A DNA stretch of 64,000 nucleotides from Mesorhizobium onobrychidis. Lineage in GTDB: Bacteria; Pseudomonadota; Alphaproteobacteria; Rhizobiales; Rhizobiaceae. Shown piece by piece: positions 1 through 64,000 of this stretch. The notes beneath the pieces were generated by a model that had not been told where the DNA came from, searched no databases, and saw nothing but the letters and a program-made list of their open reading frames with translations. The stretch covers positions 6,119,501-6,183,500 of the forward strand of contig NZ_CP062229.1 in the NCBI RefSeq assembly GCF_024707545.1, read 5' to 3'. The position numbers and the translations under genes are program-made. Position 1 is the stretch's first letter. Each line of letters starts with the position of its first letter.

Positions 1-389
1 CCCCCTGCATACTGCACCAGGCGCGGCTTGCGCTTCATCATGCTGGCGGTGGGTGTCCACGACGGCCAGTCCGCCTTGCGGCCGACGGTCGCTGTACCCT
101 TGAACGAAAGTCCCTGCTCGCCGACGCCGACGCCGTAGCGCGTCGCCCACCCGTCGGTCTCGACGGCATAGAGAAAACGTTGCGAAGTATCGACGACGAT
201 CGTTCCAGGCGGCTCGTTTCCGTCGTACCGCACATGCCGCCGTCGGAAACGAGGATTGAGGCCATTCCTTGGTCCGAACGCGGATGAAATCGGCTCCGTC
301 GCCTGTCGTAGCGTCGACGTACATCCGGAAAGCATCAGAGCCAGACTACCCAGCACGAGCCCCCGGCGCGCAATGTGGTGTTCTTCCAT
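1..389 (-). CDS. L,D-transpeptidase family lipoprotein (N-terminal part; runs off the left edge)
   Basis: The first 129 codons are visible and the gene continues beyond base 1. The protein starts MEEHHIARRG, followed by a hydrophobic stretch ending in a lipobox (LMLSGC), so it is predicted to be an exported lipoprotein. After a short linker the text reads GTIVVDTSQRFLYAVE, then a GVGVGEQGLSFKGTATVGRK stretch and WPSWTPTASM. This is the usual opening of YkuD-type L,D-transpeptidase domains of rhizobia, which make 3-3 peptidoglycan cross-links or attach proteins to peptidoglycan. The catalytic SxGCIR motif would lie outside the window, so activity cannot be checked here. The start at 389 is the only ATG that keeps the signal peptide whole. 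Confidence 0.8.
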   Translation of the reverse strand, partial: MEEHHIARRGLVLGSLALMLSGCTSTLRQATEPISSAFGPRNGLNPRFRRRHVRYDGNEPPGTIVVDTSQRFLYAVETDGWATRYGVGVGEQGLSFKGTATVGRKADWPSWTPTASMMKRKPRLVQYAG

Positions 390-577
390 TTCTACCTGCT
401 AGGAAACTGGTCAATCTACCCCGCCCTCGTCTCTACCATTCCCGGGCCTGCGGGCCAAGTCTCGCTGTGTGGTGGCAAAATGAATTCACAGGATTGACAA
501 GCGAATTGGAGCGAAACTTCTTGCGATAACCGTCTGCCTCTGTTCGGTTATGTCAAAATGGGCATAGGACAGAGACG

Positions 578-1333
578 ATGAAGCCTGACTTCCATGGTAA
601 AGTCGCGATTGTGACCGGCGCAGGCTCCGGAATAGGAGCGGCTGTTTCACGGCAACTCGCGCAAGAAGGAGCCGAGGTTGTTGTCGCCGACCTTGATGCC
701 GAGGCCGCGCGCTGCAAAGCCGCCGAAATAAGCGCGCAAGGGGGCAGGGCCTACGACTTTGCGGTCGATGTCACGGATGCGGCAGCCGTCGAAAAGCTGA
801 TCGAGTTCACTGTCCAGAAATGCGGCGGACTGGATATGGCGGTAAACAATGCAGGTATCGACGGCGTTCGAAAAGCGACGGCAGACTATCCGCTCGACAA
901 CTGGCACAAGCTGATAAACGTCAATCTAAATGGCGTTTTCTACAGCATGAAGTACGAAATCGCCGCCATGCTGGATCGAGGCGGAGGCGCCATCGTGAAC
1001 ATGTCCTCGATTCTCGGTTCCGTCGGCTTGCCGACTGCGTCCGCATACACGGCAGCGAAACACGGGGTCGTTGGATTGACCAAGGTTGCGGCGATTGAAT
1101 ATGCGAGGATGGGCATCCGGATCAATGTCGTCGGCCCCGGCTGGATCGAAACGCCTCTTCTATCGGAGCAAATGGAGACATTAACCACCCGGCGCATGGC
1201 AGCCCTTCAGCCGATGGGCAGACGCGGCAAACCGGAAGAGGTAGCGGCTCTTGTGTGCTTCCTGTTGTCCGATCAGGCCAGCTTTATCACTGGGAGCTAC
1301 CATCTGGTGGACGGAGCTTACACCGCCCATTAG
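578..1333 (+). CDS. SDR family NAD(P)-dependent oxidoreductase
   Basis: This is a classical short-chain dehydrogenase/reductase of 251 residues, the normal length for the family. The cofactor-binding TGAGSGIG is at residues 13-20, the structural NNAG at 90-93, the catalytic Ser at 143-144 and the YxxxK pair at Tyr157/Lys161. The C-terminal GPGWIETPL and DGAYTAH segments are typical of classical SDRs in the 3-oxoacyl-ACP reductase/glucose dehydrogenase group. An aspartate after the second strand (VVVADLD) favours NAD over NADP. The gene stands alone, with a 188-base gap upstream and a convergent der gene downstream, so the substrate cannot be inferred. Confidence 0.88.
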   Translation: MKPDFHGKVAIVTGAGSGIGAAVSRQLAQEGAEVVVADLDAEAARCKAAEISAQGGRAYDFAVDVTDAAAVEKLIEFTVQKCGGLDMAVNNAGIDGVRKATADYPLDNWHKLINVNLNGVFYSMKYEIAAMLDRGGGAIVNMSSILGSVGLPTASAYTAAKHGVVGLTKVAAIEYARMGIRINVVGPGWIETPLLSEQMETLTTRRMAALQPMGRRGKPEEVAALVCFLLSDQASFITGSYHLVDGAYTAH

Positions 1334-1584
1334 GTGCAGTGGCTGTCCCCACTCGTGCTGGCTACTGCCACGGCGATGACGCCCAGATCGCCGGGCTGCC
1401 CGCACTGCCTGAGATGGCGCTGTTCCCGCATCGCAAGGAAGGCCGGGCCAGACCCGGTGGCGGCGCGACTTGCCGACATCCTGCTGCAGGTGGCGGTGGA
1501 ATCGCCTACCCGAAAATGTGCAGGCGCTGCCCGCGAGCGGCCTGCGGAGCGTAGCCTGATGCTGGCGCCCAGAAGACGCGCAGC

Positions 1585-3018
1585 TCAGCGGCGTTTTTTC
1601 GCCTTGCTGGCGAACGGATTTTCCGAGGCGCGCAGGGCGATGCGGATCGGCACGCCGGGCATGTCGAAGGCTTCGCGCAGGCTGTTCGAGAGATAGCGGA
1701 CATAGGATTGCGGCATCGCGTCCGGCCGTGAGCAGGACACGACGAAGCCCGGCGGGCGCGTCTTGGCCTGGGTGACATATTTGATCTTCAACCGGCGCCC
1801 TGCCACGGCGGGCGGCGGATGATGCGCCAGGATGCCTTCCAGCCAGCGGTTGAGCTTGCCGGTCGAGACGCGGCTGTTCCACACTCTGTGCGTCCTGATG
1901 ACGGCATCCATCAGCTTGTCGAGGCCACGCCCGGTCTCGGCCGAGACCGGCACCGCCTGCATGCCGCGCGCCTGCGGCAACAGCCGCTCGGTCTTCTCGC
2001 GCAGTTCCGCCAGGAGTTCCTGGGGGTGGTCGATCATATCCCATTTGTTGAAGGCGATCACCGGCGCGCGGCCCTCGCGGATGATCAGGTCGGCGATCTG
2101 CAGATCCTGCTTCTCGAAGGGAATGGTGGCGTCGAGCACGATGATGACGATTTCGGCAAAGCGGATGGCGCGCAAGCCGTCCTGCACTGACATGACTTCC
2201 AGCTTTTCGTGGATCCTGGCCTTGCGGCGCATGCCGGCGGTGTCGAACAGCTTCAGGCGGCGGCCATGCCAGTCCCAGTCGACGGAGATGGAATCGCGGG
2301 TGATGCCGGCTTCCGGCCCGGTCAAGAGCCGCTCCTCACCGATCAGCGCGTTGATCAGCGTCGATTTGCCGGCATTTGGGCGACCGACGACGGCGATGCG
2401 CATCGGCTTGGTATCGTCGTATCTCGGCTCGGCATCCGGATCGGTGATGTCCTCGCCGATCAGCACCTCGCTGGCGGCGGTCTCCTCGTCGGCATGTTCT
2501 TCGTCTTCGCCGAAGGCGCGCGCCTCGCCCAGTGCGGCGATCACCGCATCGCGCAAATCGGGCAGGCCCTGGCCGTGTTCGGCCGAGACCGGGATCGGCT
2601 CGCCAAGGCCGAGTTCCCAGGCCTCCAGCATGCCGCCCTGGGCGCCGCGCGCCTCGGCCTTGTTGGCGACGACGACAACCGGCTTGCCGGACTTGCGCAC
2701 GATCTCGGCGAAGGTCTTGTCGTCAGGCATCAGCCCGGACTTGGCATCGATGGTGAAAAAGATCAGGTCGGCTTCACGGATGGCAATCTCGGTCTGGGCG
2801 CGCATGCGGCCCGGCAGCGTCGAAGCAGCAGCATCCTCGAAGCCGGCGGTGTCGATGACGTCGAAATGCAGATCATAGAGCTTGGCGGGATGGACGCGAC
2901 GGTCGCGGGTGACGCCCGGCGTGTCGTCGACAAGCGCCAGCTTCCTTCCCACCAGCCTGTTAAAAAGGGTCGATTTGCCGACGTTAGGCCGGCCGATGAT
3001 GGCGACTTTGAACGTCAT
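1585..3018 (-). CDS. der: ribosome biogenesis GTPase Der (EngA)
   Basis: Der carries two consecutive GTPase domains followed by a KH-like domain and is needed for maturation of the 50S ribosomal subunit. The first P-loop (GRPNVGKST) lies at about residues 9-17 with its G3/G4 partners DTAGF and NKAE. The second (GRPNAGKST) lies near residue 210 with DTAGM and NKWD. The 477 residues match alphaproteobacterial Der, and the C-terminal KH-like part ends in the usual basic tail (ASKAKKRR). The YfgM-like gene lies 65 bases upstream on the same strand; yfgM and der are also neighbours in enterobacteria, which supports both calls. Confidence 0.97.
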
Positions 3019-3083
3019 GCGGCCCTACATCTGCCATGCATGTCGTTGTCCCAAAACCGCTACACACTTTTGGGCGACATGCA

Positions 3084-3749
3084 TTACGACACGCTGCCCG
3101 ACCCACGGATCAGCTCGGACATCAACGTCGCCCGCTCGCGCGCGTTGCGCGGGGCGCCGTCATCCGAGGCGATCTGGTCGAACAGTTTCAGTGCGTCCGT
3201 TGCCTTGCCTTCCTTCCAGGCGGCAAGGCCGAGCGCCTCGCGCGCCGTATGGCGCAGCGGATTGGTGTCGGCGGTGAGCGTCTCGACGCGGCTGGAGACA
3301 TCGGCGAACGAACCGTGGTCGACGAGCAGCAGCGCTGCCCTGAGGCGCGCCATGTCGCGAAGGCCTGATGGAATGTCCGTATCGGCGGCGACCTCGTCGA
3401 AGTCCTTGACGGCAGCGGCGAAATCGCCCTTGTCCGCCTTGACGGTTGCCGCCCGCATGCGGGCGAGCAGCGGATAGGCGCCATAGCCATCCTTTTCCAA
3501 CTCAGCGAGGGCCGTCAGCGCTTCGTCGCTCTTGCCGTCATTGGCAAGCTTCAGCGCCTGCGAAAAGGCATCGCCAGAGCGATTGGCGCGGGTCTCGTCC
3601 CAATAGCGATAGCCGACGAAGGCTGCGGTGCCGACCACCACCAGCACCGCGAGCGCAAGCAAAGCCGGACCGAAACGGTCCCATAGCGCATGCGCCTGGT
3701 CGCGACGCATCTCTTCGTTGACTTCGCGGATAAAACTATCGTCCGACAT
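3084..3749 (-). CDS. YfgM-like tetratricopeptide protein, SecYEG-associated
   Basis: The 221-residue protein begins MSDDSFIREVNEEMRRDQ. A single membrane anchor follows at about residues 26-46 (FGPALLALAVLVVVGTAAFVG), then a helical TPR-like periplasmic domain rich in A/L/D repeats. This is the architecture of YfgM, an ancillary subunit of the SecYEG translocon that hands outer-membrane and periplasmic clients to chaperones. I chose the ATG at 3749 because the family always begins at this point. A longer in-frame start at 3800 would add 17 unconserved residues and reach into the palindrome at 3781-3822. The position immediately upstream of der is conserved synteny. Confidence 0.85.
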   Translation of the reverse strand: MSDDSFIREVNEEMRRDQAHALWDRFGPALLALAVLVVVGTAAFVGYRYWDETRANRSGDAFSQALKLANDGKSDEALTALAELEKDGYGAYPLLARMRAATVKADKGDFAAAVKDFDEVAADTDIPSGLRDMARLRAALLLVDHGSFADVSSRVETLTADTNPLRHTAREALGLAAWKEGKATDALKLFDQIASDDGAPRNARERATLMSELIRGSGSVS

Positions 3750-3780
3750 CTCAAAACCATCCTGCCCGCCCCAGGGCGGT

Positions 3781-3822
3781 TTAGAGCGATGTGCGTCCAT
3801 GGACGCACAAAGTACGCTCTAA
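3781..3822. repeat. intergenic nested palindrome upstream of the yfgM-like gene
   Basis: A perfect 18-bp palindrome, GTGCGTCCATGGACGCAC (3791-3808), is nested inside an outer perfect inverted repeat, TTAGAGCG (3781-3788) and CGCTCTAA (3815-3822). Short AGAGCG...CGCTCT palindromes of this sort are, from memory, common between genes in Mesorhizobium-type genomes, so this is probably a dispersed intergenic repeat rather than an operator specific to this gene. Its position 30-70 bases upstream of the start means it would lie in the promoter or leader of the yfgM-der unit. Confidence 0.7.
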
Positions 3823-4043
3823 CACTTTGAATTTGCGCATCGTGCTTCCTGAAAATCAATTCTGCTTTTCAGGCCGTTGCGGTAGCCCGCGTTTTAGCGA
3901 AATTTTGCCGGCATGGAAGGGGTTCGACCGGAAAATCGGCTAATCGCCGGACAGGCGACGTAAAGGGTGACTAAAAGGGCGACCGCACCCACGCCACATT
4001 TCGCCGATAGCCGGTGCTCGAACCTCCTCAAATCCCAGATCAG

Positions 4044-5051
4044 ATGCTGATGCCCCGTTTGTCCCGCGTTGTCGCGTTTTCCATCGCGTCGCTTGCTGCA
4101 GCGGACACTGCTGTCGCCGATCCGCCCGCGGCGCCAGCGCCGGCAAAGGCGAAGCAGGCCGTCATCATCTCGTTCGACAGCGCCCGCGATATTTCGCAGT
4201 GGAAGCGCAGCCGAGCGCTGGCCCAGCGCACCGGCGCCCATTTCACCTATTTCGTGTCCTGCGTCTTCCTGCTCTCGCCGGAAACGCGCAAGGAATACAC
4301 GGCGCCCGGCAAGACATCAGGCAAATCCAATATCGGCTTTGCCGCCTCGAAACAGGAAGTCGCTGACCGGCTCGCGCAGATAAACCTCGCCGCCTTGGAG
4401 GGCCACGATATCGGCAGCCACGCTTGCGGCCATTTTGACGGCAATGACTGGAGCAAGGCCGACTGGCTGAGCGAGTTCGGATCTTTCTCACACATTTTGG
4501 AAAACGCCTATTCGATCAACGGCATTGCGCCCGAACCCTCGGGATGGCGCGATATCGCGCGCAAGGCGGTCGGCTTTCGCGCGCCCTATCTGTCGGCAAA
4601 CAAGGCGCTCTACGAGGCGCTGCCAAAGGCGGGCTACCTGTTTGACGCGAGCGGTGTGTCGCGCGGCCCTGCCCGGCCACCGACCCGCGACGGCATCACA
4701 CGCTTTTCGCTACCGCAGATCCCGGAAGGTCCTGACACAAGGCGGGTGATCGCCATGGACTACAATCTCTATATCAGGCATTCCGGCGGCTTCGAGCGGC
4801 CGAGCATGGCGGACGAATTCGCCAACCGGACCTATGACGCCTTTCGCGCAGCCTTCGACGCTCAATACCAGGGCAAACGCATTCCGCTGGAACTCGGCTT
4901 CCACTTCACACTGATGAATGACGGCGCCTACTGGAAGGCGCTGGAGCGCTTTGCCGGTGAGGTCTGCACCAGGCCCGATGTCGAGTGCATCAGCTATCGC
5001 GACTATGTTTCGCGCCAACGCGGCCAAAAGCAGGCGTCGGTGGGCGGCTGA
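4044..5051 (+). CDS. polysaccharide deacetylase family protein, exported
   Basis: The 335-residue protein has a signal peptide (MLMPRLSRVVAFSIASLAAADTA, cleaved near residue 23-25). A NodB-like fold follows: a first-strand IISFDSARD motif with the catalytic/metal Asp, THFTYFVS-type segment, and an HDIGSHACGHFDG segment supplying the two metal histidines. Family members remove N- or O-acetyl groups from extracellular or envelope polysaccharides. The sequence is longer between strands than NodB itself, so this is not a Nod factor gene, and no nod genes surround it. A start ten codons upstream at 4014 is possible, but the start used here places the signal peptide at the very N-terminus. Confidence 0.75.
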   Translation: MLMPRLSRVVAFSIASLAAADTAVADPPAAPAPAKAKQAVIISFDSARDISQWKRSRALAQRTGAHFTYFVSCVFLLSPETRKEYTAPGKTSGKSNIGFAASKQEVADRLAQINLAALEGHDIGSHACGHFDGNDWSKADWLSEFGSFSHILENAYSINGIAPEPSGWRDIARKAVGFRAPYLSANKALYEALPKAGYLFDASGVSRGPARPPTRDGITRFSLPQIPEGPDTRRVIAMDYNLYIRHSGGFERPSMADEFANRTYDAFRAAFDAQYQGKRIPLELGFHFTLMNDGAYWKALERFAGEVCTRPDVECISYRDYVSRQRGQKQASVGG

Positions 5052-5078
5052 CTAGAAGCGCTCGCCGCCCCGCCACTC

Positions 5079-6356
5079 TTAGCTTACCGGCTGATCCTCA
5101 GGGCGCAAGCCGGCTTGCTCACGCTCCAAATAATGCTGGTCGATGTCCGGAAGCGGCGCCCCTTCAAGCGTCGCCTCGAAGGCGCGCAGACGCTTGTAGA
5201 TGGATATCAGCTCGACGATGGTCGGCCAGGAATTCACGAGATATTGGAACGAAGTGGCGACTTGTGAAAAGGCGGTGACAATCTGCTGGAAAACGCCAAA
5301 TGTTATCTTACCGATTGCCAAGGTTGGAACGAGAATAAGCGTGGCGAAGACGTTGTCGACTTGAAGGTATAGATAGCGGACCATGTCGAAATAGACATAG
5401 TGTGCATAGAGCGTGAAATAGTTCTTGCGAACATTTCTGAAAAGCTCGACCAGCGTTGGTGGCTGCGCTCGTGCCGTATCGTCCTCACCGAGGACAAGTT
5501 CCTTGCGCAGAGCGGCCTCAACACGCTGATTACGAAATTCCAGCCCGGGCAACTTGACGCCGACGACCGCCAACAAGCCGGTGCCAAACAACGACCACGC
5601 GATCGCTGCAATAACCAACGGATACGGGATTGCCCCGATTATGGGGAGAGTTGGAACATGGAGAGAAAGGGATGCCAGCAAAGGTAGAAATGCAATCAGG
5701 GTCATGATGGAGTCGATGAAATTCACTCCGAGCCCCTGCATCGTGCCCGAGAAGCGCATCGTGTCGTCCTGAACGCGCTGCGACGCCCCTTCGATATGGC
5801 GCAGCCTTGGCCAATAAGCCGTAAAATAATCGTTCATCGCGGTGCGCCAGCGAAACACATAGTGCCTGACGAAAAAGACGTTCAGAACGGCAATGGTCAT
5901 ATAGACCAGCGCCAATGACAGGAACTGCCATACTCCGTAGTAAAGCTCGGCAGGCGCAACGGACCCGGGCGTGGTGAGCGCCTTCTGCACCATGTCGTAA
6001 AACATGCCGCGCCAGTCATTGAGCGCCACACTGATCTGCACGATGAAATTAGTGACGAAAATAATCAAAGCAGAGCCAAGGATCGACCAGTTCTGCCAAC
6101 GGTGTGGGGCATACAGCGACCAAAAAAGGTAGAATACGCCCATACCCGCGAAGAAATATGCGTAGAACCAGAGGAATGCCGGCGTCAGGAATCTTATTGG
6201 GCTGATGACGGGTGCGGCCCGCGGATCGACCGGCGGCATCCCAAGCATCGTGCCAAGGTGTTCGCCGCCGAAAAACCACAGGAGGACGAGCAGAAGGCTC
6301 CAGACGGCGGCCGAGATGAAAAAAAGCTTCGGCTGCGGGAAGAAGGATACGAACAC
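5079..6356 (-). CDS. bacA: BacA/SbmA-type peptide antibiotic transporter
   Basis: This 425-residue inner-membrane protein has about seven to eight hydrophobic segments. The stretches RLRHIEGASQRVQDDT, FRNVRKNYFTLYAHYVYFDMVRYLY and FQYLVNSWPTIVELISIYKRL are hallmarks of the SbmA/BacA family, which imports proline-rich and cysteine-rich peptides using the proton gradient. In rhizobia BacA protects bacteroids against host NCR peptides and affects very-long-chain fatty acids in lipid A. SbmA and BacA have similar lengths (around 406-420 residues), so the symbol is chosen on the rhizobial context. No ATPase domain is present, which separates it from the BclA/ExsE exporters. The gene is monocistronic; its downstream neighbour is convergent. 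Confidence 0.9.
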   Translation of the reverse strand: MFVSFFPQPKLFFISAAVWSLLLVLLWFFGGEHLGTMLGMPPVDPRAAPVISPIRFLTPAFLWFYAYFFAGMGVFYLFWSLYAPHRWQNWSILGSALIIFVTNFIVQISVALNDWRGMFYDMVQKALTTPGSVAPAELYYGVWQFLSLALVYMTIAVLNVFFVRHYVFRWRTAMNDYFTAYWPRLRHIEGASQRVQDDTMRFSGTMQGLGVNFIDSIMTLIAFLPLLASLSLHVPTLPIIGAIPYPLVIAAIAWSLFGTGLLAVVGVKLPGLEFRNQRVEAALRKELVLGEDDTARAQPPTLVELFRNVRKNYFTLYAHYVYFDMVRYLYLQVDNVFATLILVPTLAIGKITFGVFQQIVTAFSQVATSFQYLVNSWPTIVELISIYKRLRAFEATLEGAPLPDIDQHYLEREQAGLRPEDQPVS

Positions 6357-6478
6357 TGTGGGGAAATCCTCGGTCGATGCGCAAATCAGCGGCGTTGCTG
6401 TTCAGCGGGCATAAGGTCACACATCGATCGGAATGAAAATGGCCGGTGCGCGATGCCCGGCACCGAGCAAGACCACAA

Positions 6479-7639
6479 TCATGGCGATTTTGGCGCAGCC
6501 GACCAGATGACCGCGCCGGAGACAAGCAGGACGGCGGCGGCCAGGATCGATGCAATGAAGAAGTCGCCCGAGGCTTCGGCAAGCAGCCCGGCGACGATCG
6601 GACCGATGATCTGACCGAGGCCGAACGAGGCCGTCATCAACGCCAAGATCCGGCGTGGCGCTTGCGGGGCAAGCTGCCTTCCGGTCTGCAGGCCGAGCGC
6701 GGTGATGGCGATGAAGGTCCCGCCAAGCAGAAATCCGCCGAGCAGCGGCCCAATGTGTCCGCCCATGGCGACGCTCGCGGTGACGCCGACCACCTCGACG
6801 AGGCACCCGAAGGCATAAGCCTGGTAGAGCCCGATCTTTCCTGCGATCTTCTGCCAAAGCCAGACCGAGGGAATCCCGGCAAGGCCGGTGACCATCCAGA
6901 CCACGGCTTCGAAGACGCGGCCGCCGCCGCCTTGCCGGACGATGGCGACCAGAAACGTCGCCGTCACGATGTAGCCGAAGCCGAACAGGCCGTAAGCGAC
7001 GATGATCTTCATCAGCGAGCGGTCCTTCGGCAGCGCTGGATCGCGACCATCGGCGCCGTTGGCGGTCACAGTGCCGCCGGCCAGCAAGGCCACGGCGGCA
7101 AAGCCGCAGGCCGAGAATACGGCGGACCAGAACCAGCCCGCCGGCCAACCGGCTTGTTCGGTGACGAGGATTGCCATCAGCGCCGAGGACGCCGCTATGC
7201 CGAGGCCGACGCCGCCGAAATGCAGCGCCTGCAGGTCGTTTCGGCCGGTCGCGGCCAGATGGCCGAAAACGATGCTGGACATGAAGACCAAGACAAAGGC
7301 GCTGGCCAGACCGGCAAGAAAGCGGATGACGAGAAAGGCCGCCATAGTACCGGCCAGGCCCATCAGCCCGGTGAGGACTGCGGTGGCGGCAAGACCGGCC
7401 AGCATCAGCAGGCGCTCGCGACCGTGCGCCCAGCCGCCGACGGCCGCAAGCGCACCAATGAGATAGCCGAGATAGTTGGCGGATGCGATCCAGCCGGCAT
7501 CCGCCGGCGACAGGCCAAGTTCCTCCATCATGCCGGGCAGGATCGGCGTGTAGACGAAGCGGCCGATGCCCATCGCAATGGCCAGGGCAATCATGCCGGC
7601 GACGGCGAGACGCAAAGGGGACGGCGAAGCGATGTTCAT
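6479..7639 (-). CDS. YbfB/YjiJ family MFS transporter
   Basis: The 386-residue protein has twelve predicted membrane segments. The opening (LAVAGMIALAIAMGIGRFVYTPILPGMMEELGLS) and the following AGWIASANYLGYLIGALA segment are diagnostic of the YbfB/YjiJ branch of the major facilitator superfamily, whose substrates are mostly unknown. I took the ATG at 7639 (MNIASPSPLRLAV). An upstream TTG would add 12 residues without improving the first helix. The next gene on the same strand, a small protein at 7760, lies 120 bases upstream and need not be cotranscribed. Confidence 0.85.
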   Translation of the reverse strand: MNIASPSPLRLAVAGMIALAIAMGIGRFVYTPILPGMMEELGLSPADAGWIASANYLGYLIGALAAVGGWAHGRERLLMLAGLAATAVLTGLMGLAGTMAAFLVIRFLAGLASAFVLVFMSSIVFGHLAATGRNDLQALHFGGVGLGIAASSALMAILVTEQAGWPAGWFWSAVFSACGFAAVALLAGGTVTANGADGRDPALPKDRSLMKIIVAYGLFGFGYIVTATFLVAIVRQGGGGRVFEAVVWMVTGLAGIPSVWLWQKIAGKIGLYQAYAFGCLVEVVGVTASVAMGGHIGPLLGGFLLGGTFIAITALGLQTGRQLAPQAPRRILALMTASFGLGQIIGPIVAGLLAEASGDFFIASILAAAVLLVSGAVIWSAAPKSP

Positions 7640-7759
7640 TGCAGTGCACAATAGGTGCACGAGCCTGTCAAACAATCCGCTTCTTGTTGGGCCAGAACGG
7701 TGCGCAATGGCCGTTGGCAGGTATCCGCCGCAAAGGGCCGACCCGCTAAATCTGTTTCA

Positions 7760-7972
7760 TCAGCCGCAGCCGATCTGCCCGGTGCCCGTCTCGTAGGCAG
7801 TGCGGCGGGCCGTCAGCCTGAACGGTACGTCGCCGAGTTCACGTTCCGACATGGTGTCGAGCACAGGATGCGACAGCGGATCGGTCGCCCATCGGGTGGT
7901 CTCGCTTTGAGGCGACCGGCTTTGCCGCGAGCCGGGAACAGAAAAGACCCTGAGCAGTGATAAAATCTTCAT
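7760..7972 (-). CDS. small hypothetical protein with a DPLSHP...MSERELGDVPF motif
   Basis: A 70-residue protein starts at an ATG (7972) preceded by a good Shine-Dalgarno (GAGGAAA). Its centre reads WATDPLSHPVLDTMSERELGDVPF, a signature I associate with short uncharacterised proteins widespread in Rhizobiales, related to the DUF1127-type small proteins. It has no membrane segment or cysteine pair beyond one C-terminal Cys. It is divergent from the LysR gene at 8070, with about 100 bases between the starts, so LysR control is possible. Function unknown. Confidence 0.6.
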   Translation of the reverse strand: MKILSLLRVFSVPGSRQSRSPQSETTRWATDPLSHPVLDTMSERELGDVPFRLTARRTAYETGTGQIGCG

Positions 7973-8069
7973 CGGATTTTCCTCTACAGGTCTGCTTACT
8001 TCCTTTAAATCTGCCATTCCGCCTTATGTTTCAATTGAGATTTCAACCGTGCCGGTTTAGAAAAACTGT

Positions 8070-8984
8070 ATGGTTATGCTGAACCGCGTCCACCTCAACG
8101 GCCTGCGCGCCGTGGAAACCGTCGCCCGCCTGGGATCGCTTTCGGCTGCGGCGGCCGAACTCAACGTGTCCGCCAGCGCCGTCAGCCAGCAGGTCAAGCG
8201 AACGGAAGAGCAACTCGGCCAAGCCTTGTTCGAACGAACGGCGAGTGGTCTCTTGCTGACCGAATTCGGCACCGCCTTCACCGCGCGTCTCGGGGCAGGT
8301 TTCCGCGAACTCGCGCAAGCCGTGGCGCTCGCCGACGAGGCCTCCGAATGCACGCTGGTGGTTTCGGTGGCGCCGGCTTTCGCGTCGAAGTGGCTGCTGC
8401 CTCGACTGTCACGTCACTTCGCCCGGCACCCGAATGTGCTTTTGCGCATCGACGCCTCGGTGCGGCTTGCCGATCTCGACCGCTCGGACATCGACATCGC
8501 CATCCGGCTTGGCGACGGGACGTGGCCGGGTGCGCGGGCGGAATTGCTGCTGGCGCAGGAGGTCTTCCCGGTCTGCGCCCCGGTGATCGCCGACAAACTG
8601 AAATCGATCGAAGATCTTGCCCTGACCTGCGCGATCACCGACGAACGGGCGATGATCAGTTGGGAAAGCTGGTTCGAGGCCGCCGGCGTTAAGCCGATCA
8701 CCTTCCTCAAAGGCGCGCGATTCACCGACCCGATGCTGTGCCTGGAATCGGCGATCGCCGGCCACGGCGTCATGCTCGGCTGGCAATTGCTGGCTGCCGA
8801 CGCGCTGGCCGACGGCCGCCTTGTCGCCCCCTTCGGCGTCCGCGCCCAGAGCGGGCTCGGCTATTGGCTGGTGACCTCCGCCAACAAGACCGACAGCCGC
8901 AAGGTCAGGGATTTCAAGATCTGGATCCGCGAAGAGATAGCGGCGACCATGGCGCAATTCGGGTCGCTCAGCAGCGCGAACTGA
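8070..8984 (+). CDS. LysR family transcriptional regulator, GcvA-like
   Basis: The protein of 304 residues has an N-terminal winged helix-turn-helix (LNGLRAVETVARLGSLSAAAAELNVSASAVSQQVKRTEEQLG) at residues 8-50 and a substrate-binding domain with the GcvA-subgroup pattern (LVVSVAPAFASKWLLPRLSRHF, then DLDRSDIDIAIRLGDG). GcvA-like regulators respond to small metabolites and usually act on a divergent gene, here the small protein at 7760-7972. A second in-frame ATG at 8076 is equally acceptable as the start. The aminopeptidase gene begins 84 bases downstream on the same strand and could also be a target. Confidence 0.88.
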   Translation: MVMLNRVHLNGLRAVETVARLGSLSAAAAELNVSASAVSQQVKRTEEQLGQALFERTASGLLLTEFGTAFTARLGAGFRELAQAVALADEASECTLVVSVAPAFASKWLLPRLSRHFARHPNVLLRIDASVRLADLDRSDIDIAIRLGDGTWPGARAELLLAQEVFPVCAPVIADKLKSIEDLALTCAITDERAMISWESWFEAAGVKPITFLKGARFTDPMLCLESAIAGHGVMLGWQLLAADALADGRLVAPFGVRAQSGLGYWLVTSANKTDSRKVRDFKIWIREEIAATMAQFGSLSSAN

Positions 8985-9068
8985 ACCTGCCGCCTGCAAT
9001 CGCGGTGGAAAGGAGAGCAGTGCGGGTCTATGTAAGAACCAGACTCCCACATCGCGACAGGCAGGATC

Positions 9069-10325
9069 ATGACCACACATTCGCGCGGCGTTTCCGCAAC
9101 GATCGACCCGGTGAAGCTCGACAGGCTGGCGGAAGTCGCCATCAAGGTCGGGCTGCAATTGCAGCCAGGGCAGGATCTGGTGCTGACATCGTCGATCGCA
9201 GCACTGCCTTTGACGCGACGGATCGTCGAGCATGCCTACAAGGCCGGCGCCGGCCTGGTGACGCCGATCTTCAACGACGACGAGATGACGCTGGCACGCT
9301 TCCGCTATGGCGCTGACGCCGGCTTCGACCACGCCGCCGGCTGGCTCTATGAGGGCATGGCGAAGGCCTTCGCCAACAATGCGGCGCGGCTTGCCGTGCG
9401 CGGCGAGGATCCGTCGCTGCTGTCGGCGCAGGATCCGGCGAAAGTGGCGCGCGCCAACAAGGCGAACTCGGTCGCCTACCAGCCGGCGCTGGAAAAGATC
9501 ACCGGCTTCGACATCAACTGGAACATCGTCGCCTACCCCGACCTGGCCTGGGCCAGGCAGGTATTTCCCGGCAATACCGACGATGTTGCGGTCGCAAAAC
9601 TCGCCGACGCCATCTTTGCCGCCTCACGGGTTGACGTGGACGACCCGATCGGCAACTGGACAGCACATAACGCCGCACTTCGCAGCCGCACCGAATGGCT
9701 GAACGGCCATAATTTCCATGCGCTGCATTTCACCGGACCCGGCACCGACCTGACCGTCGGGCTGGCCGATGGGCATGAGTGGATGGGCGGCGCCTCGACC
9801 GCCAGGAACGGCATCACCTGCAATCCGAACATCCCGACCGAGGAGGTTTTCACCACACCGCATGCAAGGCGCGTCGAGGGCCATGTGTCGAGCACCAAGC
9901 CGCTGTCCTATCAAGGCACGCTGATCGACGGAATTGCGGTGCGTTTCGAGGCAGGCCGCATCGTCGAGGCGAAGGCTAGCCGCGGCGAGGATGTGCTGAA
10001 AAAAGTGCTCGATACCGATGAAGGCTCACGCCGGCTCGGTGAGGTCGCGCTGGTGCCGCATTCCTCACCGATCTCGAAGAGCGGTCTGCTGTTCTTCAAC
10101 ACGTTGTTCGACGAGAATGCCGCCTGCCATATCGCGCTCGGCCAGTGCTATTCGAAGTGCTTCGTCGACGGTGCCTCGCTCAGCCAGGACGAGATCGCGG
10201 CGCGTGGCGGCAACAAGAGCTTTATCCATATCGATTGGATGATCGGTTCGGACAAGATCGACATCGACGGCGTCGGCAAGGACGGCAGCCACGTACCGGT
10301 CATGCGTAACGGCGAGTGGGCGTAA
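9069..10325 (+). CDS. aminopeptidase, peptidase family M29
   Basis: This 418-residue protein matches the M29 metallo-aminopeptidases (AmpS/PepS/aminopeptidase T), two-metal exopeptidases that release N-terminal residues in the cytoplasm. Recognisable blocks are the N-terminal LDRLAEVAIKVGLQLQPGQDL, the central FTGPGTDLTVGLADGHEWMGG, NIPTEEVFTTPH with a metal-binding Glu, and EVALVPHSSPISKSGLLFFNTLFDENAACHIALGQCY, which carries several conserved metal ligands. A C-terminal HIDWMIGS segment completes the site. Length is normal. The start ATG at 9069 follows GGCAGGATC. A DUF488 gene starts 44 bases downstream and may be cotranscribed. Confidence 0.93.
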   Translation: MTTHSRGVSATIDPVKLDRLAEVAIKVGLQLQPGQDLVLTSSIAALPLTRRIVEHAYKAGAGLVTPIFNDDEMTLARFRYGADAGFDHAAGWLYEGMAKAFANNAARLAVRGEDPSLLSAQDPAKVARANKANSVAYQPALEKITGFDINWNIVAYPDLAWARQVFPGNTDDVAVAKLADAIFAASRVDVDDPIGNWTAHNAALRSRTEWLNGHNFHALHFTGPGTDLTVGLADGHEWMGGASTARNGITCNPNIPTEEVFTTPHARRVEGHVSSTKPLSYQGTLIDGIAVRFEAGRIVEAKASRGEDVLKKVLDTDEGSRRLGEVALVPHSSPISKSGLLFFNTLFDENAACHIALGQCYSKCFVDGASLSQDEIAARGGNKSFIHIDWMIGSDKIDIDGVGKDGSHVPVMRNGEWA

Positions 10326-10369
10326 GGAGCCGCCAACAACCGTCATGGCGGCCAACCCCGGAGTTGGCA

Positions 10370-10726
10370 ATGAAACTCGATATCAAGGTCAAGCGCATCT
10401 ACGAGCCGCCCTCGCCTGGCGATGGGCAGCGGGTGCTCATAGACCGCGTATGGCCGCGCGGCATCCGCAAAGAAGACGCCGCGCTGACGCTATGGCTGAA
10501 GAACCTCGCGCCAAGCGATGAATTGCGCAAATGGTTCGGCCACGAGCCGACACGCTGGATGGAATTCCAGCAGCGCTATCGCGGCGAGCTCGATAGGAAC
10601 AGCGATGCGGTCGGCCAGTTGCGCGCCCTGCTCGACAACGGCCGGGTGACGCTGCTCTACGGCGCCCAGGACGAGCTGCACAACAACGCAGTGGCTTTAG
10701 CTGACTATCTCAGCCTAAAGGGCTGA
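10370..10726 (+). CDS. DUF488 family protein
   Basis: The 118-residue protein carries the DUF488 signature: IDRVWPRGIRKEDA at residues 24-37, WLKNLAPSDELRKWFGH at 42-58, then FQQRYRGEL and a GRVTLLYGAQDELHNNA segment. The function of the family is not established. Members are small soluble cytoplasmic proteins often near stress or redox genes. The ATG at 10370 begins exactly where the family begins (MKLDIKVKRIYEPP). An upstream in-frame ATG would overlap the preceding stop codon and add unconserved residues. Confidence 0.85.
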   Translation: MKLDIKVKRIYEPPSPGDGQRVLIDRVWPRGIRKEDAALTLWLKNLAPSDELRKWFGHEPTRWMEFQQRYRGELDRNSDAVGQLRALLDNGRVTLLYGAQDELHNNAVALADYLSLKG

Positions 10727-10776
10727 GGCGGCGCGCTCTGCCGGCCGTTCGCCGGTATAGCGGTGCTTTTTCGATA

Positions 10777-11316
10777 TCAACCTCGCGGGGCAGCAGTCTT
10801 TGCGTTCACCCTCTCAAGCAACGCTAGTAATCCCTTTAGAATTTCGATTGGCGATGGCGGGCAGCCCGGAATGTGCAGATCGACAGGCAGCACCTCCGAC
10901 ACGCCGCCCACGACTGCATAACTCCCGGCGAAACAGCCACCGTTCCTGCCGCAGTCGCCAAGCGCGACCACCCATTTGGGATTGGGAGTTGCGTCATAAG
11001 TCCATTTCAGTGCCTCGCGCATGTTTTTGGTGACCGGCCCTGTGACAAGCAGCACATCGGCATGGCGCGGCGACGCGACGAACCGGATTCCGAAGCGTTC
11101 GACGTCATAGAAGGCGTTGTTGAGCGCATGCATTTCGAGTTCGCAGCCGTTACAGGAACCAGCGTCGACCGCCCGGATCGACAGGCTGCGGCCCAGTCGC
11201 TTGCGGGCAGCGCCGTCTAGCCCGCGCGCGAGTTCGTCAATCGCCGTCTGGCTCGCCTTGGGCGGACGCTCTGTGAGAGGGAGCCGTGTCAGGCCTTCGA
11301 AGAGGTGCTTGCGCAT
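10777..11316 (-). CDS. hyfI: NuoB/HyfI-like iron-sulfur small subunit of an Ehr complex
   Basis: This is the small subunit of a group 4 hydrogenase-type complex (179 residues), homologous to NuoB, HycG and HyfI. The four cysteines for the proximal N2-type [4Fe-4S] cluster are all present: Cys55 and Cys58 in SCNGCE, Cys122 in GDCGRNGGC, and Cys152 in GCPPSP. The cluster should therefore be intact even though its partner HyfG has lost the NiFe ligands. It is the last gene of the minus-strand operon that begins at 18297, starting 11 bases after hyfG stops. It should sit on the cytoplasmic face of the membrane, bound to HyfG and HyfC. Confidence 0.9.
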   Translation of the reverse strand: MRKHLFEGLTRLPLTERPPKASQTAIDELARGLDGAARKRLGRSLSIRAVDAGSCNGCELEMHALNNAFYDVERFGIRFVASPRHADVLLVTGPVTKNMREALKWTYDATPNPKWVVALGDCGRNGGCFAGSYAVVGGVSEVLPVDLHIPGCPPSPIEILKGLLALLERVNAKTAAPRG

Positions 11317-11327
11317 GGCGGAATGCC

Positions 11328-12920
11328 TTAGAGATCGTGACCGGAGTAGGAGCAGTTGAACGATTTGTTGCAGAGCGGAAAGTCGGCGACGATGTTGCCC
11401 TCAATGGCCGCTTCAAGCAGCGGCCATTGAAACCATGACGGGTCACGCAGGTGACAGCACTCGATCATACCGCCTTCGCCAATGCGCAGCCAGGCCAGAA
11501 TGTCGCCCCGGAACCCCTCGACCAGCGCCATGCCTTCACACGGCCCGCCTGTCTTGGTGACGCCTGTCTGGGCAACGCTCGCCCCGGCGACATCGACGCG
11601 GATCGGGCCGCCAGGCAGCCTTTGAAGGATCTGCTCGGTCAGCGATAAGCTCTGCTCGACCTCGCGGATGCGGATCCAGACGCGCGCATTCACGTCGCCC
11701 TCCTGGAGGAGAGGGACGTCGAAGGCGAGTTCGTCATAAGGCGGGTAGCCTGGGCTGCGCCGCGCATCGAACTCTCGGCCGGAGGCGCGGCCGACATAAC
11801 CGCCCGCTGCGTATTGCCGGACAAGGGCCGGCTTGAGCCGACCGGTCGCGACGGTCCGGTCCTGCAGCGACGCCGTGTTGTCGTAGAGTTCGACCAAATG
11901 AGGAAACCGCTGCCTGATCTCCGTGACCACAGACCGGACCGCGGCCGTCCCCTCTTCGCTCAGGTCGCTTGCCACCCCGCCAGGCACGATGCGGTCGCGC
12001 ATCAGGCGATGGCCGAAGGCCGCATCGCTGGCACGCAAGACGCGTTCGCGCAGCACGCCGCAATGGGCATGCATGAGCACGAAGGCGGCGTCATTGCAGA
12101 TGGCGCCGATATCGCCGAGATGGTTGGCAAGACGCTCGAGTTCCGCCATCAGCGCCCGCAGCCAGACGGCACGCAAGGGCACTTCGACGCCGAGCGCCGC
12201 TTCGACCGCGCGAGCAAAGGCCAGCGAATACGCCACGGTGCTGTCGCCGGACGTCCTCCCCGCCAGTTTGGCCGCGCGCTCGACAGGCGAACCTGCCATC
12301 AGGCCTTCTATGCCCTTGTGCACGTAGCCGAGACGCTCTTCCAGCCGGACAACTATTTCGCCGCTTGCCGTGAAGCGAAAATGCCCCGGCTCGATGATGC
12401 CGGCATGCACGGGCCCGACCGGGATCTGGTGCAGGCTTTCGCCTTCCGCGGGAAGGAAGCGGTAAGAGGCCATGGCTGGCGCATGAGCCGGCGCTGCTGA
12501 TGCTTCCGCCGCCAATGCCCCCGCTGCCAGGGGATGACTGACGCCCCATTGGCCGTGATCGAGCCAGCGTCGTGTATCCGGAAGTCCTTGCGGCAGAAGC
12601 CCGAACAGGTCCGCGGCGGCGCGCTCGAGGCGCAGTGCCGGCGGATGCCGCTGGCCGACCGATGGGTAGCGGCCGCCGGCGCATTTCAGGCTGATGACAC
12701 CGATGTCTCGAACCGCGTCGAGAAGCGCCATGTGGACGGTGTCCGGTTCGGCCCAAAGACCGAGCAGGCTCCAGTGGCCCGCGGCAAGCTGCTCGACGGC
12801 AAGGTTCCAGATTTTCGGAGCAACCACGGCGCGTCGCCAGGGAGCGTGCTGTTCGACAGGACGGCCCGCCTCGATGAGGTCGGTCAGCGCGGGCATCTTT
12901 CTTTTGCTCATCCGCTTCAT
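11328..12920 (-). CDS. hyfG: HyfG/NuoCD-like large subunit lacking NiFe-site cysteines (Ehr complex)
   Basis: The 530-residue protein fuses a NuoC-like N-terminal domain (GGRYPSVGQRHPPALRLERAAADLFGL, about residues 82-108) to a NuoD/hydrogenase-large-subunit domain (RLGYVHKGIEGLM onward, residue 196). In true [NiFe] hydrogenases the first ligand pair lies in RxCGxC; here the same site reads RTSGDS (residues 222-227), with both cysteines replaced by serine. The second pair, normally DPCxxCxxH or R near the C-terminus, is replaced by DFPLCNKSFNCSYSGHDL, a C-x5-C arrangement. No NiFe cofactor is expected. The start ATG at 12920 overlaps the hyfF stop as ATGA, a sign of translational coupling. 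Confidence 0.9.
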   Translation of the reverse strand: MKRMSKRKMPALTDLIEAGRPVEQHAPWRRAVVAPKIWNLAVEQLAAGHWSLLGLWAEPDTVHMALLDAVRDIGVISLKCAGGRYPSVGQRHPPALRLERAAADLFGLLPQGLPDTRRWLDHGQWGVSHPLAAGALAAEASAAPAHAPAMASYRFLPAEGESLHQIPVGPVHAGIIEPGHFRFTASGEIVVRLEERLGYVHKGIEGLMAGSPVERAAKLAGRTSGDSTVAYSLAFARAVEAALGVEVPLRAVWLRALMAELERLANHLGDIGAICNDAAFVLMHAHCGVLRERVLRASDAAFGHRLMRDRIVPGGVASDLSEEGTAAVRSVVTEIRQRFPHLVELYDNTASLQDRTVATGRLKPALVRQYAAGGYVGRASGREFDARRSPGYPPYDELAFDVPLLQEGDVNARVWIRIREVEQSLSLTEQILQRLPGGPIRVDVAGASVAQTGVTKTGGPCEGMALVEGFRGDILAWLRIGEGGMIECCHLRDPSWFQWPLLEAAIEGNIVADFPLCNKSFNCSYSGHDL

Positions 12921-14365
12921 CCCAGGATGGTCGCGACATGCTGGAACCACGTGACCAGAGGTGCCGGCAGGTAGATGCCGGCGCCAAACACCAGGGCCAG
13001 GTGGGAATACATCGGCACGTAGGATGCCTCGACGGGCGCGGTGCCGCCGCGCGGCTCGCCGAAGGCGACGCCAGTCAGCCGCAGCAGCAGGGCGCCGAAG
13101 GCGATGAGAAGCCCGAACACCAGTGGGATCGCCAGAAGCGGCTGCCTCGCAAAGGTCGAGCTGACGACCAGGAATTCGCTCATGAAGATGCCGAGCGGAG
13201 GCAGGCCGGCAATGGCAACGACGCCGATGACGAGCCCCCAACCGAGTCCGGGATGCGTTTCCGTCAGCCCTCTGATGTCGGCGATTTTTTGTGTTCCCTT
13301 GACCTGCGCGATGTGCCCGACCGCGAAGAAGATCGCCGACTTGGTCAGGCTGTGCATGACCATGTGCAGCAGGCCGGCGAAGTTCGCGAGCGGGCCGCCC
13401 ATGCCGAACGCGAAGACGATGATGCCCATGTGCTCGATCGAGGAGTATGCGAACAGGCGTTTGATGTCGCGGCGGCGGTAAAGCATGAAGGCCGCGAAGA
13501 TGAGCGAGGTGAGCCCCATCGCCACCATCAATGGTCCCGGGGCTATCGCCTCCGGGCTTGCGGCGAGCAACAGCTTGAAGCGCAGCACGGCATAGAGCGC
13601 GACGTTCAGCAACAGGCCCGACAGCACCGCCGAGATCGGCGTCGGGCCTTCGGCATGCGCATCGGGCAGCCAGGCATGCAAGGGCGCGAGGCCGACCTTG
13701 GTGCCGTAGCCGAGCAGCAGAAAGACGAAGGCGACGTTAAGCAAAGCCGGGTCGAAATGCGCCGCCTGTTCGATGAGCACCGTCCAGACCATGGCGTCGG
13801 TGCCCTCGCCGACGACCGGTTGTGCAGCCATGTAGACGAGGATGGTGCCGAACAGCGCAAGCGCGATGCCGACGCTTCCCAGGATGAAATATTTCCAGGC
13901 GGCCTCCAGCGCTTCATGCGTGCGATAGATGCCGACCATCAGCACGGTGGTCAGCGTCGCAAGCTCCACCGCCACCCACATCAAACCGATATTGTTCGAC
14001 ACGAAGGCGAGGTTCATGCCGAACATCATGATCTGGTACATCGCGTGATAGAATCGCAGGTTCGGCGCGGTCAGCCGGCCGGTCTCCAGTTCGTGCGCAA
14101 TATAGGAGGCGCTGAACACGCTGGTGGTGAAGCCGACGAATGTGTTGAGCACGATGAAAACGATGTTGAGATCGTCGACGAGCAGGTATTGGCCTGGCTG
14201 CGGCCGATCGGTGACGAACAGCGACAGCGCGGCGAGCAAGGTCAGGAAGCTCGCGGCGACATTCAGGCCTGCCGACATCCGATAATTCGGCAGCGCCGCC
14301 AGAAGTGCGGCCGCGCCGACGGGTATCAGCAGGATGGCGGCCACCGCGTCGAAGGGAGCGGTCAA
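12917..14365 (-). CDS. hyfF: HyfF/NuoL-NuoN-like proton-translocating membrane subunit
   Basis: An antiporter-type subunit of 482 residues with about fourteen membrane helices. Conserved features include the charged NNIGLMWVAVELATL helix, a WLPDAHAEGPTPISAVLSG loop typical of the Mrp/NuoL/NuoM/NuoN fold, and KRLFAYSSIEHMGIIVFAFG. A lysine in GYGTKVGLAPLHAWLP and Glu in VAVELATL are candidate proton-path residues. The start is a TTG at 14365 that overlaps the hyfE stop (TTGA), matching the overlapping arrangement of the rest of the operon. A longer in-frame reading upstream covers hyfE in another frame and lacks family similarity. Confidence 0.88.
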   Translation of the reverse strand: MTAPFDAVAAILLIPVGAAALLAALPNYRMSAGLNVAASFLTLLAALSLFVTDRPQPGQYLLVDDLNIVFIVLNTFVGFTTSVFSASYIAHELETGRLTAPNLRFYHAMYQIMMFGMNLAFVSNNIGLMWVAVELATLTTVLMVGIYRTHEALEAAWKYFILGSVGIALALFGTILVYMAAQPVVGEGTDAMVWTVLIEQAAHFDPALLNVAFVFLLLGYGTKVGLAPLHAWLPDAHAEGPTPISAVLSGLLLNVALYAVLRFKLLLAASPEAIAPGPLMVAMGLTSLIFAAFMLYRRRDIKRLFAYSSIEHMGIIVFAFGMGGPLANFAGLLHMVMHSLTKSAIFFAVGHIAQVKGTQKIADIRGLTETHPGLGWGLVIGVVAIAGLPPLGIFMSEFLVVSSTFARQPLLAIPLVFGLLIAFGALLLRLTGVAFGEPRGGTAPVEASYVPMYSHLALVFGAGIYLPAPLVTWFQHVATILG

Positions 14366-15027
14366 CGGCGTTCTCCCCTGTAGTCGTCGAGCGCGCCGAC
14401 ATCCACCGAGTCGAACCGCTCGCGGATGCGGAACAGGAAGACACCGATGACGATGAAGGCGATCAGGATCGAGAAGGCGACGCTGATCTCGACGACCAGC
14501 GGCATGCCCTTGGCGCCGGTGGCGGCCAGCACCAGGCCGTTCTCGAGCGACATGAAGCCGACAACCTGGCTGACGGCGTTGCGGCGGGTGACCATCACCA
14601 GCAGCCCCAGCAATATTATCGACAGCGCGAAGGCCAGGTCTTCGCGGGCGAGCGGGTCGGCTTCGGGCGTGACCCGCAGCATCAGCACCATCGACAGAGC
14701 CACCAGACCGATGCCGGCAAGCATGGTCGGACCGATGCCGACGGCGGTCTCGATGTCGCGATGGATGCCGAGCCGCAGAATGATGCGATGAAGCCCGACG
14801 GGAATGACGATCGCCTTGAAGATGAGGGCGATCGCCGCGGTGACATAAAGGTGATGAGCGTCCTGGATATAGGCCTGCCAAGCCACGGACAGAGCGAGGA
14901 CGACCGCATGAAGCGCAAATACGTTGATCAGCGCAAATAGGCGATCCTGGTACAGCATCATGAAACTGACCAGCACCAGGCCGCCGGCGAGCAGATGAGC
15001 GATGTCAAAGGTGAGACCGTTCATCAA
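14362..15027 (-). CDS. hyfE: HyfE-like membrane subunit (NuoK-like)
   Basis: A 221-residue integral membrane protein with about seven helices, matching HyfE of hydrogenase 4 and, in its C-terminal part, NuoK of complex I. The stretch LLGLLVMVTRRNAVSQVVGFMSLENGLVLAATGAKGMPLVVEISVAF contains the conserved Glu in SLENG, a residue used in proton transfer in NuoK-type subunits. It ends in a hydrophilic tail (RIRERFDSVDVGALDDYRGERR). It overlaps hyfC upstream by 4 bases and hyfF downstream by 4 bases, so it is the central member of one transcript. Confidence 0.88.
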   Translation of the reverse strand: MMNGLTFDIAHLLAGGLVLVSFMMLYQDRLFALINVFALHAVVLALSVAWQAYIQDAHHLYVTAAIALIFKAIVIPVGLHRIILRLGIHRDIETAVGIGPTMLAGIGLVALSMVLMLRVTPEADPLAREDLAFALSIILLGLLVMVTRRNAVSQVVGFMSLENGLVLAATGAKGMPLVVEISVAFSILIAFIVIGVFLFRIRERFDSVDVGALDDYRGERR

Positions 15028-15980
15028 AGGCTCCGTGAGACGAACAGCAAGAGCGTGCCAAGCAGTGCCAGCATGAGGGCAGCGCCGAGAAAATCCGGGA
15101 CGCGGAAAACGCGCATCTTGGCGATGGCAGTCTCGAACGCGGCAAGCAGAATGCCGCAGGCGGCAAGTTTGCCGATATAGACAACGACGCCCAGAGCATA
15201 AGACGCTGGTCCGGCTCGAGCCGTCACCAGTCCCCAGGGAATGAAGACGCAGGAGATCAGCGACACATAGAGCAGAAGCTTGAGGAAGGCGGCGAGCTCG
15301 ATCATCGCCAAATGGCGGCCGGAATATTCCAGCACCATCGCCTCGTGAACCATGGTGAGCTCAAGATGCGTCGCCGGATTGTCGACCGGTATGCGGGCGT
15401 TTTCGGCGAGCGCCACAATGACGAGGGCGATCATCGACATGCCGAGCGATACCCGCAGGCCGACCTCCGGCGAGCCCATGACGGCGGCGACGGTGGACAG
15501 TTGCGTCGCGCCGGCGACGAGCGCCAGGCTGAACACGATCAAAAGCATGGCGGGCTCGGCCAACGAGGCGATCATCACCTCGCGGCTTGCGCCGATGCCG
15601 CCAAAGCTCGTGCCGACGTCCATCCCCGCCAGCGCCAAGAAGAACCGCGCACTGCCAAGCAGAGCGACGATGGCTATCAGGTCGGCGGTCCAACTGAAGG
15701 TGAGGCCGGTTGCGAATGTCGGGATGAGCGCGGCGGCAACCCAGGTGGCGGCAAAGATCAGGTAGGGTATGACCCGAAACAGCCAGGATGCGTTGTCCGC
15801 CAGGACGACCTCCTTGCGCATCAGCCGCAGGAGATCGCGGTAGGGCTGGATCAGCGAAGGTCCCTGGCGGCGCTGCAGTCTCGCCTTCACCTTGCGCACG
15901 AAGCCAGTCAGAAGCGGTGCCAGCAAAAGCACCAGCATCATCTGCGCGCCCTGGACGGCCAGTTCAAGGATCAGGGCCAT
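15024..15980 (-). CDS. hyfC: HyfC/NuoH-like membrane anchor subunit
   Basis: The protein of 318 residues with about eight helices is homologous to HyfC, HycD and NuoH, the subunit that joins the peripheral arm to the antiporter modules. Recognisable parts are the first helix followed by RKVKARLQRRQGPSLIQPYRDLLRLMRKE (the cytoplasmic loop that contacts the small subunit) and the acidic ENARIPVDNPATHLELTMVHEAMVLEYSGRHLAMIELAAFLKL segment, which in NuoH lines the quinone/proton channel. Both are well conserved here. It overlaps hyfB by 10 bases upstream and hyfE by 4 bases downstream. Confidence 0.92.
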   Translation of the reverse strand: MALILELAVQGAQMMLVLLLAPLLTGFVRKVKARLQRRQGPSLIQPYRDLLRLMRKEVVLADNASWLFRVIPYLIFAATWVAAALIPTFATGLTFSWTADLIAIVALLGSARFFLALAGMDVGTSFGGIGASREVMIASLAEPAMLLIVFSLALVAGATQLSTVAAVMGSPEVGLRVSLGMSMIALVIVALAENARIPVDNPATHLELTMVHEAMVLEYSGRHLAMIELAAFLKLLLYVSLISCVFIPWGLVTARAGPASYALGVVVYIGKLAACGILLAAFETAIAKMRVFRVPDFLGAALMLALLGTLLLFVSRSL

Positions 15981-17989
15981 AGCGCGAGCACCAGAAGCAA
16001 GGTGACGAGGTAGAGAAAGACCAGGGTCAGATAGCGCCGGATGGTCAGGAACTGCAGATGGTTCAGCTTCTCGGTCGCAAACCTGACAGCGCCAGCGATC
16101 GGCTGGTAAAAAGTCTCCCAGACCACATCGTGGATTTCCACGGTGAGGCGTGCCGGAGCGGTGGCGCCCGGTGGCGGCATCTCCACCTTTTCACGGGCAC
16201 GGAACGCGAATGTGCCGAAGACGCGGCGAATGGGCTGCGCGAAACTGACGGCCGTGTATTGCGCGGCCGGCGTGACGTCCGGGAAGCCGCAGCCCCATGC
16301 GGGACCACGACGCAGGGCATGCGAGGCGAAGCGGTGAATGACGAACGCCGCAAGCGATGCGGAGATTGCAATGAACACAAACACCAACAGGCCGTTGTAG
16401 GAGCTTCGGCTCTCGGCGATCGGCACGATCGACAGCCAGGGCTGGGCCATCTGCACCGGCATGCGGTTGCCGATGAGCGAAAGCGTCACCGGTGAAAGAC
16501 CGTCTATGACCAGGCCCGGCAGGATGCCGGCAAGCAGGCAAAGGGCCGCGAGAATGAACATCGCCGCCAGCGAGTAGCGATCGACCTCCTGCGCCTGCCC
16601 CACCGCCGTGGAGCGTGGCCGGCCGAGAAATGTGATACCGAACGCCTTCACGAAACAGGCCGCGGCCAGCGCCGCCGACAGCGCAAGCAGGCCACCGACA
16701 GCGGGCACCATCACCTTCAGGCCCCATTGCGGCAGATCGGGGCTCTGCAATATGGCTTGGAAGGCCAGCCATTCGGAGACGAAGCCGTTGAAGGGCGGAA
16801 GTGCGGAGATCGAAACGCAGCCGACGAGAAAGACAAAACTGGTCAGCGGCATGCGATGGATAAGACCGCCCAGCTTCTCCATGTTGCGCTCGCCGGTCGC
16901 CGTCAGCACCGCGCCCGCGCCGAAAAACAGCAGGCTCTTGAAAAAGGAATGGTTGAGAACGTGAAACAGCGCAGCGGTGAGCGCCAGTGCTGCGGCCGAC
17001 GGCATCGCGTTGGCCTTGAAGGCGAGCGCGAGGCCAAGGCTAACGAAGATGACGCCGATGTTTTCGATGGTGCTGTAGGCAAGGAGCCGCTTGAGGTCCT
17101 TCTCCATTAAGGCATAGAGAATCCCGAGCACCGCCGTGAGGCCGCCAAGGAAAAGCACAACGACGCCAGACCACCATGCCGGCTCACCGAGCAGGTCGAA
17201 AATGACGCGTATGAAGCCATAGACGGCGACTTTCGTCATGACGCCGCTCATCAGGGCCGAGACATGGCTTGGCGCAGCCGGATGAGCAAGCGGCAGCCAG
17301 ACGTGGAGCGGGACAAGGCCGGCCTTAGAGCCGGCGCCGAGCAGCATGAGAACCAGGGTGGCGGCAGCGACGAACCGGCTTGGCTCGGCGGCACGCATCG
17401 CATCGAATGTGTAGGTTCCGTCCGGTCCGGCCAGCAGGCCGAAAGCGAGCAGCAGCGCCAAGGTGCCGAAGCTCGCCATCACCAGATAGATGTAGCCTGC
17501 CCGCGTATTGTCCTGTTCGCGATGGTGCGCCATGACGAGCGCCCACGAGGCGAGCGACATGAACTCCCAGGACAGCAGGAAGGTGAAGGCGTCGTCGGCC
17601 AGCACGACAAGATTCATGCCGGCAAGAAAGGCCGGGAAAAACGGCAGTACCCGGTGCGGCGCAGGTTCGTGATGGCCGTAGCCAAGCCCATAGAGGCTGG
17701 CCACAGTGCCTCCCAGATTGACGACGACCAGAAAGAATGCCGACAGCGCGTCGAGACGGAAATGAGCGCCGATCCACGGCAGCCCGAGTGGTAGCGTAAC
17801 AGTGGATACGCCGGCAGGATCGCCTGTCAGCCCCGCTGCGGCTATCGCGAACATGACTGCCGAGATAGCAAGGGTTACGCCATAGACCAGATACGTTGCC
17901 GAGCCGCGCCGACTGATAGCGACGGCCACTATGGCGGTTCCCAAAAACGCGGCGACACCCCACAAAAGAAGGGCAACGATCGACGTCAC
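15971..17989 (-). CDS. hyfB: HyfB/NuoL-like proton-translocating subunit
   Basis: This 672-residue antiporter-type subunit has roughly sixteen helices plus an extended C-terminal hydrophilic and helical region (WGCGFPDVTPAAQYTAVSFAQPIRRVF and beyond), as in HyfB and HycC. The core has LLSWEFMSLASWALVMAHH with the conserved Glu, GAGSKAGLVPLHVWLPLAHPAAPSHVSALMSG with the key Lys, and KRLLAYSTIENIGVIFVSLG. It is the first structural gene of the operon, overlapping the XRE regulator stop by 4 bases. With HyfF it gives the complex two predicted ion-pumping modules; no HyfD-type third one is present. Confidence 0.92.
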   Translation of the reverse strand: MTSIVALLLWGVAAFLGTAIVAVAISRRGSATYLVYGVTLAISAVMFAIAAAGLTGDPAGVSTVTLPLGLPWIGAHFRLDALSAFFLVVVNLGGTVASLYGLGYGHHEPAPHRVLPFFPAFLAGMNLVVLADDAFTFLLSWEFMSLASWALVMAHHREQDNTRAGYIYLVMASFGTLALLLAFGLLAGPDGTYTFDAMRAAEPSRFVAAATLVLMLLGAGSKAGLVPLHVWLPLAHPAAPSHVSALMSGVMTKVAVYGFIRVIFDLLGEPAWWSGVVVLFLGGLTAVLGILYALMEKDLKRLLAYSTIENIGVIFVSLGLALAFKANAMPSAAALALTAALFHVLNHSFFKSLLFFGAGAVLTATGERNMEKLGGLIHRMPLTSFVFLVGCVSISALPPFNGFVSEWLAFQAILQSPDLPQWGLKVMVPAVGGLLALSAALAAACFVKAFGITFLGRPRSTAVGQAQEVDRYSLAAMFILAALCLLAGILPGLVIDGLSPVTLSLIGNRMPVQMAQPWLSIVPIAESRSSYNGLLVFVFIAISASLAAFVIHRFASHALRRGPAWGCGFPDVTPAAQYTAVSFAQPIRRVFGTFAFRAREKVEMPPPGATAPARLTVEIHDVVWETFYQPIAGAVRFATEKLNHLQFLTIRRYLTLVFLYLVTLLLVLALWP

Positions 17990-18297
17990 GGCAGACTCCC
18001 GCCGATCTCGGCTTCCGCTTCGTCGACGCCGGAAATCCTGGCCGGATTGAGGCCCGCCTTCAGCCGCACGCCCCGTCCGCCAGCCTGGCTGGTCGCGCCT
18101 TCCCCGATCAACTCGATGCCAGCAGCCTCAAGTGCTGCAATCAATTTCATCAACGAATCGACATTGCCCCGGATCATCGCCTCGCTGGCTTCCATGCGCT
18201 GAATTGTCGGGACCGAAAGGCCGGACAACTCGGCAAGCCTGCGCTGGTCGATACCGAGCAGCGCCCTGGCGGCGCGCAATTGTGGTGCAGTTATCAC
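17986..18297 (-). CDS. XRE-type helix-turn-helix regulator at the head of the Ehr operon
   Basis: The protein is 103 residues. The N-terminal half is a lambda-repressor-like HTH (LRAARALLGIDQRRLAELSGLSVPTIQRMEA, residues 7-37). The remainder is a short variable tail with VRLKAGLNPARISGVDEAEA. It starts with GTG at 18297 and its last 4 bases overlap hyfB, so it is cotranscribed with the complex. A perfect palindrome lies 23-39 bases upstream (18320-18336), the expected position for an autoregulatory operator. A regulator translationally coupled to an Ehr complex is unusual and suggests autogenous control of the whole operon. Confidence 0.85.
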   Translation of the reverse strand: MITAPQLRAARALLGIDQRRLAELSGLSVPTIQRMEASEAMIRGNVDSLMKLIAALEAAGIELIGEGATSQAGGRGVRLKAGLNPARISGVDEAEAEIGGSLP

Positions 18298-18319
18298 CGG
18301 CGACCCTTCGGCTCAGCTT

Positions 18320-18336
18320 TGAGACATGATGTCTCA
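18320..18336. promoter_or_regulatory. candidate operator of the XRE regulator
   Basis: The sequence TGAGACATGATGTCTCA is a perfect 7-bp inverted repeat, TGAGACA and TGTCTCA, around a 3-base centre. It is 23 bases upstream of the XRE start codon and is the only strong dyad in the region. XRE repressors bind such short dyads as dimers, so autoregulation of the xre-hyf operon is the simplest reading. Inferred from position and symmetry only. Confidence 0.6.
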
Positions 18337-18727
18337 GCGTTGCAGCATACATTGAAATGTGCTACCGTCAATTACTGATGTGTGAGGCATCTATTTGCCG
18401 ACGACCCAGCGACCCCCTTGGATGAGATGACGGGCGAACATCCGGGCGTTCCCCGCAATCAAACCAAGATGGCGGGGCGGCTGACATAGGAACTTGGCCA
18501 TAGGTCGTGGCAGCGCGGCCCGCGCTGAAGATATCGCAACCAGCGGCGAATACTCTCCTCTGGACCATCGCCGGACTCCGGAAGCAGTCCAAGATGCTCT
18601 CGACATGGAAGACGCAGCGGCTGCACCATCTCCTTAGGCAAAGAGTGTAGCCACCCTGCAACGGCTGCTCACGCGTGCCGTTACTCAGTCGCCAGCGCGA
18701 TGGCCGGGCGCGGCACCGCGAATCTGC
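18337..18727. other. non-coding gap with no convincing gene
   Basis: This 390-base stretch lies between the promoter region of the Ehr operon and the 3' end of the ABC ATPase gene. Minus-strand frames are open between about 18391 and 18661, and one ends with a plausible protein tail (FARHLIQGGRWVVGK). None has a recognisable domain, a Shine-Dalgarno or a consistent frame, so it could be a decayed gene or chance. I call no gene here. Confidence 0.5.
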
Positions 18728-19795
18728 TCAGGCGATACGCAATTCCGTGGCCGCATCGAAGAGGTGCACCTTGCCCGGCAGCACCGAAAGATTGATCGCC
18801 GTGCCGGCGTTGCGGCGCTCGTCACGCGGCACCACGGCGACGGCGTCGTATCCCGCCACGCGTAAATGAATCTGGACATCCGCGCCGGTCGTTTCGGACA
18901 GCACGACCTCGCCCTTGATCTCACCCGCATCTGAAATGCCGAGATCATTTGGCCGGACGCCCATGATGACCTTTTGGCCTGGCTTCGCCTTGATCTGCGG
19001 TGAGAGGCCGATCGACACGCCTTCGGCGACGAAGCGAGGACTGCCGCCCGCGGTCTCGACAGCGCCAGCGATGAAATTCATTGAAGGCGAGCCGATGAAA
19101 TCAGCGACATATTTCGAGTTCGGGCGCTCGTAGACCTCGTCGGGCGTGCCGATCTGCATGATCCTGCCGGCGTGCATCAGCACGATCTTGTCAGCCATCG
19201 TCATCGCCTCGATCTGGTCATGGGTGACGTAGATCGTGGTCGTGCCGAGACGATTGTGGAGTTGGCGGATTTCCACGCGCATATGAGTGCGCAGCTTCGC
19301 GTCGAGATTGGAGAGCGGCTCGTCGAAAAGGAAGACGGCGGCATTCCGCACCATGGCGCGGCCCATGGCGACGCGCTGGCGCTGGCCGCCCGACAGTTCC
19401 TTGGGATAGCGGCCGAGGTAGGGCGTGAGATTCAGGATTTCCGCCGCCCATTCGACCTTCTTCCTGATCTCGGCCTTTGGCACTTTCGCCACTTCGAGAC
19501 TGAAGCCGATATTGTCGAACACCTTCATTGTCGGATAGAGCGCGTAGTTCTGGAACACCATCGCGATGTCGCGATCGCGCGGGTGAACGTCATTGACCCG
19601 CCTGTCGCCAATCAACAGATCGCCGTTGGTCACACTTTCGAGCCCTGCTGTCATGCGCAGGAGCGTGGTCTTTCCGCAGCCCGACGGCCCAAGAAGGACG
19701 ACGAATTCGCGGTCGGCAATGCCGAAGGAGATATCCTTCATCACCTCGACATGCCCGAAATTCTTGGCGATGTTCCTATATTCTACGGTAGCCAT
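18728..19795 (-). CDS. ABC transporter ATP-binding protein, UgpC/MalK type
   Basis: The 355-residue ATPase of a carbohydrate importer has an N-terminal nucleotide-binding domain with Walker A GPSGCGKTT (about residues 38-46), the signature LSGGQRQRVAMGRAM, Walker B AVFLFDEP and the H-loop TIYVTHDQ. A C-terminal OB-type MalK regulatory domain follows (FIGSPSMNFI, VIMGVRPNDLGI). It is the last gene of the operon that begins at 23943. The start ATG at 19795 gives MATVEYRNIAK, which aligns with the family; a longer in-frame reading upstream is unconserved. It should energise the two permeases encoded upstream. Confidence 0.92.
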   Translation of the reverse strand: MATVEYRNIAKNFGHVEVMKDISFGIADREFVVLLGPSGCGKTTLLRMTAGLESVTNGDLLIGDRRVNDVHPRDRDIAMVFQNYALYPTMKVFDNIGFSLEVAKVPKAEIRKKVEWAAEILNLTPYLGRYPKELSGGQRQRVAMGRAMVRNAAVFLFDEPLSNLDAKLRTHMRVEIRQLHNRLGTTTIYVTHDQIEAMTMADKIVLMHAGRIMQIGTPDEVYERPNSKYVADFIGSPSMNFIAGAVETAGGSPRFVAEGVSIGLSPQIKAKPGQKVIMGVRPNDLGISDAGEIKGEVVLSETTGADVQIHLRVAGYDAVAVVPRDERRNAGTAINLSVLPGKVHLFDAATELRIA

Positions 19796-19826
19796 TCGCT
19801 CTCTCCAGAAGCCCGGATTCGGGTCG

Positions 19827-20552
19827 TCAGTATTTCTGCCTTGTCGGCGTGATGACGATTTCCTGCACGAGGGCGTTCTGCGGCATCTGGTAGGTGTGCA
19901 GCATGAGGTCAGCGACGTGCTCGGGCCCAATCCCGCCGCCGATCTTGAGCTTGTTAGCCTTGTAGTTGGCGAGCGTCTGCGGATCGAGGACGCCGCTCAG
20001 AACTTCGGTTTCGATCACCCCGGGCGAAAGCACAACCACGCGGACGTCATAGTCGGAAAGATAGTCGCGCAGCGATTCCGACACGGCGTGAACGAAGAAT
20101 TTTGTCCCGCAGTAAACCGTATGATCCGGATAGACCTTCCGGCCAGCGATCGAACTCATCATGAACAGCGTCCCATGACGGCGCTCCATCATGCCCGCCA
20201 TCACGGCGTGGACCGAGTTCAGCACGCCTTTCGTGTTGATGTCGATCATCTCGTCCCATTCCTCGGGCGGCTGGCGGCCTATGTCGGCAAGGCGCGCGAT
20301 GCCGGCATTGGCAAAGAGCATGTCGACCGGTCCGTATTCGGCTTCCGCCCCCTTCACGGCGGCTGCGATTGCGGCGCGGTCCCGGACATCGACCTGCCGA
20401 GCCATGCTGTCGGGCAGATTCAGCGCCTCCATGCGCTCCAGACGGCGGGCCATCATAAGAACAGGATGGCCGGCGCGCGAAAACACCTTGGCGACCGCCT
20501 CGCCGATACCAGAACTGGCTCCTGTCACTGCTACGAGCTGTTTTCCAGCCAT
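19827..20552 (-). CDS. SDR family oxidoreductase within the polyol/sugar ABC operon
   Basis: A classical SDR of 241 residues with TGASSGIG at 10-17, NAG at 82-84, Ser133/134 and the catalytic Tyr147/Lys151 (VYCGTK). The region PGVIETEVLSGVLDP and the YdfG-like layout suggest oxidation of a sugar alcohol or hydroxy acid. The gene sits between the binding protein and the ATPase of an ABC importer, so it probably performs the first oxidation of the imported compound. A perfect 14-bp hairpin separates it from the binding-protein gene upstream. The ARRLERME segment after strand 2 has basic residues, which would favour NADP. Confidence 0.88.
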   Translation of the reverse strand: MAGKQLVAVTGASSGIGEAVAKVFSRAGHPVLMMARRLERMEALNLPDSMARQVDVRDRAAIAAAVKGAEAEYGPVDMLFANAGIARLADIGRQPPEEWDEMIDINTKGVLNSVHAVMAGMMERRHGTLFMMSSIAGRKVYPDHTVYCGTKFFVHAVSESLRDYLSDYDVRVVVLSPGVIETEVLSGVLDPQTLANYKANKLKIGGGIGPEHVADLMLHTYQMPQNALVQEIVITPTRQKY

Positions 20553-20580
20553 TGCTTTTCCTCTTGGGAATTGTCGATAC

Positions 20581-20611
20581 CCGGGGTGGCGGCCTTAGGC
20601 CGCCACCCCGG
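20581..20611 (-). promoter_or_regulatory. intercistronic stem-loop after the binding-protein gene
   Basis: A perfect 14-bp inverted repeat (arms 20581-20594 and 20598-20611, CCGGGGTGGCGGCC in the left arm) closes on a 3-base TTA loop. It lies 5 bases beyond the stop codon of the binding-protein gene. No T-run follows on the minus strand, so it is more likely a 3'-end-protecting or partially attenuating structure than a full terminator. Such structures commonly raise binding-protein mRNA relative to downstream genes. Confidence 0.75.
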
Positions 20612-20616
20612 AACAT

Positions 20617-22122
20617 TCAGCCCTTGGCGACGAGATCGTCGACCTGGGTTTTCAGGGCGTCGAGCGACTCCTTGGCCGAGCCCGACTGGCCGGCGAAGTA
20701 TTTGCCCAGTGCAACCGGGATCATATCGCTCGAGAGTTCTGCCCATGCCGGCAGGTCGGGCTCGGATCCCATGTAGTTGGCGATGGTGTCGCGCACGACC
20801 GGCAAATGGCGGGTCGTGCCGGCGCCGACACGCGCATTGGCCAGCACGCGCGGATCGTCATAGACGCTGGTGCGCGTTGGCCCCGTACCGCCGCCCAGAA
20901 CGGTTATCAGCGCCTGGGTATCGGCTGAGGTCGCCCACTGCATGAAAATCCAGGCGGCGTCCGGGCTCTTCGAGTATTTCGACACCGCGAGCGAAGAACC
21001 GCCCTGGTGACCAACGCCCGGAATTTCGCCGAATCCGGTCTGCTCGACGGTGCGCAGCGTGGCGGCAGGTTTCGGCGGAACCATCGCTTCCATCAGACCG
21101 GAGACCTTGGAAGCCTTGGGATCGTCGAAGAACGGGAAGAATTCGCCCCAAGACAGCATCGAGGCCGCGACGCCCTGGCCGACCGACTGGCCCTCGCCAT
21201 CCCATGTCCAGCCGTCGACGCCGGGCGGCATCGTCGCCTTGAGCTTGTCCCAGTAGGCCATGGCGGCCAAGCCAGCTTCGTCATTGCCGGTGAATTTGCC
21301 GTCGGGGCCGAAAATCGAACCGCCATGGCCCCAAAGCCACGCCGTCCAATCGCATTCGAGGCTGTAATGGCCCGATTTCATCTGGCCGCTGGTGCCGTAC
21401 ATGTTCGGGCCCTTGGCGTCGGTGATCGCCGCAGACGCCTTCAGCAAATCGTCCAGCGTGGCCGGAGGCGGCAGCTTGAGCTCGTCCCAGACGTCCTTGC
21501 GGTACTGCATGATGAAGATCGGGATGTCATAGGGCACGCCGACCATGCGGTCCTCGTACATGGCGATACCGTCGACGAGCGGCTTCAGGAAGTCGTCGAT
21601 GTTGTAATTCGGCATTGCCAGATCGGCGTTCTTGAGCTGCTCACGCGGGTCGAAGACGTCCTGGCTGAAGCTCGCCGCCCAGCTCTGGTCGATATAGTAG
21701 AGGTCGTAAGTGCCGAGGCTCGACGCCACGTCGAGCGTCAGCTTCTGCAGCACTTGCTCGAGCGGCAGCACTTCGATCTCGACCTTGATGCCGGTAGCCT
21801 CCTCGAAATACTGCTTGAGCTGCGTGGCGATGGCATTCGACGGCGGCGTCGATTCGGTGGCGAGACGAAGGGTCGTTCCGGCAAAGGGCTTGCCGACATC
21901 CGAGAGCCACTTGGTGATTTCGGCGCTGGGCTTTAGTTCCTGTTCCTGAGCCGATGCCTGGCTGATGCCGTAGAACGGACGTCGTCCCAGGCCCATGCCG
22001 AGCGCGCCGGCACCGAGGCCGAGAATGCTTGCTGCGCGAAGAAACGAGCGCCGGTCCATCTGTCCGCGAACGAAGCGATCGGTGACAGAGGCAAGATGCG
22101 CCTTTCTGATGCTGTCTTTCAT
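20617..22122 (-). CDS. extracellular solute-binding protein, family 1 (Tat-exported)
   Basis: The 501-residue periplasmic binding protein of the importer carries a twin-arginine signal (MDRRSFLRAASILGLGAGALGMGL, about residues 23-46), so export of the folded protein is predicted. The mature part has the family 1 pattern: GTTLRLATESTPPSN, FEEATGIKVEIEVLPLEQVLQKLTLDVASSLGTYDLYYIDQSW and an LEAMVPPKPAATLRTVE lobe boundary. It is longer than MalE-type proteins (about 400-430 residues) but similar to polyol-type binding proteins. Ligand unknown; the adjacent kinase, dehydrogenase and SDR genes point to a sugar or polyol. Confidence 0.9.
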   Translation of the reverse strand: MKDSIRKAHLASVTDRFVRGQMDRRSFLRAASILGLGAGALGMGLGRRPFYGISQASAQEQELKPSAEITKWLSDVGKPFAGTTLRLATESTPPSNAIATQLKQYFEEATGIKVEIEVLPLEQVLQKLTLDVASSLGTYDLYYIDQSWAASFSQDVFDPREQLKNADLAMPNYNIDDFLKPLVDGIAMYEDRMVGVPYDIPIFIMQYRKDVWDELKLPPPATLDDLLKASAAITDAKGPNMYGTSGQMKSGHYSLECDWTAWLWGHGGSIFGPDGKFTGNDEAGLAAMAYWDKLKATMPPGVDGWTWDGEGQSVGQGVAASMLSWGEFFPFFDDPKASKVSGLMEAMVPPKPAATLRTVEQTGFGEIPGVGHQGGSSLAVSKYSKSPDAAWIFMQWATSADTQALITVLGGGTGPTRTSVYDDPRVLANARVGAGTTRHLPVVRDTIANYMGSEPDLPAWAELSSDMIPVALGKYFAGQSGSAKESLDALKTQVDDLVAKG

Positions 22123-22181
22123 TGTCTACTCCTCCGGTTTAATTCGCGATTTTCACAAGGCTGCGAATTCGAGCCTCCCAT

Positions 22182-23054
22182 CTATTGTTTCAACGATCCC
22201 ATCGTGAGACCGCGCACGAGGTGCTTTTGAACCAACAGAATGACGATGAAAGCGGGAATGATGGATGCGGCGCCAAGCGCGGCCATGTTGCCCCAGGCGG
22301 TGCCGATCGAGGTGACGAAGGTCGACGAGACGACAGGCACGGTCTTGACAGACGTGGTGGTCAGGGTCAGCGCAAACAGGAATTCGGTCCAGCTGAAGAT
22401 GAAGCAGAGGACCGCCGTGGCGGCGATGCCGCCCTTGGCCATCGGCAGCACGATCCGCCGGAAGATCATGAAGCGGCTGGCGCCATCGACAATGGCGCTC
22501 TCGTCGATCTCCGACGGAATGTCGTCGAAGAAGCTCTTCATCAGTAGGACGGCGAGCGGCAGGTTCATCAGCGCGTGGATCAGCACCATGCCGGTATAGG
22601 TGTCGATGAGACCGAAATTCTTGTAGATGAAGAACATCGGAACCGCGACCGCGACGGGCGGCATCATGCGCGTCGACAACACCCATCCGACAAAACTGTG
22701 CCGGCCGCGGAAGTTCATTCGCGATAGGGCATAGGCGGCAAGCGTGGCGATGGCGACGGCGAGCACGGTCGACAGCGTAGCGATCACGATCGAATCCCAG
22801 ACGCGGGGCGCCATGTAGAAATTGCCGCCGCCCGGCGTCACGGTGATGCCGCCGCTGCCCAGCGAAATCCCGAACACCTTCTGGAAATTGTCGAAGGTCG
22901 GCGTGAAAGCGAACAGTTTCGGCGGCCGGTTGAAGATGTCATTGCCGTGTTTGAACGCCACCGACGTCCAGTAGTAGATCGGAAAGAAGAAGACTGCGAC
23001 CACAACCCAGGCGGCGATGGTGCGAAGCATGCGCGTTGAGAAGGAGCCGTTCAT
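22182..23054 (-). CDS. carbohydrate ABC transporter permease, MalG-like
   Basis: The protein of 290 residues has six membrane helices and the EAA loop near the C-terminal half (EIDESAIVDGASRFMIFRRIVLPMAKGG), which docks on the ATPase. The cytoplasmic N-terminus (MNGSFSTRMLRTIAAW) and the FNRPPKLFAFTPTFDNFQKVF segment after helix 1 are typical of MalG-type (CUT1) subunits. It pairs with the MalF-like permease, whose stop codon is a base upstream, in a tightly packed operon. The binding-protein gene follows after 59 bases. Confidence 0.93.
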   Translation of the reverse strand: MNGSFSTRMLRTIAAWVVVAVFFFPIYYWTSVAFKHGNDIFNRPPKLFAFTPTFDNFQKVFGISLGSGGITVTPGGGNFYMAPRVWDSIVIATLSTVLAVAIATLAAYALSRMNFRGRHSFVGWVLSTRMMPPVAVAVPMFFIYKNFGLIDTYTGMVLIHALMNLPLAVLLMKSFFDDIPSEIDESAIVDGASRFMIFRRIVLPMAKGGIAATAVLCFIFSWTEFLFALTLTTTSVKTVPVVSSTFVTSIGTAWGNMAALGAASIIPAFIVILLVQKHLVRGLTMGSLKQ

Positions 23055-23055
23055 T

Positions 23056-23943
23056 TTACCATCTCACCTTCGCGATACGGATGAAGAGATTGGCAATGAC
23101 GAGGATGATCACCAGGGTGACGAGACTGAGCGTGGCTCCATAGCCCCATTTTACGAAGCTGAACGTCTGCTGCCATGCATAGAGGGAAAGCGAGTAGGTC
23201 GACGCTCCCGGCCCGCCGGAGGTCATGACGAAGACGTAGTCGAAGACGCGGAACAGATCGATGCCGCGGACCAGCACGGCGATGGCGATCACCTTCGACA
23301 TCATCGGCAGGGTGATACGCCGGAAAATCTGGAACGACGACGCGCCGTCGATCATCGCGGCCTCGTAAGGCTCGGGCGGCAGCGCCCTGAGACCGGCAAG
23401 GAAGATGAGGACCATGAACGGCGTCCACTGCCAGATTTCCGCGACGAGAACGCCGGCAAGCGCGGTCGACGCCGTGGCGAGGATGGGGTTGTTTGGATTG
23501 AGCAGACCAATCGACTGCAGGAGGTAGCTGATCACCCCGAACTGCGGATCCTCCATCAGCAGATACATCATGCCGACGATGGCCGGCGGGATGACGAGCG
23601 TCATCGTCAGGACGCCGCGCAGGAATCCGAAACCGAAGCCGTCGCTGTCGAGGAGCAGCGCGATCGCCATGCCGAGCACCAGTTCAAAGACCAGCGCGAT
23701 GGCGAAATAGGTGAAGGTGATGACGAGCGACTGCCAGAACCGCGTGTCGTTCCAGAGCTGCACCCAGTTTTCCGTTCCGACGAATTCGAGCGCCCGTCGG
23801 CGCGGGACGAACTCATGGAAGCTCAGCCAGATGTTGTAGATCAGGGGATAGACCGTGAAGACAAGCAGGATCGCCACCAGCGGCAGCAGCCAGGGCAGCG
23901 GGTGATCCGAAACGACGAAACGTCTGGCTTGGGCAACCCGCAC
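23056..23943 (-). CDS. carbohydrate ABC transporter permease, MalF-like
   Basis: A CUT1 permease of 295 residues with six helices and the EAA loop EPYEAAMIDGASSFQIFRRITLPMM. I prefer the GTG at 23943: it is preceded at the right distance by GGGAGGAA. The ATG at 23988 has no Shine-Dalgarno and lies inside an inverted repeat that looks like the operator. Starting at 23943 loses 15 unconserved residues. This is the first gene of the five-gene importer operon and is divergent from the SorC regulator at 24099. Confidence 0.9.
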   Translation of the reverse strand: MRVAQARRFVVSDHPLPWLLPLVAILLVFTVYPLIYNIWLSFHEFVPRRRALEFVGTENWVQLWNDTRFWQSLVITFTYFAIALVFELVLGMAIALLLDSDGFGFGFLRGVLTMTLVIPPAIVGMMYLLMEDPQFGVISYLLQSIGLLNPNNPILATASTALAGVLVAEIWQWTPFMVLIFLAGLRALPPEPYEAAMIDGASSFQIFRRITLPMMSKVIAIAVLVRGIDLFRVFDYVFVMTSGGPGASTYSLSLYAWQQTFSFVKWGYGATLSLVTLVIILVIANLFIRIAKVRW

Positions 23944-23972
23944 GCGTTCCTCCCGAACCGCTTCGTTTTGCG

Positions 23973-24010
23973 ATGCACAAATGTTCATATCTTGTGCATT
24001 TGTTCAAATG
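23973..24010. promoter_or_regulatory. operator cluster between the importer operon and its SorC regulator
   Basis: Two overlapping dyads lie in the divergent region: ATGCACAA (23973-23980) and TTGTGCAT (23992-23999), an 8-bp perfect inverted repeat with an 11-base spacer, and CATTTG-TT-CAAATG (23997-24010), a perfect 6-bp repeat. SorC/DeoR-type regulators bind such sites as dimers or tetramers. The position fits control of both the importer and the regulator gene. It also argues that the minus-strand ATG at 23988 is not used. Confidence 0.65.
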
Positions 24011-24098
24011 CTATATCGTCACCATGTCTGTGGCAAGCACTTGTTGGCCCGCTACAGCGGCATTCGGATGGGTGCGCCACCAGCATCGGAGGACCCTC

Positions 24099-25019
24099 AT
24101 GACGTCGATCGGTCTCCTGGCACGGGTAGCCCATCAGTATTTCGTGTTGGGCGAAACGCAGCAGGCCATCGCCGAGCGGCTGCAGATCAACCGCACCAAG
24201 ATCCACAGGTTGCTGGCCGAGGCGAAGGAGCGCGGCATCGTCTCGATCCGCATCAACGCCGGGACGTCCCAGGCGCTCGAAATGGAAGAACAGCTCAGGC
24301 GGAAGTACCGGCTCGACATATGCAGCGTCACACCGAACGATACCGGGTCGGAGCTCGGGCTCTCCGAAGTGATCGGCATCTATGCCGCGCAGACCGTCGA
24401 GACGCTGCTCAGGGACGACATGACGGTCGCCATGGCGTGGGGCCGAACCATGAGATGGCTCGCCTCCAACATCGAACCGGTGGCCCTCAGGAACGTTACC
24501 GTCGTGCCGCTTCTCGGCTCTCTGTCGCGCCGGTCGTCGATCGACAAATACGACGCCGCCGCCGTCTTTGCCCAGCGCACCCAGGCCGAATCCTACTATC
24601 TCCCCGGACCCATCATCTGCGACAGCCGCGAAAGCCGCGAGACGATCCTGCAGCAACCGAGCGCGCGCGAGGTTATCCAGAAGGCACTGAACGCCGACCT
24701 TGCGCTGATGAGCGTCGGCGGCACAACCAGCTCGACGCTTCGGAGCGTCGGTTATATGACCGACGAGGAATTCGACGATATCCTCAGCATGAAACCGATC
24801 GGGAACTTTCTCGGCTATTTCTTCGACCGGAACGCCGAACTCATCGACCATCCCGTCAATGAACGCATTGTCGGGGTTTACCCTCTCGACACAATGAACA
24901 TTCCCAAACGCATCCTTGTTTCCGGCGGAAAGAATAAGGTCGGCATCATGGCCAAGCTCCTGGAAAAGGGATTCTTCACCGGGCTCATCACCGACCAGGA
25001 GACGGGGAGTTCGCTCTGA
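24099..25019 (+). CDS. SorC family sugar-binding transcriptional regulator
   Basis: The protein of 306 residues begins MTSIGLLARVAHQYFVLGETQQAIAERL, an HTH of the SorC type (residues 6-50, with INRTKIHRLLAEAKERGIV as recognition region). A sugar-phosphate-binding domain follows (VGIYAAQTVETLLRDDMTVAMAWGRTM..., LMSVGGTTSSTLRSVGYM). These regulators sense phosphorylated sugars made in the pathway they control. The ATG at 24099 has a strong GGAGG eight bases upstream; a longer reading from 23973 would begin inside the operator. It is divergent from the importer operon and probably controls it. Confidence 0.88.
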   Translation: MTSIGLLARVAHQYFVLGETQQAIAERLQINRTKIHRLLAEAKERGIVSIRINAGTSQALEMEEQLRRKYRLDICSVTPNDTGSELGLSEVIGIYAAQTVETLLRDDMTVAMAWGRTMRWLASNIEPVALRNVTVVPLLGSLSRRSSIDKYDAAAVFAQRTQAESYYLPGPIICDSRESRETILQQPSAREVIQKALNADLALMSVGGTTSSTLRSVGYMTDEEFDDILSMKPIGNFLGYFFDRNAELIDHPVNERIVGVYPLDTMNIPKRILVSGGKNKVGIMAKLLEKGFFTGLITDQETGSSL

Positions 25020-25203
25020 CATCCACCGGCCGGGATTGCGGTAGCAACCGAAGGTGCTGTGCGATGTTGCCTGGAGCATCGCGCTCGCTTTCCTCTGAAA
25101 GCAGACTGGCATCGAATCCTCCCTAAGCCGTCCCTGGTTCGCTTCCATCGCCTGCAGAACATCCTTTGCGTCTTTTGCAGCCGGCACATTTCGCGCCGGC
25201 CGA

Positions 25204-26013
25204 TCAGACCACCCCCGACCTCCGGTTTGCCAGGATCATATCGGCAACCTCGACGAAGCCGCGTCCACCCCGCGACCTGGCGACGAAAACGGGTTCGGCG
25301 TCGATCTGTCCCTGGAAGTCCATGACATTCGCGACCCCGAACGAGTTCGGAAAGAACCCGAACATCGGGGCGTCGTTCGGGCTGTCTCCGACGAATGCAT
25401 AGGCCAGCTTTTCAGCATCGAGATCGGTTCCCAGCCTCTCGCTTGCAAAGCGGCGCGTCATCGACAGCTTGTCGTATCGGCCGAACCAGCCATTCACATG
25501 GATCGACGAAATCTTGGCGACAGCGCCGGCCTGCTCGAAAATCTGCTTGATGCGCCTGGCATCGGACATCGGCAGCGCCGGAACATCTTCGCAAAAGTCG
25601 ATGGCCAGATCGGCTTCGCGGTATTGCTGGTCGGCGGATACGGCCGAACCCGGCACTTCCTGGACAATGCGCCTTTCCAGTTCGGTGAGCCTGCGCCTGT
25701 TTTCCCGGCGTTCCTCAGCGCTCGCCGCGAAAACCCGGATCATCTTTCGCGTTGCCTGATCATAGGCGAAATAAAAAGCGCCATTTTCGCCGACCACACC
25801 GGTCACCGGCCAGAACCGGGCAATCATGTCGCACCAGCCTGCCGGTCTCCCGGTAATGGGAGCAACGACAAGGCCCGCCTCGTGCAGGCGTTCGAGCGCA
25901 CCGTAGGCATCGGCCGGAAGACGGCCCTCGGTAGTCAGCGTGTCGTCGATATCGCAGAAGACGCCGCGAATGCGCGACGCAGATTCGGGTCCGAATTCGG
26001 CGAGATCGCGCAT
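25204..26013 (-). CDS. HAD-IIB family hydrolase (Cof-type phosphatase)
   Basis: A 269-residue HAD phosphatase. Motif I is DIDDTLT (about residues 21-27), motif II is the Thr in ITGRPAGW, motif III is the Lys in YDKLSM and motif IV is GDSPNDAPMF. A C2B-type cap of the Cof kind lies between motifs II and III. It starts at the ATG 26013, five bases after the stop of the AraM-like gene, so the two are cotranscribed. A polyol- or sugar-phosphate substrate made by the neighbouring dehydrogenase is the natural inference. An upstream in-frame ATG would overlap araM and is unconserved. Confidence 0.87.
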   Translation of the reverse strand: MRDLAEFGPESASRIRGVFCDIDDTLTTEGRLPADAYGALERLHEAGLVVAPITGRPAGWCDMIARFWPVTGVVGENGAFYFAYDQATRKMIRVFAASAEERRENRRRLTELERRIVQEVPGSAVSADQQYREADLAIDFCEDVPALPMSDARRIKQIFEQAGAVAKISSIHVNGWFGRYDKLSMTRRFASERLGTDLDAEKLAYAFVGDSPNDAPMFGFFPNSFGVANVMDFQGQIDAEPVFVARSRGGRGFVEVADMILANRRSGVV

Positions 26014-26017
26014 CCGG

Positions 26018-27346
26018 TCAGGTTTCCCCGCGAGCAAAATCCTCCAGCATTCCTGCATCCGCAGCAATGTCGAGGAACGAGAAGCGATTGCGCATCTCCC
26101 GGCAATGAACGACGGCCTCGCGATAGAAATCGGCCGGCGTGCCCAATTCGGCCGCTGAAATCGGCCCGCCGGTGGATTTCAGCAGCCGCTGCATTTCGTC
26201 GACGGGCACCATGAATTGCTTAAGCTCCTGCCTGAGCGTCGGCCAGAGCTCCTGCAGCCGCTCGTTGAATGCGGCGGCAGCAGTCTCGTCGAAGGCCTTC
26301 TTCTTCAGTTCGTCGAGACATTGTGCGGCGACAGCCGGCCCCATGCGGCGGACCATGTCGTCGGGATCGATCTTCGTCGCCTTCACCACCGGCGGCTTGT
26401 CGCTGGCAAGCATTGCTTGCTGCAATCGCGCCATGGTGAGTGAAGCGACGCCGACCTGGGTGCCGTGGAGCGTACCGGGGTGACGCTCGCCCGCGAAGCA
26501 GTCGATGTAGTGCGATACCTGATGCTCGCCCATGGAACCGTGATTGGAGACGCCGGTGAAGGAAATGCCGAGGCCGCAGAGCGTCAGCACGCGGTAGAGA
26601 TAGCCATTGGCCTCGATGTTGTGTTCGGCAAGCTTTGCCGCACGCTCGTTGAGCGCCGCCTCATCCTTTTCCTGGATGAGAAACGGGACCTGATGATAGG
26701 CCGTGCCAAGCAGGCGGTGCGACATCCACCAGTCGATCTGGGCGACCGAGCGGCAAAGGCAGTCACCGAACCCCGCCGCCGACAGATAGGTCGGGGCGGC
26801 AGCGGAGACGCCAAGATCGACGAAAAAGCCTGATGGCGCATGGGAAGGAAGCGATACCTTCAGGCCGCTTTCAAGTGTGATGGACGCGGTCGTCGATGTG
26901 TAGCCGTTCATCGAACCGGCCGTCCCGAACACGCAATAGCGCCGTTCATTCCTTCCGGTGACGAACTTGCACAGATCGTTGATCGTGCCGGAACCGACCG
27001 CGATCACGGCATCCGCATCCGCGAGTTTGACGGCCAGGCTTTCGACGTTGGCCATGTCGGCATGCGGATGATCCAATATCACGACATCGACGGGGCCGAG
27101 CGTCTTCAGTTCGCGCGCAACGCGTTCGCCAAGCGCATCATAGGTCGCGGCATCCGCGACGACCGTGAACCGCTCACCCAGGTCGAGCTCAGAAACGAGA
27201 TCGCCCGCCCGCCCTTCGAGGCTTTCTTCGATGACAATCCGGTCATACGGCACAACGGCCTTGTTACCGGTCTCCGGGTTGGTCCAGCGCCCGTCCAAAA
27301 TGTCGTCGATTAATGCCGTCCAGGATCCGGCTGCCGGATTCGTCAT
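26018..27346 (-). CDS. sn-glycerol-1-phosphate dehydrogenase family protein (AraM/EgsA-like)
   Basis: The protein of 442 residues belongs to the iron/zinc-dependent G1P dehydrogenase family, which reduces dihydroxyacetone phosphate to sn-glycerol 1-phosphate. The NAD-binding GSGTINDLCKF and AGSMNGYTSTTASI blocks are present. So are the metal ligands expected for EgsA/AraM: Asp in GFGDCL, His in GSMGEHQVSH and His in LHGTQVG. In archaea this enzyme makes the lipid backbone; in Bacillus AraM makes G1P for glycolipids. Here it lies beside a phosphatase, a FGGY kinase and a polyol-type importer, so a catabolic role on another polyol phosphate is more likely. The ATG at 27346 is chosen because an upstream TTG adds residues without a Shine-Dalgarno. 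Confidence 0.85.
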   Translation of the reverse strand: MTNPAAGSWTALIDDILDGRWTNPETGNKAVVPYDRIVIEESLEGRAGDLVSELDLGERFTVVADAATYDALGERVARELKTLGPVDVVILDHPHADMANVESLAVKLADADAVIAVGSGTINDLCKFVTGRNERRYCVFGTAGSMNGYTSTTASITLESGLKVSLPSHAPSGFFVDLGVSAAAPTYLSAAGFGDCLCRSVAQIDWWMSHRLLGTAYHQVPFLIQEKDEAALNERAAKLAEHNIEANGYLYRVLTLCGLGISFTGVSNHGSMGEHQVSHYIDCFAGERHPGTLHGTQVGVASLTMARLQQAMLASDKPPVVKATKIDPDDMVRRMGPAVAAQCLDELKKKAFDETAAAAFNERLQELWPTLRQELKQFMVPVDEMQRLLKSTGGPISAAELGTPADFYREAVVHCREMRNRFSFLDIAADAGMLEDFARGET

Positions 27347-27428
27347 GACGTACTCATTCTGGCAACCCTGTAACCGAGGCGCAGGAGCGTTGGCGTTATA
27401 AAACAATAGTCACCTATCACTGTCTTTT

Positions 27429-27455
27429 GTCAAGCATTCGCGCGCGACGCTTGAC
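27429..27455. promoter_or_regulatory. candidate operator in the araM-like/SorC divergent region
   Basis: GTCAAGC (27429-27435) and GCTTGAC (27449-27455) form a perfect 7-bp inverted repeat with a 13-base spacer. The minus-strand copy also provides a TTGACA -35 hexamer for the araM-like gene (27434 down to 27429), with ACTATT 17 bases on as a weak -10. A regulator bound here would cover that promoter. The second SorC gene starts 31 bases downstream. Confidence 0.5.
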
Positions 27456-27485
27456 TTCGTTCTGCAAACCTGCGGAAAAAGGGAC

Positions 27486-28469
27486 ATGAATGCCAATGCC
27501 GACATCGACGTGGTCCGACCATCTGGGCTCTCGGCACTGCCGCCGGAATTCGACAGCGCGGTGGCGTGGGCTGCCTGGCTCTACTATGTCGACCAGCTCA
27601 ACCAGAGCGACGTGGCCAAGGTCATGAACGTCTCCAGGGCGAGCGTGGTGCACTATCTGCAGGAGGCGCGCGAAAGCGGACTTGTCGCGGTGCAGGTCGA
27701 CCACGACGCTTTTGCCCGCACCTTGACGTCGCGGCGTCTCATGGAAAAATACGGGCTTCGCGGCGCGGCGGTCATCCCTGACCTCGATCCCAACGATGCC
27801 GACCGCCGCATCGGCGAAGCGGCAGGACGGCTGCTCGCATCCATGGTCGATCCGGGTGACACGATCGGCGTTGCTTGGGGAAAAACGGTGCTCGCTGCCG
27901 CCCGCTCGATCCCACGACTACGGCATGATCGGAACCTCACCGTCGTCCAGCTCTCGGGAAGCTCGATCGGGACCAGCGATTTCTCGCCGGAATTCTGCAC
28001 CTCGCTAATGGCCAATCGGCTCGGCGCCCGCTGCATCAACCTGCTTGCCCCGGCGATCGTCTCCACCGACGAACTGCACGACGAACTCATGCAGGAGCCG
28101 ATGCTCGTCAACCAGTTCCGTATGATCCGTGCCGCCGGCAAAGTCATCTTCGGGATCGGCGATATCGGGCCGGAGAGCACCTATGCCCGAGCCGGGATAT
28201 CGGATGCGGCCGCACTTGCTGGCATGATCGAGCAGGGAGCGCTCGGCGTTATCATCGGGCGGTTCATCGACGCTCAAGGAGCCCCTTTCGCAACACCGCT
28301 CGACGGACGCACCGTCGGCATCACGCTCGATGAATTGAAAGCGGTGCCCGTCCGCATCTGCGCCGCCGGTGGCGCCCGCAAGATGGGGGCGATCAGGGCT
28401 GGGCTCGGCGGCGGATATGCGACACATTTTGTCACCGACATGGCCACCGCGAACATTCTCTTGGAGTAA
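27486..28469 (+). CDS. SorC family transcriptional regulator (second copy)
   Basis: This 327-residue regulator has an N-terminal HTH (AAWLYYVDQLNQSDVAKVMNVSRASVVHYLQEARESGLV, residues 28-66) and a SorC effector-binding domain (RIGEAAGRLLASMVDPGDTIGVAWGKTV, KVIFGIGDIGPESTYARAG, AGGARKMGAIRAGLGGGYATHFVTD). It is clearly related to, but diverged from, the SorC protein at 24099. It is divergent from the AraM-like gene and 39 bases upstream of the FGGY kinase on the same strand, so it likely controls kinase and dehydrogenase together. The start has a purine-rich GAAAAAGG upstream. Confidence 0.88.
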   Translation: MNANADIDVVRPSGLSALPPEFDSAVAWAAWLYYVDQLNQSDVAKVMNVSRASVVHYLQEARESGLVAVQVDHDAFARTLTSRRLMEKYGLRGAAVIPDLDPNDADRRIGEAAGRLLASMVDPGDTIGVAWGKTVLAAARSIPRLRHDRNLTVVQLSGSSIGTSDFSPEFCTSLMANRLGARCINLLAPAIVSTDELHDELMQEPMLVNQFRMIRAAGKVIFGIGDIGPESTYARAGISDAAALAGMIEQGALGVIIGRFIDAQGAPFATPLDGRTVGITLDELKAVPVRICAAGGARKMGAIRAGLGGGYATHFVTDMATANILLE

Positions 28470-28508
28470 CCGGCACTCGGTGGAACTCATCGTCTCGGGA
28501 GGACAATC

Positions 28509-30005
28509 ATGGGCAGCAGCGACGGACCTCTTGTCGTCGGCCTCGACAGTTCCACGCAATCGTGCAAGGCGATTGCCTGGAGCCGGGACGGACGAGCCGT
28601 GGCGGAAGGCCGCGCGCCGATCGATCTGATGAAGCCGAGGCCGGACTATGTCGAGCAGGAGGTCACCGACTGGTGGCAGGCCGCAACAGTAGCGCTGCGA
28701 CAGCTTTTCGGAGCGGTCGATGCGAAACGCATCGCCGGTATCGCGATCTCCAACCAGCGCGAGACCGTAGCCCTCATCGACGGCGCCGGCGAGCCGATCG
28801 GACCCGCGAGCCTGTGGCTCGACGAACGTGCCGCCGGGCTGGTCGACCGTTTCGCGGCGGAGATCGGCCGTGAGCGGCTGCACGCAATCACAGGCAAGCC
28901 GATCGATGTGACGCCGGTCGTCTACCGCCTGAAATGGCTGCGCGAGAACGAGCCGGAACGGTTGGACCATGCGAAGAAAATCCTCGACGTGCACGGCTAT
29001 CTGACGCTGAAACTGACGGGAACGCCAAGTGCGAGTTGGACGAGCGCCGATCCGTTCGGTCTCTTCGATATCTCGCGCAAGGCATGGTCGCAGCCGCTCC
29101 TCGATCATCTCGGCATCAAGCCGTCGCAACTTCCCAATGCGGTGCGGTCCGGCACGCGGGTCGGGACCGTTCATGCCGCGGCCGCCGCCGCAACAGGGCT
29201 AGCCGAAGGAACGCCGGTGATTGCCGCCGGCGGCGATGGGCAATGCGCCGGGCTCGGCGTCAATGCCATGCGCGAGGGCGTCGTCTATCTCAATCTCGGA
29301 ACTGCGATCATCGCGGGAATCTGGTCGCGGGAACCGGTGGTCGGCGCCTTCTGGCGTACCATGACCTCGCCGACAGGCGATGGCTATTTCCTCGAGGCAG
29401 TGCAGCGGGCGGGTGTCTATTTCGTCAACTGGTTCGTCGACACTTTTGCCGGCGGGCGCTCCGATCCGGCGATCTTCGACCGCCTTGAAAGGGAAGCGGC
29501 GGCCGTCCCGATCGGCTCGGACGGACTTCTCGCTGGAACCACCCTGGTCGGTTGCATGGATCCGCATTGGGATCCGAGCGCACGCGCAAGCTTCATCGGC
29601 ATGCATCCCTCGCACACGCTCGGTCATTTTTATCGTGCGGGGCTCGAGGCGATGACGCTGCAAACCGCCCGGGCTCTCGAAGAGATGCGCAGCCATGGCC
29701 TTTCGCCGGCGCAAATGGTGGCGATCGGCGGCGGCGCCAACAGCAAGCTTTGGACAAAGATGATCGCGGACGCAACCGGGATCGCGATCCATAAGGGTCA
29801 CAATGCTGAAGCCTCCTCCCTGGGCGCAGCCATTAGCGCTGCGGTCGGCATCGGATGGTTCGAGAGTTTTGCTGAGGCCGCTGACGCGATGACGAGCATC
29901 GCCGAGACGATCGAACCGGACCCACGCGACCGCGAAACTTGGAACGCGCTGTCGGCCAGGCAGGCCAAGGTCTTCCCCGCGACCCAATTCGCCTGGCGCA
30001 ATTGA
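28509..30005 (+). CDS. FGGY family carbohydrate kinase (xylulokinase-like)
   Basis: The 498-residue protein is an ATP-dependent sugar kinase of the FGGY family. It has the N-terminal phosphate-binding VVGLDSSTQSCKAIAW (about residues 8-23), the substrate-binding segment AISNQRETVALID and the interdomain VIAAGGDGQCAGLGVNAM. The family signature near the C-terminus is VAIGGGANSKLWTKMIADATG, followed by EASSLGAAISA. The overall layout is closest to xylulokinases, but xylose isomerase is absent, so a polyol or other ketose is equally possible. The start follows GGGAGGA. It is probably the kinase step for the compound brought in by the importer at 18.7-23.9 kb. Confidence 0.9.
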   Translation: MGSSDGPLVVGLDSSTQSCKAIAWSRDGRAVAEGRAPIDLMKPRPDYVEQEVTDWWQAATVALRQLFGAVDAKRIAGIAISNQRETVALIDGAGEPIGPASLWLDERAAGLVDRFAAEIGRERLHAITGKPIDVTPVVYRLKWLRENEPERLDHAKKILDVHGYLTLKLTGTPSASWTSADPFGLFDISRKAWSQPLLDHLGIKPSQLPNAVRSGTRVGTVHAAAAAATGLAEGTPVIAAGGDGQCAGLGVNAMREGVVYLNLGTAIIAGIWSREPVVGAFWRTMTSPTGDGYFLEAVQRAGVYFVNWFVDTFAGGRSDPAIFDRLEREAAAVPIGSDGLLAGTTLVGCMDPHWDPSARASFIGMHPSHTLGHFYRAGLEAMTLQTARALEEMRSHGLSPAQMVAIGGGANSKLWTKMIADATGIAIHKGHNAEASSLGAAISAAVGIGWFESFAEAADAMTSIAETIEPDPRDRETWNALSARQAKVFPATQFAWRN

Positions 30006-30046
30006 CACCGGCGCAGGACGTGCGATCGAAATGCCTCGCCGTCCCG

Positions 30047-30403
30047 CTACTTCAACCCACCCACAGCCTGCTGATAGACATCAGGCTTGAAGCCGACGAG
30101 GATACGATCACCAAGATCGAGGACCGGCCGCTTGATCATCGTCGGCATGGCCAGCATCAGCGCCTTGGCTTTCCTCTCATCGAGGCTCAGCTTGTCCTCG
30201 TCCGACAGTTCGCGAAATGTCGTGCTCGCCTTGTTGAGCAGGATTTCCCAGCCGACCATGCCGGACCAACCGTCCAGCCGATCCGCCTCCAGTCCTTCGA
30301 CCCTGTAGTCGTGAAAGCGATAAGCGACATCATGGCTCTCCAGCCAGACACGCGCCTTCTTGATCGTGTCGCAATTGGTGATGCCGTACATCGTGATCGT
30401 CAA
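30047..30403 (-). CDS. ArsC/Spx family protein, YffB-like
   Basis: A 118-residue thioredoxin-fold protein with the single redox Cys in ITNCDTIKKARVWL (Cys11), as in YffB and ArsC, and the conserved RPVLDLGDRILVGFKPD segment near the C-terminus. In the ArsC/YffB group that Arg and the active Cys are kept, but true arsenate reductases carry CX5R with extra Arg residues, so this is more likely a glutathione-dependent thiol reductase of unknown substrate. It stands alone, convergent with the kinase gene, and is not in an ars operon; the ArsR-like gene nearby pairs with an AHSA1 gene instead. Confidence 0.87.
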   Translation of the reverse strand: MTITMYGITNCDTIKKARVWLESHDVAYRFHDYRVEGLEADRLDGWSGMVGWEILLNKASTTFRELSDEDKLSLDERKAKALMLAMPTMIKRPVLDLGDRILVGFKPDVYQQAVGGLK

Positions 30404-30569
30404 ATTTTTGGCCCTTGGACTGATCGCTCATCGAATCTGGCGCACCGTAAACCACCCTTCAGACATTGCCAGCGGCGACCCCGCAGGCATCCTCAGAATT
30501 TTTTGCTCTTGCCAATACTAAGGTTTTTACCTAAGTAACATAAATTATGTCCAGTAACGCGAGGACGAC

Positions 30570-30929
30570 ATGACCGTGGCAACAAGCCTGCACTCCGCCA
30601 GCCAGCCGCCGATCGACGGCATCTTCCGGGCGCTTGCCGATCCAACGCGCCGCCGAGTTGTCGAGCGGCTGAACAGAAGCCCGGCCTCGGTCAGCGAGCT
30701 AGCCCAGCCATTCGACATGGCCCTGCCCTCCTTCGTCGAGCATCTCAGGGTTTTGGAAGGCTGCGGGCTGGTGCGGTCCGAAAAAGCCGGCCGTGTCAGG
30801 ACCTACCGGCTTGCACCTGAGCCACTGAAGCTTGCGGAAAACTGGCTGGTCGAGCAGCGCGCGCTGTGGGAACGCCGCCTCGACCAGTTCGACGACTACG
30901 TCCTAAAACTCAAGGAGAAAGACAAATGA
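30570..30929 (+). CDS. ArsR family winged-helix regulator
   Basis: The protein of 119 residues opens with [20 protein letters not shown], the classic ArsR start, followed by an HTH ([30 protein letters not shown], about residues 37-66) and a wing ([10 protein letters not shown]). There is no metal-binding ELCVCDL cysteine motif, so it should not sense metals. It overlaps the AHSA1 gene downstream as ATGA. Such ArsR/AHSA1 pairs are frequent in alphaproteobacteria and act on small hydrophobic ligands or stress; this one most likely represses its own operon. Confidence 0.9.
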
Positions 30930-31411
30930 GTTCGACCCTGCTGCTCAAACCCGACCCAAAACTCGACCTCGTTCTCGAACGCGTCATCGACGCGCCGTGC
31001 GAGCTATTGTGGACAGCCTGGACGACGCCCGAGCATGTTCGGCGATGGTTCACACCGAAGCCGTGGATTGTCACCGATTGCGAGATCGACCTCAGGCCCG
31101 GCGGCCTGTTCAGGACTCGCATGCAGTCGCCTGATGGTAAGGAGGTCAATGACCGGCATTGCTGCTACCTCGACATCGTGCTCAACGAGCGGCTGGTGTG
31201 GACGGATGCGCTGCTGCCCGGCTATCGGCCGTCAGGGGACCCATTCATCACAGCGGTCGTATCGTTGCAGCCGGAAGGCAAGGCGACGCGCTACACCGCG
31301 ACCGCCATCCACCGGGACGAAGCGACACGAAAGAACCACGAAGAGATGGGCTTTTTCGACGGCTGGGGCACAGTGGCGGACCAGCTTGCGGCGTATGTGA
31401 AGGGGATTTGA
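30926..31411 (+). CDS. SRPBCC/AHSA1 domain protein
   Basis: The 161-residue protein has the START-like AHSA1 fold: [33 protein letters not shown] at the N-terminus, the [17 protein letters not shown] hairpin, [15 protein letters not shown] and a C-terminal helix [18 protein letters not shown]. Such proteins bind hydrophobic ligands in a deep pocket. The role of this one is unknown, but it is always paired with the ArsR-type regulator upstream. Its ATG at 30926 overlaps the arsR stop, so the two are translationally coupled. A strong GC hairpin follows at 31423. Confidence 0.88.
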
Positions 31412-31422
31412 GGTGCTCACAC

Positions 31423-31449
31423 GGCGGCCAGGGCATCGTCCTGGCCGCC
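31423..31449. terminator. terminator-like hairpin between convergent genes
   Basis: A perfect 10-bp stem (GGCGGCCAGG at 31423-31432, CCTGGCCGCC at 31440-31449) with a 7-base loop lies 12 bases past the AHSA1 stop and before the convergent SnoaL-like gene. There is no T-run on either strand, so it may need Rho or act as a transcript-end stabiliser. Its placement between convergent genes supports a termination role. Confidence 0.5.
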
Positions 31450-31507
31450 ATGCCTGATTCCCAACGATGCAGCGAGGTGACCAAGCTTCGGGAAGCCGGT
31501 TTCAGCC

Positions 31508-31861
31508 TCAATAATAGAAGCGCTCTTCGGCAATTTTGCCGTTCTTGACCGTGTACAGACCAACCTCATCCATGCTGACACGCTCGCCTGTAGCCTTGGG
31601 CGTTATGTCAAACTTGAAGCGCACTGCGAACTGGTCGCCGTTGACATATGGGCCTTCGACCGAGCCGCCATGAACTTCGTTGTTCTCTTGCCACCACTGG
31701 CCCTTCTGCCTCACGGCTTCCTTGCCACGGCAGATGGCCATCGGCCCTTCCATTGCTTCGTAGCTGACGATGTCATCGGCATTGTACTTCTCAGCAGCAC
31801 CTTCGTTCTCACCCTGCTTGAGCAGCTCTGTGAAATTCTTGGCAATTTCCGCGGTGGTCAT
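31508..31861 (-). CDS. SnoaL-like / nuclear transport factor 2 family protein
   Basis: A 117-residue protein with the SnoaL/NTF2-like cone fold: MTTAEIAKNFTELLKQGENEGAAEKYNADDIVSYE at the N-terminus, GKEAVRQKGQWWQENNEVHGG in the middle and SMDEVGLYTVKNGKIAEERFYY at the end. Members are small ligand-binding or isomerase-like proteins with no shared reaction. There is no signal peptide. The gene is monocistronic on the minus strand; the ATG at 31861 is preceded by an AGGAGGAA-type Shine-Dalgarno. Confidence 0.82.
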   Translation of the reverse strand: MTTAEIAKNFTELLKQGENEGAAEKYNADDIVSYEAMEGPMAICRGKEAVRQKGQWWQENNEVHGGSVEGPYVNGDQFAVRFKFDITPKATGERVSMDEVGLYTVKNGKIAEERFYY

Positions 31862-32071
31862 GTGTTCCTCCTGTTCAGACTAATTCCAAGTAGGGAATCG
31901 CTTGCTGGCCTGCCACTGTCGCCTGCTCGATAGCTGACATCATGTCAGGATGGAGATCGCGTGCCAGCCCTTGACCGCTGAAGCACTTATGATGCGACGA
32001 AAGCATGGAACAAAGCAGGAACAAACTGGAGAGTCAAGTGGAGATCGAGTCGGCAATTTCACGATAGTGCA

Positions 32072-33049
32072 TCAGTAGCATCCACGCTCGACGGCGAGGC
32101 GGCGCACCAGCGCCAGCACGTTGTCGATGGTCGGCGTCGGCTGGCCAGTCAGCCGGCCGAGTTCCTGAACCGCCGTCACCAGCGCGTCGATCTCCATTGG
32201 TCGGCCGCGCTCCAAGTCCTGCAGCATCGAGGTCTTGTGCTCGCCGACGTCGCCGGCACCCTTGATGCGGCGGTCGACCGATATCGGGAAACGAACGCCG
32301 AGGCTTTCGCCGATCGCCTGCGCCTCGAGCATCATGGTGAGCGCGAGCGTGCGGGTTGCCTCGTCGGCAGTGATTGCCGCAAGCGTGCTGCCGGTCAGCG
32401 CGGAAATCGGGTTGAAGGAGAGATTGCCCCAGAGCTTCACCCAGATCTCACTGCGAATGTCGTCGCGAACCGGTGCCTGCAGCCCCGCCGCAATCATCTC
32501 CTCGGCAAGCCGGGTGACACGCTCGCTCTTCTCGCCCGAGGGCTCGCCAAGCGAGAAGCGTTTTCCCTCGATATGGCGGACAAGGCCGGGCGCATCCACC
32601 TCGGCCGCGGGATAGACGACCGAGCCGATGACGCGATCCGGCCCAAGCCGATCCCAGATCACCCCACCGGGATCCACCGCTTGCAACCGCTTGCCTTCGA
32701 GCGACCCGCCGATCCTGTGGAAATACCACCACGGCACACCATTCTGCATGGTGACGACGGCCGTCCTTTCGCCCAGCAGCGGCGCAATCTGGTCGAGCGC
32801 TGATGCGAGCGAATGGGCCTTGAGCGCCAGCACGACATAGTCCTGGACGCCTAGCTCCTGCGCCTGCGCGGCGGCCCTGACAGAGGCGACCGATTCATGA
32901 CCATCTTCGATCAGGCGGAGCCCGGTCGCCTTGATCGCGTCGAGATGCGCGCCGCGCGCTACGATCGAAAGATCGACCCGGCCGGCCATGGCAAGTTTGG
33001 CCGCGAGATAGCCGCCGATCGCGCCGGCGCCAAAAATGGTGATCCGCAT
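32072..33049 (-). CDS. 2-dehydropantoate 2-reductase family protein (PanE/ApbA-like)
   Basis: The protein of about 325 residues has an N-terminal Rossmann fold with the NADP motif ITIFGAGAIGGYLAAKLA (residues 3-20) and the ketopantoate reductase C-terminal domain (RSEIWVKLWGNLSFNPISALTG, with the catalytic Lys, and HKTSMLQDLERGRPMEIDAL). PanE itself makes pantoate. Here the gene ends a catabolic operon with a CoA ligase and an FAH hydrolase, so another 2-oxo acid substrate is likely. Three consecutive ATG codons (33055, 33052, 33049) are possible starts; the third begins exactly at the family start. It overlaps or abuts the ligase stop. Confidence 0.85.
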   Translation of the reverse strand: MRITIFGAGAIGGYLAAKLAMAGRVDLSIVARGAHLDAIKATGLRLIEDGHESVASVRAAAQAQELGVQDYVVLALKAHSLASALDQIAPLLGERTAVVTMQNGVPWWYFHRIGGSLEGKRLQAVDPGGVIWDRLGPDRVIGSVVYPAAEVDAPGLVRHIEGKRFSLGEPSGEKSERVTRLAEEMIAAGLQAPVRDDIRSEIWVKLWGNLSFNPISALTGSTLAAITADEATRTLALTMMLEAQAIGESLGVRFPISVDRRIKGAGDVGEHKTSMLQDLERGRPMEIDALVTAVQELGRLTGQPTPTIDNVLALVRRLAVERGCY

Positions 33050-33051
33050 CA

Positions 33052-34602
33052 TCATCCCAGCCCGGGTTTGGCAAGCCCGGGTTTGGCAAGGCCGAGTTTG
33101 GTCGCGAGACCGATGCGCTGCAGCTTGCCCGTCGCGCCCTTCGGGATTTCGTCCAGGATCAGGACAATGCGCGGCACCTTGAAGTCGGCAAGCCGGAGCG
33201 CGGCAAAGCTGCGGATGTCGCCTTCGGTGGCGGCCATGCCCTCGCGCAGCACGATCGCAGCCGCGACCTCCTCGCCGAGCTTGTCGTGTGGCGTGGCGAA
33301 GGTGACGACCTGCGCCACCGCCGGATGGTCCATCAGCACGTCGTCGACCTCGAGCGGCGAGATTTTCTCGCCGCCGCGGTTGATGATCTCCTTGAGCCGG
33401 CCGGTGACGCGCAGATAGAAGTCTTCATCGAGCACGCCCTGGTCGCCGGTATGAAACCAGCCATGCGCAAAAGCCGTGGCATTGGCGTCCGGATTGTTCT
33501 CGTAGCCCGCGGTGACATTAGGCCCGCGAATGACGATCTCGCCGGTCTCACCGGGCTTCAGCAATTGCCCGTCCAGCGCCATCACCGCCACTTCCGGTCC
33601 GGCGGCGGCGCCGACGCTGCCCGGCTTGCGCAGGCCCGGCGGCAACCGGTTCGAGGCCATCTGGTGCGCGGCCTCGGTCATGCCGTAGGATTCGATCACC
33701 GGACAGCCGAAGGTCGCCTCAAGCTCCGCCATCACTTGCGGCGGGAGCGATGCCGAGGACGAGCGGATGAAGCGAAGAGGCGCGGCGGCCAATGCATCGG
33801 CATTGCGCGCCGCCCGCGGCAGGATCGCCTGATGCATGGTTGGCACGGCCGTGTACCAGCTCGGCCGCGCCTCGCCAAGCCAATGGAAGAAGCGCAGCGC
33901 GTTGAAGCCCGGCGTGCAGAAGACGCTGCCGCCGACCGCGAGCGAGGACAGCACCGCCGCGATCAGCCCATGGATGTGGAACAGCGGCATGATGTTGAGG
34001 CAGCGATCACCGGCCGTCAGGCCGAGCGTCGCGCCGATATGGGCGGCCGAGGCGGCGAGATTGGCATGGCTGAGCGGCACCAGCTTGGGGCGTGACGTGG
34101 TGCCGGAAGTGTGCAGCAACAGCGCGATGTCGCCGTCCCCAGCCAAATCGGGCGCAGCCGGCGGGCCGATCGGTTCGCCCTCGATCACAAAGCTTCCCGC
34201 AGGCGCGTCGCGCAGTGCTGCCAGCCTGAGCACAGCTATGCCCAGGCGCTCGGCCACGGTCACCGCCGGGCCGCTTTCGTCTTCGGCAGCAAGGATCGCC
34301 TTGGCGCCAATATCGGTCAGGTAAAAATCGAGCTCGTCGGCCCGGTAGGCCGGGTTGAGCGGCGCGGTCGAGGCGGCCGCCGCCACCGCGACAAAGGCAG
34401 TGGCCATCTCCGGCCCGTTCGGCAGCACGATGGCCACCCGGTCGCCACGGCCGAGGCCCAGTGCATGCAGTTGCGCTGCCGTTTCCGAGATCAGGCGGCG
34501 CAATCCGCCATGGCTGAGCGTGATCCTGTCGGGTGCCGAAATCGCCGGCGCATCATCCGCGCCGGCAGCAAGTCGTTCAATGATCGACGCCGCTTCAGAC
34601 AA
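33052..34602 (-). CDS. acyl-CoA synthetase of the AAE3/Pcs60 (oxalate-CoA ligase) type
   Basis: The 516-residue adenylate-forming enzyme has the AMP-binding P-loop LLLHTSGTTSRPK (about residues 163-175), A5 motif YGMTEA, A7/A8 motifs HGWFHTGDQG and GRLKEIINRGGEKISP, and the C-terminal acyl-adenylate Lys in PKGATGKLQR. Segments such as LFHIHGLIAAVLSSLAVGG, WYTAVPTMHQAIL and FIRSSSASLPP closely recall plant AAE3 and yeast Pcs60, which make oxalyl-CoA, so oxalate or a short dicarboxylate is a good candidate substrate. The C-terminus is extended by a repeated AKPGLAKPGLG tail from a 15-bp tandem repeat. It overlaps the FAH gene by 8 bases. Confidence 0.85.
   Translation of the reverse strand: MSEAASIIERLAAGADDAPAISAPDRITLSHGGLRRLISETAAQLHALGLGRGDRVAIVLPNGPEMATAFVAVAAAASTAPLNPAYRADELDFYLTDIGAKAILAAEDESGPAVTVAERLGIAVLRLAALRDAPAGSFVIEGEPIGPPAAPDLAGDGDIALLLHTSGTTSRPKLVPLSHANLAASAAHIGATLGLTAGDRCLNIMPLFHIHGLIAAVLSSLAVGGSVFCTPGFNALRFFHWLGEARPSWYTAVPTMHQAILPRAARNADALAAAPLRFIRSSSASLPPQVMAELEATFGCPVIESYGMTEAAHQMASNRLPPGLRKPGSVGAAAGPEVAVMALDGQLLKPGETGEIVIRGPNVTAGYENNPDANATAFAHGWFHTGDQGVLDEDFYLRVTGRLKEIINRGGEKISPLEVDDVLMDHPAVAQVVTFATPHDKLGEEVAAAIVLREGMAATEGDIRSFAALRLADFKVPRIVLILDEIPKGATGKLQRIGLATKLGLAKPGLAKPGLG
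33061..33105. repeat. 15-bp tandem repeat at the 3' end of the ligase gene
   Basis: Two perfect copies of CCCGGGTTTGGCAAG (33061-33075 and 33076-33090) and a third degenerate copy (33091-33105, GCCGAGTTTGGTCGC) run in phase with the ligase reading frame. On the minus strand they encode LGLA-KPGLA-KPGLG, the last residues of the protein. The unit is a multiple of three, so copy changes lengthen or shorten the tail without shifting frame. Confidence 0.8.
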
Positions 34603-35293
34603 CGCGAACCTCTAGATCGCCGACACCATCGATATGACCGCGAAGAACATCACCGCGAACAACCGCGCCGACGCCCGCCGGCGTGCCGGAAAGAATGATG
34701 TCCCCCGGCATCAGCGTGAAAAGACCTGAGAGATAAATGATCATTTCCGGAACTTTCCAAATCATCTGGTTGAGGTCGCCGGTCTGTTTTCGCTCGCCAT
34801 TGACGTCCAGCCAAATCGCTCCCTGGGTTGGATGGCCGATCGAACTTGCCCGAACCAACGGCGTGCATGGCGCCGATGCCTCGAAGGCCTTGCCGACCTC
34901 CCATGGACGGCCCATGTCCTTCGCCTTACCTTGCAGGTCGCGCCGCGTCATGTCGAGACCTACGCCATAACCGAACACGCAGTCCAGAGCCTTTTCGACC
35001 GGGATTTCCGTGCCGCCGCTCTTCAGCGCCACGACCATTTCGATCTCGTGATGGACATCGTTGGAGGCCGGAGGATACGGAAATTCCCCTGTCGTATCGA
35101 GGTTGTCGGGGTTCTTCTGGAAGAAGAAAGGCGGCTCCTTGTTGGGGTCGTGTCCCATCTCGACTGCATGCGCGGCATAGTTCCGCCCGACGCAATAGAC
35201 CCGGTGCACCGGAAACATCTTGTCGGTTCCCGCCACCGGGATGCTGGGGATTGCGGTCGGTTCGATGACGTAGCTTGAGGTCGTGCCGTGCAT
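34595..35293 (-). CDS. fumarylacetoacetate hydrolase family protein (fumarylpyruvate hydrolase-like)
   Basis: The protein of 232 residues has the FAH fold: VYCVGRNYAAHAVEMGHDPNKEPPFFFQKNPD near the N-terminus, HHEIEMVVALKSGG with the metal Glu residues, VFGYGVGLDMTRRDLQGKAKDMGRPWEVGKAFE, and MPGDIILSGTPAGVGAV near the end. This size and wording match NagK/FAHD1-like acylpyruvate hydrolases, which in the gentisate route split fumarylpyruvate into fumarate and pyruvate. No gentisate dioxygenase is nearby, so the exact substrate is open. The ATG at 35293 follows the upstream permease stop by 2 bases. Confidence 0.88.
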   Translation of the reverse strand: MHGTTSSYVIEPTAIPSIPVAGTDKMFPVHRVYCVGRNYAAHAVEMGHDPNKEPPFFFQKNPDNLDTTGEFPYPPASNDVHHEIEMVVALKSGGTEIPVEKALDCVFGYGVGLDMTRRDLQGKAKDMGRPWEVGKAFEASAPCTPLVRASSIGHPTQGAIWLDVNGERKQTGDLNQMIWKVPEMIIYLSGLFTLMPGDIILSGTPAGVGAVVRGDVLRGHIDGVGDLEVRVV

Positions 35294-35295
35294 GT

Positions 35296-36051
35296 TCACT
35301 GTCTTGCTCCTGCATAGTATTCGACTTTGGCTTCGGCCCTTTCGATCAGTTCGGCGATCAGCAGGGCGAAGGCAAAAAGGATGATGGTCAAGGCCCAGAA
35401 TTCGGCCATGCGGAAATTTCGCGAGAAGGTCTCGAACAGCGCGCCGTAACCGACGATGGCGACGAGCAACTGGCCGATGACGACGCCCTTGACGCCGCGG
35501 ATGAGGCCGAGACGGATGCCGGCAAGGATTTCCGGAAGCGCCGCCCAGAGGATGATCTTGGTGTAGAGTGCCGGGCGCGAGGCGCCATAGGAACGCGCCA
35601 TCTCGATCAGCGACGGTGAGATATGGCGGACCCCGGCGCGGGTGTCGAGAACGATGATCCAGATCGCAAACAGAAACACTGCCGCAACGATCGTCTTCTC
35701 GCCGAAGCCGAACAGGATCATCAGCACGGGGACGATCGCCGAGAGCGGTGCGCTTGAAAAGATATTGACCCACATGCCGAGCAGGTCGTCGGCGATCTTG
35801 ACGCGTCCCATCAGGATGCCCAGTGGCACGCCGATAACGATCGACAGGGCCATGCCCATGGCGAAGGCGCGAAGGGTCGTTATCGTCGCGCTCTGCCAGG
35901 ATGGGGTCTGCACCAGACTGACCGCCGCAACCAGCACGTCGCTAAACGGCGGCAGCAGAAAGACAAGGTCAAGCCGGCCGACGATTTCCCATACGACGCA
36001 CCAGACGAGCAGGGATGCCATCATTGGTACACGGTAGCCAAACAAGGTCAT
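35296..36051 (-). CDS. ABC transporter permease, SsuC/TauC family (second permease)
   Basis: The 251-residue permease has six helices and an EAA loop, SLIEMARSYGASRPALYTKIILWAALPE, of the nitrate/sulfonate/taurine (NitT/TauT) family. The N-terminal helix follows MTLFGYRVPMMASL. Two different permease genes flank the ATPase gene, so the importer probably has a heterodimeric membrane domain, which is less usual for this family than a homodimer. The gene ends 2 bases before the FAH gene, in a continuous seven-gene operon. Confidence 0.9.
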   Translation of the reverse strand: MTLFGYRVPMMASLLVWCVVWEIVGRLDLVFLLPPFSDVLVAAVSLVQTPSWQSATITTLRAFAMGMALSIVIGVPLGILMGRVKIADDLLGMWVNIFSSAPLSAIVPVLMILFGFGEKTIVAAVFLFAIWIIVLDTRAGVRHISPSLIEMARSYGASRPALYTKIILWAALPEILAGIRLGLIRGVKGVVIGQLLVAIVGYGALFETFSRNFRMAEFWALTIILFAFALLIAELIERAEAKVEYYAGARQ

Positions 36052-36057
36052 GACCGG

Positions 36058-36861
36058 TTATTCCACATATTGCTTCAGCCCCTGCCAGATCTCCTCGACG
36101 GTATCGAGATAGTGCCTGTCGCGATGAATGCGCTCCGGGTCGCCGGAGCGGTCGATTTCCGGTTCGATGATCTGCGACACCCGGCCGGGTCTCGGTGACA
36201 GCAAGACGATGCGGTCGGAGATGTAGACCGCCTCCTCGATCGAGTGCGTCACGAAGATGAAGGTCTTGTTCTGGTTGGTGCGCAGCCGGATCAGGTCTTC
36301 CTGGAACTTCCGCCGGTTCTGCTCGTCGACGGCCGAAAACGGTTCATCGAGGAGCAGGACATCGGCATCGACCGACAAGGCCCGCGCCAGGCCGACGCGC
36401 TGGCGCATGCCGCCCGACAGTTCGTGCGGATATTTGTCCTCGAAGCCGGCGAGACCCACCTCGGCGATATAGCGGCGGGCGATCTCCTCGCGCTCGGCCT
36501 TGTTGGTGCCGCGCAGTTCCAGTCCGAAGGCGACGTTGCGTGTCACCGTCGCCCAAGGCATCAGCGCAAAGTCCTGGAACACGAAAGCACGTTCGGGGCC
36601 CGGTGCGCTGACGCGCTTGCCGTTGATCGCTACGGTGCCGCCATCAGCCCGTATCAGCCCCGCTATGATCTTCAGCAGCGTCGTCTTTCCGCAACCGCTG
36701 GGTCCGAGAAGGCTGGTCAGCTTGCCCCTGGGAAAGTCGAGGTCGATGCCGCGCAGCGCCTCGACATTGCCGTAGGTCTTGGAAATTCCTCTCACTTCCA
36801 CGATTGAATCGATCGGCGCGGGAACCGGCGACGGTCCATTTCGCAATGCGGTCGCACCCAT
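36058..36861 (-). CDS. ABC transporter ATP-binding protein, SsuB/TauB family
   Basis: A single-domain ATPase of about 267 residues with Walker A GPSGCGKTTLLK, Q-loop FVFQDFALMPWATV, signature LSGGMRQRVGLARAL, Walker B VLLLDEPFSAVDEQNR and H-loop FIFVTHSIEEAVY. The wording of the Q-loop and D-loop is that of the NitT/TauT family. I use the ATG at 36861 (MGATALRNG); an in-frame start at 36894 would overlap the upstream permease by 32 bases. It lies between the two permease genes of the operon. Confidence 0.9.
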   Translation of the reverse strand: MGATALRNGPSPVPAPIDSIVEVRGISKTYGNVEALRGIDLDFPRGKLTSLLGPSGCGKTTLLKIIAGLIRADGGTVAINGKRVSAPGPERAFVFQDFALMPWATVTRNVAFGLELRGTNKAEREEIARRYIAEVGLAGFEDKYPHELSGGMRQRVGLARALSVDADVLLLDEPFSAVDEQNRRKFQEDLIRLRTNQNKTFIFVTHSIEEAVYISDRIVLLSPRPGRVSQIIEPEIDRSGDPERIHRDRHYLDTVEEIWQGLKQYVE

Positions 36862-36862
36862 C

Positions 36863-37690
36863 TTAAGCACCTCTACTCTCGGGCCTGAAAACACGGACTT
36901 CCACCCACTGCAGAAAGACGAGCGTCAGCGTGGAAAGCGCGATGATCGAGGCAATTGTTGCGTACATCTCGGCGTAGTCTGCGCGCGAGCGGTGGAACGT
37001 GATGAGGTCGCCGATGCCGGTCGGGGTAATCAGCAGTTCAGCGAGCACCACGCCGACAAACCCGGCAGCGACGCCGAGGCGCAGACCGGCAAAAATCACC
37101 GGGCTGGCGTCCGGAAGAATGATCTTGGCGACGGTCTGCCAACGTGTGCCCAGGAATGATCGGCACATGACCAGCAGCGACTCGTTGACGTTGCGCACGG
37201 CCTTGTAGGTGTTGAGTACGATAACCGGCAGTGCCAGGATCATGACGGCGAGCGTCTTGGCGGTCATGCCTATTCCGTAGACGAAGGTGACCATCGGAAT
37301 GAAGGCGGCGACGGGTGCTGCCTGAAGCACGATCAACACAGGGATCACCAGCCATTCGCCGGTGCGCCAGAGGCCGCAGATCGTGCCGAGGCCGACACCC
37401 AGGAACGCCGACAGGACGACGCCGAGCACCAGCGGCTGCAGCGTCGAAAGATAGGCGGTCGCCAGGCTGCCGTCGGCGAGCAATCCGAAAAAGGCGACGA
37501 TCGTGTCGGAGAAAGTCGGGAAGGCGAAGCTGACGGGAATACGCCCGGCCACTTCCCAAATTCCCGCGAACAGAGCGATCGACACCAGCCTGAGCAGGAT
37601 CGGCTGGTCCCACGATGCGCCCGTTGCGCTTCGAGTCGATGGGGAAGCGAGGCCGGCAGCCTCGCCGTCGGTTCTGATACTTACGGCCAT
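36863..37690 (-). CDS. ABC transporter permease, SsuC/TauC family (first permease)
   Basis: The protein of 275 residues has six helices after a polar N-terminus (MAVSIRTDGEAAGLASPSTR) and the EAA-type loop SLLVMCRSFLGTRWQTVAKIILPDASP. The ending (FLQWVEVRVFRPESRGA) is usual for the family. It is the first membrane subunit downstream of the binding protein, 12 bases after its stop. Sequence differs well from the second permease at 35296, so the pair is an old duplication, not a recent one. Confidence 0.9.
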   Translation of the reverse strand: MAVSIRTDGEAAGLASPSTRSATGASWDQPILLRLVSIALFAGIWEVAGRIPVSFAFPTFSDTIVAFFGLLADGSLATAYLSTLQPLVLGVVLSAFLGVGLGTICGLWRTGEWLVIPVLIVLQAAPVAAFIPMVTFVYGIGMTAKTLAVMILALPVIVLNTYKAVRNVNESLLVMCRSFLGTRWQTVAKIILPDASPVIFAGLRLGVAAGFVGVVLAELLITPTGIGDLITFHRSRADYAEMYATIASIIALSTLTLVFLQWVEVRVFRPESRGA

Positions 37691-37702
37691 CCGGCAGGCC
37701 GC

Positions 37703-38704
37703 CTATTTCTTGCCGAGCTTGGCGACGGCGCGGTCGATTGCGGAGACATCCCAGAAGTCCTCGACCTTGAGGCTCGCTGGATCGCCTTCGATCTGGCCGG
37801 CAAGGCTGAAGAAGGCAAAGTCGTCTTTGGCCGCATCCGCTCCGCCGCCGTTCAGCGCAAGGCTGCCGGCTTCCGCGGTTTCCTTATAGTATTCGGTGAT
37901 TTCGCTATCCGCCTCCGCGCCGAGATCCGGCAGCAGTTTGTACTTGTTGCGGAGCTCGACCGCCACCGCCGGGTTCGCGGTTATTTCCCGCGCGGTCTTC
38001 ATCAGTTCCTCGACCAGGATGTCGACGTCGGCGGCGTTGCTCTTCAGATAGTCTGCGGTCGCGAAAAGCGCTTCATCCGAAGCGCCGAGATCCTCGACCG
38101 GCAGAACGATGAACTTGCCGGGGGCTTCGGCCTCGAGCGCGCGCCGGTTGGCGGCATCGACGATCGACGCCTTGATGGTCCCTTGGAGCAGCGCATTGCG
38201 GCGAACCTCGGAACCCGGGACATAGCTGATGTTACCGAGCTTGATGCCGTGGTTTTTCGCCATCAGGAGCATGACCGCCTCGGTGCCGGAGCCGCGCGCC
38301 TGAACGGCGACTTCCTGCCCGTCGAGATCCTTCCATTCCTTGTAGAATTCGCTGTTGACGACAGGAAAGAAGCGCAGCGTCGATATCTGCGCAAAGATGC
38401 GGATCGGCACGCCAACCTTCTGGATCAGAGTGTAGGGAGCGCCGATGCCAACATCGGCCTGACCGCCGACAATGGCCTGGGCTGCCAGATCCTCGTCATT
38501 GAGAACAATGAGCTCGACATTCACGCCGCGCTCCTTGGCGCGCTCTATCGCGGCGAGTGTCTGAATGGATTCTATACCAGGAAGGTCGCCGAATGCGATG
38601 CGCATGTCGCCCGCATTTGCGGCCGACAGGGGCAGTGCCCATGCAAGGACCGCGGCGAAAGCGGTGGCAAGGATGGTACGTCTGGTCATGCTGGCCATTG
38701 TCAT
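37703..38704 (-). CDS. ABC transporter substrate-binding protein, NMT1/SsuA type
   Basis: The 333-residue periplasmic protein has a signal peptide (MTMASMTRRTILATAFAAVLAWALPLSAANA, cleaved near residue 31) with a twin Arg that could also allow Tat export. The mature sequence follows the NMT1/NrtA/SsuA pattern: IAFGDLPGIESIQTLAAIERAKERGVNVELIVLNDEDLAAQAIVGGQADVGIGAPYTLIQ, then VAVQARGSGTEAVMLL. Such proteins bind sulfonates, pyrimidine precursors or aromatic acids. Given the ligase and FAH genes downstream, an organic acid is the most plausible ligand. It is the promoter-proximal gene of the operon, divergent from the GntR regulator. Confidence 0.88.
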   Translation of the reverse strand: MTMASMTRRTILATAFAAVLAWALPLSAANAGDMRIAFGDLPGIESIQTLAAIERAKERGVNVELIVLNDEDLAAQAIVGGQADVGIGAPYTLIQKVGVPIRIFAQISTLRFFPVVNSEFYKEWKDLDGQEVAVQARGSGTEAVMLLMAKNHGIKLGNISYVPGSEVRRNALLQGTIKASIVDAANRRALEAEAPGKFIVLPVEDLGASDEALFATADYLKSNAADVDILVEELMKTAREITANPAVAVELRNKYKLLPDLGAEADSEITEYYKETAEAGSLALNGGGADAAKDDFAFFSLAGQIEGDPASLKVEDFWDVSAIDRAVAKLGKK

Positions 38705-38719
38705 TCCTCCCGTTTTTTG

Positions 38720-38743
38720 TAACCATTATCTTAATTGGTTAAG
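38720..38743. promoter_or_regulatory. candidate GntR operator in the divergent region
   Basis: TAACCA (38720-38725) and TGGTTA (38736-38741) form an inverted repeat with a 10-base spacer, and CTTAA-TTGG-TTAAG (38730-38743) forms a nested dyad. Related half-sites recur toward the regulator: ATTGGTCAA near 38757 and GATTGGTTAA near 38863. FadR-type regulators bind TGGT/ACCA dyads, so these are the best candidates for control of both divergent units. Confidence 0.5.
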
Positions 38744-38876
38744 GCTGCAGAGAGGATTGGTCAAGGAGAAACTGCGCCATGTCGGGCATGCGGGCCTAGA
38801 AAACTCGGCAGTTGACGGTTTGAGCTAATCGTTTTAACACCGACAAAGGGAAATCATACGCGGATTGGTTAAATTG

Positions 38877-39569
38877 ATGGACGATCCCGGTAATGGCGGC
38901 CACGCCGCCCTGGTTCAGCTTCAGGCCTATCTTGCCCAGATGGACCATGCCGGTGAGACACGGCTGCCTGCCGAGCGGGAACTGTCCGAGAGCCTCGGCG
39001 TGTCGCGCGGCGATCTGCGCAAGGCGCTGGCGGTGCTCGAGAAGGACGGCCGCATCTGGCGTCACGTCGGCAGGGGCACCTTCGTCGGTAGTGGACCGGT
39101 CGAGGAGACGATCGGGATTTCGGAAATCGCCGGGCGCACCAATCCGGCCGACGTGATGCGCGCGCGCCTCATCATCGAGCCCGAGATTGCGCGCGAAGCG
39201 GCGCTGCACGCCACGCTTTCCGATATCGCTTCGATGCGGCAATCGCTGGTGCAGACGCGGGAAGCCGTCACATGGCGGCAATACGAGAATATCGACAATC
39301 TGCTCCACCGGCAGATTGCGCAGGCGAGCCGCAACAATGTGCTGCTCGGCCTGTTCGACGTCCTGAACGCTGTGCGCCGAACCGTGGTCTGGGGACGTCT
39401 TCGCTCAGAAGGCGCTCGCCCTCCGGCAGACCATCACAGCTTCGCCGACCATGAACGGATCGTCGAAGCGATAGCCGAGCGCGACCTCGGCGGCGCGGCG
39501 GCGGCGATGCGGCTGCATCTCCAACAGGTCGAGCGGCGCCTGATCCCTGTTCGCGAAGCCGCCGAATAA
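38877..39569 (+). CDS. GntR family regulator, FadR subfamily (FCD domain)
   Basis: The protein of 230 residues has an N-terminal winged HTH (LPAERELSESLGVSRGDLRKALAVLEKDGRIWRHVGRGTFV, about residues 30-70) and an all-helical FCD effector domain (ADVMRARLIIEPEIAREAAL, then NIDNLLHRQIAQASRNNVLLGLFDVLNAVRR and HHSFADHERIVEAIAERD). The His and Asp residues of the FCD metal site are present. The ATG at 38877 is preferred to an upstream TTG at 38865. Divergent orientation from the NMT1-type importer operon makes that operon its likely target. Confidence 0.9.
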   Translation: MDDPGNGGHAALVQLQAYLAQMDHAGETRLPAERELSESLGVSRGDLRKALAVLEKDGRIWRHVGRGTFVGSGPVEETIGISEIAGRTNPADVMRARLIIEPEIAREAALHATLSDIASMRQSLVQTREAVTWRQYENIDNLLHRQIAQASRNNVLLGLFDVLNAVRRTVVWGRLRSEGARPPADHHSFADHERIVEAIAERDLGGAAAAMRLHLQQVERRLIPVREAAE

Positions 39570-39590
39570 CTCGGATTGACCCGCTACAGC

Positions 39591-39617
39591 GCCGCGCGTC
39601 CTTCTTGGATGCGCGGC
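39591..39617. terminator. terminator-like hairpin between convergent genes
   Basis: An 11-bp stem with one G-T pair, GCCGCGCGTCC (39591-39601) and GGATGCGCGGC (39607-39617), closes on a 5-base TTCTT loop between the convergent gntR and aldehyde dehydrogenase genes. It lacks a long T-run. The position makes a bidirectional end-of-transcript structure likely. Confidence 0.55.
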
Positions 39618-39634
39618 TCTGTTCGGGTTAAGCC

Positions 39635-41062
39635 CTACGCGCCGTAGCCGATGATGCCCTTGATCTCGAGGAAATCGTGGATCGCCCAGTCGGCATATTC
39701 GCGGCCGTTACCCGACTGCTTGTAGCCGCCGAAGGGCGCGAACGTGTCCCACTCCGGATAGTTGATCGAGACCTGCCCAGCGCGCAGGCGGCCGGCGACT
39801 TTTCGCGCGTGGTCGATATCCCCGGACTGCACATAGGCGGCGAGGCCATAGAGGGTGTCGTTGGCGATCTTCACCGCGTCGTCGTCGTCATCGTAGGAGA
39901 TGACCGAAAGTACGGGCCCAAAAATCTCCTCCTTCTCGATGGTCATGCCTGGCGTGACATGGCCAAAGACGGTCGGCCTGACATAGTAGCCGCGGTTGAG
40001 GTGCTCCGGTCGGCCGGGACCGCCGGTGACCAGCGTAGCACCCTCGGCGATGCCGGCCTCGATCAGCCGCTGGATCTTGTCGAACTGGATGTTGCTGACA
40101 ACCGGCCCGAGCTTGGTCTCTTCCGAGCGCGGGTCGCCGACCTTGTGCGCCTCGGCCGCTTTCTTGGCGATCGTCAGCGCCTCGTCGTGGCGGGCTGCCG
40201 GCACCAGCATGCGCGTCGGCGCGTCGCAGGACTGGCCGCTATTGCCGAAACAGGCGTTGACGCCCTTGCGCACGGCCTTCTCGAAGTCGGCATCGGGCAG
40301 CACGATGTTGGCCGACTTGCCGCCGAGCTCCTGCGCGACGCGCTTGACCGTCTCGGCCGCTGTTTTGGCGACGATGATGCCGGCCCGGGTCGAACCGGTG
40401 AACGAGACCATGTCGACGTCGGGATGGCCGGCCATGACCTGTCCGACATCCGGACCGGTGCCGTTGACCATGTTGTAGACGCCCTTCGGCGTGCCGGCCG
40501 CTTCCATCACTTCCGAAAAAATGACGCCGCTGATCGGCGCGATCTCGGAAGGCTTCAGCACGACCGTGCAGCCGGCGGCGATCGCCGGCGCGACCTTGCA
40601 GACGATCTGGTTGAGCGGCCAGTTCCACGGCGTGATCAGCGCACAGACGCCGATCGGCTCCTTGACCACCATGGTGGTGCCGCGCTTCTCGCTGAATTGA
40701 TAATCCTCCAGCGCTTTGATGGTGGATTCCATATGCGCCCTGCCCGCCCAGGCCTGCGCCTCGCGCGCCCAGGTGATCGGCGCGCCCATTTCCTGGCTGA
40801 CAGCCTGGGCGATGTCCTCGTAGCGCTCGTTGTAGACTTCGAGGATGCGCTTCAGCAGCTGCAGGCGCTCGGCCTTGCTGGTTTGCGAAAAGGCCGGGAA
40901 GGCTGCCTTCGCCGCTGCCACGGCGCGATCCACATCGGCCTTCGAGCCGACGGAGATTTTCGTATAGGCCTCTTCGGTGGACGGATCGATCACATCCAGC
41001 GTCGCCGGCACCACGGGCGCGACCCATTTGCCGTCGATGAAGAAGTTCAGGTGATTGCTCAT
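39635..41062 (-). CDS. aldehyde dehydrogenase family protein
   Basis: This NAD(P)-dependent aldehyde dehydrogenase has 475 residues. The cofactor-binding SFTGSTRAGIIVAK, catalytic general base Glu in AQELGGKSANIVL and nucleophilic Cys in FGNSGQSCDAPTRML are all in place, with the late EEIFGPVLSVISY motif. The sequence resembles betaine/aminoaldehyde-type dehydrogenases. It lies 39 bases after the PotA-like gene and is the last gene of that unit. Oxidation of an aminoaldehyde such as one derived from putrescine fits the polyamine-type importer, but this is inference from context. Confidence 0.92.
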   Translation of the reverse strand: MSNHLNFFIDGKWVAPVVPATLDVIDPSTEEAYTKISVGSKADVDRAVAAAKAAFPAFSQTSKAERLQLLKRILEVYNERYEDIAQAVSQEMGAPITWAREAQAWAGRAHMESTIKALEDYQFSEKRGTTMVVKEPIGVCALITPWNWPLNQIVCKVAPAIAAGCTVVLKPSEIAPISGVIFSEVMEAAGTPKGVYNMVNGTGPDVGQVMAGHPDVDMVSFTGSTRAGIIVAKTAAETVKRVAQELGGKSANIVLPDADFEKAVRKGVNACFGNSGQSCDAPTRMLVPAARHDEALTIAKKAAEAHKVGDPRSEETKLGPVVSNIQFDKIQRLIEAGIAEGATLVTGGPGRPEHLNRGYYVRPTVFGHVTPGMTIEKEEIFGPVLSVISYDDDDDAVKIANDTLYGLAAYVQSGDIDHARKVAGRLRAGQVSINYPEWDTFAPFGGYKQSGNGREYADWAIHDFLEIKGIIGYGA

Positions 41063-41101
41063 GGGTGATGCTCCGGTTTTCTGGAAAGGACGGGGATCAG
41101 A

Positions 41102-42187
41102 TTAGCCGGGTAGCATAGGGCAGTTAGCGCCGCGGCGCAGGCTGATATGCGCCACGTCGCCGACGCTGAATTGAAAACCTTCCGCCCGCCGTGGCGCATC
41201 GATCACCACTGGTATCCCCTGCCCCAATTCGGCGTGCAGGCGCAAGGTGCGGCCGTGAAAGACGATGCTGCTCACCCGCACCGGTGCGGTGCCGGTCGCA
41301 GCTTCGGTCGCTGCCAGAAGATCCTCCGGACGCACACCGATGGTTCGCACCGCGCCTTCTCCCGGCGCTTCGCCGGTTTCCGACGAGGCTTCGAGCGGCA
41401 GGGCGCCGGCGCTGAAACGCAGTCGATCGCCGTCACGGCCGACAAAGCGCGACTGCAGCAGGTTCATCGTGCCGATGAAACTGGCGACGAATTTTGTGGC
41501 GGGCCGGTCGTAGAGCGTGGCCGGCGGTGCGATCTGCTCGATGCGGCCCTTGTTCATGACGACGATGCGGTCGGAGATCGACAGCGCCTCGGTCTGGTCG
41601 TGGGTGACCATGACGAAAGTGGTGCCGAGCCGCGACTGCAGCCGCTTCAATTCGACCTGCATCTGTTCGCGCAGATGCGCGTCGAGCGCCGACAGCGGCT
41701 CGTCGAGCAACAGCACGCGCGGTTCGCAGACAATCGCACGGGCAAGCGCGACGCGCTGGCGCTGGCCGCCCGACAATTCGGACACGCGGGCGCCGAGCTT
41801 GTCGGCAAGGCCGACCATGTCGAGCGCCTCGCCGACGCGCTTTGCCTGCTCTGCCCCGGAAAGCTTGCGCAGCGACAGGCCGAAGCCGACGTTTTCGGCG
41901 ACGTTCATGTGCGGAAACAGCGCATAGTCCTGGAACACGGTATTGACGGGGCGGTCGAAGGGCCGCAGCGAAGTGATGTCACGGCCTTCGAGCCGCACCC
42001 GTCCGCTTGACGGGCTTTCGAACCCGGCGATCACCCGCAGGCTGGTGGTCTTGCCGCAGCCGGACGGGCCGAGCAAGGTCAGGAATTCGCCACGGGCAAT
42101 GTCGAGATCGACGGCGTCGAGACCGACGATGCCGCCGGGGAATATCTTCGAGACCGCCTCAAGCCGGACGAGAGGATCAGGCGCCAT
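41102..42187 (-). CDS. potA: ABC transporter ATP-binding protein, PotA-like
   Basis: The 361-residue protein has an N-terminal ATPase domain with Walker A GPSGCGKTTSLRVI (about residues 38-51), signature ELSGGQRQRVALARAI, Walker B RVLLLDEPLSALD and H-loop FVMVTHDQTEALSIS. A TOBE domain follows (MNLLQSRFVGRDGDRL, IGVRPEDLLAA). This is the polyamine/opine/2-aminoethylphosphonate importer type. The ATG at 42187 lies inside the 3' end of the XRE-cupin gene (11-base overlap), so the two are translationally coupled. The symbol marks family resemblance; the ligand is unproven. Confidence 0.85.
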   Translation of the reverse strand: MAPDPLVRLEAVSKIFPGGIVGLDAVDLDIARGEFLTLLGPSGCGKTTSLRVIAGFESPSSGRVRLEGRDITSLRPFDRPVNTVFQDYALFPHMNVAENVGFGLSLRKLSGAEQAKRVGEALDMVGLADKLGARVSELSGGQRQRVALARAIVCEPRVLLLDEPLSALDAHLREQMQVELKRLQSRLGTTFVMVTHDQTEALSISDRIVVMNKGRIEQIAPPATLYDRPATKFVASFIGTMNLLQSRFVGRDGDRLRFSAGALPLEASSETGEAPGEGAVRTIGVRPEDLLAATEAATGTAPVRVSSIVFHGRTLRLHAELGQGIPVVIDAPRRAEGFQFSVGDVAHISLRRGANCPMLPG

Positions 42188-42785
42188 CGCGAACCTCGGA
42201 CGGTTTGGTCGTGTTGACCCAGAGTATCTGGCAGCGCTCGGCGCCCGGATTGCGGAAGGCATGCAGCAAGGTGCTCTTGAAGGCGAAGCTGTCGCCGGTC
42301 TTCAGTCCATAGGTGGTTGAATCGACGACGAGTTCGACTTCGCCCGACAGGACGAAACCGAATTCGTGGCCGGGATGAGCGTAGGCTTCGACGGTGCCGC
42401 CGCCGGCTTCCACCGTCACCAGCATGCCGGTAAGTGTAGCGGCCGGCGGCGATAGCAGCGCTTTGGCGATGCCTTCGGATTTCACCGGGATCCGTCGCCG
42501 GCTGTCGGCGCGCACGCAATAGAGATCGTTGACGGCATCGTTGCCGTCGGCGATCAGCGCCGACGGCTCGATGTCGAGCGCGGCGGCGAGCGGCCAGATC
42601 ACCTTGACGCGAAGCGAGGACAGGCCGCGCTCGATCTGGCTGAGTGCCCCGATCGAAACGCCGGCCTTGGCGGCAAGCTCGGCCAGCGAAAGATTGCGTT
42701 CCAGCCTGAGCGCCCGCACGCGCCGGCCGACCCGCACGTCAGCGTCGTCCTTCGGCTTTTCAGCCGTTTCGTTCAGTATGTCCAT
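42177..42785 (-). CDS. XRE-cupin transcriptional regulator (PuuR-like)
   Basis: A 202-residue regulator with an N-terminal HTH (VRALRLERNLSLAELAAKAGVSIGALSQIERGLSSLRV, residues 22-60) fused to a C-terminal cupin (VTVEAGGGTVEAYAHPGHEFGFVLSGEVELVVDSTTYGLKTGDSFAFKSTLLHAFRNPG). The layout is that of PuuR and related polyamine-pathway repressors. It sits in the middle of the importer operon, between the binding protein and the ATPase, with a palindromic repeat just upstream of its ATG at 42785. Longer in-frame starts run into that repeat and are not credible. Confidence 0.88.
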   Translation of the reverse strand: MDILNETAEKPKDDADVRVGRRVRALRLERNLSLAELAAKAGVSIGALSQIERGLSSLRVKVIWPLAAALDIEPSALIADGNDAVNDLYCVRADSRRRIPVKSEGIAKALLSPPAATLTGMLVTVEAGGGTVEAYAHPGHEFGFVLSGEVELVVDSTTYGLKTGDSFAFKSTLLHAFRNPGAERCQILWVNTTKPSEVRDGA

Positions 42786-42834
42786 CCGTTTCCCGACCTC
42801 GTTTCGGTATCCTAGAGCGGCGCCGCGCGGTTCT

Positions 42835-42982
42835 CCCTTCTCCCCTTGTGGGAGAAGGTGGATCGGCGCGCAGCGCCGAGACGGTTGAGGGGTGCTGGCC
42901 GGAGTGCAGTTGGTGCCAAGATGGAACACCCCTCATCCGACCGAGCTCCGCTCGGCCACCTTCTCCCACAAGGGGAGAAGGG
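42835..42982. repeat. RIME-like palindromic intergenic element
   Basis: A 148-bp element is bounded by perfect 27-bp inverted repeats (42835-42861 and 42956-42982; each contains TTCTCCCCTTGTGGGAGAAG or its complement). An inner GAGGGGTG/CACCCCTC pair would extend the fold. The ends and the CTCATCCGACCGAGCTCCGC interior match the rhizobial intergenic mosaic elements (RIME) I know from Rhizobium and Mesorhizobium. It encodes nothing and lies between the binding-protein stop and the XRE-cupin start, so it is transcribed within the operon and could act as a strong RNA hairpin. Confidence 0.85.
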
Positions 42983-42994
42983 AAAGGCCCAGGC

Positions 42995-44065
42995 TCAGCC
43001 GCCTGCCTTGACCTTCTCGAACATCTTGGCGAGTTCGTCATTCTGTTTCATCGGCCCGGTGAAGACGGTGGTCTTCAGCATCACTTCCGGATCGGACGGC
43101 AGCTGCAGCTTCTCCAGTTCCTCCTTCGGCACCGCTGCGAAGGCCGAGCTGTTCGAACTGCCGTAACCATAGGCCTGGATCAGGTATTTTCCCGAATCCG
43201 TCTCCAGCCGGCTGTTGATGAAGTCATAGGCGAGGTCGACATTCTTGGCGTCCTTGAGCATGACGAAGCCGCACGCCCAGGTCAGCATGCCTTCCTTCGG
43301 CTTCATGAACTCGACCGGCACGCCCTGCTTCTTCAGCGAGGTGGCCGACGCGTTCCAGGTCATGGCGGCGACAAGCTGGCCGCTGGCCAGCGCCTGTTCG
43401 ACCGAGGTCATGTCGGTGGTGTAGTTCGAGAGCAGCGGGCGCTGCTCGCGCAGTTTTTCAGCCACCTTGTCCATCTGTTCCGGCGTCATGTCGAACGGAT
43501 TGACGCCGGCGAGAAGCGCCGCCACCACCGGCGTATCGTGGACGGCGTCGATCGTTGCCATGCGCCCGGCATATTGCTTGTCCCACAAAAGGTTCCAGCT
43601 CGGTTCCGGGTTCTTCACCAGATCGGTGCGGTAGAGGATCGAGGTGTTGCCCCAGTCCCACGGCACCATCCAGACCTTGCCGTCGCCGGCCTGCAGGTCG
43701 GGCAGGTTCTTGAAGACCGGAAAGATCGAATCCCAGTTCTTGATGCGCTTGGTGTCGATCGGCTGCAGCAGGCCTTCCTTGTTCCAGCGCGCCACCTTGT
43801 CGTAGCAGGGATGTGCGACGTCAGGGCGGAAACCGGCCTTGACCTTGGTGAAGGCGTCATCGTCGTCGCCGAACATCGAGGCCTCGACGCCATCGGGGTG
43901 TGCGGCGAGGAAGCTCTTGTTGAAGTCGGGAAGTTCGTAGCCCGACCAGGTGAAATATTGCAACTTGTCGGCCGCAAGCGCGACGGTCGACGAAAGCGCC
44001 AGCGCGAAGGCTGCCAATCCGGCTTGGACTGTCTTGCGATTTATCGATTTCAGGTCGAATGCCAT
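42995..44065 (-). CDS. extracellular solute-binding protein, PotD-like
   Basis: The 356-residue periplasmic protein has a signal peptide (MAFDLKSINRKTVQAGLAAFALALSSTVALAA, cleaved near residue 32). The mature sequence opens KLQYFTWSGYELPDFNKSFLAAHP, the usual opening of PotD/PotF-type proteins, and contains VWMVPWDWGNTSILYRTDL and WNLLWDKQYAGRM. These families bind spermidine, putrescine and related amines. The N-terminus overlaps the PotC gene by 16 bases. The palindromic element starts 12 bases after its stop. Confidence 0.88.
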   Translation of the reverse strand: MAFDLKSINRKTVQAGLAAFALALSSTVALAADKLQYFTWSGYELPDFNKSFLAAHPDGVEASMFGDDDDAFTKVKAGFRPDVAHPCYDKVARWNKEGLLQPIDTKRIKNWDSIFPVFKNLPDLQAGDGKVWMVPWDWGNTSILYRTDLVKNPEPSWNLLWDKQYAGRMATIDAVHDTPVVAALLAGVNPFDMTPEQMDKVAEKLREQRPLLSNYTTDMTSVEQALASGQLVAAMTWNASATSLKKQGVPVEFMKPKEGMLTWACGFVMLKDAKNVDLAYDFINSRLETDSGKYLIQAYGYGSSNSSAFAAVPKEELEKLQLPSDPEVMLKTTVFTGPMKQNDELAKMFEKVKAGG

Positions 44066-44928
44066 TGCAGTTCTCCTCTTTCGGTTTCTTCTGGTTTGGA
44101 CAGGTTGGCGGGTACCGGCCGCTGAGCGGCGGCGAGCCCGCGATGGCGCAGGATTTCGGCAATTGCCGCGATGACGAAGGACACGGCCAGGATGGCCGTG
44201 CCCAGTGCCATGACGGTGGGCAGCGATTTCGGGAAACGCAGCTGGCTCCAAATGTAGAGCGGCAAGGTCGGCTCGGTGCCGGCGAGGAAGAAGGCGACGA
44301 TGAACTCGTCGAAGGAGGTCAGGAAGGCCAGCATGAACGCTGACACAATGGCAGGCAGGCTGAGCGGCAGCATCACCCGCCTGAATGTCGTCCAGTCGGA
44401 AGCGCCGAGATCGAGCGCGGCCTCGCGGATGGTCTTGGGGATAGCGGCGAAGCGGCTTTTCATGATCACCACCGTCGTCGGCAGCGCCACCAGTATGTGG
44501 CCGAGCACGATGGCGGTGCGCGATGGACCGAAGCCAATAAGGTTGACCAGGATCAGCAGCGAGATGCCGACGATGACGCCGGGGATCAGGATCGGCATCC
44601 GGGCGATGGCGCTGATCGCGGCGGCAAGCGGCGAGCGGCCATAGAGGTCCATGTAGGACACGGTGATGCCGCAGAGTGTGGCACCGGTGGCGGCAATTGC
44701 ACCGATGACGAGGCTGTTGGCAAGCGCGCCGGACAGCGCCGAATTGCCGGACAGCGTCGCGTACCATTCGAACGTGAAGCCTTGCAGCGGAAACGCCGCC
44801 TGGATCGAATCGTTGAAGGAGAAAAGCGGGATCAACGAGATCGGCAAATACAGGAATACCAGATAGACAAGGACGTAACCGCCGAGCCAGCGGCCACCTT
44901 GCTTTGCTTCTATGCGCGCCACGCTCAT
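44050..44928 (-). CDS. potC: ABC transporter permease, PotC-like
   Basis: The protein of 292 residues has six helices and the EAA loop TIREAALDLGASDWTTFRRVMLPLSLPA. A conserved LPLYIWSQLRFPKSLPTVMALG segment near the end is typical of PotC-type subunits. The ATG at 44928 overlaps the PotB stop as ATGA; a longer in-frame reading upstream runs over the PotB coding region and is not used. It forms the membrane channel with PotB. Confidence 0.9.
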   Translation of the reverse strand: MSVARIEAKQGGRWLGGYVLVYLVFLYLPISLIPLFSFNDSIQAAFPLQGFTFEWYATLSGNSALSGALANSLVIGAIAATGATLCGITVSYMDLYGRSPLAAAISAIARMPILIPGVIVGISLLILVNLIGFGPSRTAIVLGHILVALPTTVVIMKSRFAAIPKTIREAALDLGASDWTTFRRVMLPLSLPAIVSAFMLAFLTSFDEFIVAFFLAGTEPTLPLYIWSQLRFPKSLPTVMALGTAILAVSFVIAAIAEILRHRGLAAAQRPVPANLSKPEETERGELQWHST

Positions 44929-45812
44929 GTCCGGCTGCCGAACCTGCGGTCGGCGAAACGCACGACCAGCACCACGGCGAGGATGACCAGCATGACGGCG
45001 ACGGCCAGTGCGGCGCCGAACGGCCAATCATTCGCCTTGCCGAACTGGGCCTGGATCAGCGTGCCGATCATGGTGCTGGCGGGGCCGCCGACCAGCGCGG
45101 GGGTGACATAGTCGCCAACCGTCGGCACGAAGACGACGAGAGCAGCCGCCAGCACACCCGGCATCGAATTCGGCAGCACGACGCGGCGGAAGCTGGTGAA
45201 CGGTCTGGCGCCGAGATCGGAAGCAGCTTCGAGCAGCGATTTCGGGATCGTGTCCAGCGCCACATAGATGGGCAGGATGGCGAACGGCGCATAGGCGTGA
45301 GCCAGCGTGACGACGACGGCGGCCGGCGTGTTGAGAAACGCCAGTGTCGGCTCGGACCAGATGCCGCTTTCGATGAGCGCCGAATTCAGCACGCCATTAT
45401 AGGCAAGCACGATCTTCCAGGCGAAGACGCGCAAGAGATAGCTGGTCCAGAACGGCAGCGTCACCAGAAACAACAGCAGCCCGCGCCGCCGTCCGGCATG
45501 GAAGGCCAGGTAGTAGGCGACGGGATAGGCGGTGACGACCGTCGCCAGCGTCACCAGGCCGGCAATGGCCAGCGAGCGCAGCGTTACTGTCCAGTACAGC
45601 GGGTCGGATGCCACGGTGATGAAATTCGCAAAAGTGAAACCGGCGCCCAGCAGCGAACCGTCATTGCCGCGAAGGGCGAGGAAAACCACGAGGCCGAGGG
45701 CAAACAGGATCAGGAAGAAGGTGACCAGCCCGCCCGGCAGCAGCATGGCCAACCGAAAACCCGTCGAGGACCGGGATTCCGGCAGCGGCTGCCTTGCAAC
45801 GATGGTCGACAT
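44925..45812 (-). CDS. potB: ABC transporter permease, PotB-like
   Basis: A permease of 295 residues with six helices and the EAA loop LLEAASDLGARPFTSFRRVVLPNSMPG, and a TSYLLRVFAWKIVLAYNGVLN segment characteristic of PotB/PotH-type subunits. It is the first gene of the importer operon (potB, potC, binding protein, XRE-cupin, potA, aldehyde dehydrogenase). A candidate promoter with a dyad in its spacer lies at 45845-45873. Confidence 0.9.
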   Translation of the reverse strand: MSTIVARQPLPESRSSTGFRLAMLLPGGLVTFFLILFALGLVVFLALRGNDGSLLGAGFTFANFITVASDPLYWTVTLRSLAIAGLVTLATVVTAYPVAYYLAFHAGRRRGLLLFLVTLPFWTSYLLRVFAWKIVLAYNGVLNSALIESGIWSEPTLAFLNTPAAVVVTLAHAYAPFAILPIYVALDTIPKSLLEAASDLGARPFTSFRRVVLPNSMPGVLAAALVVFVPTVGDYVTPALVGGPASTMIGTLIQAQFGKANDWPFGAALAVAVMLVILAVVLVVRFADRRFGSRT

Positions 45813-45844
45813 CGGGGTTGCCCATCGAAATTTGAAATCACCTA

Positions 45845-45873
45845 AGATTTTTTCATATTCATGAAACTGTCAA
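45845..45873 (-). promoter_or_regulatory. candidate promoter and operator of the Pot-type operon
   Basis: On the minus strand TTGACA (45873 to 45868) is followed after 17 bases by AAATCT (45850 to 45845) as a weak -10. The spacer is occupied by TTTCATATTCATGAAA (45851-45866), a perfect 6-bp inverted repeat around 4 bases. A dyad filling the -35/-10 spacer is a standard repressor site, and the XRE-cupin protein encoded in the operon is the obvious candidate. Confidence 0.5.
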
Positions 45874-46370
45874 GCTGATTCCTGCATCGGGATTAAATCA
45901 ACGCTCGAATGCATCCAGCATAGGAAGCCAGGCCCTCGTCGCGACGACGCCGACCTGCCGAAAGGCGTGGAACGGGATCGGTCGGACGGAGAGACCCGGG
46001 AACGGCAATCTTCCGTCGAGATGCGCCAAGGGCCCGGGATTCTTGTCGAGGTGCGTCACCTTCTGGTGATCGGCGATCTTCACGCCCGATGCCGAAGCGA
46101 TCCGCAGTTCGTTGATGAAAATCCTTAGTGACGATTTTTCACGATTTTGAAAAACCGTTTCCGCTTCGCACCTGGGACACGCCAAGGTCAATCACCACCC
46201 AGCGACGCGGAGACCGCCCGGACAGATTGACAAAACTTGCCTTGAGGGCGGGATAGACCTTTGGCGAGAATTTGTTGAAAGTGCCGCCGAACCGGAAGAA
46301 GTCTTTCAAATCATTTATCGGCTGCGCCGGGAAACGCCGCAGCCGACCAGGACACAGGAATTCGCAAGCC
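45874..46370. other. intergenic region with a possible decayed gene fragment
   Basis: Between the Pot-type operon and the XylX-like gene there are about 500 bases with no confident gene. A minus-strand frame open from about 46191 to 45898 ends with GLSVRPIPFHAFRQVGVVATRAWLPMLDAFER. This faintly recalls the C-terminus of LysR-type regulators but lacks an HTH, a start and a Shine-Dalgarno, so it may be a remnant. The plus-strand promoter of the XylX-like gene should lie in the right half; a TTGACA occurs at 46227-46232 but without a good -10. Confidence 0.4.
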
Positions 46371-47528
46371 ATGACGAACGCCACGCACCTGCCCGACGAG
46401 GGCCTCTTCATTGGCCGCGCCCGGACAAGCGATAGGTCCCATCCGCTGGTGGTCACGGTCCGCGACGGCACGGTCTTCGACATCACGTCGAGCATGGCAC
46501 CAACCGTGCGCGACATCTGCGACATGCCGGATCCGGCAGGGTACGTCCAGGCGGCCAGGGGCGAACCGATCGGATCACTTGATGCGATCGCCGCCAACAG
46601 TTTCCAGGCCGCGCGCGATCCGCAAAAACCGTACCTGCTTTCTCCGGTCGACCTGCAGGCGGTCAAGGCGTCGGGCGTCACCTTCGTCGTCAGCCTGCTC
46701 GAACGGGTCATCGAGGAGCAGGCGCGCGGCTCGGCCGAGAAGGCGGATGCCATTCGCGCCGACATTGCCGGGCTGATCGGCCACGATCTGTCGAAGCTCA
46801 AGCCAGGCTCGCCGGAAGCGATGGAGATCAAGGCCAAGCTCCTCCAGCGCGGCGCCTGGTCGCAATATCTGGAAGTGGGCATCGGCCCCGATGCCGAGAT
46901 CTTCACCAAATGCCAGCCGATGGCATCGGTCGGCTTCGGCGCCGATGTCGGCCTGCATCCGGTTTCCACCTGGAACAATCCGGAGCCGGAAATCGCCATG
47001 ATCGCTGCCAGCAGCGGCATGATCGTCGGCGCGACGCTCGGCAACGACGTCAATCTGCGCGATGTCGAAGGGCGCTCGGCGCTGCTGCTCGGCAAGGCCA
47101 AGGACAACAACGCCTCGGCCGCACTCGGTCCATTCATCCGCCTGTTCGACGATAACTTTTCCATTGATGACGTGAAGCAGGCCATCGTGCGTCTGAAGGT
47201 CGAGGGCGAGGATGGCTTCTCGCTGGAGGGCGCCAGTTCGATGGCCGAGATCAGCCGCTCGCCCGAAGAGCTGGTCGCTGCCGCCATGGGGCCGCATCAC
47301 CAGTACCCGGACGGGCTGGCGCTCTATCTCGGCACCATGTTCGTGCCGTCTAAGGATCGCGGCGAAAGGGGCAAGGGCTTCACGCACAAGGTCGGCGACA
47401 TCGTCACGATCTCATCGGAGAAGTTCGGCGCGTTGGTCAACAGAGTGCGGCTGTCGCCCGACTGTCCGCACTGGACCTACGGCGCCAGCCATCTGATGCG
47501 CGACCTCGCCAGGGCCGATCTTATCTAG
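46371..47528 (+). CDS. FAH-family dehydratase, XylX-like (2-keto-3-deoxy-D-xylonate dehydratase candidate)
   Basis: The 385-residue protein belongs to the long FAH-family group exemplified by Caulobacter XylX of the Weimberg pathway, which converts 2-keto-3-deoxy-D-xylonate to 2-oxoglutarate semialdehyde. Matching blocks, recalled from XylX, are GVTFVVSLLERVIEEQARG, WSQYLEVGIGPDAEIFTKCQ, ATLGNDVNLRDVEGRSALLL, KAKDNNASAALGPFIRLFDD and QYPDGLALYLGTMFVPSKDR. The metal-binding acidic residues lie in those blocks. A pentose-type ABC importer follows on the same strand, consistent with pentose catabolism, but the other Weimberg genes are not in the window. Start at 46371 (MTNATHLPDEG). Confidence 0.82.
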   Translation: MTNATHLPDEGLFIGRARTSDRSHPLVVTVRDGTVFDITSSMAPTVRDICDMPDPAGYVQAARGEPIGSLDAIAANSFQAARDPQKPYLLSPVDLQAVKASGVTFVVSLLERVIEEQARGSAEKADAIRADIAGLIGHDLSKLKPGSPEAMEIKAKLLQRGAWSQYLEVGIGPDAEIFTKCQPMASVGFGADVGLHPVSTWNNPEPEIAMIAASSGMIVGATLGNDVNLRDVEGRSALLLGKAKDNNASAALGPFIRLFDDNFSIDDVKQAIVRLKVEGEDGFSLEGASSMAEISRSPEELVAAAMGPHHQYPDGLALYLGTMFVPSKDRGERGKGFTHKVGDIVTISSEKFGALVNRVRLSPDCPHWTYGASHLMRDLARADLI

Positions 47529-47664
47529 GTTCCCGCCCCGCCCGCGACGGGAGATGGTTAGGCCTGGGTGCTCGAATTGGGGGGACGCTTGCTGCAAAAT
47601 GTCAGCCAAACTGATGCAATCTGATGGGACTGCTGATGGCGCCTTGTCGCGCGCCAACTACCAC

Positions 47665-47684
47665 TGGCAAATGGAGACTTGCCA
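47665..47684. promoter_or_regulatory. inverted repeat upstream of the sugar-binding protein gene
   Basis: TGGCAA (47665-47670) and TTGCCA (47679-47684) form a perfect 6-bp inverted repeat with an 8-base spacer, about 120 bases upstream of the binding-protein start. It is the best dyad in the leader and could be the site of the LacI-type regulator encoded at the end of the cluster. A related GCCGTATGTC occurs near the lacI start (about 50661), but the match is short. Confidence 0.35.
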
Positions 47685-47802
47685 TATGTCGAAAAAGCGG
47701 ATGCTGTGATGCTTCCAGATCGGCGCGGGCAAGAAATACGATCAGGGTTTGCCGTGATCGTCGTCGGAGGTGGAGGAAGTTTTCAAAATGGGAGGAAATC
47801 AA

Positions 47803-48735
47803 ATGCTGACAAGGCTACGACTATTTGTATTCGGCTTGATCGTGGCGCTGGCCATCCCGGCGGCGGCACAGGCCAAGACCTTCTACTGGATTTCGCATGG
47901 CGGCCCGGCCGATCCGGTCTGGACCTACTTCCTCGCCGGCGCCAAGCAATGGGCGACGGACACCGGCAACACCGTCAATACCTCGTTCCACAATGGCGAC
48001 GTGTCGTCCCAGCAGGAGGCTGTTCGCGCGGCCATCGCCGCCAAGGCGGACGGCATCACCACCACCAGCCCCGACCCGGGCAGCCTTATCGAGCTCGCTA
48101 AGGAAGCACGGGCGGCAAACATCCCGATCATCAATTTCAACACGCCCGATCCGAAGGCGGACTTCAACGCCTATGTTGGCGGCGACAACGTCACCTTCGG
48201 CAAGAACTGGGCGCAGTATCTGGTCGACAAGGGCCTGGTGAAGAAGGGCGATTTCGTCTGGATGCCGGTCGAAATCCCGGGCGCCACCTATGGCGTCCAG
48301 GAAGAAGAAGGCATCAAGAGCGTCTTCGAGCCACTCGGCATCACCTATGAAATCACCGAAGCCACGCTCGATCAGGCCGAAGCGATCAACCGCATGGTCG
48401 ACTACCTCACCGCCAACAGGGCCAAGGTCAAGGCGATCATCGGTCTCGGCGACCTGGTGACCGGCTCGATCAAGCGGGTGTTCGACCAAGCCGGCATCAA
48501 GCCGGGTGAAATCCCGGTCGTCGGCTGGGGCAACTCGCTCGACACCACCCAGGAGGTGCTGACCGGCTACGTCAATGCCGCACAATGGCAGGATCCGCAG
48601 GCGACCAGCTATGTGGCGCTTTCGATCGCCAACATGGCCGCCAGCGGCATTCCACCCGGCTTCGACGTGATCACCGGCGCACTCTACGAAAAGGACACCG
48701 CGCAGGTCTACGACGACATCCTGTCCGGAAAATAA
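47803..48735 (+). CDS. sugar ABC transporter substrate-binding protein (CUT2, RbsB/FrcB-like)
   Basis: The protein of 310 residues has a signal peptide (MLTRLRLFVFGLIVALAIPAAAQA, cleaved after residue 24) and a periplasmic-binding domain of the ribose/xylose type. It reads TFYWISHGGPADPVWTYFLAGAKQWATDTGNTV, SSQQEAVRAAIAAKADGITTTSPDPGSL, INFNTPDPKADFNAYVGGDNVTFG and VGWGNSLDTTQEVLTGYVNAAQWQDPQATSYVAL. The ATG at 47803 follows GGGAGGAA. A 14-bp hairpin lies 11 bases after its stop. With the XylX-like gene upstream, a pentose or fructose-like ligand is likely. Confidence 0.9.
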   Translation: MLTRLRLFVFGLIVALAIPAAAQAKTFYWISHGGPADPVWTYFLAGAKQWATDTGNTVNTSFHNGDVSSQQEAVRAAIAAKADGITTTSPDPGSLIELAKEARAANIPIINFNTPDPKADFNAYVGGDNVTFGKNWAQYLVDKGLVKKGDFVWMPVEIPGATYGVQEEEGIKSVFEPLGITYEITEATLDQAEAINRMVDYLTANRAKVKAIIGLGDLVTGSIKRVFDQAGIKPGEIPVVGWGNSLDTTQEVLTGYVNAAQWQDPQATSYVALSIANMAASGIPPGFDVITGALYEKDTAQVYDDILSGK

Positions 48736-48745
48736 AACCGCGATT

Positions 48746-48779
48746 GGGATGATCGCGGCACGCCTGCCGCGGTCATCCC
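48746..48779 (+). promoter_or_regulatory. intercistronic stem-loop after the sugar-binding protein gene
   Basis: A 14-bp stem (48746-48759 GGGATGATCGCGGC; 48766-48779) with one G-T pair and a 6-base ACGCCT loop starts 11 bases after the binding-protein stop. No T-run follows. It is the same kind of structure seen after the binding-protein gene at 20581-20611 and probably stabilises the upstream message. Confidence 0.75.
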
Positions 48780-48854
48780 CATCATTCCGCCGAGCCTCGA
48801 ACCGCCTTATGCGGTGCCGGGTTTGGCCAGTTCCAACCATGTCGCGGGTCCAAC

Positions 48855-49841
48855 GTGGAAAACAGTTCCATCATCCAACGCTCGATCGCCAGGCCGGAAT
48901 TCGGGCCCTTCGTGCTGCTTGTCGTCGAGCTCGCCGTGTTCTGGGGGTTCAACCACGACTTCCTGTCGCCGCAGAACATCAGCAACATACTGGCCTTCAC
49001 GGTCGAGCTCGGCCTGATCGCGCTGGCGATGACGCTGTTGATGACTTCGGGCGAATTCGACCTCTCGGTCGGATCGCTGTTCGGTTTCTCGCCCGTCTTG
49101 ATGTGGACGCTCTTCAACAGCGGCCTCACCTCGCTGGAAGCCGGCTTCGTCGTGGCCTTGCTGGTTGCCGCCTTCATCGGGCTGGTCAATGGCTGGTTCG
49201 TGACGCAACTCAAGATTCCATCCTTCCTGGTGACGCTCGGCATGCTGCTGGTCGTGCGCGGCACCGCCCTGTTCGTCACCAGCGGATTTCCGCAACGCAC
49301 CTGGAGCGCCGAAGGCAGCTGGCTCGCCGAGGCGCTGGTCGGTGATTTCTTCATCGGGCCGTTCCGCATCTACATGTCGCTGTTCTGGTTCATCGCAGCC
49401 GCGATCGCACTCGGTTACGTGCTGACACAGAGCCGGACCGGCAACTGGATCCAGGCGGCCGGCGGCAACCCCAGTGCGGCAAGGGCGCGCGGCGTCAATG
49501 TCAGCGGCGTCAAGATCGGCCTGTTCATCCTGTCGTCGATCATGGCTTCGCTTGCCGGCGTCATCAGCTCGCTGCGCACCTCGGCGGCCAACCCGAACAG
49601 CGGCACCGGCTACGAGCTCGAAGTCATCGCCATGGTGGTGATCGGCGGCACGGCGCTGACTGGCGGACGCGGCACCATCATCGGAACCGTGCTCGGCATC
49701 CTGATCCTGCGCGTGATGCGCAATGGCATTGTGCTGATCGGCGTGCCAGGGCTTGCCTACAACATCTTCATCGGCGCGATCATCCTCGGCATGATGGCGC
49801 TCCACTCATGGCTGGAACGCCGGCATCAGGCGGGGACTTGA
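48855..49841 (+). CDS. sugar ABC transporter permease (CUT2, RbsC/FrcC-like)
   Basis: The 328-residue permease has about ten helices of the RbsC type: PEFGPFVLLVVELAVFWGFN, LTLLMTSGEFDLSVGSLFGFSPV, GWFVTQLKIPSFLVTLGMLLVVRGTAL, GGNPSAARARGVNV and VIGGTALTGGRGTIIGTVLGILILRVMRNGIVLIGV. The GEFDLSVG and GGNPSAARARGV loops are standard for CUT2 permeases. It is separated from the binding-protein gene by a strong hairpin and from the ATPase gene by 3 bases. Confidence 0.93.
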   Translation: MENSSIIQRSIARPEFGPFVLLVVELAVFWGFNHDFLSPQNISNILAFTVELGLIALAMTLLMTSGEFDLSVGSLFGFSPVLMWTLFNSGLTSLEAGFVVALLVAAFIGLVNGWFVTQLKIPSFLVTLGMLLVVRGTALFVTSGFPQRTWSAEGSWLAEALVGDFFIGPFRIYMSLFWFIAAAIALGYVLTQSRTGNWIQAAGGNPSAARARGVNVSGVKIGLFILSSIMASLAGVISSLRTSAANPNSGTGYELEVIAMVVIGGTALTGGRGTIIGTVLGILILRVMRNGIVLIGVPGLAYNIFIGAIILGMMALHSWLERRHQAGT

Positions 49842-49844
49842 ACC

Positions 49845-50639
49845 ATGGCCGAACCGCTTGTCCGCATGGAAAACATCCGCAAGTCCTACGGGCGTGTGCA
49901 AGCGCTGGTAGACGCCAATTTCCATGTCAATGAAAGGGAGATCGTCGGCCTGCTCGGCGACAATGGCGCCGGCAAGTCGACGCTGATCAAGGTGCTGTCG
50001 GGTGCGGTTCCGCTGACCAGCGGCGACATCTTCATCCGCGGCAAGAAGGTGGACTTCCGCAGCACCAGCGACGCCATCGCCCACGGCATCGAGACGATCT
50101 ACCAGGACTCGGCACTGGTCACGCAATTGTCGATCGCGCGCAACCTGTTCCTCGGGCGCGAGCCGATCAAGCCGCCGCGTTTCCTCAACCGTATGGACCA
50201 GGAGGCGATGAACGTGGTCGCCCGCGATCTGCTCAAACAGGTCGGCATCTCGAAGAACATCCCGCCGACCACACCGATCGGCTCGCTCTCCGGCGGCGAG
50301 CGGCAGGCCGTGGCGATCGCACGCGCCATGCATTTCGACAGCGACCTCATCATCCTCGACGAGCCGACCAACAATCTCGGCGTCGCCGAGACGCAAGGTG
50401 TGCTGAGCTTCGTGCGCAGCGCCCGCGATTCGGGCCATTCCTGCATCTTCATCGCCCATAACATCCACCATGTCTTCCAGGTGGTCGACCGCATCGTCGT
50501 GATGCGCCGCGGCAAGGTGGTTGCCGACGATATCGATCCGAAGAACACCAACGTCGCGGAAGTCGAACGGATTATCACCGGCATGTCCGACGAGGAGATC
50601 CGTGACGCCATCGTCCAGGGGAAACAATCGCAGGGCTGA
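49845..50639 (+). CDS. sugar ABC transporter ATP-binding protein, single-domain (FrcA-like)
   Basis: A 264-residue ATPase with only one nucleotide-binding domain: Walker A GDNGAGKSTLIKVL (about residues 38-51), signature GSLSGGERQAVAIARAM, Walker B LIILDEPTNNLG and H-loop CIFIAHNIHHVFQV. Most CUT2 importers (RbsA, XylG) use a duplicated ATPase of about 500 residues; the single-domain form is that of the Sinorhizobium fructose/mannose/ribose importer FrcBCA, and gene order (binding protein, permease, ATPase) is also the same. I therefore compare it to FrcA, without claiming the substrate. Confidence 0.9.
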   Translation: MAEPLVRMENIRKSYGRVQALVDANFHVNEREIVGLLGDNGAGKSTLIKVLSGAVPLTSGDIFIRGKKVDFRSTSDAIAHGIETIYQDSALVTQLSIARNLFLGREPIKPPRFLNRMDQEAMNVVARDLLKQVGISKNIPPTTPIGSLSGGERQAVAIARAMHFDSDLIILDEPTNNLGVAETQGVLSFVRSARDSGHSCIFIAHNIHHVFQVVDRIVVMRRGKVVADDIDPKNTNVAEVERIITGMSDEEIRDAIVQGKQSQG

Positions 50640-50696
50640 GCGGGCCACGCGGAAACCGGTTGGCCGTATGTCTGGTACAGGATCACATCGGCTCCT

Positions 50697-51731
50697 ATGA
50701 CTGCGACAATGAAAGCCACCGTTGCGGACATCGCCAGAAGCTGCGGGCTGTCGACCGCGACGGTCGACCGGGTGCTGAACAGCCGGCCGGGCGCCAGCGC
50801 CGCCAACCGGCAGCGCGTGATGGAGGCGGCCAAGCAGCTCGGCTATTTGCCGGTCGTGGATCAGGTCGTGCTGCCCTCGCGGCCGGCGCATCTCGAGTTC
50901 TTCCTGCCGATCGGCTCCAATGCCTTCATGATGGATCTGGCAAATCATATCGAGGATTATGCGGCACGCCTGCCGCTCGTCGCCTCCTGCCGGATCCACA
51001 AGCTCGCCGGCATCTCGCCGAACGCGTTGCAGGCGGCCGTCGAAAACCTCTCGCTCAAGGCAAACGGCGTCGGCGTCATTGCGATCGATCATCCGAGAAC
51101 GCGCAACATCTTGCGCGAGATCGTCGAGGCAGGCATCCGCCTGGTCACGCTGGTGTCGGACGTTCCGGGCGCACCGCGATCGGCATATGTCGGCATCGAC
51201 AACCGTGTCGCAGGGCGCACCGCAGCCCTTTTGATGGGACGTGTCCTGGGCGGGCGTCCGGGCCATCTGGCAATGATCGTCGGCTCACGCTCCTATCGCG
51301 GACATGAGGAACGCGAAATGGGCTTTCGCTCCGTGCTCAGCGAGGAGTTCCCCAATTTGACTGTGACCAGCGCCGTCGAGATCAACGACGAGCCGGATAT
51401 CAGCTACACGGCGACGATGAAGGCGCTGCACAATGAGCCGGAACTGCTCGGCATCTATTGCGTCGGCGCCGGACGTTCGGGCGTGGCGAAAGCGCTGCTG
51501 GAAGCCAAGCCGCAAAGGAAGCCGGTGTTCATTTGTCACGACCTGACGAGGGCGACACGCGGCTATCTCGTCGACGATCTGCTCGATGTCGTGATCGACC
51601 AGAATGCCCGATTGATCGCCGAGCAATCGGTCATCCGCCTGCTCGGCTCGATCGCTTCCTCGGCGCCTTATCTGACGCGGAAACTCATTGAGCCGCGCCT
51701 TGTCTTCAAGGAAAACGTGCCCGTCCAGTGA
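50697..51731 (+). CDS. LacI family transcriptional regulator
   Basis: The protein of 344 residues begins with the LacI HTH (ATVADIARSCGLSTATVDRVLNSRPGASAANRQRVMEAAKQLGYLP, residues 7-52) and continues with a periplasmic-binding-like effector domain (VGVIAIDHPRTRNILREIVEAGIRLVTLVSDVPGA, YVGIDNRVAGRTAALLMGRVLGG, LGIYCVGAGRSGVAKALLEA). It is located 57 bases after the ATPase gene on the same strand and should sense the sugar imported by the cluster or a derivative. A GTATGTC element just upstream might be part of its operator. Confidence 0.9.
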   Translation: MTATMKATVADIARSCGLSTATVDRVLNSRPGASAANRQRVMEAAKQLGYLPVVDQVVLPSRPAHLEFFLPIGSNAFMMDLANHIEDYAARLPLVASCRIHKLAGISPNALQAAVENLSLKANGVGVIAIDHPRTRNILREIVEAGIRLVTLVSDVPGAPRSAYVGIDNRVAGRTAALLMGRVLGGRPGHLAMIVGSRSYRGHEEREMGFRSVLSEEFPNLTVTSAVEINDEPDISYTATMKALHNEPELLGIYCVGAGRSGVAKALLEAKPQRKPVFICHDLTRATRGYLVDDLLDVVIDQNARLIAEQSVIRLLGSIASSAPYLTRKLIEPRLVFKENVPVQ

Positions 51732-51819
51732 TGCCGCGCAACGGCCACGGTCACTTGCCCCGATGGTTAAAATTCGGTTGATACCGCGAATATGCACATC
51801 TGCTATGCATCTTTTGCTA

Positions 51820-51848
51820 TTGCCGAATCATTGGGCAATCGCTAGTTT
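51820..51848 (+). promoter_or_regulatory. sigma-70-type promoter of the predicted sRNA
   Basis: TTGCCG (51820-51825) and TAGTTT (51843-51848) are separated by exactly 17 bases, giving a predicted start near 51855. That is the first base of the outer stem of the first hairpin of the sRNA, which supports both the promoter and the RNA end. Confidence 0.55.
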
Positions 51849-51854
51849 CGCAGG

Positions 51855-51970
51855 TGTCGGCCATCTACTCCTCCCAGATGCGATGCCGACGCTGAGTGCG
51901 GTACACCTCCTCCCGTGCCGTATTCGAAATCGAGCCCGCTGCCACCTCCTCCCGGCAGCGGGCTTTTTTT
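51855..51970 (+). ncRNA. trans-acting sRNA of the alpha-r14 ('cuckoo') type with three anti-Shine-Dalgarno loops
   Basis: Three consecutive hairpins each expose a CCTCC-type loop. Hairpin 1 has stems GTCGGC/GCCGAC (51856-51861, 51885-51890) and CATCT/AGATG with loop ACTCCTCCC (51867-51875). Hairpin 2 has stem CGGTAC/GTGCCG (51899-51904, 51915-51920) with loop ACCTCCTCCC. Hairpin 3 has an 11-bp stem with loop ACCTCCTCCC and a T-run, so it is also the terminator. The Rhizobiales sRNA family alpha-r14 (cuckoo RNAs) is known for exactly such CUCCUCCC loops, thought to pair with Shine-Dalgarno sequences of target mRNAs. About 116 nt, intergenic, between lacI and tetR. Confidence 0.78.
51933..51970 (+). 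terminator. rho-independent terminator of the sRNA
   Basis: AGCCCGCTGCC (51933-51943) pairs perfectly with GGCAGCGGGCT (51954-51964) around a 10-base loop, ACCTCCTCCC, and is followed by an unbroken run of seven T (51964-51970). This is the clearest intrinsic terminator in the window. Confidence 0.9.
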
Positions 51971-52283
51971 GTTCCGGCTCCGAATGATCGCGGCGGCTGT
52001 CACCAGGGTTGATGCCGACAGCACATTCGCCCGCAAGGGTGCGAGCGGTAGGGCATGTTGCAGCCGCGATCAGCGGATCCGTCGGAATCCCGTCACACTT
52101 GTCACTCTCACCGATTCGTTGTCGGTCCTATCCTGCCTCACCAACAAGCAACAGGTAGCAAATGGTGCGGCGACAAGACCGGCAAAGGAGAAGCGCGATG
52201 ACGGCACGTCCGAACGGACAAAAGGGCATTCGGCGGCGCGGCTCGCAATGAACACGCTACCGATCGTTTCGCCGCTGGCGAGA
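51971..52283. other. intergenic region between the sRNA and tetR
   Basis: About 310 bases carry no recognised gene. A plus-strand mini-ORF of 17 codons (52198, MTARPNGQKGIRRRGSQ) has a good AAAGGAGAA Shine-Dalgarno but no counterpart that I recognise; it may be a leader peptide, a truncated gene start or chance. No strong hairpin was seen. Confidence 0.4.
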
Positions 52284-52868
52284 CTATCTGGCCCTGAAAG
52301 ATGTGATCAAGCCTTCCGCCATGCGGACAAATTGCGCGCTGGGGCCTTCGGCTCCGACGCTTTGAAGGCTGACACGGGCGCCTTCAAGCAGCAGCGACAA
52401 TGTATCGGCGAGAAGCTCCGGCTGGCCGATGCCGGCATCCCCGCACAGGCCGACCAGACGGTCGCGCTGGGCCTGCTTGAGCTCCTTGATCACACGCCTC
52501 GCCGGATGGTCGGTCTCGCTCAGTTCGATGGCGGCGTTCGCCATATCGCAACCGCGGCCGTCCATCATCAGGCAATCGGCCGCCATCCGAACCCAGGCGT
52601 GCAGTTGCGCAAGCTTGTCGCCCGGGTGCTCCGCCTCGAACTTTTGCCACATCGCGTTGGCGCTGCATGCGGTCGCCCGCAGACACTCGATGACCAGATC
52701 GTCCTTGGACTCGAAATGACGGTAGAGCGTCATCTTGTTGGTGCCGGCGGCCTCAGTGATCGCGTCGACGCCGACGCCCTTGATGCCATGCTTGTGGAAC
52801 ATATCCCGTGCTGTCTCCAGGATACGATCCCGGGGGCGGATGCGTTCCGCAGTACCGTCTTCCATCAA
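52284..52868 (-). CDS. TetR family transcriptional regulator
   Basis: The protein of 194 residues has the N-terminal TetR HTH (RDRILETARDMFHKHGIKGVGVDAITEAAGTNKMTLYRHFESKDDLV, about residues 13-57) and an all-helical ligand domain with two C-terminal cysteines at the start of a helix (ATACSANAMW). It is divergent from the RND pump operon, with a promoter carrying nested dyads between them, so it most likely represses the pump and itself. Either of two adjacent ATG codons (52868, 52865) could start it. Confidence 0.9.
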   Translation of the reverse strand: MMEDGTAERIRPRDRILETARDMFHKHGIKGVGVDAITEAAGTNKMTLYRHFESKDDLVIECLRATACSANAMWQKFEAEHPGDKLAQLHAWVRMAADCLMMDGRGCDMANAAIELSETDHPARRVIKELKQAQRDRLVGLCGDAGIGQPELLADTLSLLLEGARVSLQSVGAEGPSAQFVRMAEGLITSFRAR

Positions 52869-52915
52869 AACCTCCTTGGTTTCCGGGGTTTCCGAAAAAT
52901 CCCTCGGTACACCTC

Positions 52916-52970
52916 TTGACTAGGGTGTTACCGGTCTGTAACTTCTAGATGTTACTTACTGGTAACACCC
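52916..52970 (+). promoter_or_regulatory. promoter and TetR operator of the RND pump operon
   Basis: A plus-strand promoter reads TTGACT (52916-52921), a 17-base spacer and TAACTT (52939-52944). Overlapping it is a perfect 10-bp inverted repeat, GGGTGTTACC (52923-52932) and GGTAACACCC (52961-52970), with an inner GTAAC/GTTAC pair (52938-52942, 52951-52955). One arm lies between -35 and -10. Binding of the divergent TetR protein here would block the pump promoter. Strong symmetry makes this one of the best-supported regulatory sites in the window. Confidence 0.75.
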
Positions 52971-53124
52971 CCATTGCCTCGTGTCAATCTCGCAGGCGCC
53001 TGTGAATAGCCTCCGCCGAATCGGCCCAGGCATGAAACTGCGCCCCAGGCGATTTTGGCCGCGAACAGGAAGACCACCCGATCTGCGGCGTATCCCGCAG
53101 ATCGCCAAGCCAGGAGCCGCTACG

Positions 53125-53382
53125 ATGTCGCAGCGCAAAGATTTGACGATCGACGAAGTTGTGAAGGATCCGATGATCCGGATGCTGATGAAGGCCGACC
53201 GTGTCGACCCGCGCTCTTTCGAGACGATGCTGCGTACCCTTGCGGATGCGCAAGGCCGCAGCCGCACGGCGCCGCCTCGTTTCCTGGAAGACCCGGGGCA
53301 AAGGCGCAGCCGGCGGCTGTCCAGGGTGGCCAAGGCCTTTGGCGAGGCGAGAGCATTCGGCGAGGCGCACGTGTCATGGTAA
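53125..53382 (+). CDS. small conserved protein overlapping the RND pump gene
   Basis: An 85-residue protein begins MSQRKDLTIDEVVKDPMIRMLMKADRVDPRSFETMLRTL. Short rhizobial proteins with a TIDEVxxDPMIRxxMxAD core are familiar to me as uncharacterised small proteins. The C-terminal third is low-complexity and ends with a repeated [14 protein letters not shown]. The stop codon overlaps the first codons of the RND gene by 7 bases, so it is translated from the same mRNA and may be coupled to it. There is no membrane segment. Function unknown. Confidence 0.6.
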   Translation: MSQRKDLTIDEVVKDPMIRMLMKADRVDPRSFETMLRTLADAQGRSRTAPPRFLEDPGQRRSRRLSRVAKAFGEARAFGEAHVSW

Positions 53383-56300
53383 ACTTCTTCATCCACCGTC
53401 CGATCTTCGCATCGTCGATCGCCATCATCATGGTGCTCGCCGGGACGATCTGCTATTTCCTGCTGCCCGTCTCGCAGTTTCCCGACATCACGCCGCCTCA
53501 GGTCGTGGTCAGCGCCAACTATCCTGGCGCCAGTGCGCAAGTCGTGGCCGACACCGTCACGACGCCGCTTGAACAGCAGATCAACGGCGTTCAAGGCATG
53601 ACCTATATGTCGTCGTCGAGCTCCAATGACGGCTCGTCGACGATCACCGTTACCTTCGAGGTCGGCTATCCCCTGAGCACCGCCGCCGTCGATGTCCAGA
53701 ACCGCGTCTCACAGGCGGCGTCCTCGCTGCCGGCCATCGTCAACCAGGGCGGCGTGACGATCAAGAAGCAGAATCCGAATTTCGTCCTGATCGTCAACCT
53801 CACCTCGCCCGACGGCTCCGTCGATCCGGTCGCGCTCAGCAACCTCGCCTACCTGCAGGTGGTCGACCCGCTTAAGCGCCTGCCGGGCGTCGGCGACGTG
53901 CAGATCTTCGGCGAGCGGCGCTATTCGATGCGCGTATGGCTCGATCCCGACAAGCTCGCCAATCTCGGCATTACCGCTGTCGATGTCCAAAACGCCATCG
54001 CCGAGCAGAATGTCCAGGTCGCGGCCGGCAAGATCGGGCAGTCGCCGGCGCCGGCCGGCACCGCTTTCGAAATGCAGGTCAACGCGGTCGGCCGACTGAG
54101 CGATCCCAAGGAATTCGGCGATATCATCGTGCGCGCCGATGCCGCGAACGGTTCGCTGGTGCGCTTGCGCGACGTCGCGCGCATCGAACTCGGCGCCCTG
54201 CAGTATTCGTCGTCGGCCTTCTTCGGCGAGGACCCGACCGTGGTGCTCGCGGTCTACCAGATGCCGGGCTCGAACGCGCTCGATCTGCAGCAGCGCGTCA
54301 AGGACAAGATGCAGGAACTGTCGGCCCGCTTCCCGAAAGGCGTCAGCTACGCCATGCACTACGATACGACACGTTTCGTCTCGGCGTCGATGCACGACGT
54401 GCTGGTTACGCTCGGCGAGGCGCTGGTCCTGGTTGTTGCGGTGGTGTTCATCTTCCTGCAGAGCTGGCGCACCACGATCATCCCGACGATTGCGATTCCC
54501 GTGTCGCTGGTGGCCACGCTCGTCGTCATGTACATGTTCGGCTTCTCGCTGAACATGCTCAGCCTGCTCGGCATGGTGCTGGCGATCGGCCTCGTCGTCG
54601 ATGACGCGATCGTCGTCGTCGAGAATGTCGAGCGCCAGCTGGAGGCCGGCCTCAAACCGCTGGCTGCTACGCGCGCGGCGATGGCCGAGGTCACCGGCCC
54701 GATCATCGCGACGACCGCCGTGCTGATGGCCGTGTTCGTGCCGGTCGCCTTCATACCCGGCGTTTCCGGCCGGCTCTACAACCAGTTTGCGCTGACGGTG
54801 GCGATCTCCTTCGGCATCTCCGCCTTCGTCTCGCTGACGCTCACCCCGGCGCTTAGCGCTGCCTTCCTGCGCCACCGCCCGGCAACGCAGTTCGTGCTGT
54901 TCCGCTGGTTCAACACGGGCTTCGAACGGCTGTCGCATGGCTATGCCTATGGTGTGCGCTTCCTCATCCGCCTGCGCTGGATCATGCTCGGGCTGTTCGC
55001 GGCCGGGCTTGTTGCCACCTATTTCGTCTGGCAGCGACTGCCCTCGACTTTCCTTCCGGTCGAGGACCAGGGCTATTTCTTCGTGGTCATCCAGTTGCCG
55101 GATGGAGCATCCCTGGAGCGCACCGACGCGGTGGCCCGGAAGGCACGCGACATCCTGCAGAACACGCCCGGCGTCGATATCGTCGGCTCGATCAGCGGCT
55201 TGAACTTCCTCACCAGTGCCGCCCAGTCGAACTCGGCGGTGGAATTTGCCATCCTGAAACCATGGGACGAACGCGGCCCTGACCAGAGCGCCTCGAAGCT
55301 CGTCGCCGACGTGCGCTCGAAGCTCATGGAACTTCCGGAAGCGTTCGCGCTGAGCTTCGATCCGCCTTCGATCCCGGGCATCGGCACGACCGGCGGCTTT
55401 GAATTCCAGGTGGAGGACCTGACCGGTCGCGGCAGCGCTGCGCTCAACGACGCGACGCAAGCCGTGCTCGCCGAAGCGCGCAAGCAGCCCGAGCTCAACC
55501 CGCAGCAATTGTTCTCCTCGTTCTCGACCTCGACGCCGCAGTTCAACTACGACCTCGACCGCAATAAGGCGAAGCTGCTCGGCCTCAGTCTGCCTGACGT
55601 GTTCAACACGCTGCAGATCTATCTCGGCTCCCTCTATGTGAACGATTTCAATCTGTTCGGCCGCACCTTCCGGGTGACGATCCAGGCCGACAAGGATGCG
55701 CGTGCGGGTGCTGCCGACATTTCGCGGCTCTATGTGCGCAATGCCTCCGGCGGCATGGTGCCGTTGAGCACGCTCGGCAAGCTGGTGCCTATCGTCGGCC
55801 CGGAAACCGTCCCGCATTACAACAACAATGCGTCGGCCCTGATCAACGGCGGTGCCGCACCCGGCTTCTCTTCAGGCCAGGCGGTCGCCGCGATGGAACG
55901 TGCCGCTGCCACGGCGCTGCCGAAGGATTTCGGCTACGAATGGACCGGGATCACCTATCAGGAGCTCAAGGCTGGATCGATCGCCTCGATCGTCTTCGGT
56001 CTCGCCATGGTCTTCGTCTTCCTGATCCTCGCCGCCCAATATGAGAGCTGGGCCATGCCTTTCATGGTTCTGCTCGCGGTACCGCTTGCCCTGTTCGGTG
56101 CCTTTGTCGCCCTGTTGATGCGCGGCATGCAGATCGACGTCTATTCGCAGATCGGCTTCGTCATGCTGATCGGGCTGGCGGCGAAGAACGCCATTCTGAT
56201 CGTGGAGTTTGCCCGGCGCCGGCGCGAGGAAGGCCTCAGCATCGTCGACGCCGCAATGGAAGCGGCGCGCCTGCGGCTGCGGCCCATCCTCATGACCGCT

Positions 56301-56552
56301 TTCGCGTTCATCCTCGGTGTGCTGCCGCTGATGTTCTCCACAGGTGCTGGTGCAGCGAGCCGCCAGTCGATCGGCACCACCGTCTTTGGCGGCATGGTCG
56401 CGGCGACGATCCTGTCACTGGTGTTCGTGCCGGTCTTCTATGCGGTGATCGAGCAGCTGCGCGAGCGCGGCAGCAAGAGCGAACCCGTTGCCGAACCGAC
56501 TGAACCAACTGCCGAACCCGCTTTCGAGCGATTGGCCGAAGCGGCCGAATAG
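53376..56552 (+). CDS. RND family efflux transporter, inner-membrane permease (HAE1 type)
   Basis: The 1058-residue protein has the RND layout: helix 1 MVNFFIHRPIFASSIAIIMVLAGTICYF, a first periplasmic loop with FPDITPPQVVVSANYPGASAQVVADTVTTPLEQQINGVQGM, helices 2-6 with GLVVDDAIVVVENVER (the Asp-Asp proton relay in helix 4), a second periplasmic loop and helices 7-12 with GLAAKNAILIVEFA (helix 10 Lys). It is a tripartite pump for hydrophobic antibiotics and similar compounds. The start at 53376 begins exactly with the first helix; a longer in-frame reading upstream overlaps the small protein gene. No outer-membrane channel gene is nearby, so a shared TolC-like channel is needed. Confidence 0.95.
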   Translation: MVNFFIHRPIFASSIAIIMVLAGTICYFLLPVSQFPDITPPQVVVSANYPGASAQVVADTVTTPLEQQINGVQGMTYMSSSSSNDGSSTITVTFEVGYPLSTAAVDVQNRVSQAASSLPAIVNQGGVTIKKQNPNFVLIVNLTSPDGSVDPVALSNLAYLQVVDPLKRLPGVGDVQIFGERRYSMRVWLDPDKLANLGITAVDVQNAIAEQNVQVAAGKIGQSPAPAGTAFEMQVNAVGRLSDPKEFGDIIVRADAANGSLVRLRDVARIELGALQYSSSAFFGEDPTVVLAVYQMPGSNALDLQQRVKDKMQELSARFPKGVSYAMHYDTTRFVSASMHDVLVTLGEALVLVVAVVFIFLQSWRTTIIPTIAIPVSLVATLVVMYMFGFSLNMLSLLGMVLAIGLVVDDAIVVVENVERQLEAGLKPLAATRAAMAEVTGPIIATTAVLMAVFVPVAFIPGVSGRLYNQFALTVAISFGISAFVSLTLTPALSAAFLRHRPATQFVLFRWFNTGFERLSHGYAYGVRFLIRLRWIMLGLFAAGLVATYFVWQRLPSTFLPVEDQGYFFVVIQLPDGASLERTDAVARKARDILQNTPGVDIVGSISGLNFLTSAAQSNSAVEFAILKPWDERGPDQSASKLVADVRSKLMELPEAFALSFDPPSIPGIGTTGGFEFQVEDLTGRGSAALNDATQAVLAEARKQPELNPQQLFSSFSTSTPQFNYDLDRNKAKLLGLSLPDVFNTLQIYLGSLYVNDFNLFGRTFRVTIQADKDARAGAADISRLYVRNASGGMVPLSTLGKLVPIVGPETVPHYNNNASALINGGAAPGFSSGQAVAAMERAAATALPKDFGYEWTGITYQELKAGSIASIVFGLAMVFVFLILAAQYESWAMPFMVLLAVPLALFGAFVALLMRGMQIDVYSQIGFVMLIGLAAKNAILIVEFARRRREEGLSIVDAAMEAARLRLRPILMTAFAFILGVLPLMFSTGAGAASRQSIGTTVFGGMVAATILSLVFVPVFYAVIEQLRERGSKSEPVAEPTEPTAEPAFERLAEAAE

Positions 56553-56568
56553 GATTGGAGAACTGATC

Positions 56569-57723
56569 ATGCGTAAATGGAAAATTGCGTTGGGAGCGGC
56601 CGTCGCCGTTGGGGCGATCTCGGTGGCGAGCGTTCACTTGCTCGACATGGGCAATTTCGGCCTCAACGCCGGTACGGCAGGAGCAGCGACGCCCGAACCC
56701 GCGGCATTTGTCATGCCGGTGCCGGTGGTGAGCGTCGTCAAGAAGACGATCCCGATCTATCTCGACTATGCCGCCCGCACAGAGTCGATCCGCAGCATCA
56801 CGCTGCAGGCGCGCGTGCCGGGTTACCTGCAGGAGCAGGTCGCGCCCGACGGCAGCGATGTCAAGAAGGGCGAGCTTCTCTTTAAGATCGCTCCAGAGGA
56901 TTTCCAGGCTGCCCTTGAACAGGCGAAGGCTCAGGTCCAGCGCGACGAAGCAACGCTCGACTATGCCCGTTCCAGCCTTGGTCGCGGCACCGAGCTGGCC
57001 AAGAGCGGATACATCGCCAAGGATGCGTTCGACCAGCGCACCAGCAGCTTGCGCGAGGCCCAGGCCTCGCTGGCCGTGAACCAGGCGGCAGTGCGGACCG
57101 CCGAGCTCAATCTGAGTTATTCGGAGATCAAGGCGCCGTTTGCAGGGCGCGTTGGCCGCAACCAGGCTTCGGTCGGAACGCTGGTCAGCGTCGCCGGCAC
57201 GGTGCTCAACACGCTGGTGCAGCTCGACCCGATCTATGTCACCTTCAATCCGAGTGAAACGGATCTGGCGCAGATCGAGGAAGCCCGCGCGGCGGGGCCC
57301 ATCGATGTCGACGTCCTGCTTCCCGGCGATACCGAACCGCGCCACAAAGGTCAGCTCACCTTCATCGACAACACGGTCGATCGTTCGACCGGCACCATCA
57401 CCGCACGGGCGACGATCGGCAACGCCAAGTTCACGCTGCTGCCGGGCCAATATGTTCGCGTGAGATTGCACATCAAGCAGCAGCCAGATGCACTGATGGT
57501 GCCGCAGACGGCATTGGGATCGAGCCAGCTCGGCAAATACCTCTACGTCGTCGGCAAGGACAATACTGTCGACCAGCGTATCGTTTCGCTCGGGCCGACC
57601 AATGGCGATCTAGTGGCCATCTCGAGCGGCGTATCGGAAGGCGACCAGGTGATAACAGGCAATCTGCAGAAGATCGGCCCGGGAATGCCTGTCTCCCCCC
57701 TGCCCCAGAAACCGGCCACCTGA
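56569..57723 (+). CDS. RND efflux pump periplasmic adaptor (MFP) subunit
   Basis: The protein of 384 residues has an N-terminal signal/anchor (KWKIALGAAVAVGAISVASVHLL) without a lipobox, then the MFP domains: lipoyl half-motifs ARVPGYLQEQVAPDGSDVKKGELLFKI and YSEIKAPFAGRVGRNQASVG flanking a helical hairpin (about residues 100-170), a beta-barrel and the membrane-proximal domain (ALMVPQTALGSSQLGKYLYVVGKDNTV). It is 17 bases after the RND gene, so the transporter precedes the adaptor, the reverse of acrAB order. A terminator follows at 57747. Confidence 0.93.
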   Translation: MRKWKIALGAAVAVGAISVASVHLLDMGNFGLNAGTAGAATPEPAAFVMPVPVVSVVKKTIPIYLDYAARTESIRSITLQARVPGYLQEQVAPDGSDVKKGELLFKIAPEDFQAALEQAKAQVQRDEATLDYARSSLGRGTELAKSGYIAKDAFDQRTSSLREAQASLAVNQAAVRTAELNLSYSEIKAPFAGRVGRNQASVGTLVSVAGTVLNTLVQLDPIYVTFNPSETDLAQIEEARAAGPIDVDVLLPGDTEPRHKGQLTFIDNTVDRSTGTITARATIGNAKFTLLPGQYVRVRLHIKQQPDALMVPQTALGSSQLGKYLYVVGKDNTVDQRIVSLGPTNGDLVAISSGVSEGDQVITGNLQKIGPGMPVSPLPQKPAT

Positions 57724-57746
57724 TACCCCCCATCAGGCCCGGTCCA

Positions 57747-57779
57747 CGGCGCCCTCAGCTATGCCGAGGGCGCCGTTTT
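57747..57779 (+). terminator. rho-independent terminator of the RND operon
   Basis: CGGCGCCCTC (57747-57756) pairs with GAGGGCGCCG (57766-57775) around a 9-base loop and is followed by TTTT (57776-57779), 24 bases after the adaptor stop. The right arm also belongs to the LysR remnant that begins at 57771, so the terminator has been built partly from that relic. Confidence 0.75.
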
Positions 57780-57865
57780 GCCGAGCAGCGCGACGAGCCC
57801 GGCAATGTCGGCACGCTCCGCCTTAACTGGCAGCATGAAGGGCGCAATAGGGCTGGCCGAGACGT
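57771..57865 (-). pseudogene. remnant of the 3' end of a GcvA-type lysR gene
   Basis: Bases 57771-57865 align almost base for base with 58981-59074, the 3' end of the intact LysR gene downstream (shared features include GTCGGCACGCTC, GGCAGCATGAAGG and GCGCAATAGGG). On the minus strand the frame gives FMLPVKAERADIAGLVALLG against FMLPAKAERADVAGLVELLG in the intact protein. One extra G (GGG for GG near 57840) breaks the frame. Only about 30 codons survive. It records an old duplication or recombination around the DUF4118 gene. Confidence 0.75.
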
Positions 57866-58026
57866 CGGAGGGCGCTACAGGGCTATAAGATTCCTATTTC
57901 TTGCAGCTCACGCACGAATGGAATTTTTATGCGTGTTGCCCCACATTTGCGTCATGCGGCGGCCGCACAGCTTACGCCAGCGAGTCGTCGCGTAGGATGG
58001 CATGCAATAGGCTGGGAGTTGCACCA

Positions 58027-58892
58027 ATGGCCGATGTTAAATCGAAGCTGCAATGGGACACCACACTGTTGCCGGATGCCGATCCGCTTTTGGGCTTGGC
58101 ACCATTGGAGGCTCCAGCTGTAGTACGCTACCTTGCTGCGTTTGCAATGACCGCCTTCGCGGCGGTCGTGGCTGTCGGTGTCGACAGCCACGTGGCGATC
58201 CGAACATCTCCCTCATATTTGTGGTGCCGGTGACCATAGCGGCCGTTGGCTTGGGCTTGGGACCCTCCCTCTTTTCGGCGATACTTGGCGCTCTCGCCTA
58301 CAATTTCTTTCTCACCGAGCCTCGCTATACGCTGATCGTCGACGACCCGGCAAACGTCTGGGCTATCGGACTGCTTTTTGTCATCGGACTTATCGTGAGT
58401 GCCGTTGCCTTTACCTCCCAGCGCAGGGCAACTGATGCGGCGCTCCTGAGAAGGCAGGTGTCTGTGCTGCAAGGCTACAGCCGCGACGTCGTGGCGGCCG
58501 ACGGTACGAAAGCGATCGTCTCGATCACTTCCCAAGCTCTTGCAGCACTCTTCCGAGTCCCTGTCGTCGTCATTCTCGTTATGGAGGGCAAGGTGGTCTC
58601 CGTCGAGAGAGTCGGCGACATAGAACCCCTGGAGGCCGAGATCGAGGCGGCGCGATCGTCGTTGGCCACGGGTGTTGTCGTGCCCGCCAGAGTCTACCCG
58701 GCGTTGGCCTCGCGCTTTGACTTTTGGCCTGTGGCGACGTCAGTGGGCCTGGGTGCAGCCATTGGAGTCGCATTCGACCCCGATGAACGTCCGTCGGCGC
58801 CGGCCACGTTGGTCGACATCGTGGGGCGTTTTTTAGCCCTGGCCATTGAACGAACGTCTCATTCCCGGGTTGACCGCCATACTCGGCCGTAA
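58027..58892 (+). pseudogene. KdpD-like DUF4118 sensor protein, frameshifted, no kinase domain
   Basis: A first frame from 58027 (MADVKSKLQWDTTLLPDADPLLG) covers a cytoplasmic start and helix 1 (VRYLAAFAMTAFAAVVAVGV). It loses meaning after about 58200, where another frame continues with NISLIFVVPVTIAAVGLGLGPSLFSAILGALAYNFFLTEPRYTL, the DUF4118 four-helix membrane domain of KdpD. A one-base deletion in GATCCGAAC (a C short of GATCCCGAAC) explains the break. The rest looks GAF-like and ends without HisKA or ATPase domains. Either a true pseudogene or a base-call error; if repaired, about 288 residues. Confidence 0.7.
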
Positions 58893-58976
58893 GTTAAACC
58901 CATGGCGACCGATACATAGCAAAAAGTCCGCAAACCTCCCGGCCATTGGTGCAGCCATCTGACCGATTTTTTGAAC

Positions 58977-59879
58977 CTATGGCGCCGTCCTGCCGAGGAG
59001 TTCGACCAGACCGGCGACGTCGGCACGCTCGGCTTTCGCCGGCAGCATGAAGGCGCAATAGGGTTGCCCGAGCCGGACCGAGACCGACGACAGCGCGATC
59101 AGCCGGCCCGCCTCCAGATCGGCGCGGGCCATGACTCTTTGGCCAAGGGCTATCCCGAGGCCCAGTCGGGCCGAGGCGATCGCCAGGCTGGACAGTCCGA
59201 CGCGCCGCCCGTGCGACGGGTCGGGGGAGCGATTGTCGCCCGACGCCGCGAACCAGTCCGCCCATGTCGGATGCGAGGCATAGTTCGGACCCCAGTTGGT
59301 GTGGATGAACAGGCTCTCGTGCACCTCCGCCAGGCTGGACGCGCCATCCCCGTATCTCTGCCAGAAGTCCGGCGCGCAGACCGGCAGGACGTCGTCATGG
59401 ACGAGACGGACCATCCTGAGCGCCGGATAGTGATAGTCGCCATAGGAGATGCGCAAGTCGATGTTCTGGCGCACGACATCGATTGGATCGTCCTCGACCC
59501 GGACGTCGATCGCCATTTGCGGGAAGGCATCGAGAAGAACGGCCAGTCTGGGCGCCAGCCACAATTCGGCCAGCGAAAACGGCACGCTGACGACGAGACG
59601 CGTCCTCAGCCCACCCTCCAGCATGCGCCGCCCGATCGCCGCAATGTCGCCCAAGGCGCGCGCCGTCTGCGGGTAGATCGCATGGCCTGCGTCGGTCAGC
59701 GCGATGCGGTTGCCGCTGCGCACGAACAGTTGCTTGCCGAACCAGGTTTCGAGATTGCGGACCTGCTGACTGACCGCCGCTGACGAAACGCCGAGTTCGG
59801 TGGCGGCCAAAGTGAAGCTGCCGGCGCGCGCCGCGACCTCGAAGGCCTTGATCGCGTTCAGCGGAGGGGGCCGTTCCAT
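58977..59879 (-). CDS. LysR family transcriptional regulator, GcvA-like
   Basis: The 300-residue regulator starts MERPPPLNAIKAFEVAARAGSFTLAATELGVSSAAVSQQVRNLETWFGKQLFVR, the GcvA-type HTH (residues 5-54), and has a substrate-binding domain with LVVSVPFSLAELWLAPRLAVLLDAFP and RVEDDPIDVVRQNIDLRISYGDYH. It is divergent from the 2-oxoglutarate hydroxylase gene (about 100 bases between starts), which is the likely target. The region between them is AT-rich for this genome. Its 3' end has a partial duplicate at 57771-57865. Confidence 0.9.
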   Translation of the reverse strand: MERPPPLNAIKAFEVAARAGSFTLAATELGVSSAAVSQQVRNLETWFGKQLFVRSGNRIALTDAGHAIYPQTARALGDIAAIGRRMLEGGLRTRLVVSVPFSLAELWLAPRLAVLLDAFPQMAIDVRVEDDPIDVVRQNIDLRISYGDYHYPALRMVRLVHDDVLPVCAPDFWQRYGDGASSLAEVHESLFIHTNWGPNYASHPTWADWFAASGDNRSPDPSHGRRVGLSSLAIASARLGLGIALGQRVMARADLEAGRLIALSSVSVRLGQPYCAFMLPAKAERADVAGLVELLGRTAP

Positions 59880-59981
59880 GCGCGCCTTTCATAAGTTTTT
59901 CCTGCGGAAGACTAATAATTTTCGACGTTGAGAGAAAGATTTTTTTGCCGTCTTCTATGCTCGAACCTGGAGCATAAGACG

Positions 59982-60770
59982 ATGAAAGACATTCTCGATC
60001 TGGACCGATACCCGCTCGACCGTGAAGGCAGTGCCGAATGGAAGCGCCTCGTGGAGACCTCGATTGCGGCGCTGGAAGCCGACGGCATGTTCAACCTCGA
60101 GGGTTTTCTGCAGCCCGGCATGGCTGAACGGGCGGTGCGGGAAATCCAGCCCGTCATGGCGACGCGCTCGCACATGCACAAACGGACGCACAACATCTAC
60201 TTCAAGCCCGATATGCCGGAACTCGCTCCGGACCACCCTTCCCTGCGCAAGGTCGAGACCATCAGCCATACGGTCTGCGCCGACCAGATTCCCGGCAGCC
60301 TCGTGCTCGCCATCTATGAGTACGAACCGCTGCTGCGCTTCCTGGCGGCAGCGATGGGAAAGACGCGGTTGCACGTCATGCAGGACCCGCTGGCGCGCAC
60401 CAATGTGATGGCCTATCGCGCCGGCGAGGCGCTGAACTGGCATTTCGACCGCTCGGAATTCACCACGACACTTCTGCTGCAGGCCGCTGAGCGCGGCGGC
60501 GACCTCGAATACCGCACCGATCTCCGCTCGGACGACAATCCCAATTACGACGGCGTCGCCAGGCTGCTCGAAGGGCGCGATCCCGAGGCAAAAATCCTGC
60601 GCATGAAGCCGGGCACGCTGAACGTCTTCCGCGGCAAGAACACCGCGCATCGCGTCACCACCGTCGAAGGCGAACGCGAGCGCATGATCGCGGTGTTCTC
60701 CTACTACGAGAAACCCGGCATGATGTTCAGCGCCGAGGAGCGCATCGGCTTCTACGGCCGGGCGGCCTGA
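59982..60770 (+). CDS. 2-oxoglutarate/Fe(II)-dependent hydroxylase, HalD/BesD-like superfamily
   Basis: The protein of 262 residues has the facial-triad region NVMAYRAGEALNWHFDRSEFTTTLLLQ, with His154 and Asp156 as the HxD pair, and the distal His223 in GKNTAHRVTTV, followed by Arg residues (ERERM) that would bind 2-oxoglutarate. The surrounding SEFTTTLLLQAAERGGDLEY and NPNYDGVARLLEG resemble, from memory, the BesD/HalD group of free-amino-acid halogenases and hydroxylases. The halogenases have Gly in place of the Asp; here the Asp is kept, so hydroxylation is expected. Start at 59982 (MKDILDLDRYPL); upstream in-frame codons are not conserved. Substrate unknown. Confidence 0.8.
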   Translation: MKDILDLDRYPLDREGSAEWKRLVETSIAALEADGMFNLEGFLQPGMAERAVREIQPVMATRSHMHKRTHNIYFKPDMPELAPDHPSLRKVETISHTVCADQIPGSLVLAIYEYEPLLRFLAAAMGKTRLHVMQDPLARTNVMAYRAGEALNWHFDRSEFTTTLLLQAAERGGDLEYRTDLRSDDNPNYDGVARLLEGRDPEAKILRMKPGTLNVFRGKNTAHRVTTVEGERERMIAVFSYYEKPGMMFSAEERIGFYGRAA

Positions 60771-60825
60771 GGCGGAAGGCGCCGATATTCTGCCCAGAAT
60801 CGGGAAGTCAGAAAAAGGGTCTTGT

Positions 60826-60843
60826 CAGATTGTCGACAATCTG
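60826..60843. promoter_or_regulatory. perfect palindromic operator upstream of the gntR gene
   Basis: CAGATTGTCGACAATCTG is an 18-bp perfect palindrome containing the TTGTCGACAA core expected for FadR/FCD-type GntR proteins (TTGT-N2-ACAA). It lies 32-49 bases upstream of the gntR start at 60875, and no other site of such symmetry is near. Autoregulation and control of the downstream dehydratase is the simplest reading. Confidence 0.75.
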
Positions 60844-60874
60844 CTTGTTGGTTTCGGTTCCTTGTGGAGGCCGA

Positions 60875-61612
60875 ATGGGAAAGGCAGATTTCGCTCCGAT
60901 CGCGGATACGACACGACGCGCCGAGATCGTGGCGCTGCTCAGGCGCGCGATCCTGACCGGCCAGCTGGAACCCGGGCAGAAGCTCAACGAACTCAGGATT
61001 GCCGAGCAGATGCGGGTGAGCCGCGCGCCGCTGCGCGAAGCGATGCGCGAGCTCGTGCAGGAGGGCATCCTGACCAGCATCCCCTACGCCGGGACCTTCG
61101 TCATCGATGTGACCGCCAAGGACATCGACGACGCCTATTCGCTAAATAAGGTGCTGGACGAGTTCGCCATCGAACTGAGCTGGCCGTTGCGCGACCAGTG
61201 CTTCTTCGACGAGCTCGGCCGGCGCCACGAGGCGGTAAAGCAGGCGACGCGCGACCGCGACACAACAAGGCAGATCGAAACCGCGCTGCAATTGCACGGG
61301 CTGATCCATGAATGGGCCGACAATTCGGTGCTGCTGGAAACTTGGCAGCGGCTGACCAGCCGGTTGCAGATGTATTTTGCCCTGCACCAGCGGGCGCGCA
61401 ACGAGCCGGTGCCTGCCGAAGACATCCACGAGACCTATGTGCAACTGCTGAAGGGCGCCGACATGGGCGCAGCCCAGCGCCACGCCCGCGAGCATATCGA
61501 CCTCGATTTCGAAGAACTGCTCGCCTATGCGCGCAGCCTCGAACAGCGCGACTCCAAGGGCGCCAAGGCCGATCGCTTTGGCCCGACGCGCAACCGACCA
61601 GACGGCAGCTGA
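60875..61612 (+). CDS. GntR family regulator, FCD domain
   Basis: The 245-residue protein begins MGKADFAPIADTTRRAEIVALLRRAILTGQLEPGQKLNELRIAEQMRVSRAPLREAMRELVQEGIL, the standard GntR HTH, followed by a wing (SIPYAGTFVIDV) and an FCD domain (AYSLNKVLDEFAIEL, LQLHGLIHEWADNSVLLETWQRL, ETYVQLLKGADMGAAQRHAREHIDLDFEELL). The ATG at 60875 follows TGGAGG; an earlier start at 60830 would begin inside the palindromic operator. It precedes the enolase-superfamily gene by 60 bases and probably regulates it in response to its substrate. Confidence 0.9.
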   Translation: MGKADFAPIADTTRRAEIVALLRRAILTGQLEPGQKLNELRIAEQMRVSRAPLREAMRELVQEGILTSIPYAGTFVIDVTAKDIDDAYSLNKVLDEFAIELSWPLRDQCFFDELGRRHEAVKQATRDRDTTRQIETALQLHGLIHEWADNSVLLETWQRLTSRLQMYFALHQRARNEPVPAEDIHETYVQLLKGADMGAAQRHAREHIDLDFEELLAYARSLEQRDSKGAKADRFGPTRNRPDGS

Positions 61613-61619
61613 GCCGACA

Positions 61620-61641
61620 GAAGCCGCCAATTGGCGGTTTC
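61620..61641 (+). promoter_or_regulatory. intercistronic hairpin between gntR and the dehydratase gene
   Basis: GAAGCCGCCAATTGGCGGTTTC is self-complementary over its whole length with one G-T pair, lying 8 bases after the gntR stop and 32 bases before the GTG start of the next gene. No T-run follows. It may separate expression levels of the regulator and the enzyme. Confidence 0.5.
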
Positions 61642-61672
61642 GTCGCGACATCACAGACAACGGACAGAGAAC

Positions 61673-62779
61673 GTGCAGATCAAAACCATCAAGGCCTACC
61701 ATGTCGTGCAGCCCTTCGTGGACGGGCCCTACCGTATGTCGAAAGGGCGTGTCGCCGACGCGTTCGACGCGGTGATCGTCGCCATCACCTCCGACAGCGG
61801 GCTGACCGGCTGGGGCGAGATGGCGCCGCTCGGCAATTTCTACTCGCCGGCATTCGCGGCCGGCGTTCGCGCCGGCGTCATGGAAATCGCGCCGCATCTG
61901 CTCGGCCACGATCCGCGCGGGCTGGCCAGTATCGGCCGGCTGATGGACACGGTGTTCAAGGGCCATCCCTACATCAAGTCGGCGCTCGACATGGCGTGCT
62001 CGGATCTCGCCGCACGCGCCGCCGACGTGCCGCTGGTCACGCTGCTCGGCGGGCGCGAGAGCGAGACGGCGGAGCTCTACAAGGTCGTCACCCATGGCAC
62101 GGTCGATGGGATGGCCGCACTGGCCAAGCGCATCGTCAAGGACGGGTTCCACCGGCTGCAGGTCAAGGTCGGCGGCAACGTCCATGACGACATCGAGCGC
62201 GTCACCGCGGTCGCCGCTTCGGTGCCGAAGGGCACGGTGATCTTCTGCGACGCAAATGCCGGCTGGACGTCCTATCAGGCGCGTCAGTTCAGTGACGCGA
62301 CGCGCGCCATCGACTACACGTTCGAGCAGCCCTGCACCACGATCGACGAATGTATGTCGGTGCGCCGCTCTCTCGACAAGCCGATGGTGCTCGACGAATC
62401 CGTCGCCTCGCTGGACGACATGCTCGACATCCACCGCAAGGGAGCGGCCGACGGGCTGACGCTGAAAATCTCGCGGCTCGGCGGCGTGACCAAGACGCGC
62501 CAGATCCGCGACCTTGCCGTCGATTTGGGCTTCATGATCACCGTCGAGGACACTGGCGGCGCCGAGATCGACACATCAGCAATGGCGCATCTGTCGCTGT
62601 CGACGCCGGAGGAGCGCCGGCTGCACGCCATCGCCTTCCACGAATGGGTGACGGTGCGCACCGCATCGAACAAGCCGCCGGTCTCGGGAAGCCGCATGGG
62701 CATTCCGGACGGGCCGGGCCTCGGCATCGACGTCGTTCCCGACCTGCTTGGCGCGCCCTTCTTCGAGGCCGGCATCTGA
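61673..62779 (+). CDS. enolase-superfamily enzyme, cis-3-hydroxy-L-proline dehydratase-like
   Basis: The protein of 368 residues belongs to the mandelate racemase/muconate-lactonizing branch. Metal ligands are Asp193 (FCDANAGW), Glu219 (FEQPC) and Asp241 (LDES); the base candidates are Lys165 (QVKVGG) and Lys265 (LKISRLGG). The pair QVKVGG and LKISRLGGVTKTRQIRDL, with EDTGGAEI later, is the pattern I recall for cis-3-hydroxy-L-proline dehydratases and hydroxyproline-betaine epimerases. The start is a GTG at 61673 with a weak GAGA-type Shine-Dalgarno. With the hydroxylase upstream, a role in hydroxy-amino-acid metabolism is plausible. Confidence 0.82.
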   Translation: MQIKTIKAYHVVQPFVDGPYRMSKGRVADAFDAVIVAITSDSGLTGWGEMAPLGNFYSPAFAAGVRAGVMEIAPHLLGHDPRGLASIGRLMDTVFKGHPYIKSALDMACSDLAARAADVPLVTLLGGRESETAELYKVVTHGTVDGMAALAKRIVKDGFHRLQVKVGGNVHDDIERVTAVAASVPKGTVIFCDANAGWTSYQARQFSDATRAIDYTFEQPCTTIDECMSVRRSLDKPMVLDESVASLDDMLDIHRKGAADGLTLKISRLGGVTKTRQIRDLAVDLGFMITVEDTGGAEIDTSAMAHLSLSTPEERRLHAIAFHEWVTVRTASNKPPVSGSRMGIPDGPGLGIDVVPDLLGAPFFEAGI

Positions 62780-62780
62780 G

Positions 62781-62848
62781 ATGAAGATCTGCTGCATCAC
62801 CGCAACGCCAATCAACCTCCGGCTCGAAGCATCGAACGGCTATTTCTG
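62781..62848 (+). pseudogene. remnant of the N-terminus of a second enolase-superfamily gene
   Basis: One base after the dehydratase stop, an ATG opens MKICCITATPINLRLEASNGYF and then stops. The residues look like the first strand of mandelate-racemase-like proteins (MKI-x-x-x-x-A-T-P-I/V-N-L/I). The rest of such a gene is absent in all frames of the following 300 bases, so this is best read as the leftover of a deleted second copy. The evidence is short and could be chance. Confidence 0.4.
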
Positions 62849-63152
62849 AGCGGTTCCGGCGCCGTTTAGCTGTTGGCTGAAAATCACGCCGCGGAGCGAC
62901 CTGCCATGTATGGTCGCTGCGGCTCCTGTTGGCTGCTCCAGACCACGCCAGTCTAGCTCTTCACCGCCCGAGATCACCTGCCGGTCCTCGCCGTCTTCGC
63001 TCCCCGCAGATTGCGATCAACCGTTCCCGCCGTGAGTGCGCAGACATATCCAAAATCGGAGTTCGCAATGGGTTGAAATATTTTTCAATTAGAAATAGGA
63101 ATGTTCAAAATGACTTCGACGCCGCCGCGCGGCAAGAGCTGGAGGAAGCGAC
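62849..63152. other. intergenic leader with hairpin and AT-rich dyad
   Basis: No gene is seen in these 300 bases. AGCGACC (62895-62901) and GGTCGCT (62912-62918), extended by GCCGC/GCGGC with a bulge, form a long hairpin without a T-run. Further right TTGAAA-TATT-TTTCAA (63073-63088) is a perfect dyad inside an unusually AT-rich stretch (about 63065-63115), the likely promoter and operator region of the oxidoreductase gene at 63153. Confidence 0.55.
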
Positions 63153-64000
63153 ATGGCCCATCCGCAATTTGCAGCGGAACTTTTGCAGCGCGCTGAAAAG
63201 CAGGGACCGATCACCATCGGGCTTGCCGGCGCCGGGCAGATGGGCACCGACATCGTCGTCCAGGTGGCGTTGATGCCGGGCATGCGGATCGGCGCCATTT
63301 CCGAGGTCAGGCCGCAGGCGGCGATCGACGCAGCGCTTCTCGCCGGCCACGACCGCTCGGATATCGTGCAGGCCGGCACTGCAGCGGCGATCGACCGCGT
63401 CATCGAGGCCGGCAAGATCGCGGTGACCGAAGACCTGCATGCGCTGGCGTCCGCCGGCCGCATCGACGTCATCATCGACGCAACAGGCAATCCCAACATC
63501 GGCACGCTGTTCGCGCTCGAAGTGATGAAGAACGGCAAGCACATTGTCATGCTGAATGTCGAGGCCGACATCACGATCGGGCGCTTTCTCAAGGAAGAGG
63601 CGCGCAAGGCCGGCGTCGTCTATACGGGTGCCGCCGGCGACGAGCCGGCCTGCACGCTGGAGATCATCGGTTTTGCCAAGAGCCTCGGCTTCAACATCAT
63701 CGCCGCCGGCAAGGGCAAGAACAATCCGCTGAAGATCGACGCCCTGCCCGCCGACTACGAGAAGGAGGCGGCCGAGCGCAACATGAATGCGCGCATGCTG
63801 GTCGAATTCGTCGACGGCTCGAAGACGGCGATCGAGATGGTGGCGATCGCCAACGCCACCGGCCTGGTGCCCGACGTGCCGGGCATGCACGGCCCGACCG
63901 CGACGCTGGAGGAACTCGCCAGCGTGCTTTGCCCGCAGGAGGATGGCGGCGTGCTGCATCGCAAGGGCGTGGTAGACTATTCGATCGGCAAGGGCGTGGC
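63153..64000 (+). CDS. NAD(P)-dependent oxidoreductase, homoserine-dehydrogenase-like (truncated by the right edge)
   Basis: The first 282 codons are visible. After a short helical start (MAHPQFAAELLQRAEKQGPI) there is a Rossmann fold, ITIGLAGAGQMGTDIVVQVALMPGMRIGAISEVRP, with the GxGxxG-like nucleotide motif, then VIIDATGNPNIGTLFALEVMKNGKHIVMLN, the usual dehydrogenase strand. The middle is like homoserine dehydrogenase-type proteins that carry a C-terminal SAF domain, but the SAF part would be beyond the window. The ATG at 63153 follows GGAGGA. Substrate unknown; it begins a new unit downstream of an AT-rich regulatory region. Confidence 0.82.
   Translation, partial: MAHPQFAAELLQRAEKQGPITIGLAGAGQMGTDIVVQVALMPGMRIGAISEVRPQAAIDAALLAGHDRSDIVQAGTAAAIDRVIEAGKIAVTEDLHALASAGRIDVIIDATGNPNIGTLFALEVMKNGKHIVMLNVEADITIGRFLKEEARKAGVVYTGAAGDEPACTLEIIGFAKSLGFNIIAAGKGKNNPLKIDALPADYEKEAAERNMNARMLVEFVDGSKTAIEMVAIANATGLVPDVPGMHGPTATLEELASVLCPQEDGGVLHRKGVVDYSIGKGV

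Follow-up and report, generated by a model that had tools for sequence, protein, structure and literature searches.

An Ehr-type membrane complex in rhizobia whose hydrogenase-like large subunit lacks all NiFe ligands

We analysed a 64,000-nucleotide stretch of the Mesorhizobium onobrychidis genome (contig NZ_CP062229.1, positions 6,119,501 to 6,183,500), referred to here as the window. Its minus strand carries six Hyf-like genes at positions 10777-18297, preceded by a small regulator gene. This first gene, xre (17986..18297), codes for a small XRE-type helix-turn-helix protein (Pfam HTH_3), with a 4-base overlap between its stop and the start of hyfB. hyfB (15971..17989) encodes a 672-aa antiporter-like subunit that matches the NCBIfam hydrogenase 4 subunit B profile above its cut-off (5.8e-272). 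It is followed by hyfC (15024..15980), which encodes a 318-aa NuoH-like membrane anchor (Pfam NADHdh), and by hyfE (14362..15027), which encodes a 221-aa membrane subunit whose match to the NCBIfam hydrogenase 4 membrane subunit profile (1.8e-23) falls below the cut-off. hyfF (about 12917..14365, probably starting with the TTG at 14365) encodes a further antiporter-like subunit that passes the cut-off of the NCBIfam hydrogenase 4 subunit F profile (9.4e-278). The last two genes are hyfG (11328..12920), which codes for a 530-aa large subunit of fused NuoC- and NuoD-like parts, and hyfI (10777..11316), which codes for a NuoB-like small subunit whose alignments display the hydrogenase-type cysteine set (CxxC, C, C) for one [4Fe-4S] cluster. 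One operon therefore combines Mrp-like antiporter subunits with a NuoH-like anchor and a NuoB-like small subunit.

The operon is free-standing and is conserved in rhizobia and further soil bacteria that span many families. We assessed conservation in 41 loci: the window plus one from each of 40 genomes, out of the 52 others in the host's order that carry the operon. Relatives of xre occur at 28 of these loci and lie directly ahead of hyfB in 27 of the 28. Rhizobium johnstonii 3841 also carries the operon, on plasmid pRL11 (RL_RS31230-31260). No published phenotype was found through the six inferred R. johnstonii locus tags, through gene names, or by a search of the main texts of R. leguminosarum and Burkholderia papers for a few terms.

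HyfG was assigned using family profiles, an alignment with Escherichia coli HycE (2.6e-59), and a Foldseek search in which the best chain was 7z0s_E (TM 0.83), which again pointed to HycE as the nearest. An earlier note on this DNA had proposed that HyfG lacks every NiFe ligand and has RTSGDS at residues 222-227 where hydrogenases have RxCGxC. Alignments that include HycE and NuoD bear this out in both coordinates and residues. R222-T-S-G-D-S227 (12240..12257) replaces the first motif (RVCGIC in HycE), and N522-C-S-Y-S-G-H-D529 (11334..11357) replaces the C-terminal DPCxxCxxR, with F-N-C523-S-Y-S-G-H-D-L aligned to L-D-P-C-Y-S-C-T-D-R of HycE. The four ligand positions are occupied by S224, S227, S524, and G527. 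The C-terminal C-x5-C that the note had also pointed out is present (C517-x5-C523), but neither cysteine falls at a ligand position; C517 is variable, and some relatives have G, L, P, or A at the place of C523. R222, S224, G225, D226, and S227 are invariant in all 41 loci. This invariance and the strength of the HycE match indicate that the ligand loss is more than chance. The RxSGD motif is also conserved well beyond Alphaproteobacteria. During NiFe hydrogenase maturation, a C-terminal peptide is cleaved after the last ligand motif. HyfG has no such processing tail and ends in YSGHDL, one residue past D529; tails are present in the two formate hydrogenlyase (FHL) large subunits of the same comparison.

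Several residues around the former NiFe site resemble those of complex I or of HycE. HyfG D277 (12090..12092) aligns with the complex I aspartate Nqo4 D139 and is invariant in the 41 loci and in further alignments. Its counterpart is D in the genome's four NuoD proteins and F in two FHL rows. At the places of His38 and Tyr87, the quinone ligands of Nqo4, HyfG has I176 and G225. N522 occupies the place of the canopy aspartate of HycE, Asp529, and is N in 181 of 182 alignment rows of the family, the remaining row being a gap. H172 aligns with the HycE GPxH motif and R471 with the HycE canopy arginine Arg478, suggesting that part of the proton relay is kept. PMC9474812 calls Asp529 strictly conserved and gives Arg478 a proton-relay role. 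A conserved R-x-S-G-D pocket motif that is accompanied by a complex-I-like D277 and lacks NiFe and quinone ligands may provide a new lead. The HyfG structure model has a mean pLDDT of 80, but residues 156-202 and 526-530 fall below 50, too low for a reading of the pocket geometry.

The small subunit retains its cluster ligands. The HyfI cysteines singled out previously (C55, C58, C122, and C152) are invariant in 41 of 41 loci, and the region around CxxC matches MbhJ and HycG without gaps, so that the cysteines are spaced as in true hydrogenases. The operon encodes no ferredoxin-like subunit for electron input (HyfA/HyfH, NuoI, or MbhN), and none was found conserved beside it; without a ferredoxin-type subunit, the electron entry point is missing. 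Clustering the flanks of the 41 order-level loci and of an overlapping set of 88 loci revealed no recurrent donor gene, at the resolution of a crude ORF picking that may miss a gene. Among the listed relatives of a distant HyfI, the NuoB part is preceded by an N-terminal CxxC-x2-C/V motif in 117 of 120, and Pfam Fer4 families were found in three of four scanned proteins with this motif. These fused ferredoxin motifs may be a lead toward a ferredoxin-type donor. The cluster itself is lost elsewhere: among the 120 relatives listed for Allomeiothermus HyfI, all four cysteines are missing in 71 and some remain in 3, in a list biased by a query that itself lacks them. The cluster-less proteins show conserved replacements in Thermales and in a Gaiellaceae-like group, and Allomeiothermus HyfG likewise lacks NiFe ligands. 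Redox chemistry may thus not be the core task of the family.

Proton-path residues had been described as kept in HyfB, C, E, and F. This holds for HyfB, in which alignments show the TM5 Glu, TM7 Lys, TM8 Lys, and TM12 Lys, and for HyfC, whose best solved relative is FHL HycD (5e-42) and whose E193, D200, E207, E213, and E218 are invariant in 40 of 40 rows. It does not hold for HyfF, where N253 (codon 13604..13606, numbered from the codon at 14362) replaces the TM8 lysine in 41 of 41 loci. The same position is Asn in three of four distant Ehr complexes compared, Pro in the fourth, from Rhodococcus, and Lys in the true FHL HyfF of Azospirillum Az39. The statement that electrons and protons can still move was too generous, given the missing ferredoxin-like input subunit, the HyfF TM8 Asn, and the canopy N522.

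We conclude that the operon almost certainly encodes an energy-converting hydrogenase-related (Ehr) complex. Such a membrane complex descends from group 4 [NiFe] hydrogenases, but its large subunit is no longer able to hold or mature a NiFe site. The Ehr-type label in the earlier note fits the hydrogenase-4-like subunits, the lack of NiFe ligands and processing tail, and the regulator-headed gene set. In a HyfG tree, 74 Ehr-type rows separate from 2 FHL and 4 NuoD rows with support of 100/96; this tree has few outgroups and flagged long branches, and Ehr sequences from Mycobacterium tuberculosis and archaea are absent from it. The regulator of the M. tuberculosis EHR locus is ArsR-type, whereas that of the rhizobial operon is XRE-type. 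The M. tuberculosis locus (Rv0081-Rv0087) has seven genes with a regulator gene at its head, and like other Ehr loci it is group-4-hydrogenase-like without NiFe ligands. The window's clade differs in being mostly alphaproteobacterial, with a few rows labelled as beta- or gammaproteobacterial or as Terriglobia MAGs. Ehr is an already described category present in many bacteria (Marreiros 2013, as cited in later papers; PMC6349859, PMC10284858, PMC10432482, PMC6728331), and the rhizobial complex is an additional member. Such complexes are suspected of linking charge translocation to a redox reaction in the cytoplasm (PMC6349859), and the earlier remark that their electron donor and acceptor are not known agrees with published statements.

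We compared the complex to its better-known relatives. E. coli FHL-1 (HycC, D, E, and G; PDB 7z0s) and Hyf provide the best solved relatives of HyfG, HyfB, HyfC, and HyfI, and HyfI shares their hydrogenase-type cluster motif and beta1-beta2 loop. Unlike these systems, the rhizobial operon lacks NiFe ligands, a processing tail, ferredoxin subunits, FdhF, HycH, and HycI, and its complex has Asn for the canopy Asp and an extra antiporter, HyfF, with the TM8 Asn. Complex I (NuoB, C, D, H, and L/M/N) has the same fold and proton arm, and D277 occupies the place of its Nqo4 D139. However, HyfG has no equivalents of the quinone ligands His38 and Tyr87, HyfI has CxxC rather than the tandem Cys of cluster N2, and the operon has no NADH module or NuoI. 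A complex I paralogue was set aside: the genome has four separate NuoD genes, whose NuoD-family scores are much higher, and the quinone ligands are absent from HyfG.

Older literature linked a fluoride riboswitch with formate hydrogenlyase. We found fluoride riboswitches ahead of related operons at three loci with fused ferredoxin (L197, L219, and L221) but not at L191, L192, or L220, within window positions 6000-24000, at seven loci of the window's clade (0/7), or at seven beta- and gammaproteobacterial loci (0/7). A fluoride link for the window's clade was set aside, the riboswitches being limited to the fused-ferredoxin loci as sampled. The three operons encode the same kinds of subunits, including a large subunit without the NiFe ligand set, but differ in their ferredoxin-HyfI fusion and gene order and in lacking RxSGD and equivalents of H172 and D277. 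The L219 large subunit retains one Cys at the third ligand position.

Genome content gives further context. The maturation gene product HypD is present in the window's own genome but was not found in 20 of the 53 carrier genomes of the order (found in 33; not found in 16 of 45 high-quality genomes). The complex is therefore retained in genomes that seem unable to build a NiFe site. nifH scored above the cut-off in 28 of 53 carriers compared with 37 of 344 non-carriers; the genomes lack independence, a single genus contributing 13 of these 28, and 25 of the 53 carriers have no nifH above the cut-off. A link to CO dehydrogenase was rejected, since CoxL exceeded its cut-off in 9 of 53 carriers, compared with 47 of 344 non-carriers (p 0.53). 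A spermidine-synthase-like neighbour recurs at relatives but had no match in the window with alpha-type queries, and was dropped as a candidate; a query of the window's genome was empty as well, a kind of result that carries no weight by itself.

As the most likely mechanism, though at less than even odds, we propose that the complex is a minimal ferredoxin-linked redox proton pump with an acceptor, perhaps quinone, in the emptied pocket. A soluble ferredoxin-type protein encoded elsewhere would exchange electrons with the single HyfI cluster, and the cluster with a small molecule at the former NiFe site, most likely quinone, that acts as acceptor or donor. R222, S224, D226, N276, D277, H172, R471, and N522 are conserved and, judged by homologous positions, would line one pocket. 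Protonation changes there could pass to the HyfC acidic residues and on to HyfB and perhaps HyfF, whose TM8 residue departs from the path. In nitrogen-fixing hosts the complex may run backwards, using the proton-motive force to produce reduced ferredoxin, as the nifH co-occurrence hints. A kept redox function is favoured by the invariant HyfI cysteines and their true-hydrogenase spacing. The operon without a ferredoxin-like subunit, the replaced Nqo4 quinone residues, the Asn at the canopy position, and the lost HyfF lysine count against the mechanism. Identity and mechanism together form our best explanation, which is plausible but falls short of probable.

Other readings were weighed against this pump. 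The complex could instead be a redox-independent or redox-gated translocator of ions or protons, powered by the proton-motive force and serving pH or stress homeostasis, with the HyfI cluster only gating or stabilising it. The absence of an electron-input subunit, the relatives of Allomeiothermus HyfI that lack cluster cysteines (within that query-biased list), the Allomeiothermus HyfG without NiFe ligands, and the riboswitches at L197, L219, and L221 speak for such a function, yet the cluster is invariant in the window's own clade, where riboswitches were not found; we consider it rather unlikely. A broader form of the idea, to which we give slightly less credence, is that the Ehr family is a series shedding redox cofactors stepwise, with the NiFe site lost before the N2-type cluster. 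With the proton arm kept throughout such a series, its members would have in common the translocation of ions under stress, not pumping driven by electrons. The fluoride-regulon "formate hydrogenlyases" would be members as well, and in the rhizobial complex, as an intermediate, the cluster would gate transport instead of driving it.

Two further readings keep electron transfer, and we regard each as improbable. MBS is a solved precedent for a NiFe-less complex that retains the proximal [4Fe-4S] cluster and uses it directly, with electrons arriving from ferredoxin via further clusters (PMC7684303), and the wide conservation of RxSGD would be compatible with a similar function here. However, that source describes an MBS cluster motif three residues shorter, a three-Cys site with one iron lacking a Cys ligand, and two of four NiFe cysteines left, whereas HyfI has the full spacing and HyfG has no NiFe cysteines. 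Alternatively, a formate dehydrogenase or soluble hydrogenase encoded elsewhere might dock as a second electron-input module. An FDH-Ehr chain was proposed for Riflemargulisbacteria (PMC6349859), hyp genes adjoin the operon in one genus (g102) and at L158 lie beside a HupL-like gene, and NiFe hydrogenases, recognised by ligand motifs only, occur with hyp genes near the operon at L071/L159; but no such module recurs in the clustered loci, and the carriers in which HypD was not found weigh against a hydrogenase partner. A functional [NiFe] hydrogenase that uses unusual ligands would suit the HypD of this genome and some database names (Ni,Fe-hydrogenase III large subunit). With Ser or Gly at all four ligand positions, no tail, and the patchy HypD distribution, it is extremely improbable and was set aside.

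Ehr complexes are the extant connection between hydrogenases and complex I. The kept cluster, the lost NiFe site, the missing ferredoxin subunit, the nifH co-occurrence, and the ferredoxin fusions in relatives together open the question of the donor, acceptor, and purpose of Ehr complexes to direct experiment. The presence of the operon in the well-studied R. johnstonii 3841 adds to its value.

The Hyf-like operon that the earlier note placed at 10777..18297 was recovered as a row of seven successive genes on the minus strand. Separated by overlaps or short gaps, they run from an XRE-type HTH gene of 103 aa (17986-18297) through hyfB, hyfC, hyfE, hyfF and hyfG to hyfI (10777-11316). A gene for a DUF488 protein (inactive N3 subclade in Pfam; 10364-10726) is convergent with hyfI. 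The window lies in a genome of 7.5 Mb, which also carries four ordinary NuoD genes, a HypD and a nifH. The closest named protein relatives come from Mesorhizobium and near kin, and the operon occurs on plasmids too, such as pRL11 of R. johnstonii 3841.

HyfG aligned with E. coli HycE, the large subunit of formate hydrogenlyase (FHL), at 204 bits pairwise and 284 bits with the family profile. This alignment puts S224, S227, S524 and G527 at the four ligand positions, confirming that HyfG has lost every NiFe ligand. Its C-terminus is ...FNCSYSGHDL, the point at which mature hydrogenases end; two large subunits of FHL enzymes compared with it extend further. R-x-S-G-D is present in 179 of 182 rows of the family alignment (duplicate fetches each counted, four NuoD rows excluded). 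The exceptions are L101 (RTCGDS), the only row with a cysteine at a ligand position, L179 (RISADS) and L187 (RVAGDS). More distant loci have R-x-A-G-D (L194, L196, L203), RVSADS (L208) or RSCGDS, with one cysteine at the first position (L209). The motif is not preserved in L192, L197, L219, L221 or the first L220 operon; the L219 large subunit keeps one cysteine at the third ligand position. A divergent Ehr large subunit, L210 (G439), keeps RISGDS and has lost H172 and N276-D277.

The earlier note had called the complex Ehr-type and suggested placing it in a phylogeny of group 4 enzymes; the Ehr assignment fits what we found. In an 80-row tree (73 of the rows distinct), 74 Ehr-type rows separate from two FHL and four NuoD rows with support of 100/96, under a long-branch warning from the method that includes Allomeiothermus and Caballeronia. 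A phylum search with a cut-off of E 1e-40 hit 163 of 398 genomes, complex I and FHL being among the matches; read by score, the window's clade (>700 bits) covers 20 genomes and a second group (460-600 bits) 42. The ligand set is absent from the second-group members fetched. Two different Ehr-like operons nearly adjoin on Variovorax PBL-E5 plasmid 3 (L220:5466-12750 and 16162-23346), one with a ferredoxin-fused HyfI. The excerpts of the cited papers describe Ehr complexes of Margulisbacteria (PMC6349859), Nitrospira and ammonia-oxidising archaea as hydrogenase-like without Ni and Fe ligands; they do not count the M. tuberculosis Ehr as a hydrogenase, its maturation genes being absent, and call Ehr function unknown or no more than suspected. 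The window's complex is a further member of this already described kind.

We searched 397 genomes of the order and found HyfG in 53; the window and 40 loci fetched among the 52 other carriers make up the 41 order loci. HyfG residues invariant in these include H164, H172, E177, H180, R222, S224, G225, D226, S227, H267, C275, N276, D277, E468, R471, D513, N518, N522, C523, Y525, G527 and D529, and the invariance of H180, S227, C275 and C523 breaks once more distant rows are added. H172 occupies the position of the HycE GPxH histidine, and R471 that of the canopy Arg478, which is discussed in the excerpt of PMC9474812 along with canopy Asp529, said there to appear strictly conserved. The Asp529 position is N522 in HyfG, with Asn in 181 of 182 rows (a gap in one) and Asp in the two FHL and four NuoD rows. 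D277 matches Asp139 of Nqo4, the complex I large subunit, and is Asp in all four host NuoD proteins and Phe in the two FHL rows. At Tyr87 and His38 of Nqo4, the quinone residues of complex I, HyfG aligns G225 and I176. The canopy and D277 pattern, together with the missing quinone residues, indicates a site of neither hydrogenase nor known quinone type; judged by alignment, it is a conserved third kind.

HypD was found in 33 of the 53 carriers and not found in 20 (29 and 16 among 45 high-quality genomes). The complex is thus kept in genomes that probably cannot mature a NiFe enzyme. nifH scored above cut-off in 28/53 carriers versus 37/344 other genomes (odds ratio 9.3); one genus supplies 13 of the 28, and its exclusion leaves 15/40. 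By genus, nifH occurs in 12/20 carrier genera versus 13/121 others, and in 10 of those 12 (counted from lists) it shares a genome with HyfG. CoxL, taken as a contrast, showed no link with HyfG carriage. The nifH link is a correlation among related genomes, not proof.

Spermidine-synthase-like genes of two types, alpha and beta, which differ by profile, repeatedly lie beside Ehr operons (L196:5930-6763 and others), the Paraburkholderia gene preceding hyfB by 20 bases. They occur in 8/41 order loci from four genera (the L041 match is partial), in 6/80 named loci (Mesorhizobium, Bradyrhizobium; L083 and L042 appear to be one contig) and in six beta-type loci (Burkholderia, Paraburkholderia, Cupriavidus, Variovorax and two more). 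In the Pleomorphomonas-like loci L123 (2-2535) and L158 (7467-10547), hypF-, hypC- and hypD-like genes immediately precede the Ehr operon; further upstream, L158 encodes a hydrogenase large subunit that retains its ligands. Identification was by eye and motif, and for HypD by Pfam in relatives. Soluble-hydrogenase-like genes, likewise identified by eye, are divergent neighbours of the operon in L071 (837-2303; one alphaproteobacterial genus) and L103 (1-3183), a Terriglobia-labelled MAG contig that may be misbinned.

A riboswitch search of six loci placed all 14 fluoride matches in L197, L219 and L221, with a riboswitch ahead of each Hyf-like operon (L197:8161-8231; L219:6732-6805, a NUDIX gene intervening; L221:7040-7110). 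Annotated neighbours are crcB, a CLC-type channel, a diphosphatase, MutS and DUF190 in L221, and enolase and DUF190 in L219. No fluoride riboswitch was found in window positions 6000-24000, seven loci of the window's clade or seven beta/gamma loci. Lacking the NiFe ligand set, the fluoride-island complexes should not be hydrogenases.

Our preferred, though tentative, reading is that the complex is a ferredoxin-linked, proton-translocating oxidoreductase; this is more probable than any single alternative but less probable than the alternatives combined. A ferredoxin-type donor would feed the complex, an acceptor, perhaps a quinone, would sit in the emptied pocket, and electron transfer would be coupled to proton translocation. 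The NiFe site is absent, and the cluster ligands and old-site residues are conserved. HyfI keeps C55, C58, C122 and C152 in 41/41 order loci, as the earlier note had held for the N2 cluster. Their spacing is that of MbhJ and HycG, without the tandem cysteines of complex I. The proton arm is conserved save for HyfF TM8 and the canopy Asp: the claim that proton-path residues are kept stands for all four charged positions of HyfB and fails for HyfF, where the TM8 lysine is Asn in 41/41 order loci. Burkholderia, Allomeiothermus and Methylocalor share this Asn, Rhodococcus has Pro, and the FHL HyfF has Lys.

If the complex were instead an ion translocator gated by the cluster, the full retention of HyfI cysteines in the 41 order loci would speak against it; yet none of the four cysteines is present in 71, and some in 3, of 120 listed relatives of Allomeiothermus HyfI, a list biased because the query itself lacks them. 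The architecture is therefore able to survive without that cluster, which counts against the redox reading. The cluster-less proteins are mainly from Thermales (T-D-E-S, T-A-E-D) and a Gaiellaceae-like group (D-E-D-S), with conserved Thr/Asp/Glu/Ser at the cysteine positions; the N-terminal ferredoxin-like motif is kept, CxxC-x2-C/V occurring in 117/120. Such ferredoxin fusions offer a lead on function. Catalysis at the cluster itself, as in MBS, sits poorly with a HyfI motif that lacks the shortening described in the MBS excerpt. An unlinked dehydrogenase might also dock on the complex. No ferredoxin subunit (HyfA/HyfH, NuoI or MbhN-like) was found in the operon or seen conserved in its surroundings. 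By contrast, three such genes lie in or next to the true FHL operon of Azospirillum argentinense Az39, as do hycH, hycI, fdhF and hyp genes.

Without being claimed as unpublished, the conserved R-x-S-G-D motif, the altered residues in HyfF and at the canopy, the independence from HypD and the nifH link, and likewise the cluster-less and fluoride-linked relatives, add to the Ehr descriptions in the excerpts cited.
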